This document shows positions 1-56,275 of a DNA stretch of 56,275 bases, one piece after another. Made by a program: the position numbers and the translations under genes. The notes beneath the pieces are model-generated. The model did no database searches, was not told the origin of the DNA, and worked only from the letters and a program-made list of their open reading frames with translations. The stretch comes from Mesorhizobium sp. (GTDB taxonomy: Bacteria; Pseudomonadota; Alphaproteobacteria; Rhizobiales; Rhizobiaceae), in the NCBI GenBank assembly GCA_022833215.1, contig JAIPUZ010000058.1, forward strand, positions 1-56,275. Direction: 5' to 3'. Each line of letters starts with the position of its first letter. Positions within the stretch are counted from its first letter, which is position 1.

Positions 1-910
1 CGGGCAGCACGAGGATGTACACCTCGGGGTGGCCCCAGATCCAGATGAGGTTGACGTACATCATCGGATTGCCGCCGAGATCGCTGGTGAAGAAGTTCGT
101 TCCCACGTAGCGGTCGAGGGTCAGCAGCGTCAGCGTCGCGGTCAGGATCGGGAAGGTGGCGACGATCAGCACGTTGGTGCACAGCGACGTCCAGGTGAAG
201 ACCGGCATCTTCATCATCGTCATGCCGGGACAGCGCATCTTGACGATGGTGACGATGAGATTGATGCCGGACAGCGTCGTGCCGACGCCTGCCACCTGCA
301 ACGACCACAGGTAATAATCCATGCCGACGCCGGGACTGTGCTCGGCCCCCGACAGAGGCGGATAGGCCAGCCAGCCGGTGCGCGCGAACTCGCCGACGAA
401 CAACGACATCATCAGCAGGATCGCGCCGGCCGTGGTCATCCAGAAGCTGAAATTGTTGAGGAACGGGAACGACACGTCGCGCGCGCCGATCTGCAGCGGC
501 ACCAGATAGTTCATCAGGCCCGTCACCAGCGGCATGGCCACGAAGAAGATCATGATCACGCCGTGGGCGGTAAAGATCTGGTCGTAGTGATGCGCGTTGA
601 GGTAGCCTTCCGAGCCGTTGAAGGCCATCGCCTGCTGAAGGCGCATCATCACAGCGTCGGCGAAGCCGCGCAGCAGCATGACGATGCCGAGGATCATGTA
701 CATGATGCCGATGCGCTTGTGGTCGACGGTGGTGAACCATTCGCGCCACAGATAGCCCCACAGGCGGAAGTAAGTGACTGCGCCCAGCAGCGCGATGCCG
801 CCCAGCGCCACGACCGCGAAGGTGGCGACGAGGATCGGCTCATGCAGGGGCAGCGACTCCCATGTGAGCCGGCCGAAGATCAGCTTGGTAAGATCGGAAC
901 TGTTGAACAT
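1..910 (-). CDS. cyoB: Cytochrome bo3 ubiquinol oxidase subunit I (partial, runs off left edge)
   Basis: This is the heme-copper subunit of the terminal quinol oxidase, which oxidises ubiquinol, reduces O2 and pumps protons in the inner membrane. About 303 N-terminal residues are present; the C-terminal half lies outside the window. Diagnostic pieces are a CyoB-type N-terminus ([11 protein letters not shown]), VDHKRIG near residue 62, the low-spin heme histidine in TAHGVIMIF (about H116), and the CuB histidine-tyrosine motif HPEVY (about 294-298) at the edge. The start is the ATG at 910, 14 nt after the cyoA stop, with a weak AGAGAA ribosome site. It is clearly co-transcribed with cyoA; cyoC and cyoD are expected beyond the edge. 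The N-terminal extension and partner subunit distinguish it from CtaD of cytochrome c oxidases. Confidence 0.96.
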
Positions 911-924
911 GTTCTCTGTAACGC

Positions 925-2091
925 TCAGATGCCGAAGGGCTGACGCACGGACATGGCCGGTGCGACGGATGATATGGGGGCAGGACGCGGCAGTCCGGCG
1001 CCCACGAGCGGTGCGGGATCGACCTGCGGAACGAGCGATGCCGACCAGGAGACGGCTTCCGAGGCAGCCGCTTCCTCAGGCGTGCAGATGCTCGCCACAT
1101 CGACGGAACGGCGTCCGAACAGCGCAGTGAGCGCCGACGGGCGGCCCTCTTCCAGCGGTTGCAGCAGGCGCAGGCCCGCCAGACCGAGGCCGCCCTCCGC
1201 GTCGATGGCCATCATCTCGTCCATACACATGCGGCCGGGCTCGGCGCAGCGGTCGCGGATCAGGCGGAAAAGCTGCTCGTCGACGGAGGCGTAGTGGCGG
1301 GGCTTCTCGTTTTCGCTGGGCTTGGCAAGCTCCAGATAGGCGAAGCGGTCGAGGCTGCCGCCGGCCTCCTTCACCTTGGCGACCCATTGGTCGAAGCCGT
1401 CATGGTCGACACCGTGGAAGGTGAAACGCATGCCGGAGAAGCCGTCGCCGCTGTAGTTGGCCGAAAAGCCGTCATATTCGCCCGCACGGTTGATGACCCC
1501 GTGCAGCGTCGTCTCCATGCCCGGCATGGCGTAGATCTGGCCGGCCAGCGCCGGCACATAGAAGGAGTTCATCACCGAGGTCGACGTCAGGCGGAAGCGG
1601 ATCGGGCGGTCGACGGGCGCGGCCATCTCGTTGACGGTGGCGATACCGTATTCCGGATAGATGAAGAGCCACTTCCAGTCGAGCGCGGCGACCTGCACCT
1701 CAAGCGGCTCGACATCCGCCGCGACCGGCTGGCCGCTGGCGATGCGATCGAGCGGCCGGTAGGGGTCGAGCAGATGGGTGTACATCCATGTCACCGCGCC
1801 AAGGCAGATGATGATCAGCAGCGGGGCCGACCAGATCACCAGTTCCAGATGGGTGGAGTGATCCCAGTCGGGCGCGTAGGTGGCTTTCGTGTTGCTGGCC
1901 CGGTAGCGCCAGGCAAACAGGGCGATCAGCACCATCACCGGAACGATGATGAGCAGCATCAGCACGGTTGCTATGATGACGAGGTCGCGCTGCTGCCAGG
2001 CCACGTCCCCGGCGGGTTTGAGCACCACGAGATCGCAGGCGCTCAGCAGCAGCGGCAACAGGGTCAGAGCCAGAAGTCTTGTCAGTTTCAA
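925..2091 (-). CDS. cyoA: Cytochrome bo3 ubiquinol oxidase subunit II, lipoprotein
   Basis: Subunit II of the bo3 quinol oxidase, a membrane-anchored periplasmic domain docking on CyoB. From the TTG at 2091 the protein has 388 residues with a textbook lipoprotein signal: positive N-terminus, [14 protein letters not shown], and lipidated Cys at about residue 19. Two membrane segments follow, then a cupredoxin domain ([38 protein letters not shown]). The CuA-binding Cys/His ligands of cytochrome c oxidases are absent ([14 protein letters not shown] occupies that site), so this is the quinol type. The reading frame stays open to another TTG at 2184, but that start would bury the signal peptide behind 31 extra residues, so 2091 is preferred; GGAT lies upstream of it. 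The C-terminal 60 or so residues are Pro/Ala-rich. Confidence 0.93.
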
Positions 2092-2277
2092 GGCGAGGAT
2101 CCGATCAATGGGCCCGATCGATGGGCGGTTCGGGGGCACGGCTACCGCCTTGAGCGGGAGCGGCACATTGGACAATTTGCCCAATGCCGCAATGCAGCAT
2201 GAAGAGGCTAAGCACCGGTGGAAGGTCCGGCAGGCTGTTGCCGGCCGCTATTCCAGAGACAGAAAATCCGTGTGATC

Positions 2278-3612
2278 ATGGCGCATTCGCAGGCAGCAAT
2301 GACAGGAGACGGGTCGCTCGGCCCCGAAGCCAGGCATGGTGGTGCCGGGCATGGGTATGTCGCGCCCGGCGAGATCGCCGTGGGCGTATTCATCGGCCGC
2401 ACGTCCGAGTTCTTCGACTTCTTCGTCTATGCCATCGCTTCGGTGATCGTGTTCCCGAAGCTTCTGTTCCCGCATCATGATGCGTTGACGGCGACGCTCT
2501 GGTCCTTCGCCATCTTCCCGCTCGCCTTCGTCGCACGCCCGGTCGGCACCGCGATTTTCATGGCGGTGGACCGTGGCTGGGGCAAGGGCGTGAAGATGAC
2601 CATCGCGCTGTTCATGCTTGGCACGGCCACCGTCGCCATCGCCTTCCTGCCCGGCTATGAGAGCATCGGCGTCGCCGCCATCTGGCTGCTGGCGCTCGCC
2701 CGCATCTGTCAGGGCATCGCGCTCGGCGGCACGTGGGACGGCCTGTCCTCGCTGCTCGCCATGAATGCGCCGGAAGGCCGCCGCGGCTGGTATGCGATGA
2801 TCCCGCAGCTTGGCGCGCCCGCCGGGCTGATCGTGGCGAGCCTGCTGTTCGCCTTCTTCGTCGGCAATCTTTCCGCGCAGGATTTTTTCACCTGGGGCTG
2901 GCGCTACCCATTCTTCGTCGCCTTCGCGCTCAATGTGGTGGCGCTTTTCGCGCGCCTGCGTATCGTCTCGACGCCGGAATATCGCGAGTTGTTCCACAAC
3001 CGCGAGCTTCAGCCGGCGCGCATCTTCGAGACCATTCGCGCCGAAGGCCGCAATGTCGTGGTCGGCGCCTTCGCCCCGCTGGCAAGCTTCGCACTGTTCC
3101 ACATGGTCACGGTGTTCCCGCTGTCGTGGGTGTTCCTGTTCACCGCCGAGGGCATTGCCCGCTTCCTCATCATCGAGGCCGTTGCCGCCGTCTTCGGTCT
3201 TGTCGCCATCATGGTCTCCGGCATCGTCGCCGACCGTGTCGGCCGCCGCTCTCTGCTGCTTGGCTCGGCCATCGCCATCGCCGCCTTCTCGGGCTTTGCC
3301 CCGCAGCTTCTCGACGCCGGCCCGGTTGGCGAGGCGATCTTCATGATCCTCGGCTTCATCCTACTCGGCCTGTCGTTCGGCCAGTCTTCCGGCGCGGTGG
3401 CGTCCTCCTTCGCCAAAGCTTACCGTTACACCGGCTCGGCGATCACCAACGATTTCGCCTGGCTGTTCGGGGCAGGTTTCGCGCCGCTGGCGGCACTGCT
3501 GCTGTCGACCCGTTTCGGGCTGATCTCGGCCGGCGCCTATCTGCTTTCCGGCGCGATCTGCACCATTCTGGCGCTCTGGCTGAACAACCGCTTCGCCGCC
3601 AGGAAGAGCTGA
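2278..3612 (+). CDS. MFS transporter, metabolite:H+ symporter-like
   Basis: A 444-residue integral membrane protein of the major facilitator superfamily with about 12 hydrophobic segments. The conserved loop after TM2 (FVARPVGTAIFMAVDRGWGKG) and the TM8-9 loop (IVADRVGRRSLLLG) are recognisable, and the N-terminal FFDFFVYAIAS is typical of the MHS (metabolite:H+ symporter) branch. It is divergent from cyoA, and the roughly 190 bp between the start codons must hold both promoters. An open frame continues upstream to 2218, but the ATG at 2278 starts just before the expected cytoplasmic N-terminus. The substrate cannot be read from the sequence. Placement next to cyo suggests, but does not show, a link to respiration or organic acid uptake. 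Confidence 0.85.
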   Translation: MAHSQAAMTGDGSLGPEARHGGAGHGYVAPGEIAVGVFIGRTSEFFDFFVYAIASVIVFPKLLFPHHDALTATLWSFAIFPLAFVARPVGTAIFMAVDRGWGKGVKMTIALFMLGTATVAIAFLPGYESIGVAAIWLLALARICQGIALGGTWDGLSSLLAMNAPEGRRGWYAMIPQLGAPAGLIVASLLFAFFVGNLSAQDFFTWGWRYPFFVAFALNVVALFARLRIVSTPEYRELFHNRELQPARIFETIRAEGRNVVVGAFAPLASFALFHMVTVFPLSWVFLFTAEGIARFLIIEAVAAVFGLVAIMVSGIVADRVGRRSLLLGSAIAIAAFSGFAPQLLDAGPVGEAIFMILGFILLGLSFGQSSGAVASSFAKAYRYTGSAITNDFAWLFGAGFAPLAALLLSTRFGLISAGAYLLSGAICTILALWLNNRFAARKS

Positions 3613-3646
3613 AGCCGACTCCCCCTGGATTCACGGGCCATTTCAA

Positions 3647-3677
3647 TGCCCGGCTTCGCAACCAGCGAAGCCGGGCA
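3647..3677 (+). terminator. 12-bp hairpin downstream of the MFS gene
   Basis: Perfect inverted repeat TGCCCGGCTTCG / CGAAGCCGGGCA with a 7-nt loop, starting 34 nt after the MFS stop codon. It is very GC-rich and stable. No T-tract follows on the plus strand (AAAA follows), so it is either a Rho-type end, a transcript-stabilising hairpin or an imperfect terminator. Confidence 0.5.
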
Positions 3678-3904
3678 AAAACTGTCGGCGCAATCGTCCG
3701 GAGCCGGTCATCGGAAATCGGCACCACATATTGTAGACAGCGTGCAGAATCAGGCCCCTGCAACCTTGCCAAGAGACTGTCTCTTTTTTAAGAGGCGCCA
3801 GTGGGTTCAGGGCAAACCGGTCGTGCTCGGATGCAGAATGCAGCTTGTACGCGGCCTTATACTTGTAAATTTTTTCGGCTTCACGAGCAGCACTGGAACA
3901 TAAG

Positions 3905-4339
3905 ATGGGTTTCACCGAAGCAGTCCGCACTGTCCTGACCAAGAAGTACGCCACCTTTTCCGGGCGGGCGTCCCGGTCTGAATACTGGTGGTTCCAGCTC
4001 TTCTACTGGATCGCGCTTGTCGTGGTCGGCATTCTCACCGTTGCCCTGTCAGCGGTCTTCAACGCGAACGAGACTTCCCTTTTCATCTTCATCCCCATCG
4101 GCCTGCTGGTTCTGGCCTTGCTGCTTCCGGTCATCGCCCTGCAGGTGCGCCGTTTCCACGACCGGGACATGTCCGGCTGGTGGTATCTGGGCGCCGTGAT
4201 CGTCGGCAACGTTCCATTCGTGGGCATCCTCGTCTGGATCGCCGTGTTCGTCATCTCCTGCCTGAAGGGCACGGATGGCCCGAACCGGTTCGGCCCCGAC
4301 CCGCTGCGCCCCGAATCGACCGCCGAGGTTTTCGCCTGA
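3905..4339 (+). CDS. DUF805 family membrane protein
   Basis: A 144-residue protein with the DUF805 (YhaH-like) signature: an N-terminal FSGRASRSEYWWF motif, three to four hydrophobic helices, and the cytoplasmic VRRFHDRDMSGWW motif near residue 82. Its C-terminus ends in the usual GTDGPNRFGPDP. The molecular function of the family is not established. It lies 6 nt before the next gene and is the apparent first gene of the seven-gene operon that runs to 10552. The preceding 290 bp hold the hairpin after the MFS gene and presumably the operon promoter, although I could not assign -35 and -10 boxes with confidence. Confidence 0.88.
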   Translation: MGFTEAVRTVLTKKYATFSGRASRSEYWWFQLFYWIALVVVGILTVALSAVFNANETSLFIFIPIGLLVLALLLPVIALQVRRFHDRDMSGWWYLGAVIVGNVPFVGILVWIAVFVISCLKGTDGPNRFGPDPLRPESTAEVFA

Positions 4340-4345
4340 ACGGCG

Positions 4346-5062
4346 ATGGTTCGCCTCATCGGCATTCTGGCGCTGGCGATAAGTTGCATCGCCGGCAACG
4401 GGATTGCGCTCGCACAGGGTTCTGACGGGACAACGGCTCCTGCGGAAAGCGCCGCGGGCGCCGAATTCAAGGCCAAATGCCAGCTCAACGGGCTGAACTG
4501 CAAGCTCGTCTATGGCGAATCGGCGGAAACCGCGAGCCGCCCCGGCCGGGATTCCGGATGGACAGGCGCGCGCACGCCCCTTGTCAGCGGTCCGGCCGCC
4601 ATGGTCGTGGTGATCGCCCTGCTTGCCATCGGCATCGGTCTCTGGCTGCGCTTCGGCGGTGGAGGGGCACTGCTTTCCTCCACGCCGCGTGAACTGAAGC
4701 GCAAGACCGTTGCACCAGACGGCTGGGCCATGCGGCCGGACGGGCCTCGATCGCGGCCGTCCGATCTGCTCGACCGCATCGCCGCCATGTCCGACCAGCG
4801 CGCGGCGATGATCGAACTCCTGCGCCACTGCCTGCTTCACGCCGCTGACATCAGCATCACGCAGTTTGCACGCTCGGACACCGAACGCAGCGCGCTGGCA
4901 CGCCTGCCCGGCAATCTGCCCGGCCGTGCGCTTCTGGAAGAGCTTCTCGTGGAAACGGAACTGGTGCATTATGGAGGACGCGACCTGCCGAAGGAGCGGT
5001 TTGCCGCATTGCTCGGCAACGCACGCAGGCTCCTGAACGAACGGCCGCCCGTCCATGCGTAA
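4346..5062 (+). CDS. Signal-peptide membrane protein, DUF4129-like
   Basis: 238 residues: a cleavable-looking signal peptide (MVRLIGILALAISCIAGNGIALA), a short periplasmic stretch with two cysteines, one membrane helix near residues 85-104 (AAMVVVIALLAIGIGLWLRF), and a cytoplasmic C-terminal domain ending in TELVHYGGRDLPKERFAALL. That ending resembles the C-terminus of DUF4129 proteins, which typically sit in MoxR/DUF58/DUF4350 operons, as here. The gene overlaps the next one by 8 nt. The assignment rests on that tail and on context; the N-terminal half shows no domain I can name. Confidence 0.65.
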   Translation: MVRLIGILALAISCIAGNGIALAQGSDGTTAPAESAAGAEFKAKCQLNGLNCKLVYGESAETASRPGRDSGWTGARTPLVSGPAAMVVVIALLAIGIGLWLRFGGGGALLSSTPRELKRKTVAPDGWAMRPDGPRSRPSDLLDRIAAMSDQRAAMIELLRHCLLHAADISITQFARSDTERSALARLPGNLPGRALLEELLVETELVHYGGRDLPKERFAALLGNARRLLNERPPVHA

Positions 5063-6305
5063 TGCAGGACCCGTCATCGCGGTTCTGGCGCTCGTCGCAC
5101 TCGCCGTGCTGCTGGCGATGGCGCCGTGGGGCGACAGCCGCTTCGACCGCTCGCCGCTCGGGGTACGAGGCCTGGAATTGTGGCTGAAGGCGAAGGGCGT
5201 CGACGTGGTGCGCTCCAACCCGCGCCTGAAGCCGAACGCTTCCGACATGTCGATCCGGGTGCTGCCGCTGCCCGGGACAGACTCTGCCGATCGGCCCGAA
5301 GCGCAGCTTGAACCCTGGGTTCTGGAGGAAAAGCTCTACGAGATGCCGACGCTCGTGGTTCTTCCCAAATGGAAGGACGATCTCGCGAAAGAAGGCATCG
5401 CCAGGGGAGCCATGCTCATTCCCGAAGCGGACGCCCAAAGCCCCCTGCCCCAGATTTATCTGGACGACGTGACCATCGTACGGTCTGGAGCGCGCTTCGA
5501 ACAGGCCGGGCTGGCACTCGACGACAGTCAGCCTCATAAGGTTGCGCTCTACCGGGCGCAACTTTTCGACCGGGGCAGCCTGCCCGACCATTGCACCGAG
5601 CTTGCCGGCACTCCTTCCGGCGCGCTGCTCATTGCCTGCGATCCGGATTTTCGGGTCTGGGTTCTTTCCGATCCCGATCTGATCAACAACCATGGCCTTT
5701 CGCTGGCCGAAAACGCAGCCTTCGCCGTCTCGATGATCACCCGGCTGCGCGGACCGGAGGACAGACGTCCGATCTATCTCGACACCGATCCGACGCTGCT
5801 CACCGAAAGCGGGGAGGACGACGAGGGGCGCAGCTACGAGCGCTCCGCATCCGATCTGGCAAGATTGCTCGACTATCCACTCTCTGTGATCTGGGCGGCA
5901 GCCCTGCTGGTCACGGCCATCGCCTTCTGGCGCGGCGCATACCGCTTTGGCCCGCCGCAGACCGGCCGCGAAGCCGCCAACGACGTTTCCAGGGCCGCCG
6001 CCATCGAGGCGGTGGCACGGCTGCTGCGCCTTTCCGGCAATGACGGTCGGCTGACCGCGCAGTTCGTGCACGATCTGCTCGCCGACAAGGCGGTGCAGGT
6101 TTTCGGACCGGGCTCCGCCGATGCCGCCGGCATCGAGCGCCTGTTCGAGCGGTTGGCCCGCCGCGACGCCAGGGCAGCGGATGCGCTGCGCACCGTTTCC
6201 AGATCGCTGATGGAGCAGGGGCCGACGATGCGCCGCGCCGAACTGCACCGCAATCTCCACACCTTCAAAGAACTGCTAGGGAGCACCGACCTTGGATCTA
6301 GATGA
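5055..6305 (+). CDS. DUF4350 domain-containing membrane protein
   Basis: A 416-residue protein with an N-terminal membrane anchor (IAVLALVALAVLLAMAPW), a long extracytoplasmic alpha/beta domain opening with FDRSPLGVRGLELWLKAKG, and a second helix near residue 280 (LSVIWAAALLVTAIAFW) before a cytoplasmic tail. This is the DUF4350 arrangement, a GATase-like fold predicted for the family. The start ATG at 5055 overlaps the upstream gene by 8 nt and the stop overlaps the MoxR start by 14 nt, so translation is likely coupled. The role is unknown; the family is consistently linked to MoxR ATPases. Confidence 0.8.
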   Translation: MRNAGPVIAVLALVALAVLLAMAPWGDSRFDRSPLGVRGLELWLKAKGVDVVRSNPRLKPNASDMSIRVLPLPGTDSADRPEAQLEPWVLEEKLYEMPTLVVLPKWKDDLAKEGIARGAMLIPEADAQSPLPQIYLDDVTIVRSGARFEQAGLALDDSQPHKVALYRAQLFDRGSLPDHCTELAGTPSGALLIACDPDFRVWVLSDPDLINNHGLSLAENAAFAVSMITRLRGPEDRRPIYLDTDPTLLTESGEDDEGRSYERSASDLARLLDYPLSVIWAAALLVTAIAFWRGAYRFGPPQTGREAANDVSRAAAIEAVARLLRLSGNDGRLTAQFVHDLLADKAVQVFGPGSADAAGIERLFERLARRDARAADALRTVSRSLMEQGPTMRRAELHRNLHTFKELLGSTDLGSR

Positions 6306-7248
6306 ATTCCGCGAACTGATCTCCGCCGTTCGCGCCGAGATCGGCAAGGCAGTTCTCGGCCAGGAACCTCTGGTCGATCTCGTGCTGATATCGGTCTTCG
6401 CGCGCGGCCACTGCCTTGTCGAAGGCCCGCCCGGCACGGCCAAGACGCTGCTCGCGCGCTGCGTGTCGTCGGTCATGGACCTCGAATATCGCCGCATCCA
6501 GTTCACGCCGGACCTGATGCCGAGCGACGTTCTGGGGGTCAACCTGTTCAACTTCCAGACCAGCCAGTTCCACCTGACAAGGGGCCCGGTCTTCACCGAC
6601 GTGCTTCTGGCCGACGAGATCAACCGCGCGCCGCCCAAGACCCAGTCGGCGCTGCTTCAGGCCATGAACGAGCGGACCGTGACCATCGACGGCACCGATT
6701 ATCCGCTCGGACCCAATTTCTTCGTCATCGCCACCCAGAATCCGATCGAGCAACAGGGCACATATCCTTTGCCCGAAGCGCAGCTCGACCGCTTCCTGTT
6801 CAAGCTGGTGGTCGATTTTCCGGACAAGGATACCGAAATCGCCATCCTCGCCAAGCACGCGGCAGAGCCGCTTGATGGCGGCTTGCAGAAAAGCGGCATC
6901 GAACGCATCGTCTCCGCCGCGACGCTGGCAGCCGGCAGGACGCTTGTCGACCGCATCCGCCTCGACAGGACCATACTGACCTACATCGTCGATCTGGTGC
7001 GCGCCACGCGCTCCGACCCCGATATCCTCCACGGCGTCTCGACCCGCGCGGCCGATGCGCTGGCCGGCGCCGTGAGGGTCCGCGCCGCCTTCGAGGGACG
7101 CGACTATGGCCTGCCCGACGATGTGCAGGCGCTGCTCGCGCCGGCGCTGCGCCACCGCATCGTGCTGTCGCCCTCGGCCGAGATCGAGGGCCGCACTGCG
7201 GAAGACGTGCTCGCCAACATCAAGAACCGCGTCGACGCGCCGCGATAA
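6292..7248 (+). CDS. MoxR-type AAA+ ATPase
   Basis: 318-residue cytoplasmic AAA+ ATPase of the MoxR class, chaperone-like enzymes thought to remodel or activate partners carrying von Willebrand-type domains. Walker A is GPPGTAKT (45-52), Walker B is VLLADEIN (about 104-111), followed by sensor 1 (FFVIATQNPIEQQGTYPLPEAQLDRF) and a C-terminal lid. The only in-frame start that keeps the N-terminal helix is the TTG at 6292, which has AGGGAG at 6278-6283; the nearby ATG at 6302 is out of frame. It lies immediately before DUF58, its usual partner. Confidence 0.92.
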   Translation: MDLDEFRELISAVRAEIGKAVLGQEPLVDLVLISVFARGHCLVEGPPGTAKTLLARCVSSVMDLEYRRIQFTPDLMPSDVLGVNLFNFQTSQFHLTRGPVFTDVLLADEINRAPPKTQSALLQAMNERTVTIDGTDYPLGPNFFVIATQNPIEQQGTYPLPEAQLDRFLFKLVVDFPDKDTEIAILAKHAAEPLDGGLQKSGIERIVSAATLAAGRTLVDRIRLDRTILTYIVDLVRATRSDPDILHGVSTRAADALAGAVRVRAAFEGRDYGLPDDVQALLAPALRHRIVLSPSAEIEGRTAEDVLANIKNRVDAPR

Positions 7249-7257
7249 GGCTTCTCC

Positions 7258-8571
7258 GTGCGCCCTTCCCGCCACCTGATCGCTCTGGTTCTGACGCTCA
7301 CGGCAGCGACCGTTTTCGTCGTGCTGTGGGTGCAGGACGCGATCTGGTTTCTGGCCGGGGCATGGGGCCTGCTGGCAGGCGCCGCCATAGCGGACCTGTT
7401 CCTGTCGGTGCCGCCGTCGCGCGTGGCGGCAGATGTCACCGTGCAGGAACAGGGCTTCGTCGGCAGCTCTGCGAGACTTTCCGCGGACATCCATGCCAGA
7501 CGCGGTCGCCTGCCGAAAAACATGGAGGCGGCGCTGGACGTTGCCGGGCCGCTGAAAGTGGAGGCGCTCGCCTGGCCCGCGCCGGATACCGAACGGCGGC
7601 AGGCCGCAACCTTCGCCAGCCTGCATCTGTCGCGCCGGGGCAGGCATGCCATTCGCGCCCTGTGGCTGCGATGGTCGTCGCTTCTCGGTCTTTTCGACAT
7701 CATCGCCTCAATCCGCCTCGACAGGGAAATTGCCGTGCTGCCGGATGTTTCACCGGTGCTGTCTGGAGCGATCCGCACGCAAATGCTGCCGCTGGAGAGT
7801 GGCCAGAAGGACATGCGGCTGCGCGGCGAAGGATCGGAGTTCCACCAGCTTCGCGAGTTCACGCCCGGCATGGACCCGCGCAGCATCGACTGGAAGCGCT
7901 CGGCGCGCATGCGCGATCTGGTGGTGCGCGAGACGCGCGCCGAACGCAACCATCAGGTCGTCCTGTGCATCGACAGCGGCCGGCTGATGGCCGAACAGCT
8001 TGCCGGCGCGCCGAAGCTGGACCGGGCCATCAACGCCGCGCTCGCCATGTGCTGGGCAAGCGGACTGGCCGGCGATCTTGTCGGCCTCTACTCCTTCGAC
8101 AGCCGCCCGCGCCTGTTCATACCGGCCTCGCCCGGGCGGGCTGCATTCCCGCGCCTGCAGGCAGCCTGCGCCGGACTGCGCTACGAGACGCAGGAAACCA
8201 ACCACACGCTCGGCCTCACCCACCTTTCCGGGCGGCTGAAGCGCCGTTCGCTTGTCGTCGTGTTCTCGGATTTCGTCGACAGCATCACCGCTGAACTGAT
8301 GGTAGAGAACATCCAGGTTCTCGCCCGTCACCATCTCATCGTCTACGTCGCGCTCCGCGATCCGGCGCTGCTGGCCCTGACCGAACCGGGCGAGCTGACC
8401 CTCGACGCCATCGCCCGCTCGGTATCCGCCCGCCAGATCCTGCACGAGCGGCGGGCGGTGCTTGAAAAGCTGTCGCGCCTGGGGGTTCTGTGCCTCGACA
8501 GCACGCCCGAAGCGCTGACCACCGACCTTGTCGCCCGCTATATCGAAATCAAGTCGCGTGAGCTGATATGA
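7258..8571 (+). CDS. DUF58 domain-containing protein (MoxR partner)
   Basis: 437 residues with two N-terminal membrane helices (HLIALVLTLTAATVFVVLWV and AIWFLAGAWGLLAGAAIADL) and a cytoplasmic DUF58 region. The signature is EFHQLREFTPGMDPRSIDWK (about 193-213), followed by a vWA-like segment (VVLCIDSGRLMAEQ; LVVVFSDFVDS) that resembles a MIDAS fold. DUF58 proteins are the usual clients or partners of MoxR ATPases. Translation starts at GTG 7258 with AAGG upstream. The stop overlaps the next start (ATGA), implying coupling. No biochemical role is known from sequence alone. Confidence 0.88.
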   Translation: MRPSRHLIALVLTLTAATVFVVLWVQDAIWFLAGAWGLLAGAAIADLFLSVPPSRVAADVTVQEQGFVGSSARLSADIHARRGRLPKNMEAALDVAGPLKVEALAWPAPDTERRQAATFASLHLSRRGRHAIRALWLRWSSLLGLFDIIASIRLDREIAVLPDVSPVLSGAIRTQMLPLESGQKDMRLRGEGSEFHQLREFTPGMDPRSIDWKRSARMRDLVVRETRAERNHQVVLCIDSGRLMAEQLAGAPKLDRAINAALAMCWASGLAGDLVGLYSFDSRPRLFIPASPGRAAFPRLQAACAGLRYETQETNHTLGLTHLSGRLKRRSLVVVFSDFVDSITAELMVENIQVLARHHLIVYVALRDPALLALTEPGELTLDAIARSVSARQILHERRAVLEKLSRLGVLCLDSTPEALTTDLVARYIEIKSRELI

Positions 8572-9674
8572 CGGACGCCGTTGCCGAGCAGGACAAGCGC
8601 CGGACGGGATCGTCTCCCGATAGTCCTGCTGCGCCTGCGCCACAGGGCGAGCTGCTGCGTTCGGCGCGCTTCCGTGTCGAGCGCGAGGGCCACTGGCGCC
8701 GGCTGGACGAACTGGTCGTGCGCGCCGAGAAAGCAGGCCCCGCCTCCCTGAGCTATGACGAGACCCGGGAGCTGGCGACCACATACCGGCAGGCGATGAA
8801 CTCGCTGAGCGTCGCCCGCGATATTTCCCTCGACCGCGCCCTGCTGGACTATCTGGAGACGCTGTGCGCGCGGGCCTATCTGGTCGTCTACGCGCCGCAG
8901 GAAAGCATCGGCGGACTGACCGGGAGACTGTTGAGCATCGGCATTCCGCAGGCGGTGCGACGCTCGGCGCTGCCGCTCCTGATCGGGTTTCTGGCGATGG
9001 TGCTTGGGGCGGTGGCGGGCTATGTGCTGTTTACCGGCGATCCCGGCTGGTTCTACACCTTCGTGCCGCCCGATCTTGCCGACATGCGCACCCCCGAAGC
9101 CTCGGTCGATTACCTGCGCTCGACGATCTATGGCAACGACTTCGACGCGGCCGAGACGCTGGCGGCGTTCTCGTCCTATCTTTTTTCACACAATACGCGC
9201 ATCGCGATCCTGATTTTCTCGCTCGGCATCTTCCTCGCGCTGCCGAGCTTCGCCCTCACCTTCTACAACGGTCTCGTTCTTGGAGCCTTCTTCGGCATGT
9301 TCGCCGTGAAGGGGCTGGGCTACGACGTGTTCGCCTGGCTCTCCATCCATGGCGTGACGGAACTGGCGGCGATCTGCATCGCCTGCGCCGGCGGTGCCCG
9401 ACTGGGTCTTGCCGTGCTGCTGCCGGGCCAGCGTACGCGGCGCGATGCCCTGCGCGAGCAGGCGCACGACGCGGTCAAGCTGGTGATACTGGCGGCGCTG
9501 ATGCTGGTCGCCGCCGCCTTCATCGAAGGGTTTCTGCGCCAGCTCGTGCAGGACCCGAAGATGCGGCTCGCCATCGGCTGGGGTATCGGCGCGCTGTGGC
9601 TTGCCTGGCTGCTGCTGGCCGGGCGCAGCGATGAGAAACAAGCCAACGAAGCAAGGGGCGGGAGCGCGCCATGA
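8568..9674 (+). CDS. Stage II sporulation protein M (SpoIIM)-like membrane protein
   Basis: A 368-residue multi-pass membrane protein. An amphipathic, coiled-coil-prone N-terminal section (FRVEREGHWRRLDELVVRAE to residue ~100) precedes at least five helices, with the SpoIIM-family block FSLGIFLALPSFALTFYNGL near residues 220-240 and LSIHGVTELAAICIACAGG after it. The organism type is not spore-forming; in non-sporulating bacteria this family recurs beside RDD proteins and MoxR/DUF58 genes. It begins with an ATG overlapping the DUF58 stop and ends overlapping the RDD start. The family function outside sporulation is undescribed. Confidence 0.85.
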   Translation: MTDAVAEQDKRRTGSSPDSPAAPAPQGELLRSARFRVEREGHWRRLDELVVRAEKAGPASLSYDETRELATTYRQAMNSLSVARDISLDRALLDYLETLCARAYLVVYAPQESIGGLTGRLLSIGIPQAVRRSALPLLIGFLAMVLGAVAGYVLFTGDPGWFYTFVPPDLADMRTPEASVDYLRSTIYGNDFDAAETLAAFSSYLFSHNTRIAILIFSLGIFLALPSFALTFYNGLVLGAFFGMFAVKGLGYDVFAWLSIHGVTELAAICIACAGGARLGLAVLLPGQRTRRDALREQAHDAVKLVILAALMLVAAAFIEGFLRQLVQDPKMRLAIGWGIGALWLAWLLLAGRSDEKQANEARGGSAP

Positions 9675-10552
9675 GCCGGCGGGTCAGGGACAGAAAGCGG
9701 CTGGAAGGCTATCTGCCGCCCGAGGGCGTGCCCATCAGCTTTTCGATCGCGTCCATCGGGGCCCGCTTCGGCGCGCAGGTGCTGGACATCGCCCTCACCT
9801 ATGGCTTCATCATCCTGCTCGTCTATGCGATGGTGACAACCGGCGCCCTGCCCATCGAAGCCATGTTTGCGCTCATCATGCTGTGCGTCTTCCTGATCCG
9901 CGTGCCCTACTACATTCTGGCCGAGCTGGTGTGGAACGGCAGGACCGTGGGAAAGCGCATCGTCGGTATACGCGTCATCAATGCCGAGGGCAGGCGGCTC
10001 ACCCCTCATCAGATCGTGGCGCGCAATCTGATGAAGGAGGTCGAGCTGTTCACGCCGGTGACCATGGTGTTCACCGTCGACGCCATGTCGGGCCTCGGCG
10101 TGCTGCTGACGCTGGTGTGGGTGCTGGCGGTGCTGATCGTGCCGCTGGCCAACCGCCGCCGGCAGCGGCTGGGCGACATGGTCGCCGGCACCATCGTCGT
10201 CGACAATCCGCGCAACGTGCTGCTGCCCGATCTGGCGCTGTCATTGCCCGCTCAGGGAAGCGTCCCGCACGTGTTCGATTTCCTGCCCGCACATCTCGAC
10301 ATCTACGGCCGTTTCGAATTGCAGACGCTGGAAAAGGTGCTTCGCGACCCCGTGCGGGGAGAGGAACCGCCGGATTTCGGGCAGATCAGCCGCACCATTA
10401 TCCGCAAGATCGGTTATGCCGATCCGGTCAGGCCCGGACAGGAAAGGGCGTTCCTGAACGCCTTCTACCGGGCGCAGCGCGAGCATCTGGAAACGCTGCG
10501 CCTGTTCGGCAATCGCCGCGAGGACAAGTTCCACAGCGCACCCGGAAGCTGA
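9671..10552 (+). CDS. RDD family membrane protein
   Basis: 293 residues. An N-terminal RDD domain (residues ~20-175) carries the motif ASIGARFGAQVLDIAL (RDD = Arg-Asp-Asp; here the first Arg and the Asp of LDI are visible), three membrane helices, and the WNGRTVGKRIVGIRV loop typical of the family. After about residue 195 a hydrophilic tail of roughly 100 residues follows (HVFDFLPAHLDIYGRFELQ), characteristic of the long RDD proteins of MoxR operons. It is the last gene of the operon, overlapping SpoIIM by 4 nt and convergent with the YeeE/YedE gene 27 nt away. Confidence 0.85.
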   Translation: MSRRVRDRKRLEGYLPPEGVPISFSIASIGARFGAQVLDIALTYGFIILLVYAMVTTGALPIEAMFALIMLCVFLIRVPYYILAELVWNGRTVGKRIVGIRVINAEGRRLTPHQIVARNLMKEVELFTPVTMVFTVDAMSGLGVLLTLVWVLAVLIVPLANRRRQRLGDMVAGTIVVDNPRNVLLPDLALSLPAQGSVPHVFDFLPAHLDIYGRFELQTLEKVLRDPVRGEEPPDFGQISRTIIRKIGYADPVRPGQERAFLNAFYRAQREHLETLRLFGNRREDKFHSAPGS

Positions 10553-10579
10553 TCCTCCGCAACACCGGTCGCAACGCGT

Positions 10580-11785
10580 TCAGCTTGCCGGAGCCGGCTT
10601 GCCGTGGGCCGTACCTTCACGCCCGAAGCGGCGCATGGCAGCAAGTCCGCTCCACGTGCCCAGCACGCAAAAGACGAGGAATATCCATCCCGACAGCGCA
10701 CCGGCATGTATGCCCGACAGCAGCACGCCCACCGTACAGCCGAGAGCGGTCATCGCTCCCCAGCCCATCAGAACGCCGCCGGTCAGCCCCCTGCCGATAT
10801 CGTAGCCCGTGGGCCGGCGCGGCTGGAACTGGCCGGCAACCAGCGCCGAGGCGAAGCTCGCCAGCACCAGCCCCAGAACGAACAGCCCGTTCGGTGAAAG
10901 CAACGCCTGCTTCACCACGGTGGCGCAGCCGCGCAACATGTCGAGACCATGAAGCGTATCCGGCAGCAGGCCCCAAGAGGAACCCGCCGTGCGCACAATG
11001 GAGCCAACTTCGGCCGTAACCCCGAGCGGCGCGACGCGCAGGAAAGCGAAGGCGGAAATGACGGCGACCAGAAGGCCGGTCACAACAGGTGGCCAGCGCT
11101 TCACGAACAGCTTTTCGGGAACCTTTGCGGGATCGTAACCGCTCTCGGCAGGCCCGGTCACCTGACCTGAAAAACGAAGCACCAGCACGGCAATCGCCGC
11201 CAGCAGGAACAGGCTTGCCACAAGGGTGCCCGTGTAGCCGAGGTGATGCGGCAGCCATATGGCCGGGCTGGCGTAGATCGCCAGCGTGAACAGCGCATTC
11301 CACGTCAGAAACCCGAGAAGGAAACCGATGCCGGCCCCGGCAAGTGCAAAAGGCGAAGTCGCAGATCCCTCGCCAAGGCGATAGAAATGCGCCGAAAGGC
11401 AGGAGCCCGAGATGGCCATGCCGATGCCGAAGACGAATGCCGCAACGGCCAGCACAGGCCCGACAGGCCCTATATGGGCGTTGGGTGGCAGCCTTCCCGG
11501 CTGGGGCACCGGCACCCATGCCATCATCACGACATGATAGAGCACGACGCCTGCCGCCAGCGCCACAATGATGGAAAGCAGGCCGCGAGGGTCGCGATGC
11601 TCCACGAAATCGCGGAAATTGCACAGGAAGCAGAAACGGCCACGCTGGAGCACGATGCCGAAGGCGGCTCCGGCGAGCAGCGAGAAGGCCAGGTCACGCT
11701 CGCCAGCCTGACCATGCAACAGCCATGCCGCGATCGCGATGGCCGCAAGCAATACCACGGATATGATGCCGTTCCTCGCCGTCAT
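10580..11785 (-). CDS. YeeE/YedE (TsuA-like) sulfur-compound transporter
   Basis: 401-residue, strongly hydrophobic protein of the YeeE/YedE (DUF395) family; characterised members such as TsuA import thiosulfate. Conserved cysteine-containing loops are visible: QRGRFCFLCNFRD (Cys52, Cys55), ISGSCLSAHFYRLGEGS and ALGCTVGVLLSGIHAGA. The ATG at 11785 is chosen because GGGGGAT lies about 10 nt upstream, although the frame stays open to 11863. The neighbouring secreted rhodanese supports a role in uptake or exchange of thiosulfate or related sulfane sulfur. A terminator-like hairpin between the two genes suggests attenuation or separate control. Confidence 0.88.
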   Translation of the reverse strand: MTARNGIISVVLLAAIAIAAWLLHGQAGERDLAFSLLAGAAFGIVLQRGRFCFLCNFRDFVEHRDPRGLLSIIVALAAGVVLYHVVMMAWVPVPQPGRLPPNAHIGPVGPVLAVAAFVFGIGMAISGSCLSAHFYRLGEGSATSPFALAGAGIGFLLGFLTWNALFTLAIYASPAIWLPHHLGYTGTLVASLFLLAAIAVLVLRFSGQVTGPAESGYDPAKVPEKLFVKRWPPVVTGLLVAVISAFAFLRVAPLGVTAEVGSIVRTAGSSWGLLPDTLHGLDMLRGCATVVKQALLSPNGLFVLGLVLASFASALVAGQFQPRRPTGYDIGRGLTGGVLMGWGAMTALGCTVGVLLSGIHAGALSGWIFLVFCVLGTWSGLAAMRRFGREGTAHGKPAPAS

Positions 11786-11810
11786 TGCGACTGCATCCCC
11801 CACCAGAATT

Positions 11811-11851
11811 TCAAACCGGAAAGGAGGCGGGCGCATGAGCGTCCGCCTCCA
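11811..11851 (-). terminator. Hairpin with T-tract between rhodanese and YeeE/YedE genes
   Basis: Read on the minus strand, GGAGGCGGACG, a 6-nt loop and CGCCCGCCTCC form an 11-bp stem with one G:U pair, followed at once by TTTTCC. This is a good intrinsic-terminator shape. It sits 39 nt after the rhodanese stop and about 40 nt before the YeeE/YedE start, so it may act as an attenuator within a two-gene unit. Confidence 0.6.
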
Positions 11852-11889
11852 GCCATGGCACATGCCGTGTCGCTAGTTCGCGAAGGCGA

Positions 11890-12801
11890 TCACTTGCCCG
11901 TCCAGACGGTGCCCGCGACATTGACAACCGGCACGCCGACCGCATTGCCGTATTCCGTCCACGAACCGTCGTAGTTCTTCACGTCGTAGCCAAGGATACG
12001 CTTGAGCGCGAACCAGGTATGCGACGAACGTTCGCCAATGCGGCAATAGGTGACGATCGGCCTGGAACCGTCGATGCCCTTTGCCGCATAGATGGCCCTG
12101 ATCTCTTCGGCGGGCTTGAACGTGCCGTCTTCCTGCACGATCGATCCCCACGGAACGTTTTCGGCACCCGGAATGTGGCCGGCGCGCACCGCCAGTTCCT
12201 TCACACCCTCCGGTGCGAAGACCTTGCCGGTGTATTCGTCGTTCGAGCGGATATCGACGAGGCTTGCCTGCTTGCGGCCTTCGGCGATGTCCAGCACCTC
12301 CGTGAAGCGCGCGCGCAGATCATCGTTGCGTTCGGGCAACGCAATGTCGGTTGCCGCATATTCGGGAACCGCAGTGTCGAGCGGAAGACCTTTCGCCTCC
12401 CACAGCTTGCGGCCGCCGTCGAGAAGGCTCGCCTCGATGCCATAGACATTGAACACCCAAGCACCCCACGCGGCAAACCAGTTGTTGTTGTCGCCATAGA
12501 GCACGACATGGGTATCGTCGGCCACGCCTGCCTCGCGAAGCTTCTTCTCGAACGCCTCACGCGAGGCGATGTCGCGCCGGGTCGGATCGACCAGTTCCGT
12601 GTGCCAGTCGAGATGCACGGAGCCGGGAACATGGCCGCGCTCGTAGACACCGGTGTCGACGCTCACCTCGAATACCCGCACCTTGGGATTTTCCAGATTT
12701 TCCTGCAACCAGTCGGCAGTCACAAGTGGTTCTGCAGCGTGTGCCGCGCCAACCATGAAGAAGGCGCCCACCAACACCCCCGCTCTTCTCAGGAAGTTCA
12801 T
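11890..12801 (-). CDS. Secreted two-domain sulfurtransferase (rhodanese)
   Basis: 303 residues with an N-terminal signal peptide (MNFLRRAGVLVGAFFMVGAAHA), so it acts in the periplasm. Two rhodanese domains follow: an inactive N-terminal copy, with DNNNWFAAWG where the catalytic Cys loop would be, and an active C-terminal copy with TYCRIGERSS, catalytic Cys about 253. It would move sulfane sulfur from thiosulfate or mercaptopyruvate to an acceptor. The ATG at 12801 has a strong AAGGAG upstream; an open frame to 12831 lacks such a site. It is upstream of and co-directional with the YeeE/YedE transporter, forming a sulfur-handling pair. Confidence 0.92.
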   Translation of the reverse strand: MNFLRRAGVLVGAFFMVGAAHAAEPLVTADWLQENLENPKVRVFEVSVDTGVYERGHVPGSVHLDWHTELVDPTRRDIASREAFEKKLREAGVADDTHVVLYGDNNNWFAAWGAWVFNVYGIEASLLDGGRKLWEAKGLPLDTAVPEYAATDIALPERNDDLRARFTEVLDIAEGRKQASLVDIRSNDEYTGKVFAPEGVKELAVRAGHIPGAENVPWGSIVQEDGTFKPAEEIRAIYAAKGIDGSRPIVTYCRIGERSSHTWFALKRILGYDVKNYDGSWTEYGNAVGVPVVNVAGTVWTGK

Positions 12802-12913
12802 AACCTCACACTCCTTGACCTGTCGTTGCACAGATCGCCAGTGTTGCCTTTACGGCAGTCGGGTTGAAGAAAAAGCATCCCAATATTTGCCGATATCACG
12901 GGCTTGTTTGCGC

Positions 12914-13144
12914 TTATTGACCGAATCGCAACAAATTCAATCCGGAACCGGCCCGCAGCCGCAGGAAACCGTCCTGCGGCTCCAGAACGCCGCGGCTGAA
13001 ATCGAAATCCAGCACAGGGGCGTTGCCATGCGAAGAAACGCGCGCGCCATGCCCTTCGAGGTGCTCCGCAATGTCCGGGACGCAGCCACCCGCATCCGCG
13101 ACCGAAACAATGGCTTCGGTGGCGAGGGAAAAATGCCGGATCAT
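12914..13144 (-). CDS. Short DUF2218-like protein, apparently C-terminally truncated
   Basis: A 76-residue product (MIRHFSLATEAIVSVADAGG to NLLRFGQ) resembling DUF2218 proteins, small proteins often encoded beside siderophore uptake genes; family members are usually about 90-110 residues and end in a longer helix (HLERFAFRE-like) that is missing here. The start codon overlaps the ABC ATPase stop (ATGA), so it is translationally coupled to the importer. No continuation of the domain appears in other frames downstream. The domain call is from motif resemblance only. Confidence 0.6.
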   Translation of the reverse strand: MIRHFSLATEAIVSVADAGGCVPDIAEHLEGHGARVSSHGNAPVLDFDFSRGVLEPQDGFLRLRAGSGLNLLRFGQ

Positions 13145-13962
13145 GATGTGCTGGCTGTCGCCTGCCGTACCGGCGCATCGGCCTCGGCCAGATCCTTGAT
13201 AGCGATATGCAGAGCGCCGGCGCCGAGATCGATGACTTCGGCCGTCACGCCATAGACATCGCGCAGCATGTCCGGGGTGACGGCGACCGCGGGCGGCCCC
13301 TCCACATGCAGGCCGCCGCCGCGCAGAACCACGATGGTATCGGCCCACTGGGCGGCCAGAGCCAGATCGTGAAGCACGATGACGGCCGAACGGCCACCGG
13401 CCCGCACAAGCTCCCGCACGGTGCGCATGATGTGGAACTGATGCCTGAGATCGAGCGCGCTGGTCGGCTCGTCGAGCAGCAGCAGTTCAGGGTCGGGGGC
13501 AAGCGCCTGCGCCAGCCCCGCCATCTGCCGCTGGCCGCCGGAAAGCCGCTCCAGCGGATCGAGCGCAAGATGCACGGCGTTCAGCCGCTCCAGCACCGCG
13601 ACGGCGCGCCGGCGCAAAAGCTTCTCGTTGGCAACCGGCGACGCGACCTTCAGGGCGGTAACGATGGTTTCCAGCACGCTCAGCCCCACCCCGGCCGGCA
13701 GGCTCTGGGGCATGAAGCCAACCAGCTTCGCCCGTTCCTGCCGCGACATGGCGAGCAGGTCACGGCCATTCAGCACCACCTTGCCCGTGGCCGGCAGCAA
13801 TCCTGCGATGGCACGCAGCAGGGTGGATTTTCCGGCACCGTTGGGGCCGACCAGCGCCGTGACGCCGCCCGCAGCAATGGGCGAGACATTCAGATCGCGG
13901 ATAATGCAGCGACTGCCATAACCGACCGTCAGCCCGCTTATATGGAGTGTCTGCGCGCTCAT
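13141..13962 (-). CDS. fecE: Iron-siderophore/cobalamin-type ABC transporter ATP-binding protein
   Basis: 273-residue ATPase of the FecE/FhuC/BtuD class. Walker A GPNGAGKST (39-47), signature LSGGQRQM, Walker B LLLLDEPTSALDLRHQ and the H-loop VIVLHDLALA are intact. The class powers import of ferric siderophores, heme or vitamin B12 through FecCD-type permeases. The frame is open far upstream to 14322, but the ATG at 13962 overlaps the permease stop (ATGA) and begins exactly at the domain's first strand. The order permease, ATPase, DUF2218 is co-transcribed. The substrate is not determined because the binding protein is broken. Confidence 0.9.
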   Translation of the reverse strand: MSAQTLHISGLTVGYGSRCIIRDLNVSPIAAGGVTALVGPNGAGKSTLLRAIAGLLPATGKVVLNGRDLLAMSRQERAKLVGFMPQSLPAGVGLSVLETIVTALKVASPVANEKLLRRRAVAVLERLNAVHLALDPLERLSGGQRQMAGLAQALAPDPELLLLDEPTSALDLRHQFHIMRTVRELVRAGGRSAVIVLHDLALAAQWADTIVVLRGGGLHVEGPPAVAVTPDMLRDVYGVTAEVIDLGAGALHIAIKDLAEADAPVRQATASTS

Positions 13963-15035
13963 GGCCTTCTGCGCCTCCGGTGGATCAGGATGAAGAAGAC
14001 CGGCAGGCCGACGAGTGACGTGACGATGCCGACCGGCAGCAGCATGCCCGGCACCAGCATCTTGGAGGCCACCGAGGCCAGCGACATTACCAGCGCGCCG
14101 CTGCACAGGCTGGCGGGCAGCAGGAAACGGTGATCCTCTCCGACCAGCAGCCGGGCGATGTGGGGACCGACAAGCCCGATGAAGCCGACCGTGCCAACGA
14201 AGGCGACGGCCGTGGCGGCAAGCAGGCTGACGCGCAGCAGCGAGAAGAAGCGCAGCCGCGCAACGTCGACACCGAAGCTCGAGGCACGCTCTTCGCCGAG
14301 CCGCAGCGCCGTCATCTTCCACGATGCACCGAGAGAAAACGGAAACAGAAGCACCGTAACCACACCAAGGGCTGCCACCGTTTCCCAGCTGGCGGAGCCG
14401 AGATTTCCCATGCTCCAGAACACGAGTTGCTGGAGCGCGTCGGCCGAGGCCATGAACTGCACGAGGGCCACGAGCGCGTTGAAGGTGAAGACCAGCGCGA
14501 TGCCGAACAGCACCAGCGTTTCGATGCCGCCCCCTCCGCGCGCCAGATATTGCAGCAGGAGCACCGAGCCAAGCGCAAAGACGAAGGCGTTGCCTGCGAC
14601 GATCATATGCGGCGGCACCAGGGGCAGTCCCAGCCCCAGAATGATGGCCAGCGACGCACCCAGCGATGCGGCGGAGGAGACGCCCAGCGTAAAAGGGCTG
14701 GCGAGCGGATTATCGAGCACGGTTTGCATCTCGGCTCCGGCCAGCGAAAGGGCGGCCCCCACCAGAACCGCCATCATGGCGATGGGCAGTCGAACGTTCC
14801 AGAAGATCACCTGCATGGCGCGGGTGGTATTCTCATGGTCGCTGAGAACCATCCACAATTCGGAAATGCCCATGCCCGACGGGCCGGTCGTCAGGTCGAG
14901 CAGAATGGCGAGCAGCGTCAGCACGGCCATCGCCGCGACCAGAATGCCGCGCCGGCGAATGAGACGGGCATGCACTTCCAGCACATGACGGCCGGTTTCG
15001 GTGCTGACAGCTTCCATGGTTCCGCGCGTGCTCAT
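13959..15035 (-). CDS. fecD: FecCD-family ABC transporter permease
   Basis: 358-residue integral membrane permease of the FecCD/BtuC family with about 10 helices. Family hallmarks: NVRLPIAMMAVLVGAALSLAG near residue 80 (the usual R(L/I)PR motif), LDNPLASPFTLGVSSAASLG and VGFIGLVGPHIARLLVG near the coupling helix. The ATG at 15035 overlaps the stop of the preceding binding-protein remnant (ATGA); an earlier in-frame ATG at 15068 lies inside that remnant. A single permease gene implies a homodimer, as in BtuC-type systems. The gene itself appears intact. Confidence 0.9.
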   Translation of the reverse strand: MSTRGTMEAVSTETGRHVLEVHARLIRRRGILVAAMAVLTLLAILLDLTTGPSGMGISELWMVLSDHENTTRAMQVIFWNVRLPIAMMAVLVGAALSLAGAEMQTVLDNPLASPFTLGVSSAASLGASLAIILGLGLPLVPPHMIVAGNAFVFALGSVLLLQYLARGGGGIETLVLFGIALVFTFNALVALVQFMASADALQQLVFWSMGNLGSASWETVAALGVVTVLLFPFSLGASWKMTALRLGEERASSFGVDVARLRFFSLLRVSLLAATAVAFVGTVGFIGLVGPHIARLLVGEDHRFLLPASLCSGALVMSLASVASKMLVPGMLLPVGIVTSLVGLPVFFILIHRRRRRP

Positions 15036-15187
15036 TTCCGGTCTTTCGATGCGGCTTCGACCCACCATGTACCCTCAAGCTGCGCGGGGAGAAAGCGTTT
15101 CCCGATCTCCATGAGCATCGCCGTGGGATCGATGTCGGGGAACCGCTCTTGGGCCGGGACAGACGTGAACGTTCCGATGCGACCCGG
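15032..15187 (-). pseudogene. 3' remnant of an iron-siderophore binding protein gene
   Basis: Immediately upstream of the permease and in frame to a stop overlapping its start, 51 codons read as the C-terminus of a periplasmic iron/B12-type binding protein (ERFPDIDPTAMLMEIGKRFL, then a short WW-containing tail). An in-frame TAA at 15188-15190 closes the frame on the 5' side, and no start codon, signal peptide or N-terminal lobe can be found in the 235 bp before the glutamate-synthase gene. The remaining 15188-15423 shows no convincing coding sequence in any frame. I read this as decay or deletion of the binding-protein gene. Confidence 0.65.
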
Positions 15188-15423
15188 TTACGGGCGGCTG
15201 CAAGGCTAAACATGGAGCCGCCTTGAAACGCAACGGCAGTTTTTGGCCGCGCGGCGCGGCCCGGCGTCATCCGCATCGCGGCACAACGGCGGCGCGGGCG
15301 TGGCGCCGACCGGAACGTTCGTTCTTTGCTTCTGCCCACCACGTTCACCGTCCGAGGCGTCTCGATGATCGGCGTTTCGTTCGGGTGCCGGTCGCCGAAT
15401 TGCGGGCAGGCGCGAGGCTGCGC

Positions 15424-17082
15424 TTATGCGGCCTTGCGTCTCTGGAAGGGGCCATGCGGAATCTCGGGAGGCGCGAAGCTTTCGGCATTGGCGCGATCCC
15501 AGCGGCTGTACCAGTCCGCGAGTTCGGGTATCTCCTGGTCGGCAAGCAGAAAGCCCTCCGGCAGATAGGGATAGGCTTCGTTGCCGTCGAGGAATTCGTT
15601 GTCCTTCTGCCGGAACATGAAGTGGTAGGGCATGAAATCGCTCGGGTGGTTTAATCCGGCCGCGCCCGCGATCTCGCCAAGCGCCTTCATGGTGTTGCGA
15701 TGGAAACGGGCGACGCGGTCGCTCTTGTCGCCGACGTCGATGGCGCGCTGCCTGACCGGATCCTGCGTTGCGATGCCCACCGGACAGCAATTGGTGTGGC
15801 AGGACTGCGCCTGTATGCAGCCGATGGCGAACATGAAACCGCGTGCGGCGTTGCACCAGTCCGCGCCCAGCGCGAGCGTGCGGGCGATGTCGAAAGCCGA
15901 CACGATCTTGCCGGCGGCGCCAATGCGCACCTGATCGCGGATGCCCGCGCCGCGCAGCGTGTTGTGGACGAAGGTGAGCCCCTCGAGCATCGGCATGCCC
16001 ACCCGGTTGGCGAACTCGACCGGCGCGGCACCGGTTCCACCCTCGGCCCCGTCGACAACGATGAAATCGGGAACGATGCCGGTCTTCAGCATGGCCTTGA
16101 CCATGCTCATGAATTCGCGCCGGTGTCCGATGCACAGCTTGAAGCCGACAGGCTTGCCTCCGGAAAGCTCCCGCAACTGACCGACAAATCGCATCAACCC
16201 GACGGGTGTCGAAAACGTACCGTGCGCCGCCGGAGAAATGCAGTCCACGCCCATCGGGATTCCGCGGGCTTCGGAGATTTCCGGCGATATCTTCGATGCT
16301 GGCAGCATACCGCCATGGCCGGGCTTCGCGCCCTGGCTGAGCTTTATCTCGATCATCTTTATCTGCGGATCGGCAGACAGTTCCGCGAACTTCTCCGCAG
16401 AAAAGCTGCCGTCGTCATTGCGGCAGCCGAAATATCCGGACGCGACCTGATAGATGAGATCGCCTCCGCCCTGCCGATGGTAGCGGCTGATGCTTCCTTC
16501 ACCCGTGTCGTGGGCAAAGCCGCCCTTGCGCGCACCGTTGTTGAGGGCGAGGATCGCGTTCGCCGACAGCGAGCCGAAGCTCATCGCGGAAATGTTGAAC
16601 AGGCTGGCATCGTAGGGCTGCCTGCAGGCGGACCCTCCGATGCGGACACGAAAATCCGTATCTGCGATGCTCACCGGCGTTGCGGAATGGGTGAGCCAGG
16701 CGTAACCGGAACCGTAGACATTCTCGATGGTGCCGAACGGGCGCTTGTCCTCCACGCCCTTGGCGCGCTGGTAGACCAGCCCGCGATGCTCCCGGCTGAA
16801 CGGCACCTGATCGTTATCGCTCTCGATCAGATACTGGCGTATTTCGGGCCTGAAGCTCTCCAGCACGAACCGCAGATGCCCGACGATCGGATAGTTGCGC
16901 AGGATCGAATGCTTGTGCTGGTGCAGGTCGTGCAGGCCCAGCAGGAACAGGGCACCCGAGACCGCGACGAGCAAAAGCAGCCAGGGACTGTAGAGGATCG
17001 CTCCCGCCAGCGCGGCGATGCTGATCAGCCCTGTTGCGACGAACACGAGGTAGCGTTGGTGTAGAATTATGGTCTTGATCAT
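15424..17082 (-). CDS. FMN-binding glutamate synthase family protein
   Basis: 552 residues. Two N-terminal membrane helices (residues ~14-50) are followed by the FMN-binding glutamate-synthase central/FMN barrel domain: SAMSFGSLSANAI, HDTGEGSISRYHRQGGGDL, PDFIVVDGAEGGTGAAP and the 3Fe-4S-type cysteine cluster CIQAQSCHTNCCPVG (about 422-436). No glutaminase domain is present, unlike true GltB, so it belongs to the stand-alone membrane-anchored branch whose in vivo reaction is not settled. The start is the ATG at 17082, preceding the first helix. The upstream region is poor in coding sequence. It is probably monocistronic. Confidence 0.88.
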   Translation of the reverse strand: MIKTIILHQRYLVFVATGLISIAALAGAILYSPWLLLLVAVSGALFLLGLHDLHQHKHSILRNYPIVGHLRFVLESFRPEIRQYLIESDNDQVPFSREHRGLVYQRAKGVEDKRPFGTIENVYGSGYAWLTHSATPVSIADTDFRVRIGGSACRQPYDASLFNISAMSFGSLSANAILALNNGARKGGFAHDTGEGSISRYHRQGGGDLIYQVASGYFGCRNDDGSFSAEKFAELSADPQIKMIEIKLSQGAKPGHGGMLPASKISPEISEARGIPMGVDCISPAAHGTFSTPVGLMRFVGQLRELSGGKPVGFKLCIGHRREFMSMVKAMLKTGIVPDFIVVDGAEGGTGAAPVEFANRVGMPMLEGLTFVHNTLRGAGIRDQVRIGAAGKIVSAFDIARTLALGADWCNAARGFMFAIGCIQAQSCHTNCCPVGIATQDPVRQRAIDVGDKSDRVARFHRNTMKALGEIAGAAGLNHPSDFMPYHFMFRQKDNEFLDGNEAYPYLPEGFLLADQEIPELADWYSRWDRANAESFAPPEIPHGPFQRRKAA

Positions 17083-18204
17083 TTTGGGGATCTGATCCGA
17101 AAGGCGCTTGGAACCGGCTGGGACTATAGGGATCGTTGACTACCGAATGATGTCGCCGTCAAACGCGCATCATCCGGCTGGAAGAGAAAGAGAGAAGCGG
17201 CGTGTCCCTGCTGCGAGGGAACGGCATCGTAAAACAGCAATGGCGCTCGATTGCATCACGGCGTCGCATCTTCCGGCCATATTGCGCCAGGCAATCGGAA
17301 GGCCCGACCGCCTGGACAGTCCGCTCTCCATAGCCTCGTGCAAAGAAGTATCAAGGCTTCTTTTGCCCGTGGCCTTTCAACGGACCGCAAAAAACCGCCC
17401 CAAGGGCTGCGCTCGCACCCTTCCGCTATTCCCGGAACAGGCGGCGGCAAGTGTCGGCGCGCGTGAGCGGGGTATCGATTTCTACAGGTTGCTCCCGCCG
17501 AACATCCGCCGGAACATTGCCCGCAAAACAGGAAGGCACCCTGAGGTGCGTGGCTTTGGCACGCTGGCAGAAGGTCCGCCGGTGCTATCGGAGATGACAG
17601 CACAGGCAGTTCCCGCACCACCATTTTCACGCGTGGCGCGCGTGAGGTGCCGGGGCAGATCACGGGCAACCTGCTCGCCCCGGACCATGGCGCGGGAGAT
17701 CATGGCGGGCTCAACGACTGCGGATGGCGCGGCGGGGCCTGGAGGCATGCGCCATAGCCGAAACCTTTTGAGATCTGCCTTCCCGCATGCGGTCCGCGTC
17801 AGTCGCGCTGCTGCCCGGCCGGGCCATAAGCCATTGCAGGACGATGTCGCCGAGCAGGCGCCAGCCCTCGGCTCGACACGCATATGAAGGTACTGGAAGC
17901 ATTGTCATGACCGCTGTTCCTCCCCTATCGCCGCAACGATGGGGGTGAAGCATTGTGCCGGTCCGCCGCCCCGACAATGATGACCGCCGTCATGCCGGAA
18001 GCCGCCGACCGGACATCGGAAGGATGATGCGGCTCAACATCCTGTTTTCCCGCCGCTAAGGAAGCCCGCCCTCGCGGAATGGCCGGCTTCGCCCGCGGCT
18101 GGGTGACTTCAGTCACGCTTGTGAAGCCGCGCGCCGGCCTCCTAACCTCGCGCTACGAACCAGAGCACCTTCAAAGTGCCATGACCGCCACAGGGGAGGA
18201 TTTT
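17083..18204. other. 1.1-kb region almost without coding sequence
   Basis: Between the glutamate-synthase-like gene (minus) and the Liv operon (plus), several overlapping frames are open on both strands, but none shows family motifs, and most lack a ribosome site. The exception is a 65-codon minus-strand frame listed separately. The promoters of both flanking genes must lie here. I see no tRNA, terminator with T-tract or insertion-sequence end. It may be a decayed gene remnant. Confidence 0.5.
17711..17908 (-). CDS. Small hypothetical protein (65 aa) with a strong ribosome site
   Basis: I do not recognise this protein. The frame starts with ATG at 17908 preceded by AGGGGAGGA at 8-9 nt spacing, by far the best ribosome site in this 1.1-kb stretch. 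The product begins MTMLPVPSYACRAEGWRLLG, has a short hydrophobic patch (DIVLQWLM) and ends in a basic tail (SRPRRAIRSR). That length, single Trp-rich helix and Arg-rich end recall small rhizobial DUF1127-like proteins, but the DUF1127 motif is not evident. It could be a genuine small protein or a chance frame. Confidence 0.35.
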   Translation of the reverse strand: MTMLPVPSYACRAEGWRLLGDIVLQWLMARPGSSATDADRMREGRSQKVSAMAHASRPRRAIRSR

Positions 18205-19071
18205 TTGCTCGACTGGCCAACGCTAGCTTTCCAGATAGTCAACGGCGTGGTGTGGGCCATGTTCCTTGGCCTCATCGCTCTGGGCCTCAATGCGATCTTC
18301 GGCCTTCTGGGCCTGCTCAACATGGCGCATGGGGCCGTCTATGCGGTTGGCGCGGTGATAGCCTGGTACACGGTGAACCGGCTTGGCAGCTTCTGGCTGG
18401 CCGTGTTCGCCGCGCCGCTTGCCGCCGGCATCGCAAGCATACCGGTCTACAGGTTCGTGCTGCGCCCCACCATCGGTCAGGACATGATGGTCGGGCTGGT
18501 CGCGACCTCGGGCCTGCTCTTCGTCATCAACGACACTCTGCTTGCCCTCTATGGCGGTTCGCCAGGGCTGGTGCCGCCGCCCATCGGTGGGGCGGTCGGC
18601 ATATTGGGCATATACTATCCAACCTACAGGCTTGTCGCCGCGATGATGGCAATCGCCATCCTGGCCGCCTTCTGGCTGTTCCTGCGCTCCACCGCAATCG
18701 GCCTCTGGATCCGCTGCGTGGCACAGTCGCCGACGCTGGCCAAGGCATCGGGCGTTCCCGTCGAGCGCGTCTATCTGATCATTGTGGTGCTGTCGGCGGC
18801 CTTCGCCGCACTGGCGGGCGTGCTCGTCGCGCCGATGACGACAATCAGCTATCAGATGGGCCTCTCCGTCCTCGGGCCTGCCTTCATCGTGGTTGTCGTC
18901 GGCGGGCTTGGCAGTCTGGGCGGAGCGGTCGCAGCCGCCGTCATCATGGGCGTGGCGCGGGGCGTATTCTCCGTGTTTCTGCCGCCCACCTATGCCGAGG
19001 TGTGCGCGATCGCGCTGTTCCTTCCATTTCTTTACTTCCGGCCGAACGGCATCTTCAGGGGGCGGGCATGA
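18205..19071 (+). CDS. livH: Branched-chain amino acid-type ABC transporter permease (LivH-like)
   Basis: 288-residue inner-membrane permease of the hydrophobic amino-acid ABC family. LNAIFGLLGLLNMAHGAVYAVGAVIAW (near residues 28-54) is the LivH signature and VVVVGGLGSLGGAVAAAVIMG the coupling loop. GGGGAGGA at 18193-18200 points to the TTG at 18205, which gives the usual short N-terminus (M-LDWPTLAFQIVNGVV); ATG 18181 is in frame but has no ribosome site, and it would place that strong site inside the coding region. First gene of a plus-strand operon; its stop overlaps the livM start. Substrate unknown: the family imports amino acids, amides, urea and aromatic acids. Confidence 0.9.
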   Translation: MLDWPTLAFQIVNGVVWAMFLGLIALGLNAIFGLLGLLNMAHGAVYAVGAVIAWYTVNRLGSFWLAVFAAPLAAGIASIPVYRFVLRPTIGQDMMVGLVATSGLLFVINDTLLALYGGSPGLVPPPIGGAVGILGIYYPTYRLVAAMMAIAILAAFWLFLRSTAIGLWIRCVAQSPTLAKASGVPVERVYLIIVVLSAAFAALAGVLVAPMTTISYQMGLSVLGPAFIVVVVGGLGSLGGAVAAAVIMGVARGVFSVFLPPTYAEVCAIALFLPFLYFRPNGIFRGRA

Positions 19072-20015
19072 GAGATCGCGTCGGCATCGTCACCGCACTC
19101 GGCGTCCTCGCCGTGCTGTGCGCCATCGCTCCGCTGGTCGGAGAATTCTGGAGCGGGGTGCTCGCCCGCTGCGTGAGCTGGATGTTCCTGGCCATCAGCT
19201 TCTCGCTTGCCTATTCCTACGCCAACATTCCCAGCGTTGCGCAAGCCACCGTATTCGGCGCCGGAGCCTATGCCGCGGTCTGGGCGACATCGCTGGTCGG
19301 CGGCAACATGATCCTTATAATGACAGCCGGCGTCGCGGCCGGTGCGCTCATCGCCCTTGTGTTCGGCGCCCTGCTCCTGAAAATGTCGCATTCCGGCGCC
19401 GCGATCGGCACCATCATCTTCGCTGTCACATTCTCCATGCTCGGCAATGCGGCGGTCGCCTATACGGGCGGAACCGATGGTTTGCCCATGCCTGCGCAAG
19501 CGTTCCATCTGCTGGGAATGCCTTTCGCAGTTGGCCCCAATATCGGCATGCTGCTTCTGGGATCGGCCGTGCTGGCCGCTCTGCTTGTCGCCTTCTGGCT
19601 GTTTTCCGGCACCCGGACCTGGCGCGTTGTCCGCGCCGTACAGCAGAACGCCATGCGCGCGCAGGTTCTCGGCTACAATGCCGCCGGCTACCGGCTTGCC
19701 GTTTTCGCGGTGAGCGGGTGCGTCGCTGGCCTCGGCGGCGCGCTCTACGCGCTGATCTCGCGCCACGTCGCCATCGAGGTGGTCAGCCTGTCCATGTCCC
19801 TGAAGTCGATCCTGTGGGCGGCGGTCGGCGGCGTGACCTCCATCTACGGCGGCCCCATCGGCGTGCTGGCGGTGCAGCTCGCATCGGAACTGCTGCTGCG
19901 CTGGACGGTGCGTGTGGACCTCATCATCGGCCTGATGCTGATTGCCGTGGCGCTGTGGATGCCGCGTGGCGTCATGGGTCTGCGCAGGTCGCGAAGCTCT
20001 CAACAAAGCCAATAA
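19068..20015 (+). CDS. livM: Branched-chain amino acid-type ABC transporter permease (LivM-like)
   Basis: 315-residue permease, second membrane subunit of the Liv-type importer. The LivM features are FLAISFSLAYSYANIPSVAQATVFGAGAYA near residues 38-66, RAVQQNAMRAQVLGYNAAGYRLAVFAVSG (coupling region) and AGLGGALYALISRHV. It starts at an ATG overlapping the LivH stop (ATGA). It is followed 19 nt later by the binding-protein gene. The family signature SLAYSYAN deviates from the more common L.LGYAG form, which may reflect a specialised subgroup. Confidence 0.9.
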   Translation: MRDRVGIVTALGVLAVLCAIAPLVGEFWSGVLARCVSWMFLAISFSLAYSYANIPSVAQATVFGAGAYAAVWATSLVGGNMILIMTAGVAAGALIALVFGALLLKMSHSGAAIGTIIFAVTFSMLGNAAVAYTGGTDGLPMPAQAFHLLGMPFAVGPNIGMLLLGSAVLAALLVAFWLFSGTRTWRVVRAVQQNAMRAQVLGYNAAGYRLAVFAVSGCVAGLGGALYALISRHVAIEVVSLSMSLKSILWAAVGGVTSIYGGPIGVLAVQLASELLLRWTVRVDLIIGLMLIAVALWMPRGVMGLRRSRSSQQSQ

Positions 20016-20034
20016 ACATAAAGGGGAAACGAAA

Positions 20035-21288
20035 ATGAAACGCATCTCTCGACGCAATGTCCTTCTTGGCTCGGCAGCCGCAGCCACAGCAAGCCTCGTG
20101 CCCACGGCAGTGACACGGGTACTGGCACAGGGAACTTCCGGCGATCCGATCGTCATCGGCCATCAGTGCGAGCTGACCGGATGGGACTCCGCCACCGGTT
20201 TCTGGCGGGACAAGGCCGCAACGGGTCTGGTCGACTGGCTCAACGCCAATGGCGGCATCGCCGGCCGGCCGGTCAGGCTGGTGACGGTGGACACCAAGTC
20301 CGACGTCGACACCGGCGTGAACCAGCTTCGCCACCTGCTCATCCAGGAGAAGGTGGACTTTGTCATCGGCGCCGAAATTTCTTCCATCGCACTTGCCAGC
20401 AACACGATCGCCAACGAGAATCGCACGCTCTACATGACCATGAGCTCGTCGGAAGCGACGACAGGCAAGGGAGCCGCCGTTCCCTACCAGTTCCGGATGA
20501 CGACCAATTCGGCAGCCACGGCCGCCGGTGCGGCACAGAAATATGTGGAATCGATCGGCAAGCGCTGGGCGACCTTCTTTGCCGACATCAAATGGGGCCA
20601 GTCGGAACGCGACTGGTGGCAGAAGGGCGTGACCGCGGCTGGCGGAGAGATCGGCAGGGCAATCGCGCTGCCCGTCGATGCCCCGGACCTCCTGCCCTTC
20701 ATCGCGCAGATCGACCGCTCGGCGGACGGCATCTTTATCCCGGTCCTCAACGCGCTTCAGGCGATCCAGCTTCTGCGCAGCTCCGGATATGACCAGCAGG
20801 TCGTGCTCGCCGGCCTGAGCTTCTCCCTGTTCGACTACCGGGAACTCGGCGCAGTGGGCGACGGCGTCTTCGGCATCGAGACCGCCCCGGTCGCCCTGAA
20901 GGACTCGGCCTCCAGCGAAATGGCTGAAATCTACAAGGCGCTCGGCATCGATGACGATGGCATCCACACCGCCAGCGGCAAAGCCGCCGGGACCTCCATG
21001 ATCATGGGCATTGCGCAATCGCTCGGTTTCGTGAAGGCGAATGTCGAGGCGAGCGGATGGAAGGTGAAGGACGATACGGCGGCCCTGATCAGGCATGCCG
21101 AAACGGTCGAAACCTACGCTAAGGGGCCGCTCTTCCCGCTCGGAGATGTCATTGTTCGCCCGCAGGATCATCAGGCGTTCATGGATATCTACCTTCTGAA
21201 GATCGCAGGTGGCGCTGTAGGGAAATATGCGGTCGCGCCGAAGGAAAGCACGATCTACCCCGCAGAAGTCGACCTTACGAAGGGCTGA
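20035..21288 (+). CDS. ABC transporter substrate-binding protein, Liv family
   Basis: 417-residue periplasmic binding protein of the amino-acid/amide class (peripla_BP_6). The N-terminus MKRISRRNVLLGSAAAATAS has a twin-arginine motif (RRNVLLG) followed by a hydrophobic stretch, so export through Tat is likely; cleavage is probably near residue 32 (VLAQ). The fold is seen in IVIGHQCELTGWDSATG, VDFVIGAEISSIALAS and LSFSLFDYRELG. An ATG at 20035 with AAAGGGGAAAC upstream is used; the open frame upstream belongs to the livM end. The ligand cannot be inferred. Tat export of a Liv-type binding protein is uncommon but seen in Hyphomicrobiales. Confidence 0.9.
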   Translation: MKRISRRNVLLGSAAAATASLVPTAVTRVLAQGTSGDPIVIGHQCELTGWDSATGFWRDKAATGLVDWLNANGGIAGRPVRLVTVDTKSDVDTGVNQLRHLLIQEKVDFVIGAEISSIALASNTIANENRTLYMTMSSSEATTGKGAAVPYQFRMTTNSAATAAGAAQKYVESIGKRWATFFADIKWGQSERDWWQKGVTAAGGEIGRAIALPVDAPDLLPFIAQIDRSADGIFIPVLNALQAIQLLRSSGYDQQVVLAGLSFSLFDYRELGAVGDGVFGIETAPVALKDSASSEMAEIYKALGIDDDGIHTASGKAAGTSMIMGIAQSLGFVKANVEASGWKVKDDTAALIRHAETVETYAKGPLFPLGDVIVRPQDHQAFMDIYLLKIAGGAVGKYAVAPKESTIYPAEVDLTKG

Positions 21289-21292
21289 GGTT

Positions 21293-22018
21293 TTGCACCA
21301 GGCAAGCAACCCTGCATTCGCCGTTGAAGGCGTCAGCATGTCGTTCGGGGCCTTCCGCGCCCTGAACGACGTCTCGCTCGACGTGGGCCATGGCGAAATA
21401 CGCGCCATCATCGGCCCCAACGGCGCCGGCAAGACAACTTTCGTGAACATCGTCAGCGGCATATTCAAGCCGACGAGTGGACGTGTCACGCTGGAAGGCA
21501 GGGACATCACGACGCTGTCGCCACAGCGCCGTGCCCGTCTCGGCCTTGCCCGAACCTTCCAGATCACCAGCCTGTTCAAGGGCATGACCGTATCGGAACA
21601 CCTGCAACTCGCCGTTCGCGACGCGGACGCGGATGGCGAAACCAGGCGCGAGCTGCTGGAGCAGATGGGGCTGGCCGCATTCGCAGACCGTGAAGTCGAT
21701 ACGCTTTCCCACGGCGACCAGCGCATTCTGGAAATGGCCATGGCCATGGTCCTGAAGCCGAAATTCCTGCTTCTTGACGAGCCGACGGCGGGAATGAGCA
21801 TTGCCGAGACGGACAGGATGATCCGGCTCATCATTGAGCGCCTGCGCGGCCGCATCGGCGTCATCATCATCGAACACGACATGAATGTGGTCACCCAGAC
21901 CAGCGACAAGGTCACCGTTCTGGCGGCCGGCGCGGTCGCAGCCTCCGGTCTGCCTCAGGACGTGCTTCGTGATCCCCATGTAAAGGAAATCTACCTTGGA
22001 AGCGCTGCGAACCACTGA
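21293..22018 (+). CDS. livG: ABC transporter ATP-binding protein (LivG-like)
   Basis: 241-residue ATPase. Walker A GPNGAGKTT (41-49), signature LSHGDQRILEMAMAM, Walker B KFLLLDEPTAGM and the LivG-specific RLGLARTFQITSLF loop are intact. The start is a TTG at 21293: it lies 4 nt after the binding-protein stop, has AAGGG about 8 nt upstream, and keeps the first strand (FAVEGVSMSFG) that an internal ATG at 21338 would remove. It overlaps livF by 23 nt. Confidence 0.9.
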   Translation: MHQASNPAFAVEGVSMSFGAFRALNDVSLDVGHGEIRAIIGPNGAGKTTFVNIVSGIFKPTSGRVTLEGRDITTLSPQRRARLGLARTFQITSLFKGMTVSEHLQLAVRDADADGETRRELLEQMGLAAFADREVDTLSHGDQRILEMAMAMVLKPKFLLLDEPTAGMSIAETDRMIRLIIERLRGRIGVIIIEHDMNVVTQTSDKVTVLAAGAVAASGLPQDVLRDPHVKEIYLGSAANH

Positions 22019-22700
22019 CCTCAGGGCCTTCTACGGCAAGGCGCAGGTGCTGCATGGCATCGACCTCGCCGCCGAGGGCGGAGTCGTGACGGCCATCCTC
22101 GGCCGCAATGGCGCGGGCAAGACGACGCTGCTGCAATCCCTCATGGGACTTGGACCGAGGGTCGAGGGCGAGACGACGATACTCGGCCAGTCCACCGCCG
22201 GCCTGGCTACCGACGCCATCGCACGGCTCGGCGTCGCCTACATGCCGCAGGATGTGCGCGTCTTTCCAAAACTGTCGGTGCGCGAGAATATCCAGGTCGC
22301 CGCCCACAGCGTGAAATCGCCGAGGCCGCTGCGAGAAATTCTCGACGTGCTTCCCGAGATCGAACCGAAGCTGGATTCGCCCGCCGGCACGCTGAGCGGC
22401 GGCCAGCAGCAGCTGGTCGGCATCGCCCGCAGCCTGTCGATGCGTTGCAGGCTGCTTCTGATGGACGAGCCCACCGAAGGTCTAATGCCGCGGCTCGTCA
22501 CGCAGGTCGGCGCCATTGTCCGCCGGCTGGCAGCGGAGGGCGTGTCGGTGATCATCGTGGAGCAGAATGTCGGGCTGGTGCTTGAGATCGCCGATGTCAT
22601 CCACATCGTCGAGAAGGGGCAGATCAAATGGCAGGGATCGCCCGATCAGCTCGTCTCCGCACAGGTGCTCGACAGATACATGGGCGTGAATGTTCTGTAG
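21996..22700 (+). CDS. livF: ABC transporter ATP-binding protein (LivF-like)
   Basis: 234-residue ATPase. Walker A GRNGAGKTT (36-44), signature LSGGQQQLVGIARSL and Walker B RLLLMDEPTEGLMPRLV are all present, with the LivF hallmark GVAYMPQDVRVFPKLSVRENI. The start is TTG at 21996 with AAGGAAAT about 8 nt upstream, inside the 3' end of livG. It completes the five-component importer, and is followed 54 nt later by the dehydrogenase genes. Confidence 0.92.
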   Translation: MEALRTTDLRAFYGKAQVLHGIDLAAEGGVVTAILGRNGAGKTTLLQSLMGLGPRVEGETTILGQSTAGLATDAIARLGVAYMPQDVRVFPKLSVRENIQVAAHSVKSPRPLREILDVLPEIEPKLDSPAGTLSGGQQQLVGIARSLSMRCRLLLMDEPTEGLMPRLVTQVGAIVRRLAAEGVSVIIVEQNVGLVLEIADVIHIVEKGQIKWQGSPDQLVSAQVLDRYMGVNVL

Positions 22701-22754
22701 GGCGGATCGCAAACCGGCGAAAGCGCCATCACACGGGTCTGGAAAGGACGGACG

Positions 22755-23669
22755 ATGAAAGTAGCATTCCTCGGCGCTGGTCTGATGGGAGAACCGATGG
22801 CCGGTCATCTGCTGCGGGCGGGCCATGAGGTGGTCGTCTGCGCCCACCGCAACCGCGAACCCATCCGCCGTCTGGTGGAACTGGGCGCCGTGGAGACGGA
22901 CTCGCCGGCTTCCGCCGCAAGCGAATGCGATGCCGCCCTCATGATCCTTCCCACCTCGCGTGAGGTCGAAGCGGTCCTGTTCGGCGAGAAAGGGCTCGTG
23001 CATGGCATGCGTCCCGGTTTTATCGCCGTCGATATGGGCACATGCTACCCCGCCGATACGAAGAAGCTGGCGCAGCGTTTCGCCGAAGCCGGCGGCCGCC
23101 TCATCGATGCCCCGGTTACAGGCGGCACCGAAGGCGCCCGCGACGGCACGCTGGCGACCATGGCGGGTGGCGACATTGAAGTCTTTGAAACCGTAAAGCC
23201 GGTGCTTTCAGCCTTCTCCAGCCATCTCTACCATTTCGGGGAACTGGGCTCCGGCCATGCCGCCAAGCTCGTCCAGAACATGATCGGCTTCATCGAGGTC
23301 GCCGCGGTCGCCGAGGGGCTGGCGCTGTCGAAAGCTCTGGGACTGGATTCGCAGAAATTCTTCGACATGCTCGGCAACTCGCATTCCAACAGCCCGATCA
23401 TCCAGTGGATGGTTCCCAAGGTGTTCGCCGGGCGTTTCGAGGCCGAGGCGCGGCTCGACATTGCCTACAAGGACATGAGCCAGGCTGTGAAGATGGCGCG
23501 CGAGATGACCAGCCTGCCCCTCGGCATCGCCAATGCGGCGACCGAACTCTTCCAGATGGGACGGGCGCTCGGTTTCGGCGATCAGGACAGCACCGCCGTC
23601 GTCAGGGGACTGGAGCGGATACTCGGAACCGAAATCAGGACCGGCACGGCGGGCGGATCGAGCGAGTAA
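22755..23669 (+). CDS. NAD(P)-dependent beta-hydroxyacid dehydrogenase (HIBADH family)
   Basis: 304-residue cytosolic oxidoreductase of the 3-hydroxyisobutyrate/6-phosphogluconate dehydrogenase-related family. The N-terminal nucleotide-binding motif is GAGLMG (7-12); the substrate motif DAPVTGGTEGARDGTLA (118-134) and the catalytic lysine in GSGHAAKLVQNM (about K171) are present. Members oxidise beta-hydroxyacids such as 3-hydroxyisobutyrate, tartronate semialdehyde or L-serine derivatives; which applies here cannot be read. GGAAAGG precedes the ATG. Sitting behind the Liv importer, it likely processes the imported compound. Confidence 0.9.
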   Translation: MKVAFLGAGLMGEPMAGHLLRAGHEVVVCAHRNREPIRRLVELGAVETDSPASAASECDAALMILPTSREVEAVLFGEKGLVHGMRPGFIAVDMGTCYPADTKKLAQRFAEAGGRLIDAPVTGGTEGARDGTLATMAGGDIEVFETVKPVLSAFSSHLYHFGELGSGHAAKLVQNMIGFIEVAAVAEGLALSKALGLDSQKFFDMLGNSHSNSPIIQWMVPKVFAGRFEAEARLDIAYKDMSQAVKMAREMTSLPLGIANAATELFQMGRALGFGDQDSTAVVRGLERILGTEIRTGTAGGSSE

Positions 23670-23674
23670 GGCAC

Positions 23675-24706
23675 ATGACAGAACGGCCAGCCCACGACCC
23701 AGCCGCGACGCTTTCCCTGCTTGAGGACTCCCTGCTCACCTCGATCGCGGATCAGTGTCCCGTTCTCCTCACCGAGGCGCTGCCGGAGGAAGCGATGCTG
23801 GCCTTCCGCAACGTTTTCCCGCATGTCGCGGTTCTGCCGGATGCCCGGCAGACGGTCGAGGGCGTTCTGGAGGCGGCAGTCAATGCCCGGGTCGTCGTCG
23901 CGACTGTCAAATATGCGCTGGATCGCTCGTTTTTCCGCGCGCTGCCGGACAGCGTCGAGATTCTCGCGCTCTATTCGGCAGGATACGGCCATGTCGATCT
24001 CGAAGCCGCGCGCGAGCGCGGGCTGAAGGTCATCAACACGCCCAATGTGCTTGCGGACTCGGTCGCCGATCTGGCCATGGCGCTGGTGCTGGGCGCTGCC
24101 AGACGCATTGTCGAGGGCCTCGACCTCATGCGCGCCGGCCAATGGGCCGGCTTCTCGCCCACGCTGCTCCTTGGTCGCGAATTGCGCGGACAGGTGCTCG
24201 GCATTTTCGGCATGGGCCAGATCGGACGCGAAATCTCGATCCGCGCCCAGGGCTTCGGGATGAACGTAGCCTATCGCAACAGGTCCATGTTGCCGCGGGA
24301 GCTGGAAGCCGGCGCCCGTTACATCCCCGATGAAAAGGAGTTCCTCGGCTGCTGCGATGTGCTGCTTTTGTCGGCGCCGCACACGCCCGAAACCCATAAA
24401 TTCCTGAATGGCGAACGCATCGCGCAGATGAAGCAGGGGGCGGTCGTGGTCAACGTGTCCCGCGGCGAGCTCATCGACGACGATGCGCTGATCGGGGCGC
24501 TGACGAGCGGACATGTCGCCGCTGCCGGGCTCGACGTGTTCGCCAACGAACCCGACATCGACAGGCGCTATCTGGCCATGACCAATGTGTTTCCACTTCC
24601 GCATATCGGCAGTGCCACCGTCGAGGCACGGACGGCCATGGCAGATGCCCTGGTCGAGGGCATCGAGCGCATCCTGCTTGGAGAACACGCCCCAAACGCC
24701 CTTTGA
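23675..24706 (+). CDS. D-isomer-specific 2-hydroxyacid dehydrogenase
   Basis: 343-residue NAD-dependent dehydrogenase of the D-2-hydroxyacid family, which interconverts D-hydroxyacids and 2-oxoacids. The Rossmann motif is GIFGMGQIG (about 175-183); the catalytic Arg is in NVSRGELIDDDAL, the Glu in ANEPDID and the His in LPHIGSATVEAR. The ATG at 23675 follows the previous stop by 5 nt, so the two are co-transcribed. The C-terminal codons run into an 11-bp tandem repeat that supplies the stop codon. GLKVINTPNVLADSVADLAMAL is typical of the glyoxylate/hydroxypyruvate reductase-like branch. Confidence 0.92.
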   Translation: MTERPAHDPAATLSLLEDSLLTSIADQCPVLLTEALPEEAMLAFRNVFPHVAVLPDARQTVEGVLEAAVNARVVVATVKYALDRSFFRALPDSVEILALYSAGYGHVDLEAARERGLKVINTPNVLADSVADLAMALVLGAARRIVEGLDLMRAGQWAGFSPTLLLGRELRGQVLGIFGMGQIGREISIRAQGFGMNVAYRNRSMLPRELEAGARYIPDEKEFLGCCDVLLLSAPHTPETHKFLNGERIAQMKQGAVVVNVSRGELIDDDALIGALTSGHVAAAGLDVFANEPDIDRRYLAMTNVFPLPHIGSATVEARTAMADALVEGIERILLGEHAPNAL

Positions 24707-24739
24707 GGGCCCTTTGAGGGCCCTTTGAGGGCCCTTTGA
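24698..24739. repeat. 11-bp tandem repeat (GGGCCCTTTGA, about four copies)
   Basis: Three exact consecutive copies of GGGCCCTTTGA (24707-24717, 24718-24728, 24729-24739) preceded by a degenerate copy, GCCCTTTGA (24698-24706), whose TGA is the stop codon of the 2-hydroxyacid dehydrogenase. Each unit contains the palindrome AGGGCCCT across unit borders. Because the stop lies in the first copy, changes in copy number would not alter the protein. Confidence 0.85.
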
Positions 24740-24862
24740 AGGAAAGGCGCAGTCTTTTAGAGCATTTTTGCAGCCCAATGGAAACATTTTACGTCGCACA
24801 AATGCAGTATAAACAAATAGTTAGATCATTTCATCGATTCGGAGAAATGATGAAATGATCTA
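24740..24862. repeat. Interspersed palindromic repeat of Hyphomicrobiales type
   Basis: AT-richer than its surroundings. TAGATCATTTCATC (24822-24835) and GATGAAATGATCTA (24849-24862) form a 14-bp inverted repeat around a 13-nt loop. The adjoining TTTTAGAGCATTTTTGCAGC is of a kind I associate with intergenic repeats in Mesorhizobium/Brucella-type genomes. The terminal TA at 24861-24862 is the target of the IS630 insertion. Confidence 0.6.
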
Positions 24863-25909
24863 GAGCGTTTCATCCTTTGTCTGAATCGACTGGGATTCCC
24901 GTCGAGGCGTTTTTGTGATTCAAGATGCTGGCTGGAGAGGAGGCCAGCCTCTGATGACAGCACCTCTTTCCAATGATCTTCGTGCGCGTGTAGTGGCGGC
25001 GATCGAGGCTGGCGAAAGCCGCCGGTCTGTAGCGGCGCGGTTTGGCGTTGCGGTTTCCTCGGCGGTGAAGTGGTCGCAGCGTTTTCGGGCGACGGGCTCG
25101 GTCGCGCCCGGCAAGATGGGCGGTCACCGCAAGCCGATACTGGAGCCGCACCGCTCGTTCATCGTCGAACGCATTGATCAGATGCCGCATCTGTCGCTGC
25201 ACCGGCTGAAGGAAGAACTGGCGGCGCGCGGGGTGAAGGTGTCGCACAATGCAGTGTGGCAGTCCCTGCGGCGCGAAGGGCTTCGGTTCAAAAAAAACGC
25301 TGTTCGCCCTTGAGCCGGCCCGCGCCGACATCGCCCGCAGGCGAAAGCGTTGGCGTTCCGTCCAGGCGAGCCTCGACCCGCGGCGGCTGGTCTTCATCGA
25401 CGAGACCTGGATCAAGACCAACATGGCCCCGCTCTACGGCTGGGGAGCGAAGGGCAAACGCCTGCGCGGCCTGGCTCCGCACGGCCACTGGCGCACACTG
25501 ACCTTCGTCGGGGCACTGCGTTGTGACCGGCTGGCCGCGCCATGCGTCTTCGACGGACCGATCAACGGTGAGTGCTTCCGGGCCTATGTCGAGCAGCAGC
25601 TCCTGGCCGTGCTCGAACCCGGCGACATCGTCGTCATGGACAATCTCGGCTCCCACAAGTCGGCCGCCGTCCGCGCAACGATCCGCGCGGCCGGCGCCAG
25701 GCTCTGGTTCCTGCCGCCCTATTCCCCAGACCTCAATCCGATTGAGCAGGCCTTCGCCAAGATCAAGCACTGGATGCGCCATGCCCACAGACGGACCATC
25801 GAGGACACATGGCGCCACCTCGGACACCTGATCTCAACCATCGAACCCGGCGAATGCGCGAACTACCTCGCAAACGCCGGCTACGCTTCCGTCAAAACGT
25901 GAAACGCTC
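24863..25909 (+). mobile_element. IS630-family insertion sequence, about 1047 bp
   Basis: Ends are imperfect inverted repeats: GAGCGTTTCATCCTTTGTCT on the left and, on the complement of the right end, GAGCGTTTCACGTTTTGACG; the first ten bases are identical. TA dinucleotides flank both ends (24861-24862 and 25910-25911), as expected for IS630 target duplication. It carries one transposase in two frames. The insertion lies between convergent genes, 15 bp beyond the luxR stop, and interrupts no gene. Confidence 0.9.
24954..25902 (+). CDS. IS630-family transposase, two overlapping frames joined at an A8 run
   Basis: The first frame (24954-25313) encodes an N-terminal helix-turn-helix (SRRSVAARFGVAVSSAVKWS). 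The second (open 25249-25902) encodes the DDE catalytic domain: Asp in VFIDETWIK, Asp in VVMDNLGSHKS, Glu in NPIEQAFAKIK. The frames meet at TTC followed by eight A (25290-25297). Reading on without one base there gives the family-typical junction RFKKTLFALEPARAD. This could be programmed slippage, as known in several IS630 elements, or a fixed frameshift mutation. The ATG at 24954 lacks a good ribosome site; the ORF could also begin at 24915. Confidence 0.88.
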
Positions 25910-25923
25910 TAGGTGCGCCGGCT

Positions 25924-27027
25924 TCAGCCCTGCGGCGCTTCCTGTTCCATGACCTTGCTCTTCTCCACCGACAGCAGTGTCGAGATGAAGAGATGGAACA
26001 ACTCGCGCTCGGTGGTGATATCCAGCTTGTAGTAAAGCCGCCAGCGGTGGTTCTTCACGGTCCCGACCGACACCCCAAGCTGCTTGGCGATGGCCGCATT
26101 GGGCAGGCCGAGAAAGGACAGCCGCACGATCTCGGCCTCGCGCGGCGTCAGGCTGTGGTCGCTGCAGAATGCCTCCAGAGCGGCCTCGCCCGAGGTCATC
26201 AGCGGCCCAGGCGAACGTTGTTCGAGGACCACGAGCGTGCCTTGCGGGGCGAGCGAGAAATCGTCCGGCAGCGTTTCCCAATGCACCACCTGCTGCCCCT
26301 CGAGCAGCAGCGACCCGCTGCCCCCTTCCGCGATCTTCTGCGAAATCTGCGGCAATGCGGCGGCGGCCACGGAATTTCCGGACCACGCCTGCGTGCGATA
26401 GACAACCTTGGCCCGACGGTCGAGGACCAGAAACTGGTTGCGGAAGCTGCTGGTGATCGCCTCCGAACCGCCGTCGCCGGCATTCGAAAACAGCCGGTCC
26501 ATATGCAGCTTGTGCAGTGCATCCACCATGGGCAGCAGCGCCTGGGCGCGCTCGTAATCCTGCTGCTCGAAGCGTATCCTGTGCCGGTCGCAACAGAAGG
26601 CGATGGTCACACCGCCATAGGCCGGCACCATGATTGCCAACTCGTCGAAGATCGCCATCTTGAACAGTTCGGCGAAATAGGCTTCCTCGATCTCCCCCAT
26701 CAGTGCCCGAAGGTTCACCACCGTCGGCCCCGGAGTCTCGCGCGCCAGCCGGTGCAGGGGATCGATCCGGTAAAGGCCCGCCAGATAGAAGCTGACGCCC
26801 TCCTCCGTCAGTGCCGCATTGATGAGGAAAGCCGGCTTGTCATAGGCGGAATAGCGCATGACGAGGCGGCGCTTGCAGCGCAGGACGCGCGCCAGCAGCA
26901 GCGAGAGCGCATCATAGAAGCCGGGCTTGCCGACCAGCGCGACAACCCTGGCGAGCTCGGCCAGCAACTCCGGCGTATCGAGCGCCAGAGCGCTGGAGTG
27001 CGGCGAAAACTCCATTTGGCTGGACAT
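25924..27027 (-). CDS. LuxR-family transcriptional regulator
   Basis: 367 residues with a C-terminal LuxR/FixJ helix-turn-helix (LTPREAEIVRLSFLGLPNAA to VGTVKNHRW, about 292-330). The ~280-residue N-terminal part shows no receiver domain, autoinducer-binding motif or ATPase motif; it looks like a sensory region of the large-LuxR type often found beside amino-acid and amine catabolic genes. Direction and spacing (127 nt after the nitrilase gene) suggest it belongs with the minus-strand catabolic genes upstream and may regulate them. The IS630 element begins 15 bp past its stop. Confidence 0.85.
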   Translation of the reverse strand: MSSQMEFSPHSSALALDTPELLAELARVVALVGKPGFYDALSLLLARVLRCKRRLVMRYSAYDKPAFLINAALTEEGVSFYLAGLYRIDPLHRLARETPGPTVVNLRALMGEIEEAYFAELFKMAIFDELAIMVPAYGGVTIAFCCDRHRIRFEQQDYERAQALLPMVDALHKLHMDRLFSNAGDGGSEAITSSFRNQFLVLDRRAKVVYRTQAWSGNSVAAAALPQISQKIAEGGSGSLLLEGQQVVHWETLPDDFSLAPQGTLVVLEQRSPGPLMTSGEAALEAFCSDHSLTPREAEIVRLSFLGLPNAAIAKQLGVSVGTVKNHRWRLYYKLDITTERELFHLFISTLLSVEKSKVMEQEAPQG

Positions 27028-27153
27028 GGCTTGCGGATGTTCACGCTGTTGGGAAACGGGGATGATGGGAATACCAGTCTATCTGCTTGCCTCCTCAAGA
27101 GTAAGGACGTGTCGAACCAAACGTGTGGACAGGCCGGGCCGATGGCGGCCGGC

Positions 27154-27951
27154 TCACCCTGCCGTCCGTGAGCAGAGAATATCCAGCCGGACATCGGCCG
27201 CCTGCGTACTCAACTGGTCGCGGGCCGGCCCGACGGTTTCAGAACCATGCAAACAGCATAGCAGCGCCCGCCCTTGCGCGCCTGCGCGGGCAAGATCGCG
27301 ACCGTCCGCGCCAACGATGCAGCTCATGCCCGTATAGGTGAGCCTGCCATCGTCTCCGACGAGATTGGCATAGGCGACCGGGATGCCGTTCTCCAGCGCC
27401 CGGGCGCGCAGCAAGGTCGTGGGCACTTCCCAGTAAGGGCTCATATTCGCGGTTGGCGCACAGATCAGATCAGCCCCTGCCCCGACGAGCGCCCGCGCCA
27501 TTTCCGGAAATTCGATATCGTAGCAGATCGCGAGCCCGACGCAGCGATCCGCCAGACGCACGGTGCAGATTTCACTGCCAGGAGCAAAGGCGGAGCGCTC
27601 ATCCGGGCCAAACAGGTGGATCTTGCGATAGAGGCCCGCGACGCTGCCGGCCTCGTCCACGGCGAGCGCGACATTGAAGACCACGTCATCGCTTCTCTCA
27701 GGCATCCCGGCAATGATGGCGATGCCGTGCCGGCGGGCGATCCCGGCGATCGCCCCGACCGACGGCCCGTCGACCGGCTCGGCAAGCTCGTGCAACGCCT
27801 GACGGCCAATATTGTAGCCAGTCAGGAACAGTTCGGGGAAAACGATCAGCCGGGAACCGGCGGCGGCGGCTGCATGCGCCGCGCGCTCCATCGCAGCGAT
27901 GTTGGCTTGTTTGAGCCCGGCCGCCGGCAGATCCTGAAACACCGCAATCAT
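27154..27951 (-). CDS. Carbon-nitrogen hydrolase (nitrilase superfamily)
   Basis: 265-residue cytosolic amidase. The Glu-Lys-Cys triad is visible: FPELFLTGYN (Glu40), LYRKIHLFG (Lys110) and ICYDIEFPE (Cys143). This superfamily hydrolyses amides, carbamoyl compounds or nitriles; N-carbamoylputrescine amidase and omega-amidase branches are plausible in view of the agmatinase-family neighbour, 33 nt upstream and co-directional. A GC-rich inverted repeat follows its stop (about 27130-27153) and may end the transcript before luxR. Confidence 0.9.
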   Translation of the reverse strand: MIAVFQDLPAAGLKQANIAAMERAAHAAAAAGSRLIVFPELFLTGYNIGRQALHELAEPVDGPSVGAIAGIARRHGIAIIAGMPERSDDVVFNVALAVDEAGSVAGLYRKIHLFGPDERSAFAPGSEICTVRLADRCVGLAICYDIEFPEMARALVGAGADLICAPTANMSPYWEVPTTLLRARALENGIPVAYANLVGDDGRLTYTGMSCIVGADGRDLARAGAQGRALLCCLHGSETVGPARDQLSTQAADVRLDILCSRTAG

Positions 27952-27984
27952 CGAATTGCTCCAAATGAACGTGCGGAAGCGACG

Positions 27985-28944
27985 CTACCTCTTCGTCGCG
28001 CCGGCAAGTGCCTCCAGTATCAGCTTGACCGCGAGGCGGCTCGTGATTCCGTCATGGTCATAGGGCGGCGACACCTCGACCACATCCAGCCCGCCCAGCC
28101 CGCCCCGCGCCAGTTCCGAGACCATGGCGATGGCTTCGCGCGAGGTAAGGCCGCCGGCCGCCGGCACACCCGTGCCCGGCGCATAGGCACCGTCGATCGC
28201 ATCGATGTCGAAGGTCAGATAGACGCTGTCCGTGCCCGCACCGGCAATCGCGCGCGCCTCCTGGGCGACCGCGACGGCTCCCTTCTCGATCACCGTCTCA
28301 ATCGGCATGATGGTCATGCCTCTCTGGCGCGCATAGTCGAACTCGGCCTTCGGGTTCAGCCAGCCATTGGTGCCGATGATGACGATCTTGCTCGGATCGA
28401 AGCCGGCATCCACCGCGCGCGCAATCGGGCAGGCATGGTTCATCTCCTCGCCGCCGACATCTTCGGCGGTATCGAAATGACTGTCGATGAGGATCAGACC
28501 GGGATTGTCGTAGCGTTCCCGGAAAGCACGGGCGCAGGCGATGGTAATCGAATGATCGCCACCGATGGTGACGGGGATCGCCCCGGCTCCGAGCACTTCG
28601 GACATCATGCGCTGGGCCCGCTCCATGGTGCGCACGGGCGAACCCGGAACGACAGCCACGTCTCCGCAATCGGCAAAGGTGTAGTGGTCGGACAGGTCGA
28701 TGTCGAGATTGGCGCTGTAGGCGCTGAACTGATCGCTGGCTTCGCGGATCACGCGGGGCCCGTAATTCGTACCCGTTCGGCTGATGCACATGGAGTCCCA
28801 TGGAAAGCCGATGATGCCCACGGTAATGCCCAGCTTCTTCAAAGTATCCGCATCCGGTTTCACATGAGGAAACCGCATGAACGTACCGCCACGGCCGGCG
28901 TGAAGAAGACCTCCGAAAGAATAATCGGCAACGGCGTCAGACAT
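27985..28944 (-). CDS. Agmatinase/ureohydrolase family protein
   Basis: 319-residue Mn-dependent ureohydrolase, splitting a guanidino compound into an amine and urea. Metal-binding motifs: GGDHS (128-132), DSHFD (154-158) and FDIDAIDGAYAPGTG with Asp246, Asp248 and Asp251. The second motif reads D-S-H-F-D rather than the common D-A-H-x-D, and the usual Pro after the last Asp is Gly; all metal ligands remain. The ATG at 28944 has AGGAGG 6 nt upstream. Substrate could be agmatine, guanidinobutyrate or guanidine itself; sequence alone does not decide. The nitrilase gene follows. Confidence 0.9.
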   Translation of the reverse strand: MSDAVADYSFGGLLHAGRGGTFMRFPHVKPDADTLKKLGITVGIIGFPWDSMCISRTGTNYGPRVIREASDQFSAYSANLDIDLSDHYTFADCGDVAVVPGSPVRTMERAQRMMSEVLGAGAIPVTIGGDHSITIACARAFRERYDNPGLILIDSHFDTAEDVGGEEMNHACPIARAVDAGFDPSKIVIIGTNGWLNPKAEFDYARQRGMTIMPIETVIEKGAVAVAQEARAIAGAGTDSVYLTFDIDAIDGAYAPGTGVPAAGGLTSREAIAMVSELARGGLGGLDVVEVSPPYDHDGITSRLAVKLILEALAGATKR

Positions 28945-29013
28945 ATATTCCTCCTGATAGAAGCCCTGATGATCCCGCTTCTGTGGCAACCATCCGGTGT
29001 CTTTGCGGGAAAA

Positions 29014-29039
29014 CCAATGGTGGCCTGCGTCACCATTGG
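29014..29039. promoter_or_regulatory. 9-bp inverted repeat upstream of the agmatinase-family gene
   Basis: CCAATGGTG and CACCATTGG separated by 8 nt form a perfect inverted repeat 70-95 nt upstream of the agmatinase-family start. It could be an operator or a transcript hairpin between the flavin monooxygenase and this gene; no T-tract follows, so a terminator is less likely. Confidence 0.4.
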
Positions 29040-29124
29040 CCGTGTCATGATGTCTGCGCACCGGCCTGTTGCCCGCCAACATCATCCGGCCTGCCGGTTC
29101 GCAAAGCCGGCCTTGCCCGCACGC

Positions 29125-30249
29125 TCAGGCGGCAGATGTTCCGGTCGTGCCGCCGCGGCGCTCCACGAAGCGTTCGTAACGGTCGAAAAGCGGATTTTTG
29201 TTGCCATGCACCAGTTCGTTCTGGTCGTCGAAATCGAACAGTGAACGCGACCCTCTCACAATGGGTGCAACCTGCTGGATACGGATGCGCTCATAGGCTT
29301 CGAGGGCGCTCCCGACGTCGTCGTGGGCATCGAGGCTCATGCACAGCGCATCGATGTCTTCCAGAGCCTGGTTCGCCCCCTGCGCCATGCCGGGCAGCAT
29401 GGGATGCGCAGCATCGCCGGCCAACGTGACCCTTCCCTGCGACCAGTTGTCGAGCGGACGCACGAAATCGTGAAGGTCGCTGCGGATGATTGTGGATTTG
29501 TCGGTCGCCGCGATCAGGCCGGGAACCGGACTGCCCCGCCACCCGCTGAAGTGCCTGATGACCGCATCGGGATCGTGGGTGATGCCGTCGGCCGCTGCAA
29601 ACCAGTAGGCACGACCGCCACCGATGGGGAGGTATCCCAGATGCCCGTCCTCTCCCCACACCTCCGCCTCCGACAGAGGATCGACGTCGACGTCGGCAAG
29701 ATTGAAAAGCCCTCGCCAGCGCACCAGAACGTCAGTGCTGAATTCCTGTTCGCCGAAGATGCTGGCACGAACGATCGAGCCGATGCCGTCAGCGCCAAGC
29801 ACCAGGTCGCCGCGCGCGCTCTCGCCGTTGGCGAACGTGCACACCACGTCGTCGTCCTGCTCGACCGACACAAGCTGATGGCCGACGCGAAGCTTTTCCG
29901 AACCGAGCGCCTCCACAAGAATGCGGCTGAGATCCCGGCGATAGATTCCGCAAAGCGGAGCGCCATATTTTTCGCGCCAGTTCCTCACATCCTCGACGGC
30001 AATGACATCGCCGGTGGAGGAGAAGGTGCGGTAGTAATCCAGACTGGCGGCAACGGTCGCCAAGGCCGATCGCAGACCGATCTTCTCCAGAACGCGCATC
30101 CCGTTAGGCCAGAGATTGAGGCCGGCTCCTGCGGTGCGCAACTCGGGGTCCTTTTCAAAAACCGTCACATCCCACCCCAGCCGGGTGAGATAGATGCCCG
30201 CGGTCAAGCCGCTGATGCCGGCACCGCACACAAGCGCACGCTTCGTCAT
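29125..30249 (-). CDS. FAD-dependent monooxygenase
   Basis: 374 residues of the aromatic-hydroxylase/UbiH-like flavoprotein family. The dinucleotide motif GAGISGL (9-15), the middle DG motif LVLGADGIGSIVR and the second FAD motif GDAAHPMLPGMAQGANQALED are intact. Such enzymes insert one oxygen into aromatic or heterocyclic substrates, using NAD(P)H. The substrate is unknown. It is co-directional with the agmatinase and nitrilase-family genes, 180 nt upstream of them, and could share their pathway. The 393 bp upstream of its start (30250-30642) show no gene. Confidence 0.88.
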   Translation of the reverse strand: MTKRALVCGAGISGLTAGIYLTRLGWDVTVFEKDPELRTAGAGLNLWPNGMRVLEKIGLRSALATVAASLDYYRTFSSTGDVIAVEDVRNWREKYGAPLCGIYRRDLSRILVEALGSEKLRVGHQLVSVEQDDDVVCTFANGESARGDLVLGADGIGSIVRASIFGEQEFSTDVLVRWRGLFNLADVDVDPLSEAEVWGEDGHLGYLPIGGGRAYWFAAADGITHDPDAVIRHFSGWRGSPVPGLIAATDKSTIIRSDLHDFVRPLDNWSQGRVTLAGDAAHPMLPGMAQGANQALEDIDALCMSLDAHDDVGSALEAYERIRIQQVAPIVRGSRSLFDFDDQNELVHGNKNPLFDRYERFVERRGGTTGTSAA

Positions 30250-30642
30250 GAGCTACAGTTCTCCCGTTCCGGACCATCCTGTACGTGATTATTGGCGCTG
30301 GCCCGCGACGGATCGTGGACCGCAGATATTGCAGGACGGTTGAACCTGTCGTTTTGCAGCCTGGAGCGCGATAGCCAAGGGTTACTCCAGTCACCGTCGG
30401 CTTTGTTCAGCGTCCTCGGACCTTCGCTTCTGCTGCCCCGCATATGAGAGCGGGTCCGGCATGGTCTGCCGATTCCCCGGCGAAATCATCGCGGCACCGC
30501 GGCTGAGCCTCAGGCATGTTGAGCAGCAGGAACCAGTTGAACCTGCTCCGTAAGGGAGCCAGCAGCCATGTCCGTGTGCCGCCGCGCGCACGCCGGGTTG
30601 TTCACGCCCTGCTCGAACCCGCCCCGGCCGGGCCGGCTTGCC
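30250..30642. other. 393-bp intergenic region without a gene
   Basis: Short open frames exist but none has motifs or a ribosome site. Two copies of GTTGAACCTG (about 30338 and 30534) are the only repeat I noticed. It should contain the promoter of the flavin monooxygenase gene. Confidence 0.45.
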
Positions 30643-31926
30643 TCAAAAGCGGTCGCCTGCCAGATGGGCTATCTGCGCACCGGCCTCATAGAAGATCTCT
30701 CTTACGCCGCGCAGCGGTGCCGGGTTCATGCCGCTCATCGGCAGCGGCAGGTCTTCCGGGCTTTTCTCGCCGAGGACGAGAAGCGCCAGTTCGCGGCCGA
30801 ACACCGTGCCCGGCGAAATGCCGCGCCCGTTGTAGCCGAACACGCCGATTGCCGCGGGTCCGAAGGCGTGCAGGCGCGGCACCGCGTCGTTGGTCATGCC
30901 GATCTGGCCATACCATTCATGTTCAAACCCGATGCCGGCAAGCTGTGGAAAGAGGCGCGTCAACGCCCTTTGCGCCCAGCCCTTGTGAATGGCGGTTCCA
31001 GTATGACGCAGCGCACCGACCGAGCCGAACACCAGCCGTCCCGCATGGTCGGGCCGGAATGAGGACAGGATGGTTTTCGTGTCCCATACCCCCTCCTTTC
31101 CGGGCAGTATGGTATCGAGCAAAGCCGGTTCGAGAGGCTGAGTGGCGAGATTGAAATAGGGAAGCCGCACCTGCGCTTCCCGGGTACCCCGAAAGGGTCC
31201 CTGGCCATAAGCATCGGTGGCGACGACCAGCCACTGTGCTTCGACGCGCCCTTGCGGCGTGCGGACATCCCAGCAGACCCCGGCCCGCTCCGCCGAGACG
31301 ACGGGGCTCGATGTGTGGAGGCGCGCTCCGGCAGCGCCGGCTGCACGGGCAAGGCCGCGGGCATAGGCCAGCGGTTGCAGCGTGCCGGCCCGCCTGTCGA
31401 GCAGCGCGCCGGCATAGGCGCGGGTGCCGACGCGTTCAGCCGTATCGAGGGCATCGAGCAGGCTCACCGGGGCGCCGCGCTTCAGCCATTGCGCCTCGCG
31501 CCGGCGAAGCTCTTCCAGACCCGCTGCGCCGACAGCACAATGAAGGGTGCCCTTGCGTTCCAGTTCGCAGTCGATGCGATGGCGCTCGATAAGCGACATC
31601 ACCAGCGCCGGCCCGTCTCCGAGCGCGGTCAGCAACCGCTCGCCATACAACTCGCCGGCCGCCGCCGAAACATCGTCCGGCATCAGCCACAGACCGGCAT
31701 TGATGAGCCCGACGTTGCGGCCAGCCCCGCCAAAGCCAAACTCGTGCGCCTCCAGCAGAACCACGGATTTGCCGGCCTCGGAAAGATGCAGCGCGCAGGA
31801 CAGTCCGGTATAACCGCCGCCGACGATGACGACATCCGCTTCCACGGCCTCTGTCAGCGATGACGTTACAGGTGCGGGAGGAGCAGAGGCTTCCCACAGA
31901 CCGTGGGTACGGGGATCGTTCAGCAT
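30643..31926 (-). CDS. FAD-dependent oxidoreductase (DAO family)
   Basis: 427-residue flavoprotein of the D-amino acid oxidase/glycine-sarcosine oxidase fold, like PuuB or gamma-glutamylputrescine oxidoreductase. The N-terminal motif is DVVIVGGGYTGLSCALHLSE (about 31-50), followed by GFGGAGRNVGLINAG and a C-terminal GVFGYNGRGISPGTVFGREL FAD-binding stretch. The family oxidises secondary amines, D-amino acids or polyamine derivatives. With the agmatinase-family and nitrilase-family genes on the same strand, amine or guanidino-compound breakdown is a reasonable inference. Start ATG at 31926. Confidence 0.9.
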   Translation of the reverse strand: MLNDPRTHGLWEASAPPAPVTSSLTEAVEADVVIVGGGYTGLSCALHLSEAGKSVVLLEAHEFGFGGAGRNVGLINAGLWLMPDDVSAAAGELYGERLLTALGDGPALVMSLIERHRIDCELERKGTLHCAVGAAGLEELRRREAQWLKRGAPVSLLDALDTAERVGTRAYAGALLDRRAGTLQPLAYARGLARAAGAAGARLHTSSPVVSAERAGVCWDVRTPQGRVEAQWLVVATDAYGQGPFRGTREAQVRLPYFNLATQPLEPALLDTILPGKEGVWDTKTILSSFRPDHAGRLVFGSVGALRHTGTAIHKGWAQRALTRLFPQLAGIGFEHEWYGQIGMTNDAVPRLHAFGPAAIGVFGYNGRGISPGTVFGRELALLVLGEKSPEDLPLPMSGMNPAPLRGVREIFYEAGAQIAHLAGDRF

Positions 31927-32423
31927 CGTGCCTCCACTTCCGGCTCTTCAGATTGCGAGCGCAGCGCAGCCGAGCCCGAGCGTGCCCATGCCGGCCGCCA
32001 CGTCCGCCAGCGGACCACAGCGACAGGCCGGCACTGCCCGCCCGCACATGGCGGATATGCCTGCCGGGAAAGTGACGCTGGTGGCAGCGCCGGGCATGAA
32101 GGAGCTGGCTGGCACAGGCTTTCCGATCGTTGCGAAGACGGGCGACTTGATGCGCAGGCGGTACTTTATCGCGAACCAGAAGCCATGAATTGCGTTGAAT
32201 CCATCTGACATGATGCGGAGCCTGCATGATCTTGTCAGGCGCCGCATTGAAGGGGTTCTGTTGTGAATTCCCGAAACGCCGGAGGGGCTTGCCTGCGTCT
32301 ACGCTTCAGGCGGCGACTGCCCCGAATTGCCCACTGGATGTGGGTCGGGTTGAAGGTGAAGCGTGGCGCTGCATTTCAGAGTTGTACCCTGCGCCTGGGG
32401 TGCGCGGTTTCTGCATCCGGCAC
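31927..32423. other. About 500-bp stretch with no supported gene
   Basis: Open frames on both strands (for example minus 31948-32247, 99 codons) carry no family signature and no ribosome site. The part 32170-32290 is somewhat less GC-rich, compatible with a promoter for the DAO gene or the 3' region of the DMT gene. I see no terminator with a T-tract. Confidence 0.45.
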
Positions 32424-33338
32424 TCAGTTGGCGGGTTTGCGCGACAGAGCCAGATACATGGCCGCCAGCATCAGGATCAGGGCGACCCAGAACGATGCCA
32501 CCGGCCTTTCATCGAAGACGATCATGCTCCAGAGAATGCCTGCCGCGACCGCCAGATAGTTGAAAAGGGAAAACCGCGCGGGACCAATTGCAGCGACCAG
32601 ATGGAAGAAAAGGAAGAAGAAGATCGCGTTTATTGTGGTTGCAAGGGCCAGCGGCAGCATCGTCTCCCCGCTCCACCTCGCAGGTGAAAGGTCGCTGCCG
32701 AGAGCGAGCATGACAACGCCTGCAACCACCGCCGCCCCCATTAATGTGCCCGCCGCCATCATCACCGAAGGCGTTTGCGGCGGTCGCAGCCACTTCGCGC
32801 AATTGTTGGCCGTGGCGAACATGACCGGTGCGACGAGTGCGATCAGGAACCAGAAGATGCTGCCGGTTCCCGTCGCGCCGACGCCAGGCAGCGCCACCAG
32901 CACGACGCCTGCCGCTCCCAGCAGCATGGCAAGCAATATGCGCCGGTCGAAACGTTCCAGACCGGCCAGTGCGCCGATGAACAGGGTGAGGATGGGCGAA
33001 AGGCAAAGCACCAGCGTCAGCACCGAAGCGTCGAGATGCGGCGCTGCCGACACCAGTATGCCGATCGGCAGTCCCACCACCAGACCGCCCATGATCAGAT
33101 AGACTCGCAGATGGGCGCCCGAGACCGCGAGACGGCCGCCAGACACGATCACGGCGAAGGCAAGCACGAGACCAGCCAGCAGCGACTGGGCAAAGGCAAA
33201 ACCCATCGGCGGCCACAGCGCTTCCGCCGCAAGACGATTGACCGGGAAGATGCCGCCATAGATGACGGCCGCCAGCAGGAGCAAGGCCACATCCGCGAGG
33301 CGGAATGTCGGCCCGGTTATCTTTCGCTGCTCGTGCAT
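32424..33338 (-). CDS. DMT-family (EamA) transporter
   Basis: 304 residues with ten hydrophobic helices in two EamA repeats (residues ~15-145 and ~155-295). The family exports amino acids and metabolites or takes up nucleotide sugars and similar compounds. The first repeat opens LADVALLLLAAVIYGGIFPVNRLAAEAL, and the second contains WFLIALVAPVMFATANNCAKW. ATG 33338 (MHEQRK) is chosen because it lies directly before the first helix; the frame remains open to 33446 with a basic, unlikely N-terminus. It is separated from HyuB by 187 bp with palindromes, so it is probably a separate unit. Confidence 0.85.
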   Translation of the reverse strand: MHEQRKITGPTFRLADVALLLLAAVIYGGIFPVNRLAAEALWPPMGFAFAQSLLAGLVLAFAVIVSGGRLAVSGAHLRVYLIMGGLVVGLPIGILVSAAPHLDASVLTLVLCLSPILTLFIGALAGLERFDRRILLAMLLGAAGVVLVALPGVGATGTGSIFWFLIALVAPVMFATANNCAKWLRPPQTPSVMMAAGTLMGAAVVAGVVMLALGSDLSPARWSGETMLPLALATTINAIFFFLFFHLVAAIGPARFSLFNYLAVAAGILWSMIVFDERPVASFWVALILMLAAMYLALSRKPAN

Positions 33339-33375
33339 GCCACTTCGCCCGGTCCTGCCGGACGCCCCTCCCCTC

Positions 33376-33414
33376 GAAGCGCTTTCGCTTTTCCCTGAAT
33401 CGCGGAAGCGCTTC
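33376..33414. promoter_or_regulatory. Paired AAGCGCTT palindromes upstream of the DMT gene (LacI-type operator candidates)
   Basis: Two AAGCGCTT palindromes, at 33377-33384 and 33406-33413, lie 29 bp apart and 38-76 nt upstream of the DMT start; the second is a perfect 12-bp palindrome GGAAGCGCTTCC. They resemble LacI/GalR-family operators. Together they also make a 13-bp hairpin with one mismatch, so a structural role is an alternative. No LacI-type gene lies in the window. Confidence 0.4.
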
Positions 33415-33494
33415 CACTCCCTGCTTTGGTGCCATTGCGGACGCAAACCACTTCACGCCCGTTCCGCAATTGCCCCGGCTTGCCCGTGAAGGGT

Positions 33495-33517
33495 GGAGAG
33501 CGCTTTCGCAGCTCTCC
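33495..33517 (-). terminator. Hairpin after HyuB
   Basis: GGAGAGC and GCTCTCC, 9 nt apart, start 9 nt beyond the HyuB stop on the minus strand. No T-run follows, so it may be a Rho-type or stabilising hairpin at the end of the importer-hyuAB operon. Confidence 0.4.
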
Positions 33518-33525
33518 CTGACCGG

Positions 33526-35331
33526 TCAGGCTGCGCGCAACGTGGCGGTACGAGCCTCGTCCACGACATACACGCCGATCTGCAGTCCCTCGGCGAGCGC
33601 CACCTTGTAGACCCTTTCCGCATCCTGCGGGCTCAGCCAGCCGCGGTTCACCGTCGCCGCCACCCGAGCGGGATCGCGCCTGAGCGGATCGCCATAGCCG
33701 CCGCCTCCGCAGGCCGTGAACTCGATCCGGGCGCCGTTCTCGATCGTCTCCTCGCTGAAGGCCGGCAGGACAACCCGCCCGCCGTCCGGCAGCTGCTTGA
33801 TCGTCTCGCTTCGCTTGCCGTCGCCGCCGCCCAGCACGCCGCGTGGCGGGAAGCTGGTGCCGTCGGCCGCGTAGACGACCGTCATGTCGTGGTCGAGCGG
33901 GTAGAAAACGCCGCCGACCGCAGGTGCGCCCTCATATTCGCCAAAGCCCTGCGAACCCGGCAGCACGCCACGACGCTCGATGACGATCGGATACATGGAT
34001 TCGTCCACCTCGACGGAATCGAGCTGGATAAGCCCGGCATTGGCCGGTCCGCAATAGGTCAGCCAGCCATCGTAGCCGCTGCGCGCGCCGCCACCGGCGT
34101 AGCCGACGAAGACCTGATTGACGTAGGATTTGCCGTTCTTGAAGGGGTCGAGGCCGGAGATGACGCCAACGCCTGCGGGAAGGTGCGAGCCGCTCTCCGC
34201 CTGCCCGTAAGGCGCGCCCATGCGGGAGAACACGCAGTTCCCGGCGATCATCAGGCGATCGTTGACATTGGTGGTGGCGACCGACGTGCCGACCGGATAT
34301 TTCGGCTTGCCGATGGCGCTGCCTTCGCGAAGCAGAACCTTGATCTGCGATTTCGCGCCCTCATTGTGCGGGATGCTCTCGTCCAGATTGTTGAACACGC
34401 CGATGCGGCAGGAGCCGGTGGCCGTGTTCTCGGACAGGTTGAGGCCGCCCGGCACATTGTCGATGTTGTCGCGCACATCCACCACGATCTCGCCCTTCTG
34501 CGGATCGACGTCGATGGTGACGCGCACCGGAATGCCTTCCTCGGCGACGCCGGGGACGGGATCGTGTCGCGTCTCATAGCTGTAGGTTCCGGCCGGAAGC
34601 CGCGCGATGGCCGCTCTGGCGCACCGCGCGCCATAGTCGAACCAGTCCTCGACAAACCCCAGTATGGTGTCGCGGCCGTAGCGGGCGAATAGTTCGCCGA
34701 TGCGGCGCTCGCCGGTACGGCAGGCACCGATCTGGGCGCGCACATCGCCCAGCCACATGTCGGGCACGCGGTTGCGCATGGTCCCGATACGCAGGATGTC
34801 CTTCTTTTCCTGATAGTTCTGGGCAACCCGCACACACGGGAAGTGGAGACCTTCCTCGAAGATGTTCTTGGCGAAAGGCAGATAGGTCGACGGCACCGGC
34901 GCCCCGGTGTCCGCATGGTGCGAGAGCGCCACGACCCAGAACAGCGGCTCACCGTCGAAGAACACCGGCATCGCCATGATCAGGTCGGCATGATGGGTAC
35001 CGCCGGTGAACGGGCAGTTGTTCAGGAAGATATCCCCCTGAGACACGTCATCGAACAGCTCGGTCAGCGGACGGGTCGCCATGTCCATCGACATGACATG
35101 GATGGGCAACGCATCCTCGACCGAGACCAGCTTGTGGTCGTAGGTCAGGATGGCGCAGGAAAAGTCGCGCGCGTTCTTGATGACGGCCGAGCGGCTGGCG
35201 CGCATGACGACCAGCGTCATCTCGCGCACGATCGCCTCGAAACGGCTTTTCAATACCGACATCAGGAAGGGGTCAACGCGCCGTTCCGAGGTGTCGAGTT
35301 CAGGCTTGCTGGTGGAGTCCATGGCGGTCAT
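33526..35331 (-). CDS. hyuB: Hydantoinase B/oxoprolinase family protein (HyuB)
   Basis: 601-residue subunit of an ATP-dependent cyclic-amide hydrolase or related enzyme. N-hydantoinase, 5-oxoprolinase, caprolactamase and acetone/acetophenone carboxylases share this fold, so the reaction is not fixed by sequence. HyuB features: an N-terminal helix pair (LKSRFEAIVREMTLVVMRAS), VMSMDMATRPLTELFDDVSQGDIFLNNCPFTGGTHH (split here) and the C-terminal ACGGGGYGDP. Start ATG 35331 lies 20 nt after HyuA. Last gene of the importer operon beginning at 42143. Confidence 0.9.
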   Translation of the reverse strand: MTAMDSTSKPELDTSERRVDPFLMSVLKSRFEAIVREMTLVVMRASRSAVIKNARDFSCAILTYDHKLVSVEDALPIHVMSMDMATRPLTELFDDVSQGDIFLNNCPFTGGTHHADLIMAMPVFFDGEPLFWVVALSHHADTGAPVPSTYLPFAKNIFEEGLHFPCVRVAQNYQEKKDILRIGTMRNRVPDMWLGDVRAQIGACRTGERRIGELFARYGRDTILGFVEDWFDYGARCARAAIARLPAGTYSYETRHDPVPGVAEEGIPVRVTIDVDPQKGEIVVDVRDNIDNVPGGLNLSENTATGSCRIGVFNNLDESIPHNEGAKSQIKVLLREGSAIGKPKYPVGTSVATTNVNDRLMIAGNCVFSRMGAPYGQAESGSHLPAGVGVISGLDPFKNGKSYVNQVFVGYAGGGARSGYDGWLTYCGPANAGLIQLDSVEVDESMYPIVIERRGVLPGSQGFGEYEGAPAVGGVFYPLDHDMTVVYAADGTSFPPRGVLGGGDGKRSETIKQLPDGGRVVLPAFSEETIENGARIEFTACGGGGYGDPLRRDPARVAATVNRGWLSPQDAERVYKVALAEGLQIGVYVVDEARTATLRAA

Positions 35332-35351
35332 TGCCTCATACAGTCGTTGGG

Positions 35352-37412
35352 TTAGGCGACGGTGACGACGAGATTGCCGTAGCGGTCGATCTCACCATGA
35401 TGCTGGTCCTTCAGATAGGCAGTGAAGGTCTCGGCCTCGACCAGACACGGGCCGGCCAGTTGCGCGCCGGCGCCAAGCTCGGCCATTTCGTAGACCGCCA
35501 GATCCTCGACGCGCCGCGTCTCCTGCTGGTAGATGCCGCGATGCGCCTTGGGCTCGACCGGTCCGGCCTGATCGCCGAGCGTGTTCTTCTGCCAGATGTC
35601 CTGACCGGAGCGCTTGCCGATGGCGCGCAGCTTCCAGGCGGTAAATTCGACAACGTCATTATCGGCGCGGATCGAGTAGATGCGCTCGTGCATGCGGTGG
35701 AAGGATTCCACGAGGGCCGGCAGATCGCCGGCCGAGAGCGCCGCTTCCTTTGGCTCGAACGGAACCTCGATCTCGAAGGACTGGTATTCGTAGCGGCCAA
35801 GGAAGGCGAACTCGAACTGCCGGTTTGCAGGCTCCACGCCCGCCTCGGCGAGGAAGGAATCTCCGGCTTCGACCAGCTTCTTCAGGACGTCGTTGACGCC
35901 TTCCACATTGAAGGATGCGTCGGAGGTGAGCAGGACCGCGCTCTCCTCCTTGCGGATATCCGAGATCAGGCCGCCGAAAGCGCTGAGACCGGCCATGAAG
36001 CGCGGGATCATGTAGCGCTTGAGGCCGAGAATGTCGGCCATTTCGGCAATATGGATGGCGGTGGCGCCGCCGCCGCAGACGAAGAAGGAATCCCGCGGGT
36101 TGATGCCCTCGCGCACCGTGATTTCCTCGATCGCGGCGACCATATTGTGGTTGGAGGTGGTGTATATGGCATAGGCCGCTTCCTGCAGCGACACGCCGAG
36201 ACGCTCGGCAACCTTGCCCACCGCCTGCTCGGCCAGGGTCCGGTCGAGCTTCATCTTGCCGCCGAGGAAGTAGTCGGGATCGACGATGCCGAGAACGACG
36301 TTGGCGTCGGTAACCGTCGGCTCCGTTCCGCCCTTGGCGTAGCAGGCGGGACCGGGCCGCGCGCCGGCGCTGCGGGGGCCGACCTGCAACAGCCCGCCCT
36401 GATCGACGAAGGCGATCGATCCTCCGCCAGCGCCCACCGAGCGCACGTCGACCTTGGGAATGCCCAGCGAATCGTCGTGGATCATGCTGTCGGGCGTGAT
36501 GATGATCTGGTGGTCGCGCAGGGCCGAGACGTCGAATGTGGTACCGCCCATGTCGCCCACGATGATGTCGGGCTCATCGGAGAGGGCAAGGGCCGCCATG
36601 GGCGCAAGTGTCGGACCGGACATGACCGAATAGATCGGTTTGCGGATCATGTCGGCCAGCGGCATCATGCCGCCCACGCAGTTGGCGAGCAGCAGCTCGC
36701 CGGCGAAGCCGGCCTCGTCCAGCGCCAGCTTCAGCTTCTCGATATAGTTGCGCACGATCGGATTGATGGAGGCATCGATAGCCGCCGCGATGATGCGCTT
36801 GTACTCGCGCGGCATCGGATTGATCTCGTGGCTCAGCGTTATCGGGATGCCCGGCAGCTCCTTCTCCAGAATCGAGCGCACCATCAGCTCATGGTCGGGA
36901 TTGACCACCGACCACAGCAGGCCGACCGCCACCGCTTCGACGCCGAGTTCCCGGAAATCGGCGGCAGCGCTCGTGACGTCGTCGACCGACAGCGGCGTCA
37001 GCTCACGGCCACGCGCATCGATTCGGCCGCCCACCGTTCTGGTGAGATGGCGCGGTACATAGGGTTCGGGATAGTCGAGCTTCCACTGGAATGCCCCCTT
37101 GCGCGGCCCTTCGCGCAGCACGAGGATGTCCTGATGGCCTTCGGTGAGCAGCAGACCGGCTTTCACGGTCTTGCGCTCGACCAGCGCGTTCGTCGAGACG
37201 GTCGAGCCATGCACGATGAGGTCTATCTGGCGCATGAAGTCTGCGGGAGACAAGCCGTAGCCCCCGGCCGCGACGTGCAGGACGTTTATGAAGCCCTTCT
37301 CGAATTCGCCCGGCGTTGTCGGCGACTTGAAGATGGAGATGTTGCCGCCGCTGTCCGAGACCAGACAGTCAGTGAACGTGCCTCCAATGTCGATGCAAAC
37401 CTGGTATGCCAT
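35352..37412 (-). CDS. hyuA: Hydantoinase/oxoprolinase A family protein (HyuA)
   Basis: 686 residues, the ATP-binding partner of HyuB. The ASKHA-type phosphate motif IDIGGTFTD (7-15) and the second motif VGDMGGTTFDVSAL (near residue 290) are intact, as is the HGSTVSTNALVERK segment. The protein activates cyclic amides or ketones with ATP for HyuB. The ATG at 37412 has GAGGAAAAG just upstream; the longer open frame belongs to the permease region. Only 26 nt separate it from the permease gene, so the importer and this enzyme almost certainly form one operon and the imported compound is likely its substrate or precursor. Confidence 0.92.
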   Translation of the reverse strand: MAYQVCIDIGGTFTDCLVSDSGGNISIFKSPTTPGEFEKGFINVLHVAAGGYGLSPADFMRQIDLIVHGSTVSTNALVERKTVKAGLLLTEGHQDILVLREGPRKGAFQWKLDYPEPYVPRHLTRTVGGRIDARGRELTPLSVDDVTSAAADFRELGVEAVAVGLLWSVVNPDHELMVRSILEKELPGIPITLSHEINPMPREYKRIIAAAIDASINPIVRNYIEKLKLALDEAGFAGELLLANCVGGMMPLADMIRKPIYSVMSGPTLAPMAALALSDEPDIIVGDMGGTTFDVSALRDHQIIITPDSMIHDDSLGIPKVDVRSVGAGGGSIAFVDQGGLLQVGPRSAGARPGPACYAKGGTEPTVTDANVVLGIVDPDYFLGGKMKLDRTLAEQAVGKVAERLGVSLQEAAYAIYTTSNHNMVAAIEEITVREGINPRDSFFVCGGGATAIHIAEMADILGLKRYMIPRFMAGLSAFGGLISDIRKEESAVLLTSDASFNVEGVNDVLKKLVEAGDSFLAEAGVEPANRQFEFAFLGRYEYQSFEIEVPFEPKEAALSAGDLPALVESFHRMHERIYSIRADNDVVEFTAWKLRAIGKRSGQDIWQKNTLGDQAGPVEPKAHRGIYQQETRRVEDLAVYEMAELGAGAQLAGPCLVEAETFTAYLKDQHHGEIDRYGNLVVTVA

Positions 37413-37438
37413 GCTTTTCCTCGAAAGTTCTTGATATT

Positions 37439-38425
37439 TCAGCGCCTTATGTCGTCGCGGCTGATAATCAGGCTGGCGATGATGATCACACCCAGACATA
37501 TTTGCTGGAGATAGCCATCGATCTGGATGAGGTTCATTCCATTGGACAGGACGGTGATGAACAGCGCCCCGAACAGCGCCGAGCCCACTCCGCCCTCGCC
37601 GCCGGACAGGCGCACGCCTCCCACCACCGCGGCCGCTATGGCCTGAAGCGTGAGGTTGCCGCCCAGGTTCGGCTCGCCGGAACCGGTGCGCGCCGTCAGC
37701 AGCAGCGCCCCCAGCGCCGTCAGCCCTGCGCACAGCATATAGGCGGCTACCAGAACCGGCCTTGTGCGGATGCCGGCGGCGACAGCCGCCTGCGGGTTGG
37801 CGCCGACGATGTAGAGGCTGCGGCCGAAGCGCGTTGCCTTCAGGACGAGCGCGAGCAGAACGAAAGCCGCCATCGCGATCCAGATCGGCACCGGGATGGA
37901 AAGAGGTGCGGCCTGCGCAAACAGGGCGTTCAGACCGGGCGGCAGGCCGGTGACCGGAAAGCCGTCGCTGATGGTCGAGGCGAAGGTCAGAACCACGTAG
38001 GACATGCCCAGCGTTGTCACCAGCGGATTGATGCCGATGCCCGCGATGAGCATTCCATTGGCCGCGCCGACCAGCAGCGCGACGAGCAGTCCAGCACCGA
38101 TGCCGTAGACTATGGCGGCGTCCCCTCCGCCCATTGCCACCATGGCCATGGAAGCGACCACGCTGACCAGTGAAACGGTGTAGCCGAGGGAGAGGTCGAA
38201 ACCGCGCGTCAGAAGCACAACGGTCTGCGCCATGGCGAATATGGCGAGATAGCTTGCCTGCACCGCAATATTCCGGAAATTGCCGGACGAGAGTACCCGT
38301 GGCTCCACCAGGCCGAAAGCCAGGAGCGTGACCACGATGGCCAGCGGCAGGCTGGCGGCGCGCAGGAAATCCGCAAGGGAACGACCGGATGCGGTATGCG
38401 GCTTTGCTGTCAACGGGCTGGTCAT
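37439..38425 (-). CDS. Ribose-type ABC transporter permease (second)
   Basis: 328-residue permease of the RbsC class with about nine helices; LTRGFDLSLGYTVSLVSVVASM near residue 75 matches the family's GG(I/F)DLSVG motif, and VVGGVRLSGGEGGVGSALFGAL the coupling region. GAGGAGG precedes the ATG at 38425, which overlaps the other permease's stop by 4 nt. Two different RbsC permeases in one system imply a heterodimeric channel, as in autoinducer-2 and several sugar or polyol importers. Substrate unknown. Confidence 0.9.
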   Translation of the reverse strand: MTSPLTAKPHTASGRSLADFLRAASLPLAIVVTLLAFGLVEPRVLSSGNFRNIAVQASYLAIFAMAQTVVLLTRGFDLSLGYTVSLVSVVASMAMVAMGGGDAAIVYGIGAGLLVALLVGAANGMLIAGIGINPLVTTLGMSYVVLTFASTISDGFPVTGLPPGLNALFAQAAPLSIPVPIWIAMAAFVLLALVLKATRFGRSLYIVGANPQAAVAAGIRTRPVLVAAYMLCAGLTALGALLLTARTGSGEPNLGGNLTLQAIAAAVVGGVRLSGGEGGVGSALFGALFITVLSNGMNLIQIDGYLQQICLGVIIIASLIISRDDIRR

Positions 38426-39471
38426 GCCGTGCGCCTCCTCAGGAGAAGCCGCTCGATGGCCAGCGCCACTATCAGCACGGCGCCCAGCACGAGCGTCTGG
38501 TATTTGCTGTTCACCTGGATGAGGTTCATTGCGTTGGCGACGACGGCAAGGAACAGCGCCGCCAGCGCCACATGCTCGGCGCGGCCCACGCCGCCACGCA
38601 GCGACACGCCTCCGATGACGGCGGCGGCGATGGTCTGGAGCGCCAGCGTATCGCCGATGGTCGACTGGCCGGAGCCGAGCCGCGCGGTCATCAGGAAACC
38701 GGTCAGCGCCGCGAGCATGCCGGCCAGCACATAGGCCACGGCAAGGGTGCGGCCGGTGCGCACGCCCGAAAGCCGCGCCGAACGCTGGTCGCTGCCCACA
38801 GCATAGATGTGGCGCCCCAAAGCGGTAAAGCGCTGAAGGACGATGCAGGCGGCAAGAATGATCAGCCCTATGTAGAGCACGACCGGGAGCCCGAGGAACT
38901 GGCCGCGACCGATGACCGCCACGAAGGAATCCGCGACGCCATAAATCGGGATGCCCTGTGTGAAGTAGAGCGCGATGCCCATCAGCACCGACATCATGGC
39001 CAGGGTAACCATGAATGGAGAGAGCGAAAAACCTGCCACGAGCCAGGCGTTGGCAAGCCCGATCGCGGCCCCCACGAAGATGATTGCCGCAAGGGACAGC
39101 AGGATCAGCGCCCATTCCATTCCCGGCAGATACTGGGCTGCGACCAGCATGACGGTGGCGGTGACCACGGAGGAAATCGCCAGAACCGCTCCGACCGAGA
39201 GATCGAAGCCGCCCGCCGTCATGACCAGCATCTGCGCCAGCGACGGTATGAGCAGGAACGAGAAATTGCGCATCACATTGAGGAGGTTGAGGCGGTTGAG
39301 AAAACGCGGCTCCATCAGCGCCGTCACCACCACCGCCAGCACCAGGAAGGTGATGACGATGCCACCCTGCATCAGGAAGCGGTCCAGAAGGCTCGACTGG
39401 TGCGCTGCCGGCTTGCCGGCACGCTTTCCGCTGGTGGAAACATCCCTGGTCACGATCGTATCCGAGCTCAT
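38422..39471 (-). CDS. Ribose-type ABC transporter permease (first)
   Basis: 349-residue RbsC-class permease. Basic cytosolic N-terminus (residues 1-35), then about nine helices, with MTAGGFDLSVGAVLAISSVV (near residue 85) and VIGGVSLRGGVGRAEHVALAALFL (near 285) as family motifs. The start ATG overlaps the ATPase stop (ATGA). It shares order and overlaps with the second permease, so the two are made together. Confidence 0.9.
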   Translation of the reverse strand: MSSDTIVTRDVSTSGKRAGKPAAHQSSLLDRFLMQGGIVITFLVLAVVVTALMEPRFLNRLNLLNVMRNFSFLLIPSLAQMLVMTAGGFDLSVGAVLAISSVVTATVMLVAAQYLPGMEWALILLSLAAIIFVGAAIGLANAWLVAGFSLSPFMVTLAMMSVLMGIALYFTQGIPIYGVADSFVAVIGRGQFLGLPVVLYIGLIILAACIVLQRFTALGRHIYAVGSDQRSARLSGVRTGRTLAVAYVLAGMLAALTGFLMTARLGSGQSTIGDTLALQTIAAAVIGGVSLRGGVGRAEHVALAALFLAVVANAMNLIQVNSKYQTLVLGAVLIVALAIERLLLRRRTA

Positions 39472-40955
39472 GCCTGTCCCCCGAAGTAATGCGAGAGGAT
39501 CTGCGCCTCCGAATGCTCGCTCTCTCCCAGTTCGGCAACGATCCTGCCTTCGTGCATGACGTAGATGCGCGAGGCGAGATTGATCAGCTCGGGAAGCTCA
39601 GAGGTGGAGACGATGACGCACGCCCCGCCCTCGACCAGCGATTTGATGAGATTGTAGACGTCCACCTTGGCCCCGACGTCGATGCCGACGGTCGGTTCAT
39701 CGAAGAGATAGACCTCGAACGGCTTCATCAGCCCCCTGGCCAGCATGACCTTCTGCTGGTTTCCCCCGGAGAAGGCCGAAACCTTCCGCTCCGGCGCCAT
39801 GGGGCGCAGCGCGAGGCTCTCGAGAGGCTTGCGGATGATGTCGCTCTCCCGCCAGAATCTGAGAAACGGACCGGTGGAAAGCGACGGCAGGCCGAGCGAG
39901 CTCATGGTGGCATTCTCGCGGGCGCTGCGGATGAGAGCGAGCCCCTCCGCGCCACGATCCGCAGGAAAATAACACACATTGTCTGCAAGCATGTCCGCCG
40001 GCGTCGGCTTTTCGACCCGCCGGTCGCCGCGCCTGATCTCCCCGCTTTCGATGGTCTCGAGGCCGAAGATTGCGCGGCACAGTTCGCTGCGGCCGCAGCC
40101 AACCAGGCCCGCCAGCCCCACAACCTCGCCGGCGCGCGCCACCAGCGAGGCGTCGATGACGGAACCGTCGCGCGTGGTCAGGCCAGCCACTTCGAGCCGC
40201 ACCGGGCCGGGTGCATGGTGGATTTTGGGGAAAAGCTGCTCGACGGGGCGGCCCACCATCATCTCGATGAGGCCGTCGTCCGACACATCCGCCGTCACCA
40301 CCGTCCCGATCTTCCTGCCGCCGCGCAATACGGTGACCCGGTCGGACAGGTTGCGGATTTCGCTCATGCGGTGGGAGACATATATGATGCCGACGTCACG
40401 TGCCTTGAGCAGCGCCATGGCGCTGAAGAGCTTTTCGGCCTCGCCGTCCGTGAGCGATGCGGTCGGCTCGTCGAGGATCAGCACCCTGGGGCGGGAACGC
40501 AGCGCCTTGGCGATCTCCACCATCTGCTTCTGGGCGCGCGACAGAAATGCCACCTTCTCGTCCAGGGGCACGCTGAAGCCGAGCTCGTCCAGCAATTCCT
40601 CCGCGGCCCGGCGCATCTCCCCGCGCCTGAGGAAAGGACCCGTGGACTGTTCGCGGCCGAGGAAGATGTTTTCCAGAACCGTCAGGTCCGGCACCAGGCT
40701 GAATTCCTGAAACACGGCTGCGATGCCGAACTCACGCGCGGTTTGCGGCGTCAGGCTGGCCACCGCCTGTCCCCCGATCGTGCAGGAGCCTTCGGTCCAT
40801 GGAAAGGTGCCGGCGATCAGGTTGATGAGCGTCGACTTGCCTGCGCCGTTTTCTCCCAGAAGGGCGTGGACCTCGCCTTTTTCCAGCGAGAAATCGACGC
40901 CATCCAGGGCGACGATCCCGCGAAATTTCTTTGTGATGCCGTTAACCTGAAGCAT
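39468..40955 (-). CDS. Ribose-type ABC transporter ATP-binding protein (RbsA-like, tandem)
   Basis: 495-residue ATPase with two fused nucleotide-binding domains. Domain 1 has Walker A GENGAGKST (34-42), signature LSRAQKQMVEIAKAL (the LSGGQ position is LSRAQ, as often in RbsA) and Walker B RVLILDEPTASL. Domain 2 lacks a good Walker A (VGLAGLVGCGRSEL), as usual in this class, but has FSGGNQQKVMLARGL and VYLFDEPTVGID. It powers the two permeases; start ATG 40955 lies 129 nt after the binding-protein stop, with two hairpins in between. Confidence 0.92.
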   Translation of the reverse strand: MLQVNGITKKFRGIVALDGVDFSLEKGEVHALLGENGAGKSTLINLIAGTFPWTEGSCTIGGQAVASLTPQTAREFGIAAVFQEFSLVPDLTVLENIFLGREQSTGPFLRRGEMRRAAEELLDELGFSVPLDEKVAFLSRAQKQMVEIAKALRSRPRVLILDEPTASLTDGEAEKLFSAMALLKARDVGIIYVSHRMSEIRNLSDRVTVLRGGRKIGTVVTADVSDDGLIEMMVGRPVEQLFPKIHHAPGPVRLEVAGLTTRDGSVIDASLVARAGEVVGLAGLVGCGRSELCRAIFGLETIESGEIRRGDRRVEKPTPADMLADNVCYFPADRGAEGLALIRSARENATMSSLGLPSLSTGPFLRFWRESDIIRKPLESLALRPMAPERKVSAFSGGNQQKVMLARGLMKPFEVYLFDEPTVGIDVGAKVDVYNLIKSLVEGGACVIVSTSELPELINLASRIYVMHEGRIVAELGESEHSEAQILSHYFGGQA

Positions 40956-40989
40956 TCTGTACCAACGCTCGAAGCCGTCGCCGGAGGAG

Positions 40990-41079
40990 CCCGACCGCCT
41001 CAGAAAAGGAAACGGTCGGGCCTTGGGAGGAAGGCGATCCGCCCGCAGGCGAATCCGGAGGCGGCTTTCACCGCCGCCT
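40990..41079 (-). other. Two intercistronic hairpins between binding-protein and ATPase genes
   Basis: CCCGACCG/CGGTCGGG (40990-41020, 15-nt loop) and AGGCGGC/GCCGCCT (41059-41079, 7-nt loop). The second starts 6 nt after the binding-protein stop. Such structures commonly protect the abundant binding-protein message and reduce read-through to the other components; no T-tract follows. Confidence 0.5.
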
Positions 41080-41084
41080 GCCGG

Positions 41085-42143
41085 TTACTGGACCGAGAAT
41101 TCGGGCCGGTATCCATCCGGTGCAAAGATCTGGGTCGTGTCGATCTTCTCGACATTCTCCCCCGTAACGATGCCGGGAGCGACCAGAAGCACCTTTTCCA
41201 GCGGCTTGTTTTCAAGCGCGCGCACTGCGAGATCGACACCGATGCGGCCCATGATCACCGGGTATTCGGTGGCGAAGCCGAGCACCTGACCGTCCTTGAC
41301 GGCCTTGAGCATTGTCTGGTTCTCGTAGGACGACATGATCGTGACGCCATCGAGACCGGCGTCAGCCACAGCGCCGATGGCTGCCTCGGCGGTGGGAGCG
41401 CCACCCCAGATCACATTGATGTCGGGATAGGTTTGCAGGGCGTCTTCCACGAGTTGCAACTGGGCCGGCACGCTGGCCTCGCCGAACATCTCGGCCTGAA
41501 GCGTGACGTTGCCCGTCTTGGTGCTGTCGCGGAAACCGCTCATATAGGTCTCGGCCCAGCCGCTGCCCTGCGGGCCGGGGAAGGCCACCGCGCTGCCCTG
41601 CTTGTCGCCCAGATACGTCTTTACATACTCGCCCGTCTGGAAGCCCTTCTGATAAAAGTCGGGCGTGACACGGGCCGTGATCGGCGTTTCGAGGATCGGG
41701 TTGGCCACCGCGACATTGACGATGCCCTTGCCCATGCCCTCGCCGATCTTGGCTGCGACCCCCGCCTCCGAGATCGCCGAGATCAGGATGGCGTCGGCGC
41801 CTGAAGCCACGCAATCGTCATATTGGGAAATCTGCTTCGGAAGCGCCGTGTAGCCGCCCGCCTGGAAGACGGTGACCTTGACGCCGAGGCGCTTCGCCTC
41901 TTCCACGATGCCGTAGTTCACCGACACCCAGTAGCTGTCCTGAAGGTGCGGGAACAGCACGCAAAGCTTCCAGGGCTTCTCCGCCTTGTCGAGCGGCTCA
42001 TATTCGATGTCCTGAACGTTGTTGACATCGCCGTCCGTGGCCGAGGCGATCTTGAAGGGCCACCAGTCGGCCGCCTGCGCCATTCCCGCCGACAGAAGCG
42101 TTGCGGAGAGGGCCAGAGCCAGCGTTCTATTCAGTGCATTCAT
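41085..42143 (-). CDS. TorT-like periplasmic substrate-binding protein
   Basis: 352 residues with a signal peptide (cleavage after AQA, about residue 24) and a periplasmic-binding-protein type 1 fold: LCVLFPHLQDSYWVSVNYGI, AVANPILETPITARVTPDFY, GWAETYMSGFRDST. The mature start ADWWPFK and the length resemble TorT, the TMAO-sensing periplasmic protein, rather than ribose-binding proteins. There is no TorS/TorR here; the gene instead leads an RbsABC-type importer operon with hyuAB. First gene of the operon; two GTATCCA operator-like sites lie 60 and 122 nt upstream of its start. Confidence 0.85.
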   Translation of the reverse strand: MNALNRTLALALSATLLSAGMAQAADWWPFKIASATDGDVNNVQDIEYEPLDKAEKPWKLCVLFPHLQDSYWVSVNYGIVEEAKRLGVKVTVFQAGGYTALPKQISQYDDCVASGADAILISAISEAGVAAKIGEGMGKGIVNVAVANPILETPITARVTPDFYQKGFQTGEYVKTYLGDKQGSAVAFPGPQGSGWAETYMSGFRDSTKTGNVTLQAEMFGEASVPAQLQLVEDALQTYPDINVIWGGAPTAEAAIGAVADAGLDGVTIMSSYENQTMLKAVKDGQVLGFATEYPVIMGRIGVDLAVRALENKPLEKVLLVAPGIVTGENVEKIDTTQIFAPDGYRPEFSVQ

Positions 42144-42185
42144 CTGAGAAAATCTCCCATCTCATCGACTGTGTCCCTCTGGGGG

Positions 42186-42268
42186 ACAAATCAGGATTTG
42201 TATCCAAACTCGCCGCTTCTTCGTCGGCTACGCTTAATTTTCAGAATGTTATCGCGGATATGTATCCA
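42186..42268. promoter_or_regulatory. Paired GTATCCA operator-like sites upstream of the TorT-like gene
   Basis: Site a TTTGTATCCAAA (42197-42208) and site b GGATATGTATCCA (42256-42268) share the GTATCCA core in the same orientation, 62 bp apart. Site a also overlaps a perfect palindrome ACAAATC-AG-GATTTGT (42186-42201). Site b contains GGATA-TG-TATCC. The region is AT-richer than neighbouring DNA. The same pair arrangement recurs upstream of the E1 gene and between the PotF-like and VOC genes; the GntR regulator at 55475 is the candidate binder. Confidence 0.7.
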
Positions 42269-43096
42269 TTCTGGCATTATTTTGCCGGAAAATCCACCAC
42301 CTTCAACTTACATCTTATATGTTATGTGTCAATAAGTGGAACAATCCGGCGCGCTGATTGCAGGCAACCCGCCGCACCCTCGCGGATGCGCCGCAACCGG
42401 GCACATCGGCGGCGCGCGATCACCCGACCGGCCAGGTTGCGGGACACGTGAAGGATTGGCAGGCACACCCGGGCCGCACAGGATCGCGCCCCTTTCCCGA
42501 ATGCTGCCTCCGAGCGTGCGCATATGGTGAGCCGCATCCTTCCGGGACACCTTGCCGGCGACATGTGCACGGCCCGACGATGCCCGTTCAGCATGCAGCA
42601 CCTTTCCCGTTGCCCACACGCCCTGCTCCACAATCTCTGCGCGCATTCGTGTCCGGATGAAAACGGTATCGGACTTCCGCGGAACTCGGATGCGACGTCA
42701 TGAAAATCCCCGGTTGCATCACCTGAAAGGCAAGGATCCGGCATCGCTTTCCGCATCGCGACGGAAAAATGGATCCACCCTTGCCATTTGGTGTGTGATG
42801 CATCATGTTTCTTACAAGATGTGTTGTCAATGCACAAAATGCCGGAGGAGGAAGCGGAATGTGTGGGCACAGGCAGCCATCATGGCATCCCGGTTCTTCC
42901 GGCAGACTGCGCCCTGACGAGGCAAGCCGTGGCCATCTGAGCGCGCTCGGGTCCGTAAGGCCGGCATGCTCAAAGGCAAAAGCGCAAGGAACCCGACGCG
43001 CGGCAGACGGATACCGCGCGCCCGTCGCATGACGCATCTCCCGAAATTCACCGCCAACAGACTTCCCGGCCAGAAACAGACTTCCAAGGATGGCAC
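42269..43096. other. About 830-bp region without a supported gene
   Basis: Open frames on both strands (longest minus 42322-42870) have no recognisable family motif and no good ribosome site. An AT-rich patch at 42780-42850 with GATGCATC and nearby TTGTCA may hold the promoter of the FAD dehydrogenase gene at 43097. No GTATCCA pair is present here; only a lone GGATACC at about 43005 is seen. Confidence 0.45.
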
Positions 43097-44506
43097 ATGC
43101 CCGCAACGACCACCGCCTTCGATCTCGCCATGCAGGAATTGCTCGGAGAGCGGGGATGGCTCACGAAAGACGATGAAATCGCCGCGTACGCGCGCGACTG
43201 GCTGGACCGCTATGGTGTGCCCCCTCTCGGCCTTGCCCGGCCAGACTCGGCCGCGCAGGTCGTCGCGATCATGCGGGCCTGCGCCGAACACGGCGTCTGC
43301 GCGGTGCCGCAAGGCGGGAACACCGGCCTGAACGGCGCCAGCGTGGCAACCCACCGCTCCAGCATCATCGTTTCGATGGCGCGCATGAACAGGATCCTCG
43401 ACATCGACGCGATCGGCTACACAGCCACCGTGGAACCGGGCCTCGTGCTGGCCGCCCTCCACGATGCGCTGGCCGAACGCGACCTGGCATTTCCCCTGCA
43501 TCTCGGCGCCGAGGGCAGCGCCCGGATTGGAGGGCTGATCGGCACCAATGCCGGAGGCAGCCACGCCATGCGCTACGGAATGATGCAGGACCTTGTGCTC
43601 GGGCTTGAGGTGGTGCTGCCCGACGGTTCCATATGGGACGGGGCGCGCGCGCTGATAAAGGACAATGCGGGCTTTCAGCTGCGCAAGCTCTTCTGCGGCG
43701 CAGAAGGCACGCTCGGCATCGTGACGAAGGCCGTGTTGCGATTGTTCCCCGCGCCCACGGCCCGCGCCACGGCATTGCTGGCATTGCCGGACCTCGATGC
43801 CGCCCGGCAGACAGGCGCGCTCCTGCGCAGGCACGCCGGCGAGTTCCTTACCGCCATGGAGTTCTTCGGCGAGTTCGGCCTGTCTCTGACCCTGCGACAC
43901 GTCGAGGGGCTTTCGCGACCTCTGGAGACGCCCGGACCGGTCTACGTCCTCGTTGAGATCGCCACCTCAATTCCCGATATGCCGCTTTCCGAAATCCTGG
44001 AGCGTGCGCTTGAAGCCGCATTCGGGACAGGGGACGTTCTCGACGGCGCCGTCGCCGCCAGCGAAACGCAGCGCGCCGCATTCTGGAGGCTTCGGGAGGA
44101 CATGCCCGAGGGACAGCGTCTGGAAGGCAAACAGATCAAGCACGATGTCTCCGTACCCGTGGCGCGGCTCGCGGCATTCGTCGGCGAAGCATCGGCCGCA
44201 GCCGAAGCCGTGCTGCCGGGCGTGCGCGCAAACCCGTTCGGCCATCTCGGCGACGGCAACGTTCACTTCAATCTTTCACCCCCCGAGGGGCAGGCCGACT
44301 TCAGCGGGCGCGACGCACAGCTGTCCGAAGCCATCTACGATACGGTCGTCAGGAATGAAGGATCGATCGCCGCGGAGCACGGCCTTGGACAGGCGAAGAT
44401 CGGTCTCGCCGATCGCTGCCGCAGCAAGGTCGAGCGCGACCTCATGCGTCGTCTGAAGGCGGCCATCGACCCGGATGGCAGGATGAACCCCGGCAAAATC
44501 GTCTGA
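43097..44506 (+). CDS. FAD-linked D-2-hydroxyacid dehydrogenase (GlcD/D2HGDH family)
   Basis: 469-residue flavoprotein of the FAD-PCMH family that includes D-lactate dehydrogenase, GlcD and D-2-hydroxyglutarate dehydrogenase. FAD segment: GVCAVPQGGNTGLNGASVA (near 73-91) and HLGAEGSARIGGLIGTNAGG. Metal/substrate motifs: KHDVSVPVARL, NPFGHLGDGNVHFNL and EHGLGQAKIGL, all as in the D2HGDH branch. It would oxidise a D-2-hydroxyacid to the 2-oxoacid, passing electrons to a quinone or ETF-like acceptor. ATG 43097 has AAGGA upstream. Its product could feed the neighbouring 2-oxoacid dehydrogenase. Confidence 0.9.
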   Translation: MPATTTAFDLAMQELLGERGWLTKDDEIAAYARDWLDRYGVPPLGLARPDSAAQVVAIMRACAEHGVCAVPQGGNTGLNGASVATHRSSIIVSMARMNRILDIDAIGYTATVEPGLVLAALHDALAERDLAFPLHLGAEGSARIGGLIGTNAGGSHAMRYGMMQDLVLGLEVVLPDGSIWDGARALIKDNAGFQLRKLFCGAEGTLGIVTKAVLRLFPAPTARATALLALPDLDAARQTGALLRRHAGEFLTAMEFFGEFGLSLTLRHVEGLSRPLETPGPVYVLVEIATSIPDMPLSEILERALEAAFGTGDVLDGAVAASETQRAAFWRLREDMPEGQRLEGKQIKHDVSVPVARLAAFVGEASAAAEAVLPGVRANPFGHLGDGNVHFNLSPPEGQADFSGRDAQLSEAIYDTVVRNEGSIAAEHGLGQAKIGLADRCRSKVERDLMRRLKAAIDPDGRMNPGKIV

Positions 44507-44510
44507 AGAC

Positions 44511-44547
44511 GGAGTGCTGCGGCGCCCAGGGGCCCGCGCAGCACTCC
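44511..44547 (+). terminator. 11-bp hairpin after the FAD dehydrogenase gene
   Basis: GGAGTGCTGCG / CGCAGCACTCC with a 15-nt GC-rich loop, starting 4 nt beyond the stop codon. No T-tract follows, but position and stability favour a transcript end, separating this gene from the E1 promoter. Confidence 0.55.
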
Positions 44548-44647
44548 GGGATGTCCTGCCTGCCAGCGGGACGAACCTCCCAATCCATCGCACATTCCAG
44601 GGTGCTGCAGCATGCGTGCCGCACGATCCTTTCTGCTCTCACGGGTG

Positions 44648-44726
44648 ATTGTATCCAAAAATGCGTTTTCAGCAAACATGACGTTGTCTTTTTGGCCTTG
44701 ATCAGCATTATTGTATCCAATAAGTA
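44648..44726 (+). promoter_or_regulatory. E1 promoter with paired GTATCCA operator-like sites
   Basis: Site c ATTGTATCCAAAA (44648-44660) and site d TTATTGTATCCAATAA (44708-44723) are 62 bp apart in the same orientation. Site d is nearly palindromic: arms TTATTG/CAATAA around TATC. A sigma70-like promoter, TTGATC (44698-44703), 17-nt spacer and TAAGTA (44721-44726), places site d between -35 and -10, where a bound repressor would block polymerase. The E1 start codon lies about 70 nt downstream. Confidence 0.65.
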
Positions 44727-44788
44727 ATAAGGCAAGGCAGGGCGCGCGGATATCGCTGCATGCCTGCAAGCAAGGAAGAGGAGGTTCC

Positions 44789-46975
44789 ATGCCGGATCAT
44801 GTCGATCTGACGTCAGCTGCATCCTGGCGCGAATTGCACGCAACACGCGAGGACTGGTCGAATGCCGATCCGGCGGTGCTGGAATGGATGCTCGTGTCGT
44901 CGCATCTGATCCGCGCCTTCGAGGAAAAGGTTCTGGAACTCGCCGGTCAGGGGCTGGTCCATGGGCCCGCCCATTCGGCCATCGGTCAGGAGGGCGGAGC
45001 GGTCGGTTCGGCCGCGCTGATGCGCACGACCGATCAGGTGAACGGTTCGCATCGCGCGCATCATCAATTCCTCGCCAAGGCGATCCGCCACGTGACGCCT
45101 GACGGGCTGTCGACGGACACCGGCTTTTCCGGCGCGATACAACATCTGGCGCAGAAGTCGCTGGCCGAGATACTGGGTCTCGCCCAGGGCTTCTGCAAAG
45201 GACGTGGCGGCTCCATGCATCTGCGCTGGTCCGAAGCCGGGAATCTTGGCACCAACGCCATAGTGGGCGGGGGCGTGCCGCTGGCAGCCGGGGCCGCGTG
45301 GGCGCACAAGCGCGCGGGTCAGGGGGATGTGGCCTTCTCCTATTTCGGCGACGGGGCCGTCAACATCGGCTCTGTTCTCGAGACGATGAACCTGGCTGCG
45401 GCCTGGAAGCTGCCCCTCTGCTTCTTCATCGAGAACAATCGCTATGCCGTCTCGACGCATGTCGAAGAGGTTACCGCCGAGCCGCGGCTGGCCGCGCGGG
45501 GACAGGCGTTTGCCATCCCCTCATGGAAAGTGGACGGCATGGATCCTCTTGCCGTCTATCTGGCCACCCAGGAAGCGATGGAGGTGATGCGCGGCGGCGG
45601 CGGCCCGACCATCATTGAAGCCGATGTTTACCGCTTCTTCCATCAGAACGGCCCCCTCCCCGGCAGCGCCTTCGGCTATCGCGACAAGGCAGAGGAAACC
45701 GAATGGCGCGCGCGCGACCCGCTCGACCGCTTGTCCATGGAAATGCAGCAACGCCAGCTCATCGGCAGCGAGACGGTGGAGGCGCTGCGCCAGCGCGCGC
45801 AGGCGCTGATGGATGAAGTCGCAGGCGAACTGATGGAGGACAATGGCGGCAAGCGCCGGATTCGTCCCTCGCTCTGGCCCCGGGAGGATTTTCGCGACCA
45901 TGGCGTGCGCGGCGATCTGTCCGAGTTTGCCGGTGTCCGCACCGCGGAACTGGAGACATTCCAGGGCGCGATAAACCACAATGCGAAGTTCATAGACGTC
46001 GTGGCGAATGTCATGCACCGCCGCATGGAGGCAGATTCGCGCATCGTCGTCCTCGGCGAGGACGTCCACAGGCTCAGGGGCGGAACCAACGGGGCGACAC
46101 GCGGCCTTGCCGCCGCCTGGCCGGACAGGATTCTCGGCACGCCGATTTCCGAAAACGCATTCACCGGACTGGCCGGCGGCATCGCGATGGACGCACGTTA
46201 CCGGCCGGTGGTCGAATTCATGTATCCCGACTTCATATGGGTCGCTGCCGACCAGCTCTTCAACCAGATCGCCAAGGCCCGGCATATGTTCGGCGGCGAT
46301 ATGGACGTGCCGCTTGTGCTGCGCACCAAGGTCGCCATGGGCACAGGATACGGCTCGCAGCATTCCATGGATCCGGCAGGCATCTTCGCCACCTCGCCCG
46401 GCTGGCGCATCGTCGCGCCTTCGACGCCCTTCGACTATGTGGGCCTGATGAACAGCGCCCTGCTGTGCAGGGACCCCGTCATCGTCATCGAGCATGTCGA
46501 TCTCTACAACTCGACCGGCCCTGCCCCCGAAGACGACCTCGACTATTTCATCCCGCTCGGCAGGGCCAGGGTCGTCCGGCCCGGCGCCTCGATGACGGTG
46601 CTGACCTATCTCGGCATGGTGCAGCAGGTGGTCGATGCGGCCGGGCGTCTCGGCATCGACGCCGAGGTGATCGACCTGCGTTCCCTCGACCGGGCTGGAC
46701 TGGACTGGGAAACGATCGAAAACTCGGTCCGCAAGACAGGCAACGTGCTGGTGGTGGAACAGGGCGCGCTCGGCACCTCCTACGGAGGGATGATCGCTGC
46801 CGAAATCCAGAACCGCTGCTTCGACTGGCTGGATCAGCCGGTGCAGCGCGTGCATGGCGGCGAAGCCTCGCCCAGCATCTCCAAGGTTCTGGAAGCTGCC
46901 GCCTGTACACGCCCCGCCGACATCGAGCATGGCCTGCGGCGCGTCATGGCCGAGCAGGGCCGCCCGCTGAGCTGA
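44789..46975 (+). CDS. 2-Oxoacid dehydrogenase E1, fused alpha and beta subunits
   Basis: 728-residue thiamine-diphosphate enzyme. The alpha part (residues ~30-370) has the TPP motif GDGAVNIG to ENN (about 188-216); the beta part starts near residue 395 (AINHNAKFIDVVANVMHRRM) and includes VVLGEDVHRLRGG and the usual C-terminal transketolase domain (VLTYLGMVQQVVDAAGRLGI). Separate alpha and beta genes are normal for acetoin, pyruvate and branched-chain dehydrogenases, so this is a fusion. It would decarboxylate a 2-oxoacid or acetoin. GAAGAGGAGG precedes the ATG. The E2 gene follows 24 nt downstream; no E3 is in the window. Confidence 0.9.
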   Translation: MPDHVDLTSAASWRELHATREDWSNADPAVLEWMLVSSHLIRAFEEKVLELAGQGLVHGPAHSAIGQEGGAVGSAALMRTTDQVNGSHRAHHQFLAKAIRHVTPDGLSTDTGFSGAIQHLAQKSLAEILGLAQGFCKGRGGSMHLRWSEAGNLGTNAIVGGGVPLAAGAAWAHKRAGQGDVAFSYFGDGAVNIGSVLETMNLAAAWKLPLCFFIENNRYAVSTHVEEVTAEPRLAARGQAFAIPSWKVDGMDPLAVYLATQEAMEVMRGGGGPTIIEADVYRFFHQNGPLPGSAFGYRDKAEETEWRARDPLDRLSMEMQQRQLIGSETVEALRQRAQALMDEVAGELMEDNGGKRRIRPSLWPREDFRDHGVRGDLSEFAGVRTAELETFQGAINHNAKFIDVVANVMHRRMEADSRIVVLGEDVHRLRGGTNGATRGLAAAWPDRILGTPISENAFTGLAGGIAMDARYRPVVEFMYPDFIWVAADQLFNQIAKARHMFGGDMDVPLVLRTKVAMGTGYGSQHSMDPAGIFATSPGWRIVAPSTPFDYVGLMNSALLCRDPVIVIEHVDLYNSTGPAPEDDLDYFIPLGRARVVRPGASMTVLTYLGMVQQVVDAAGRLGIDAEVIDLRSLDRAGLDWETIENSVRKTGNVLVVEQGALGTSYGGMIAAEIQNRCFDWLDQPVQRVHGGEASPSISKVLEAAACTRPADIEHGLRRVMAEQGRPLS

Positions 46976-46999
46976 TCCCATCACAGATTGGAACCCGGA

Positions 47000-48256
47000 A
47001 TGCCTATCGAGATCAGGATGCCGGCCCTTTCGGCTGGAATGGAGCACGGAACGCTGGCCCGCTGGCTGAAGCGGGAGGGTGATGGCGTCGTGAAAGGCGA
47101 TGTCATCGCCGAGATCGAGACGGACAAGGCGACGATGGAGCTGGAGGCGACCGAAGCAGGCCGCATCGGACGGTTGCTCGTCGGGGACGGGACGGCGGAT
47201 GTGCCTGTTGACGGGGTCATCGCACTGCTGCTGCGGGATGGCGAAACCCTGCCGCCCGAGAGCGCCGCTCCTGCGGATGGCGCCACGCCACCGGCAATGG
47301 CCGTACCGATACGCAATGACGGGGAAACGCAGGCAAAGCCGGCTGCCCCGGTCGCAGGCGCGCGCGGTCCGCACGCCTCGCCGCTGGCTCGCCGCATTGC
47401 GGCGCAACACGGCCTCGACCTGTCACAACTGGCTGGCAGCGGACCGAACGGCCGGATCGTCCGGATCGACGTCGAGCAGGCCCACATGGTGGCGACAACG
47501 ACGCTGGCAGCGGAAGAAAGCGCGGGGTCGAATATTATCGCATCGGGGCCGGGCCGGGATGTGGTCGACGCAGGCTATACGCGTGTGCCGCATAGCAGCA
47601 TCCGCAGGACCATCGCCCGCCGGCTGACGCAATCCAAATCCACTGTTCCGCACTTCTATCTGAAGACAAGCTGCGAGGTCGATGCGCTGCTGGCCCTCAG
47701 GGCGCAGATAAATGCCATGCGCGACCCTGCCGACAGGGTTTCGGTGAACGATTTCGTGGTGAAGGCCGCTGCACTGGCATTGCGCCGCGTTCCGGCCGCA
47801 CATGCGATCTGGACGGACGAGGCCATGCTGGTGCCGGAGAGCATCGACATCTCGGTGGCCGTGGCGACCGAAGGCGGCCTGATCACGCCGATCGTGAGGC
47901 ACGCGGACGAGAAAAGCCTCGGCACGCTCTCGCGTGAGATCAGGGAACTGGCCGCGCGCGCCCGCGAAAATCGCCTGAAGCCTGCGGAGTACCAGGGGGG
48001 AAGCTTCTCGGTTTCCAATCTTGGAATGTACGGCGTCAGTGAGTTTGCCGCGATCATCAACCCACCGCAAAGCTGCATTCTGGCGGTCGGGGCAGCCGAA
48101 CGTCACCCCGTATGCAAGGGCGACGATATCGTTGTGGCGACGGTCATGAACTGCACCCTCTCGGTGGATCACCGCGCGGTCGACGGCGCCGTGGGCGCGC
48201 AGCTTATCGGCGCCTTCAGGGAACTCATCGAGACCCCGCTGATATTGCTGACCTAG
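47000..48256 (+). CDS. 2-Oxoacid dehydrogenase E2 (dihydrolipoamide acyltransferase)
   Basis: 418 residues with the classical three-part layout: an N-terminal lipoyl domain with the lipoylated lysine in EIETDKATME (Lys43), a peripheral subunit-binding domain (ASPLARRIAAQHGLDLSQL, about 119-150), and a catalytic core ending in the acyltransferase motif SVDHRAVDG (His about 390). It takes the acyl group from the E1 product to CoA. The ATG at 47000 follows the E1 stop by 24 nt. E3 must come from elsewhere. Acyl specificity (acetyl, from acetoin or pyruvate, or branched) cannot be read reliably. Confidence 0.92.
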   Translation: MPIEIRMPALSAGMEHGTLARWLKREGDGVVKGDVIAEIETDKATMELEATEAGRIGRLLVGDGTADVPVDGVIALLLRDGETLPPESAAPADGATPPAMAVPIRNDGETQAKPAAPVAGARGPHASPLARRIAAQHGLDLSQLAGSGPNGRIVRIDVEQAHMVATTTLAAEESAGSNIIASGPGRDVVDAGYTRVPHSSIRRTIARRLTQSKSTVPHFYLKTSCEVDALLALRAQINAMRDPADRVSVNDFVVKAAALALRRVPAAHAIWTDEAMLVPESIDISVAVATEGGLITPIVRHADEKSLGTLSREIRELAARARENRLKPAEYQGGSFSVSNLGMYGVSEFAAIINPPQSCILAVGAAERHPVCKGDDIVVATVMNCTLSVDHRAVDGAVGAQLIGAFRELIETPLILLT

Positions 48257-48516
48257 GGCAATTCCAGCGAAAGTGCGAAGCGGTTTTGCGTTCGGAAACG
48301 CGTAAAAACAAAGGTTAGAGCGTTTCTGCGATTCGAAGAAAGGCGCAAAGGCTCCAGGACATGACGCCCGCAGCCGACTTCCGGTTGCGCGCGTCATGCA
48401 CGGGACAACAGCCTGGAGCTGGCCCGGAAAAAGTGCGGCGCGGTTTTGAACAGAATCGCGCACGCAAGGCATGTCCGGGTTTCCGGACAGATCCCATGAA
48501 AACGGATCGCGACGGA
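48257..48516. repeat. Convergent intergenic region with interspersed and nested inverted repeats
   Basis: Between E2 (plus) and the PotA-like gene (minus). AAAGTGCGAAGCGGTTTTGC near 48270 and a diverged copy AAAAGTGCGGCGCGGTTTTG near 48428 resemble the dispersed repeat seen in Hyphomicrobiales. Between them are nested inverted repeats: GCTCCAGG (48351-48358) with CCTGGAGC (48412-48419), and inside these ATGACGC (48361-48367) with GCGTCAT (48391-48397). TTAGAGCGTTTC at about 48315 resembles the IS630 terminal sequence but no transposase accompanies it. Confidence 0.6.
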
Positions 48517-49593
48517 TCAGTCGCTTGCGAACAGGTGGCCGTCCTCGGGATTCCAGCCGATATCGACGGTGTCTCCGACCTGCGGGCGGTTCTTGTCGAA
48601 AGCCGCGATCTTCACCATTGCGATCTGGCCGCCGCCGAGATCGACCAGCATGCGCAACTGGTCGCCCAGATAGGCCAGCTCGGTGACCCTGGCGGAAATC
48701 CGGTTGGCAAGCCCTTCGGCGTCCTGATTCAGCCCCATCTTCTCCGGCCGTACAGCCAGCGTAACCGGTCCGCTACCCGACCACGGGCACGCGACCGAAA
48801 CGACTGTGCCTGAAGACAGGCGAACAGCGGTCAGATTCCCTGGCGAGGCTTCGATGCTGCCGGACAACAGATTGTTCTCGCCGACGAAGCCGGCAACATA
48901 GGCGTCGGACGGCTTCTCATAGATGTCGCCCGGCGGCGCGATCTGCGCGATGTCTCCGGCATGGAACACTGCCACGCGATCGGACATGGTGAGCGCTTCG
49001 GACTGATCGTGCGTCACATAGACGACGGTGACGCCCAGTTGGCGATGCAGCTCCCTGATCTCGAACTGCATATGCTCCCGCAGATTCTTGTCGAGCGCTC
49101 CCAGAGGCTCATCCATCAGCACCAGTTCCGGCTTGAATATAAGCGCGCGCGCGAGCGCTACACGCTGCTGCTGGCCGCCGGACAGCATTGCGGGCTTGCG
49201 GTCTTCCATGCCATCCAGCCGCACCATGCTGATGGCGCGCCTGACCTCCTCCTCAACGCCGGCGCGCTTCATGCCCCGCATGCGCAGCGGATAGGCAAGG
49301 TTTTGCGCCACCGTCATATGCGGAAACAGCGCATAATTCTGGAAGACGACGCCGATGCCGCGCCGATGTGGCGGCAGATGCTCTATCGGCGCTCCATTCA
49401 TACGAATAGCGCCGCTGGTCGGCTCCTCGAAGCCGGCCAGCATCATCAGCGTCGTTGTCTTGCCGGAACCGGAGGCGCCGAGCAGGGTCAGGAACTCGCC
49501 ACGGCAGACCGTGAGATCGAGACCGCGAATGACCGCATGGCGGCCATAGCTTTTCGTGATCTTGTCGAATTCGATAAGCGCTTCAGCCGCCAT
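48517..49593 (-). CDS. potA: Spermidine/putrescine-type ABC transporter ATP-binding protein (PotA-like)
   Basis: 358-residue ATPase. Walker [10 protein letters not shown] (39-47), signature [15 protein letters not shown], Walker [13 protein letters not shown] and a C-terminal TOBE domain ([20 protein letters not shown]) are intact. The class energises import of polyamines, opines, iron or small organic molecules through PotB/PotC permeases. ATG 49593 is used; a GTG codon just before it is in frame but adds one residue. It is last in an operon running from 54496, after the aminotransferase and SDR genes, an unusual position for the ATPase. Confidence 0.92.
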
Positions 49594-49639
49594 CACAAGG
49601 TAGCTCCAGAGATATTCGTCCGGCAGGACGCTGAGAAAG

Positions 49640-50428
49640 TCATGCTGGGGTGTTTTCGGCGCCGGCCGCTGAAGGCGGCGTCATGAAACCTGCCGTTTCG
49701 CCGCCATCGACCGTGAGCGCAACACCGTTGATGAAGGATGAGGCCGGCGACAGGAGCCAGCTCACGGCTTCGGCCACATCCTCCGCATTCCCGAGACGAT
49801 GGACCGGGATCCGGGCCTCCAGCATCTGCCTGCGTCCGGGGATTTCCAGTGTCCTTCCCATCATGCGGGTGGCGATCTGGCCCGGGCAGATGGCGTTGAA
49901 GCGAACCTGCGAGCCATATTCGAGCGCAAGGGCATATGTGAGGCCGATCAGCGCCGCTTTCGAAGCGGTGTAGATGGCAAGGCCCTGCTCCCCGACCAGC
50001 CCGGCAATGGACGACATCATGACCACCGCGCCGCCACCGGCGCGCAGCCCCTGAAGGGCATGGCGGGTGAACAGAAAGGCCGAAGTGGTGTTCACCTTCA
50101 TGATATGGTTCCAGTCGTCGAGCGTCGCGTGGTCGAAGGCCATGCGCGCACCGACACCGGCATTGTTGACGAGGCCGGAAAGCCGCCCGCCACCGAGGTC
50201 GAGGGCTGCGTCCACAGCCCGCCTGCAATCCGCCTCGACCGAGGCATCGCCTGCCACGAACACGGAGAGGGGAATCTCCGCGGCCAGAGCCTGCCCGGCC
50301 TCGCGGTCGCGGCCGGTGAACACGACGCGCGCGCCCTCGTCCGCCAGCTTGCGCACGCAGGCCGCGCCGATGCCATGAGTGCCGCCGGTGACGAGAACGA
50401 CACGGGGTGCGGCTGGAACCTCGCTCAT
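49640..50428 (-). CDS. Short-chain dehydrogenase/reductase (SDR)
   Basis: 262-residue NAD(P)-dependent enzyme. The cofactor motif is TGGTHGIG (14-21); NNAGVGA, the catalytic Ser in MMSSIAGL and YTASK (Tyr about 154, Lys about 158) are all present. It oxidises or reduces an alcohol/ketone pair. The ATG at 50428 overlaps the aminotransferase stop (ATGA), so both are translated together. Its place inside the ABC importer operon suggests it modifies the imported compound or its deaminated product. A longer open frame to 50488 lies in the aminotransferase gene. Confidence 0.92.
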   Translation of the reverse strand: MSEVPAAPRVVLVTGGTHGIGAACVRKLADEGARVVFTGRDREAGQALAAEIPLSVFVAGDASVEADCRRAVDAALDLGGGRLSGLVNNAGVGARMAFDHATLDDWNHIMKVNTTSAFLFTRHALQGLRAGGGAVVMMSSIAGLVGEQGLAIYTASKAALIGLTYALALEYGSQVRFNAICPGQIATRMMGRTLEIPGRRQMLEARIPVHRLGNAEDVAEAVSWLLSPASSFINGVALTVDGGETAGFMTPPSAAGAENTPA

Positions 50429-51345
50429 GCTGCGGTTTCCGTGTAGTCGACCGTTGTGCAGAGCCAGCCGTCTTCCTTGCGCCCCCAATAGAGGTCGTGG
50501 ATGCGGTTGGTGATCGATCCGGGCCGGCCATTGCCATAGATGCGGCCATCCAGTTCGGTGACCGGCATGATGCCACCGGCGGTGCTGGTGATGAAGATCT
50601 CGTCGGCGCCGCGCAGTTCGTCGGCGCTGACCGGCCGGATCTCGCAGGCGATGCCGGCTTCCCCGGCAAGCTCGATCACGGTCCGCCGCGTCATGCCCTC
50701 GAACACGCCCCGGTCCGGCGTCGCCAGAACGCCGTCGCGAACCGCGAACACGTTGAACCCGGCCCCTTCGGTGATGTTGCCGTCCCGGTCGATCAGCACC
50801 GCCACGACGGCGTCGCGGTCGTAGGCTTCGAAGATACCCCCGGTGAGGTCGAGCCAGTGAAAGTTCTTGATGCGCGGATCGACCGCCTCGGGCTGGATGC
50901 GTTGCACGGAGCTTATCACCATCTTGAGCCCGTCCCGGCGCTGCTCCTCATTGGCGATCCATACGAAGGGCTGGGCGAAAGCATAGAAGCGGTTCTGGCA
51001 AAGCCTCGGATCACGCGTACCGCGCGGCGGCACGCCCCGCGTGCAGGTCATCTGCACATAGGCATCCCGCAGGCCGCTGCGGCGCACGCACTCGATAAGG
51101 ATGTCGGCGATTTCCTGCGCGGAATAGGGCAGGCTCATGCGCAACCCCTTCATCGACTGCTGGAAGCGCTCGATATGATCGTCCAGGCGGAAGAAGCGCC
51201 CCTTCCAGACATGCGCCACATCGTAGGTGGCGTCCGAGCGGACGAAGCCGCGATCGGTCAGCGGTATGCTGGCTTTCGCCAAAGGCATGTAAACACCGTC
51301 AATGAAGGCAACGCCGTCAGCCGGATCGAATTGCGTTTCAGTCAT
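50425..51345 (-). CDS. Class IV aminotransferase (D-amino acid aminotransferase-like)
   Basis: 306-residue PLP enzyme of fold type IV, like D-amino acid aminotransferase, branched-chain aminotransferase and (R)-amine transaminases. The PLP lysine is in RIKNFHWLDL (about Lys160), and the family loops GNITEGAGFNVFAVRDGVLATP and ITSTAGGIMPVTELDG are present. It interconverts an amino acid or amine and a 2-oxoacid. The stop overlaps the SDR start and its ATG lies 8 nt inside the permease end (51338), so it is translationally coupled. Such a gene inside a Pot-type importer operon suggests that the imported substrate carries an amino group. Confidence 0.9.
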   Translation of the reverse strand: MTETQFDPADGVAFIDGVYMPLAKASIPLTDRGFVRSDATYDVAHVWKGRFFRLDDHIERFQQSMKGLRMSLPYSAQEIADILIECVRRSGLRDAYVQMTCTRGVPPRGTRDPRLCQNRFYAFAQPFVWIANEEQRRDGLKMVISSVQRIQPEAVDPRIKNFHWLDLTGGIFEAYDRDAVVAVLIDRDGNITEGAGFNVFAVRDGVLATPDRGVFEGMTRRTVIELAGEAGIACEIRPVSADELRGADEIFITSTAGGIMPVTELDGRIYGNGRPGSITNRIHDLYWGRKEDGWLCTTVDYTETAA

Positions 51346-52153
51346 TCTTGTTCGTCCTGTTCGAATTGGTTCGCATGAGAAGGCTGGCAGAGATGAGCGT
51401 CAGAACCGCAATGCACATCAGGAATGTCGCCATTGCCAGAATGGACGGATCGATGTTGTCGCGGATGCCCTCGAACATCTTGAGCGGCAGGGTGCGCTGG
51501 ACGGGGCCGGCGATGAACAGCGTCACCACCACTTCGTCGAAAGAGGTCGCGAAGGCAAACAGGGCCCCAGACAGGATGCCCGGCGCCATGATCGGAACCA
51601 GAACGTTGAGGAAGGCGCGTGCGGGCGATGCGCCGAGGCTGGCAGCGGCCTGCATGAGCTTCAGGTCGAAACCCTGAAGCGTGGCGCTCACCGTGATCAA
51701 CACGAAGGGAGTGGCCAGAACGGCATGGGCGACCACCACCCCCGCCAGCGTGGAGGTCAGGCCGAGGCGCGAGAACGCGAAATAGAGGCCGAGCCCGGTG
51801 ATGACGGGCGGCACGATCATCGGGGCGATAAGAAGACCCAGCAAGGTCGTCGGGAACGGCAGATGCCCGCGCGCGAAGGCATATGCGGCCAGCGTACCGA
51901 GCGGGGTCGCAATCAGGGTGGACAACAGGCCGATCAGCAGGCTGTTCCACAGCGCGCTCAGCCACGGCCCGTCGAGAAAGACCTTCTCGTACCACTGCAT
52001 GGAGAAGCCGGGCAGCGGATAGCTGAGGAAGCTTCCGGCGCTGAATGAGATCGGGACGGCTGCCAGCAGTGGCAGGATCAGCACCAGCATCATCAGGACG
52101 CCGAAGACGACATGGGCCATACTTCCGATGCGGGCCAGGAACCGGTAGGACAT
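51338..52153 (-). CDS. potC: Spermidine/putrescine-type ABC transporter permease (PotC-like)
   Basis: 271-residue inner-membrane permease with six helices; the coupling motif EAAASLGASPARAF (here QAAASLGASPARAFLNVLVPIM, near residues 175-195) identifies the type I ABC importer family. It follows the PotB-like gene by 9 nt and overlaps the aminotransferase start by 8 nt, so expression is coupled. It forms the channel with the PotB-like subunit. Confidence 0.9.
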   Translation of the reverse strand: MSYRFLARIGSMAHVVFGVLMMLVLILPLLAAVPISFSAGSFLSYPLPGFSMQWYEKVFLDGPWLSALWNSLLIGLLSTLIATPLGTLAAYAFARGHLPFPTTLLGLLIAPMIVPPVITGLGLYFAFSRLGLTSTLAGVVVAHAVLATPFVLITVSATLQGFDLKLMQAAASLGASPARAFLNVLVPIMAPGILSGALFAFATSFDEVVVTLFIAGPVQRTLPLKMFEGIRDNIDPSILAMATFLMCIAVLTLISASLLMRTNSNRTNKND

Positions 52154-52162
52154 GCGTTTCTC

Positions 52163-53413
52163 CTACCTCAGGCCGGCGATCTGACGCACGCCGACGGTGC
52201 GGCCGGCAAGAAGATAAAGCGCCAGCACGCAGACGAGGAGCATCAGGCCGAGGGCGGACGCCAGCCCCCAGTTGACCGAGGTATAGGCGTAGAAGGCGAC
52301 GAAATAGCCGAGCATCTGTTCCCGCGGACTGCCCACAAGCGAAGGCGTGATGTAGTAGCCGGCGGAAACGATGAAGGTAAGCAGCGCACCGGCGCCGACG
52401 CCGGGCAGGCTCATCGGCAGATAGACATGGAAGAAGCCGCGCGCAGGGTTGGCTCCAAGCGAGGACGAAGCCTTCATGTAGTGCGAGGGAATACCCTTCA
52501 TGGTGCTGTAAAGCGGCAGGACCATGAAAGGCAGCATCATGTGCGCCATGACGATATAGAGCCCCGTGGCGTTGAAGATGAGCTGGAGCGGAGACGAGAC
52601 GATGCCGCTCCAGATCAGGAGCTTGTTGAGCGGTCCCTGCTCCTGAAGGATGACGATCCACGAGGACGTCTTGGCCAGCAAGGATGTCCAGAACGGAAGC
52701 ATGACAGCGCCCAGCAGCATGAACGCGAAGTTGCGGCCCGATTTGACCATCAGCGCGGCGAAAGGATAGCCGAGAGCCAGACAGATCAGGGTGGTGACGG
52801 CCGCGACCTTCAGCGTTCGCATCAACACCGCCACATAGGTGCGCTGGTTCTCCGGCACCATGCCGATGCTGCCGTCGGCAGCCTGTCGCATATCGAGCGC
52901 CGACAGGATATAGAATGGCGTGTGGGCCGGTGCGGCGCGCCTGATCGCCTGCCAGGTTTCGATGTCGCCCCAGCGCCCGTCCATGCCAATAAGGCGCTCC
53001 CGCCAGTTCCCGGCATCGTCGGCGGATTTCTTCACGGCCCGCTCCGTGGACACGAGCAGCGAGCGAAACCCGCCAACCTCGTAATTCAGCCGCCGCGCAG
53101 CGGCAGCCACTGCGCGCGTGCGCTCCGGGCTCTTTTCGGACAGGTCCTGCGCGAGCGCGTCGAAGACCTCGCCGCCCGGCAGGTTCCGGTCTGCGGGATG
53201 CCATCCCGCCAGGGCCAGGCTGGTGCGTGGCAGGCCCGTCGAAACCTCGGGGCTTGCCACCGCATTGGTGAGGATGGTGACAATCGGCAGCAAGAAAACG
53301 ACAATGGTGAAGATCAGCAGCGGGGCGACCAGAAGCAGCGATGTGACCCGGCGCCTGTTCAGCCTTCTGTGGCCGGCTTCCTTGTCTGCTTCTGACCTCG
53401 CTGCCGTGATCAT
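52163..53413 (-). CDS. potB: Spermidine/putrescine-type ABC transporter permease with large periplasmic insertion (PotB-like)
   Basis: 416 residues; the first helix is TSLLLVAPLLIFTIVVFLLPIV (about 24-45), then a hydrophilic insertion of about 140 residues (52-195) faces the periplasm before the remaining five helices. The coupling motif KASSSLGANPARGFFHVYLP is present. Typical PotB is about 280-310 residues, so this belongs to the longer subgroup seen in many Hyphomicrobiales. The insertion might contact the binding protein or gate the channel. ATG 53413 is used. It is 39 nt after the binding-protein gene. Confidence 0.9.
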   Translation of the reverse strand: MITAARSEADKEAGHRRLNRRRVTSLLLVAPLLIFTIVVFLLPIVTILTNAVASPEVSTGLPRTSLALAGWHPADRNLPGGEVFDALAQDLSEKSPERTRAVAAAARRLNYEVGGFRSLLVSTERAVKKSADDAGNWRERLIGMDGRWGDIETWQAIRRAAPAHTPFYILSALDMRQAADGSIGMVPENQRTYVAVLMRTLKVAAVTTLICLALGYPFAALMVKSGRNFAFMLLGAVMLPFWTSLLAKTSSWIVILQEQGPLNKLLIWSGIVSSPLQLIFNATGLYIVMAHMMLPFMVLPLYSTMKGIPSHYMKASSSLGANPARGFFHVYLPMSLPGVGAGALLTFIVSAGYYITPSLVGSPREQMLGYFVAFYAYTSVNWGLASALGLMLLVCVLALYLLAGRTVGVRQIAGLR

Positions 53414-53452
53414 CTGACCTGTCGCCCTCCCTGATGTTGCCGGAAACGGACC

Positions 53453-54496
53453 TTACCGCGCCACCCAGTTGGAGAAGCGCTCCGTCAGCTCCTGCCCGTG
53501 ATCGATCCAGAAGCCGCTGTCGAGCTTGATGGCCTCCTTCAGGTTGTCGGGGGCGGACGGAAGGATAGCCAGCACCTCGGGATCGAGCTCGGCCATCGCC
53601 TTCTGGTTGGCGATGCCGTACGGGATCGTTTCGGCAAAGCGCTTCTGCGGAGCAGTCGAGTTCATGTAGTCGACGAGGTCCACGGCCTGATCGTGGTTAG
53701 GGCTGTCGTTTATGATGGCCCAGTAGTCGACGCTGTAGAGCTGCTGGTTCCACACGACCGGGAAGTTCCGTCCCTCGCCCTGCGCCGTGGTGATGCGGCC
53801 GTTGAACGCGGCGGTCATGGTCACCGAGCCGGCGGCAAGCCATTCCAGCGGCTGGGCGCCGCTTTCCCACCACTGGATATCGGGCTTCAGCTCGTCCAGC
53901 TTGGCAAAGGCGCGATCCTGCCCTTCGGGTGTGGCAAGGACCTTGTAGACATCGGCCCGGGCCACACCGTCCGCCATGAGTGCCAGCTCCAGCGTGAGCT
54001 TGGCGGTCTTGCGCAGGCCGCGCTTGCCGGGCCACTTCTCCGTATTCCAGAAATCAGCCCACGATGCGGGGCCATCCTTGATCTTGTCGGCATCGAAGGT
54101 CAGCACCTCCGACCACACGATTGCGCCGACGCCGCATTCGGTGAACATGGCGGGATCGCTGTCCTTGTAGCTGGATAGGGTCGCCCAGTCGACATCGGCG
54201 AGCAACCCCTCGCTGCAGGCGATCGCCAGCTCGTCCTCTTCCATCTGGACGACATCCCAGGTCACATTGCCGGTCTCGACCATCGCCTTCTGCTTGGCCA
54301 GTCCGCCATTGGTCGTGTCTTCGATGAATTTGATGCCCTTTTCAGCGGCATAGGGCTCCCAGTAGGCCGACCGGTATGCGTCCTGAACCGAACCGCCAAA
54401 CCCAACGACCGTCAGATCGCGAGCATGGGCGCCGAAGCTGGTGCCGACGAGAGCCGTCAGCATCAGAGCGCCCGTCAACTTGCCGGAAATTTTCAT
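53453..54496 (-). CDS. Polyamine/opine-type ABC transporter substrate-binding protein (PotD/PotF-like)
   Basis: 347-residue periplasmic binding protein. Signal peptide MKISGKLTGALMLTALVGTSFGAHA (cleavage about residue 25), then the fold opening LTVVGFGGSVQDAYRSAYWEP and MEEDELAIACSEGLL. It presents its ligand to the PotBC channel. GAAGGAGGAAGC just before the ATG at 54496 is a strong ribosome site. First gene of the operon; a promoter with TTGACA lies at 54651-54679 and the GTATCCA pair beyond it. A precise ligand cannot be stated. Confidence 0.92.
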   Translation of the reverse strand: MKISGKLTGALMLTALVGTSFGAHARDLTVVGFGGSVQDAYRSAYWEPYAAEKGIKFIEDTTNGGLAKQKAMVETGNVTWDVVQMEEDELAIACSEGLLADVDWATLSSYKDSDPAMFTECGVGAIVWSEVLTFDADKIKDGPASWADFWNTEKWPGKRGLRKTAKLTLELALMADGVARADVYKVLATPEGQDRAFAKLDELKPDIQWWESGAQPLEWLAAGSVTMTAAFNGRITTAQGEGRNFPVVWNQQLYSVDYWAIINDSPNHDQAVDLVDYMNSTAPQKRFAETIPYGIANQKAMAELDPEVLAILPSAPDNLKEAIKLDSGFWIDHGQELTERFSNWVAR

Positions 54497-54650
54497 GCTT
54501 CCTCCTTCATAAAGATTGCTCGCCTCAACTCGCGTCGGCGCCACCATGCGGAAGACCGGCAAGCGACGGCCACGACAGGGGCCGCGGCCGGGAGACCTGT
54601 TCCGTCCTCAAATGGATGAGCTGCCTCCCAGCCCCCTCGGACAGGTTGAA

Positions 54651-54679
54651 GGTTAAGCTTCGCTCCTTACCACTGTCAA
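54651..54679 (-). promoter_or_regulatory. Putative promoter of the PotF-like importer operon
   Basis: On the minus strand TTGACA (54679-54674) is a perfect -35 box, followed after 17 nt by TTAACC (54656-54651) as a weak -10. Operator-like site e (54683-54694) sits a few bases upstream of the -35 box. Confidence 0.45.
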
Positions 54680-54682
54680 CAC

Positions 54683-54756
54683 ATTGGATACATTTTTGCA
54701 AATTTAAGGCATTTCGTTGAGCATAACCTTGCTTTTGTTGAATGATTGGATACCTT
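54683..54756. promoter_or_regulatory. Paired GTATCCA operator-like sites between PotF-like and VOC genes
   Basis: On the minus strand both sites read GTATCCA. Site e is ATTGGATACATT on plus (54683-54694) and site f ATTGGATACCTT (54745-54756); their cores are 62 bp apart in the same orientation. The AT-rich region is shared by the divergent PotF-like operon and the VOC-gntR pair, so one regulator could control both. Confidence 0.7.
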
Positions 54757-54823
54757 AAGGCCAGACACAACGATTTTCCGCACCCTTTCCAGTCGGGGTG
54801 ATGCCTTCAGCCGGAGCCCGGGG

Positions 54824-55396
54824 ATGCCACAGACAACCGACCTTGCAGCCGATCACAGCAAGCAGGAAAACGGCGTGCCGGGGCTCGCCGGCACCGACCA
54901 TATCGGCTTCACCGTGCCGGATCTGGACGAAGCGGTTGCATTCTTCGTCGACGTCATCGGCTGCGAGCCGTTCTACGAGCTCGGCCCGTTCCAGTCCGAT
55001 GGCGACTGGATGGAGAAGCATCTCGACGTCCATCCGCGCGCGGTAATGAAGCGGCTCAGATTCCTGCGCTGCCGCAACGGATCGAATTTCGAGATCTTCG
55101 AATATGCCGCACCGGATCAGAACAGCCGCCAGCCCCGCAACAGCGACGTCGGCGGCCACCATCTGGCATTCTATGTCGACGACATCGATGCGGCGGTCGC
55201 CTATCTGAAGACGAAGGGCGTTCGCGTGCTGGGCGAGCCGACCGTGCGGAAAGAAGGACCGAGCGCCGGGCAGAGCTGGGTGTACTTTTTGTCGCCCTGG
55301 GGCATGCAGCTCGAGCTGGTTTCGTTCCCGCAGGGGAAGGCCTATGAACGCGAAACCTCGCGCAGATTGTGGCATCCCGCAAGCCCGGTCTCGTAG
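54824..55396 (+). CDS. VOC/glyoxalase-bleomycin resistance family protein
   Basis: 190-residue metalloenzyme of the vicinal oxygen chelate fold (glyoxalase I, extradiol dioxygenase, fosfomycin resistance and methylmalonyl-CoA epimerase-type). Probable metal ligands are His26 in TDHIGFTVPDLD, a His in GGHHLAFYVDD near 107 and Glu in MQLELVSF near 163. The reaction is not determined. The ATG at 54824 is chosen; an ATG at 54801 is in another frame. Its promoter region is shared with the PotF-like operon, and it is followed 78 nt later by the GntR regulator. Confidence 0.85.
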   Translation: MPQTTDLAADHSKQENGVPGLAGTDHIGFTVPDLDEAVAFFVDVIGCEPFYELGPFQSDGDWMEKHLDVHPRAVMKRLRFLRCRNGSNFEIFEYAAPDQNSRQPRNSDVGGHHLAFYVDDIDAAVAYLKTKGVRVLGEPTVRKEGPSAGQSWVYFLSPWGMQLELVSFPQGKAYERETSRRLWHPASPVS

Positions 55397-55474
55397 GGAC
55401 ACCAGCCGGCATTGCGTGTACCGAAACGAATATTCTAACATCATCGACGCAAATGTCGGGATGCGGGGAATGAA

Positions 55475-56164
55475 ATGGCCCAGAAGCGTGATCGCAACGG
55501 CGCCGAAGCCGAAGGAACGGGAGGCGCTCTGCTCGCCAGCGGGCGCGTCACCGATGCCTTGCGCGACGCTATCCTTGCAGGAAAGCTGAGGCCCGGCAGC
55601 CGGGTGCGGCAGGAGGAGCTGGCAAGCGAATTCGGGATAAGCCGCATTCCCGTGCGTGAAGCATTGCGCCAGCTCGAAAGCGAGGGACTGGTCATTCTGG
55701 TGCCCAACAGCGGCGCCTGGATATCGAGGCTGGATCGCGCCGAATGCATCGAAATCTACAAGATCCGCGAAAGGCTGGAGCCGCTTGCGCTGCAGGAAAG
55801 CAGCGTCAACCTCTCGGCCGGCCAGCTTGAGATGCTGGAGGATCTGGTCGACCGCATCGAGACGAGCGACGATGCCGACGAGTTCCTGCGCCTCGACAGG
55901 GAGTTCCATCTGCTGAGCTACGAGGGCGCCGACATGCCCCAGTTGCGCCACATGATCCAGAAATTCTGGAACTCGACGCAGCATTATCGCCGCGCCTTCA
56001 CCGGCGCGGTCGGACGTTCAGGCATGGAAATGGTCTATCACGAGCACCAGCTGATCGTGGATGCGCTCAAGCGCCGCGACGGCGAGCAGGCATCCCTCAT
56101 CCTCTACGGGCACATCCGGCGCACGAGGCTGGCGCTGGAAAGTCATCCTGATATTTTTGCCTAG
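55475..56164 (+). CDS. GntR-family transcriptional regulator (FadR/FCD subfamily)
   Basis: 229 residues. N-terminal winged helix (VTDALRDAILAGKLRPGSRV to REALRQLESEGLVILVPNSGAW, about 25-85), then an FCD ligand-binding domain with metal-type His residues in LDREFHLLSY, YHEHQLI and YGHIRRTR. Such regulators sense 2-hydroxy- or oxoacids, sugar acids or similar and repress catabolic operons. It sits next to, and is probably co-transcribed with, the VOC gene whose promoter region carries the paired GTATCCA sites, making it the candidate regulator of the island. The stop TAG lies within the IS5 target CTAG. Confidence 0.93.
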   Translation: MAQKRDRNGAEAEGTGGALLASGRVTDALRDAILAGKLRPGSRVRQEELASEFGISRIPVREALRQLESEGLVILVPNSGAWISRLDRAECIEIYKIRERLEPLALQESSVNLSAGQLEMLEDLVDRIETSDDADEFLRLDREFHLLSYEGADMPQLRHMIQKFWNSTQHYRRAFTGAVGRSGMEMVYHEHQLIVDALKRRDGEQASLILYGHIRRTRLALESHPDIFA

Positions 56165-56275
56165 GCTGTAGTGACGATTTAATCATTTCAGCCACATCAT
56201 GATGCTGGCGATTTTGACGAAGCCGATGAAGTTGGCGGCGAGTTTGTCGTAGCGAGTTGCGATGCGCCGCCATTG
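56165..56275 (-). mobile_element. Partial IS5-family insertion sequence at right edge
   Basis: The element enters from the right edge of the window; its last 19 transposase residues or more and its terminal sequence GCTGTAGTGACGATTTAATC are visible. CTAG at 56161-56164 matches the YTAR target preference of IS5 elements and would be the duplicated site. The far end is not in the window. Confidence 0.7.
56183..56275 (-). CDS. IS5-family transposase, C-terminal end only
   Basis: Reads ATRYDKLAANFIGFVKIASI and a few more residues to a TGA stop at 56183-56185, the conserved end of IS5-family DDE transposases (YDKLA.NF..... ). The rest of the gene lies outside the window. Confidence 0.85.
   Translation of the reverse strand, partial: QWRRIATRYDKLAANFIGFVKIASIMMWLK

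Follow-up and report, generated by a model that had tools for sequence, protein, structure and literature searches.

Helical phase, with a best period of about 10.6 bp, is the quantity conserved between paired putative operator sites in promoters that accompany a GntR/FCD regulator gene of Mesorhizobium sp. and its relatives: exceptions apart, two like operators per promoter are spaced by whole helical turns. What stands out is this phasing of the pairs across the regulon; one looping GntR tetramer (Atu1419) and double sites of GntR-family regulators are known already from the published work cited below.

A sequence-only reading of the window (the whole analysed stretch, 56,275 nucleotides) had reported three GTATCCA pairs, each at 62 bp, and a direct motif count bore this out, with start-to-start distances of 62 bp for 42200 and 42262 (plus strand), 44651 and 44713 (plus strand), and 54685 and 54747 (minus strand). 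Its gene names were correct by family searches of the window proteins. Genes and operators are as follows.

33526..40955, minus strand, sugar-type ABC ATPase, permease genes (family search on one of them) and hydantoinase/caprolactamase-like HyuA and HyuB
41085..42143, minus strand, TorT-like periplasmic binding protein, heads the importer/hyuAB operon (family search)
42197..42208, plus strand, first operator at the torT/ABC/hyuAB promoter, TTTGTATCCAAA, centred on 42202.5 (GTATCCA match, matrix, orthologous sites aligned)
42259..42270, plus strand, second operator at the torT promoter, TATGTATCCATT, centred on 42264.5, 62 bp away from the first
44648..44659, plus strand, first operator at the E1-E2 promoter, ATTGTATCCAAA, centred on 44653.5 (GTATCCA match, matrix, orthologous alignment)
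44710..44721, plus strand, second operator at the E1-E2 promoter, ATTGTATCCAAT, centred on 44715.5, 62 bp away from the first
44789..46975, plus strand, fused E1 alpha/beta 2-oxoacid dehydrogenase (family search)
46988..48256, plus strand, E2 acyltransferase of 2-oxoacid dehydrogenase (family search)
48517..53413, minus strand, remainder of the divergent operon: two permeases, class IV aminotransferase, SDR, ABC ATPase with TOBE domain
53453..54496, minus strand, solute-binding protein (SBP_bac_8, PotD-like), heads the divergent ABC/aminotransferase/SDR operon (family search)
54683..54694, minus strand, operator of the divergent potD / VOC-gntR region, AATGTATCCAAT, centre 54688.5
54745..54756, minus strand, second operator of the same region, AAGGTATCCAAT, centre 54750.5, 62 bp from the other
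54824..55396, plus strand, VOC (glyoxalase-superfamily) protein, upstream of gntR (family search)
55475..56164, plus strand, GntR/FCD transcription regulator, 229 aa, proposed operator binder (family search, fold, homologues)

The operator is a 12-bp imperfect palindrome, ATTGKATMCAAT, and perfectly palindromic sites are found in Citricoccus (ATTGGATCCAAT) and M. denitrificans (ATTGTATACAAT). Direct-repeat recognition of the NanR type is not favoured, because ATTG..CAAT has dyad symmetry and perfect palindromes exist. Using a 12-position matrix, trained on sites from 62-64-bp pairs that are partly the window's own, exactly six window sites scored at least 12.5 bits, all inside the three pairs, the top score of any window site being that of the second E1-E2 operator. 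GTATCCA itself was matched eight times in the window against 2.1 expected from shuffles (at least eight in 1 of 100 shuffles), the unpaired copies lying at 29276 and 41109. The own genome (4.55 Mb, 131 contigs) was searched with the pattern GTATCCA-N{40,70}-GTATCCA, giving three matches, all at 62 and all in the window, and two for the reversed-pattern control; 62-bp pairs were found nowhere else in this genome-wide count, and same-strand GTATCCA pairs 47-77 bp apart were confined to the same three.

Alignment of orthologous promoters showed that motif and pairing are kept at the torT, E1 and VOC promoters of Mesorhizobium-type loci, with sites 62-64 bp apart and intervening DNA less conserved than this spacing. 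Every one of the 19 genomes or plasmids scanned that encode a regulator at least 47% identical to the 55475 product (own genome included), from Mesorhizobium through Rhodococcus, Citricoccus and Streptomyces, has at least one pair near that gene, and 18 of them have a whole-turn pair. The fixed 62 bp proposed earlier holds in the window, and as 62-64 bp in near relatives, but exact 62 bp is not the conserved quantity because spacings elsewhere range from 52 to 95 bp (52, 61, 64, 73-74, 83 or 93-95 bp). Shared orientation within a pair, true of the window, does not extend to a general rule and is not required, because inverted pairs occur in Ochrobactrum, G1531 and G886. Pairs that had not been sought emerged from the scan upstream of a Rhodococcus SSADH gene (62 bp), an SSADH-like gene of Streptomyces (73 bp) and an MFS gene of Citricoccus (52 bp).

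Phase was analysed in a locus scan of 569,303 bp, comprising 28 loci around gntR homologues and not confined to promoters; acidobacterial and Novosphingobium homologues (33-43% identity), which stand outside the orthologue group proper, were included. Excluded were Nonomuraea L060 (gntR match short and in pieces), second copies of the same genomes (L008, L027, L028 and L030), and the near-duplicates L034 (G821) and L058 (second Streptomyces), which have the same spacings (31, 52, 83, 223 and 63, 73). The scan yielded 151 sites and, at distances of up to 250 bp, 60 pairs; five block shuffles gave 17-46 sites and 0-1 pairs. In-phase pairs, defined as within 1.5 bp of 62.5 + 10.5k, made up 48 of the 60 (about one third expected by chance) and 33 of 45 after removal of the five matrix-training loci. 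When the near relatives G876 and G887 were also removed, and only pairs of at most 130 bp whose two sites each scored at least 11 bits were kept, 20 of 22 were in phase, and 13 of 15 outside 61-64 bp; the two 52-bp pairs of Citricoccus fall slightly below 11 bits and are uncounted in this strict subset. In a hand-collapsed list, the best period was 10.65 bp for 28 pairs of up to 130 bp, 11.05 bp when the long spacings 161 and 219 were added, and 10.60 bp for the 15 pairs outside 60-65 bp, with a simulated p of about 2e-4, phase p-values being optimistic because part of the promoters are orthologues of one another and a site can belong to more than one pair. Twelve of the 60 pairs were out of phase, the strongest in the E1 promoter of G1531 (161 bp; 17.7 and 16.8 bits) and the others involving weak, intragenic or long-spaced sites; Novosphingobium homologues (43% identity) had out-of-phase pairs only. 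The earlier idea of a helix-governed spacing, which cooperative or looping binding on one face would require, is supported by the phase in relatives.

The product of 55475 has an N-terminal GntR winged helix (PF00392, 2.1e-19) and a C-terminal FCD domain (PF07729, 4.3e-25), both above the gathering score. The FCD metal-site residues D141, H145, H191 and H213 are present in 21 of 24 compared proteins, the window's among them; in the two Novosphingobium homologues the first of these is Gly, and the match to the acidobacterial homologue reaches no further than the first two. Twenty-two NCBIfam GntR equivalog families (PhnR, NanR, LldR and others) match the protein, none at its cut-off, the best being phnR_burk with 103.6 bits against a cut-off of 271.5. 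By Foldseek, the predicted fold is nearer to PmiR, Atu1419 and McbR than to FadR, with PmiR ahead and Atu1419 chains at ranks 2-8. Membership of the FadR (fatty-acid regulator) group was rejected, the first FadR appearing at rank 41 with a TM-score of 0.48. The model has six or seven FCD helices, depending on how a break at 168 is counted (VanR group: six).

The pairs, whose conservation, phasing and association with the regulator gene were all read from sequence, are probably operators of a small catabolic regulon under the GntR/FCD protein at 55475. One regulator dimer would bind each 12-bp palindrome, and two dimers on the same DNA face, separated in most cases by 5 to 9 helical turns (by 6 in the own genome), would touch, most likely forming a dimer of dimers. 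This contact would bend the intervening DNA into a very short loop covering or flanking the core promoter. In its unliganded state the regulator would repress its own operon along with those of the importer, the 2-oxoacid dehydrogenase and the aminotransferase, and a carboxylate at the FCD metal site may be the ligand that releases repression. Against the loop stand its length, 62 bp being short for a tetramer, and the fact that GntR proteins are mostly reported as dimers. A bolder form, which we consider somewhat unlikely, would make the regulator a helical ruler, a short oligomeric spiral on one DNA face with the core promoter locked in a loop as small as 52-64 bp; its basis is that sites are spaced in steps of near-whole turns (about 3, 5, 6, 7, 8 and 9), at times with three in succession. 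If true, it would be a regulon-wide micro-loop architecture across Pseudomonadota and Actinomycetota, with drifting spacing and orientation.

Ownership of the sites by another DNA-binding protein is very unlikely. Negative controls are few, which leaves some room for it, but comparative evidence ties the pairs to the GntR/FCD gene at 55475 as the sequence-only reading had suggested: besides the pairs in 19 of 19 genomes or plasmids, a direct 61-64-bp GTATCCA pair is found within the genus Mesorhizobium in 6 of 9 genomes with the regulator versus 6 of 137 without it (one pair in each of those six). The 33%-identical acidobacterial homologue has a perfect site at its 5' end (centre 9958.5, match from residue 22 at 10013). 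Residue 58, in the recognition region, varies with the central site bases, being Leu in three regulators with GGATCC paired sites and Ile or Val in others; GGATCC sites also occur alongside Ile58 in Streptomyces and as the third site of RhizMAG E1. Three promoter regions of the same enzyme genes, from sequence stretches, short of whole chromosomes, that hold no regulator orthologue, gave 0 sites; L076, which shares its Rhodococcus plasmid with L016, and the Phaeobacter stretches upstream of E1, VOC and amt4, which are inside operons, were dropped as controls.

Other readings accept the regulator and dispute the contact. Independent dimers might be kept in phase because RNA polymerase or a DNA-bending protein lying between them needs both on one face, through steric effects or joint contact with polymerase; we regard this as unlikely, less so than foreign ownership of the sites. 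The 61-64-bp spacings that dominate are about promoter length, DNA between the window sites is AT-rich (G+C 31-46% versus 64% window-wide), and a promoter-like TTGACA-N17-CAACAT was read by eye between the Rhodococcus SSADH sites. Against this, the spacings span 32 to 95 bp and almost always approach whole turns, which a single polymerase-centred geometry would hardly accommodate, and a sigma-70 consensus scan of the three window regions (0, 1 and 0 matches) gave no promoter match lying between the sites on the strand of the gene. The single match is on the strand opposite E1 and overlaps the 44713 site, with none on the plus strand in 44500-44800, so that the earlier placing of this site inside a putative promoter was not borne out. 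It is most improbable of all that each site serves its own promoter in divergent operons or tandem promoters, the spacing being a historical accident. Some pairs do lie between divergent genes (window potD/VOC; Ochrobactrum E1/VOC), and independent sites form the larger FadR-subfamily double-site class (71 of 100 divergons in PMC4494728), but independent sites require no helical phasing, the window E1 pair lies behind a co-directional gene, 74-136 bp upstream of E1, and the torT pair, 60-122 bp upstream of torT, has its nearest neighbouring gene on the far side about 830 bp away.

GntR/FCD proteins make up one of the most populous regulator groups in bacteria, and the customary picture of them is a simple dimeric road-block. 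A regulon with mostly phased pairs, in which distance has changed in whole turns, is natural evidence for cooperative or looping control, its promoters are ready-made material for testing such control, and its operator motif is usable for an uncharacterised catabolic pathway. Operators whole helical turns apart, with same-face cooperative binding or looping, are also a feature of lambda CI and Lac repressor, whose protein families are unrelated to GntR. The effector domain of AraR of Bacillus subtilis differs from that of FCD regulators. AraR resembles the proposed system in its GntR-type DNA-binding domain, cooperative operator pairs and looping (cited in PMC4494728). Atu1419 of Agrobacterium fabrum (GntR/FCD, VanR group, PDB 6z74 and others) is called the first tetrameric GntR/FCD protein in PMC7797058, where the tetramer loops DNA by electron microscopy and represses its own gene and a catabolic pathway. 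It shares with the 55475 product the FCD fold, being among the nearest Foldseek folds, and with the present loci short palindromic operators, two per region (PMC7797058). Its sites (ATGTATACAT) are 190 bp apart, or 109 bp in a second region with one degenerate site (same source), whereas window-type pairs are mostly 52-95 bp apart, helically phased and present at several promoters per genome. Constant-distance double sites were described for FadR- and HutC-subfamily divergons by Suvorova et al. 2015 (PMC4494728), with two palindromic sites, proposed cooperativity and 29 FadR-subfamily divergons in the class; the phasing seen here differs in extending over one orthologue group in two phyla, non-divergent promoters included. 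The double site had been thought unusual for a FadR-type repressor; by itself it is not, because such sites are common for FadR-subfamily regulators in the same paper, and it is the regulon-wide phasing that does stand out. In the main text of PMC4494728, 'phase', 'periodic' and 'face of' were not found, and 'helical', where shown, refers to protein structure or a reference title. Searches of the open PMC literature gave no GntR regulator by title for the motif letters among the matches listed, no match containing the word GntR for GntR with phasing or same-face, and, for the window gene set, no description of the regulon in titles or abstract starts among the matches listed. Other matches were papers on Atu1419, NanR and AlkR.

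A third site at the midpoint (31 bp) of every pair was rejected, such sites occurring in single cases, at RhizMAG torT (weak) and in G848 (32 bp). A site was sought and not found in the E1 promoters of G848, G886 and a Parvularculaceae MAG. Three sites in a row were seen at RhizMAG E1 and in G848.

The heptamer GTATCCA was present in eight copies in the window (expectation from shuffles, 2.1), and six of these form three same-strand pairs with a spacing of exactly 62 bp.

42200/42262, same strand: GTATCCA pair 1, 62 bp
44651/44713, same strand: GTATCCA pair 2, 62 bp
54685/54747, same strand: GTATCCA pair 3, 62 bp

These pairs had been claimed in the sequence-only reading, and their positions were reconfirmed in the sequence; its gene assignments (a TorT-like importer with HyuAB, a fused E1 and an E2, and VOC-gntR divergent from a PotD-like operon) were correct. 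The genome-wide count of 62-bp pairs that it had proposed was performed with the pattern GTATCCA-N{40,70}-GTATCCA on the whole genome (4,548,661 bases, 131 contigs) and returned three matches, all of them the window pairs and all at 62 bp; a reversed control pattern gave two matches in the same genome.

Orthologous promoters were aligned, and both operators were conserved, with less conserved intervening DNA containing some recurring words; the exact 62-bp distance did not hold. The torT, E1 and VOC promoters of M. plurifarium, a Hyphomicrobiales MAG, Mesorhizobium B2-7-1 and M. denitrificans each carried two sites 62–64 bp apart, and spacings in a Rhizobiaceae MAG were 93 (torT), 95 (E1) and 63 bp (VOC). 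One partner departed from GTATCCA by one base, its place being kept, in the E1 promoter of fetched locus L006 and the VOC promoters of L007 and L008.

In all, 569,303 bp from 28 loci under 21 labels were scanned with a symmetric matrix, for which the training set was 26 sites of 62–64-bp pairs (window and L004–L007). Sites of at least 8.5 bits numbered 151 (five block shuffles: 17–46), and pairs within 250 bp numbered 60 (shuffles: 0–1). Pairs were taken as in phase when spaced within 1.5 bp of 62.5 + 10.5k, i.e. at whole helical turns; this applied to 48/60, where chance would give about one third. The other 12 were in genomes G876 (54 bp), G848 (223), G294 (39, within the E1 gene) and G1531 (141, 203, 161, 18 and 44), in Salipiger (33) and in Novosphingobium (91, 89 and 80). 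With the training loci excluded (15 of the 60 pairs), 33/45 were in phase; with G876 and G887 also excluded, 27/38 (20/31 outside 61–64 bp). When those 38 were restricted to pairs no longer than 130 bp whose two sites each scored at least 11 bits, 20/22 were in phase (13/15 outside 61–64 bp). All 19 labels having a regulator of at least 47% identity to the window's GntR/FCD protein at 55475 had at least one pair, and 18 of the 19 had one that was in phase and spaced by at most 130 bp; spacings in Salipiger were 33 and 219 bp only.

The period was fitted on a hand-collapsed list of 30 pairs. The best period was 10.65 bp (R 0.83) for the 28 pairs of 130 bp or less and 10.60 bp (R 0.76) for the 15 of these outside 60–65 bp, the simulated p of about 2e-4 being optimistic, as are all the phasing p-values, because the promoters are related by descent. 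Keeping the two long spacings gave 11.05 bp (R 0.79), and an earlier count of 21 promoters had given 10.6 bp without and 10.9 bp with the 161-bp outlier. The phasing rule is broken most clearly by the G1531 E1 promoter (L070 14000-14162), whose two strong sites are inverted and separated by 161 bp (15.3 turns).

Across lineages, E1 upstream spacings were 52, 62–64, 83, 95 and 161 bp, and E1 upstream regions of G848, G886 and Parvularculaceae were without a pair. Spacings upstream of SSADH genes were 62 bp in Rhodococcus and 73 bp in Streptomyces, where the SSADH-like gene scored 713 bits on the SSADH model (cut-off 730). These pairs and one before an MFS gene would extend the candidate regulon in Actinomycetota.

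L016 16235-16298: phased pair before SSADH gene, Rhodococcus
L017 13006-13080: phased pair before SSADH-like gene, Streptomyces
L015 14756-14809: phased pair before MFS transporter gene, Citricoccus

Three sites in a row, 31–32 and 51–52 bp apart and 83 bp overall, were seen in G848 (L033 8690-8774) and G821 (L034 11867-11951), some 1.4 kb ahead of an rbsA-like gene.

The operator generalises in relatives to the imperfect palindrome ATTGKATMCAAT. Most have the core GTATCC; G294, Citricoccus and Rhodococcus have GGATCC, and Streptomyces has both. The claim of shared orientation within pairs held in the window and failed as a general rule, with inverted pairs seen in Ochrobactrum (at 83 and 61 bp), at torT of G1531 (62 bp) and at VOC of G886 (62 bp). 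With orientation varying across relatives, the uniform orientation in the window is a local feature of a site that is nearly symmetric.

Homologues of the GntR/FCD regulator at 55475 were found at seven loci with identities of 70–79% (five), 53% (one) and 33% (one), and the five closest all have operator pairs. Plasmid-borne homologues (48–54% identity) were present in Ochrobactrum, Salipiger, Citricoccus, Rhodococcus and Streptomyces. The regulator gene belongs to the accessory genome, being found in at least 9/146 genomes of the genus, 5/394 of the family, 2/397 of the order, 1/385 of the class and 1/378 of the phylum (own genome included; threshold 1e-50, order 1e-60), these counts being lower bounds from scoring the best first-look candidates. 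Of the genus genomes that have the regulator, 6/9 contained direct GTATCCA pairs at 61–64 bp, 18 pairs altogether, of which 17 lie in the cluster; of those lacking it, 6/137 did, with one pair each. The reversed control pattern matched 5/146. The remaining regulator genomes, G821, G848 and G886, had sites that were inverted or at other spacings.

The negative controls were few, namely three promoter regions with no regulator orthologue in the fetched stretch, their chromosomes lying outside view: best site scores were 5.1 bits at the Phaeobacter plasmid torT promoter, 0.8 bits in the Streptomyces YIM 121038 E1/VOC region and 1.7 bits in that of Paenarthrobacter. No sites were found upstream of the VOC genes of L076 (on the same plasmid as a regulator), L078, L079 (each with one site of at least 12.5 bits elsewhere) and L081. 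At residue 58, which falls in the recognition region, the three GGATCC users have Leu and the other regulators Ile or Val, with Ile58 and GGATCC together in Streptomyces and at one Rhizobiaceae MAG site; in this small sample, the covariation with the central operator bases is no more than suggestive.

On Phaeobacter inhibens plasmid p1 (L075, L082), the same set of genes for importer, HyuAB, aminotransferase, VOC and E1-E2 is clustered; the adjacent GntR gene is a different one (29% identical), and these operators are absent. The pathway may therefore have changed regulators there.

Same-face sites at variable whole-turn spacing are the signature of protein–protein contact between two bound dimers. 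In predicted fold (mean pLDDT 80) the regulator most resembled PmiR and Atu1419; McbR followed closely, and FadR was distant. Atu1419 is described as a tetramer in which each dimer binds a palindrome and the DNA is looped between sites 190 bp apart (PMC7797058). Given the phased spacing, the fold near Atu1419 and the looping of that tetramer, the favoured model is that two regulator dimers, each on one site, would join as a dimer of dimers, with the intervening DNA bent into a short loop. Self-regulation is typical of catabolic clusters, and site centres in the window lie 60–136 bp upstream of the torT, E1 and VOC start codons; repression is therefore the likely outcome of the predicted binding, although a promoter scan of the window found no clear promoter. 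The FCD metal residues are kept, so that a carboxylate ligand is plausible, and HyuAB, a class IV aminotransferase and a 2-oxoacid dehydrogenase suggest that the pathway may run from a lactam-like compound through an amino acid to a 2-oxoacid.

Constant-distance double sites of GntR-family regulators are already known, having been described for 29 FadR-subfamily divergons with cooperative action proposed (PMC4494728); a word search of the main text of that paper gave no 'phase', 'periodic' or 'face of'. A search of open papers on phasing and same-face sites yielded no GntR paper, and none of the papers listed by two further searches was seen to describe the present regulon.

By eye, TTGACA-N17-CAACAT was seen between the two Rhodococcus SSADH sites. 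In the alignments of Mesorhizobium-type torT, E1 and VOC promoters, TTGGCA/TTGCCA-like words recur between the two operators; they may represent −35 boxes or be bound by another factor. Beyond the second torT operator, the block CATCTTATATnTTATRTGTCAA (42311-42332) was matched in six of eight aligned torT promoters (window, L004, L005, L006, L029 and L031; not L007 or L008); it occurs once in the window's genome with up to three mismatches allowed, and could contain a −35 box (TTGACA) or a site for some other factor.
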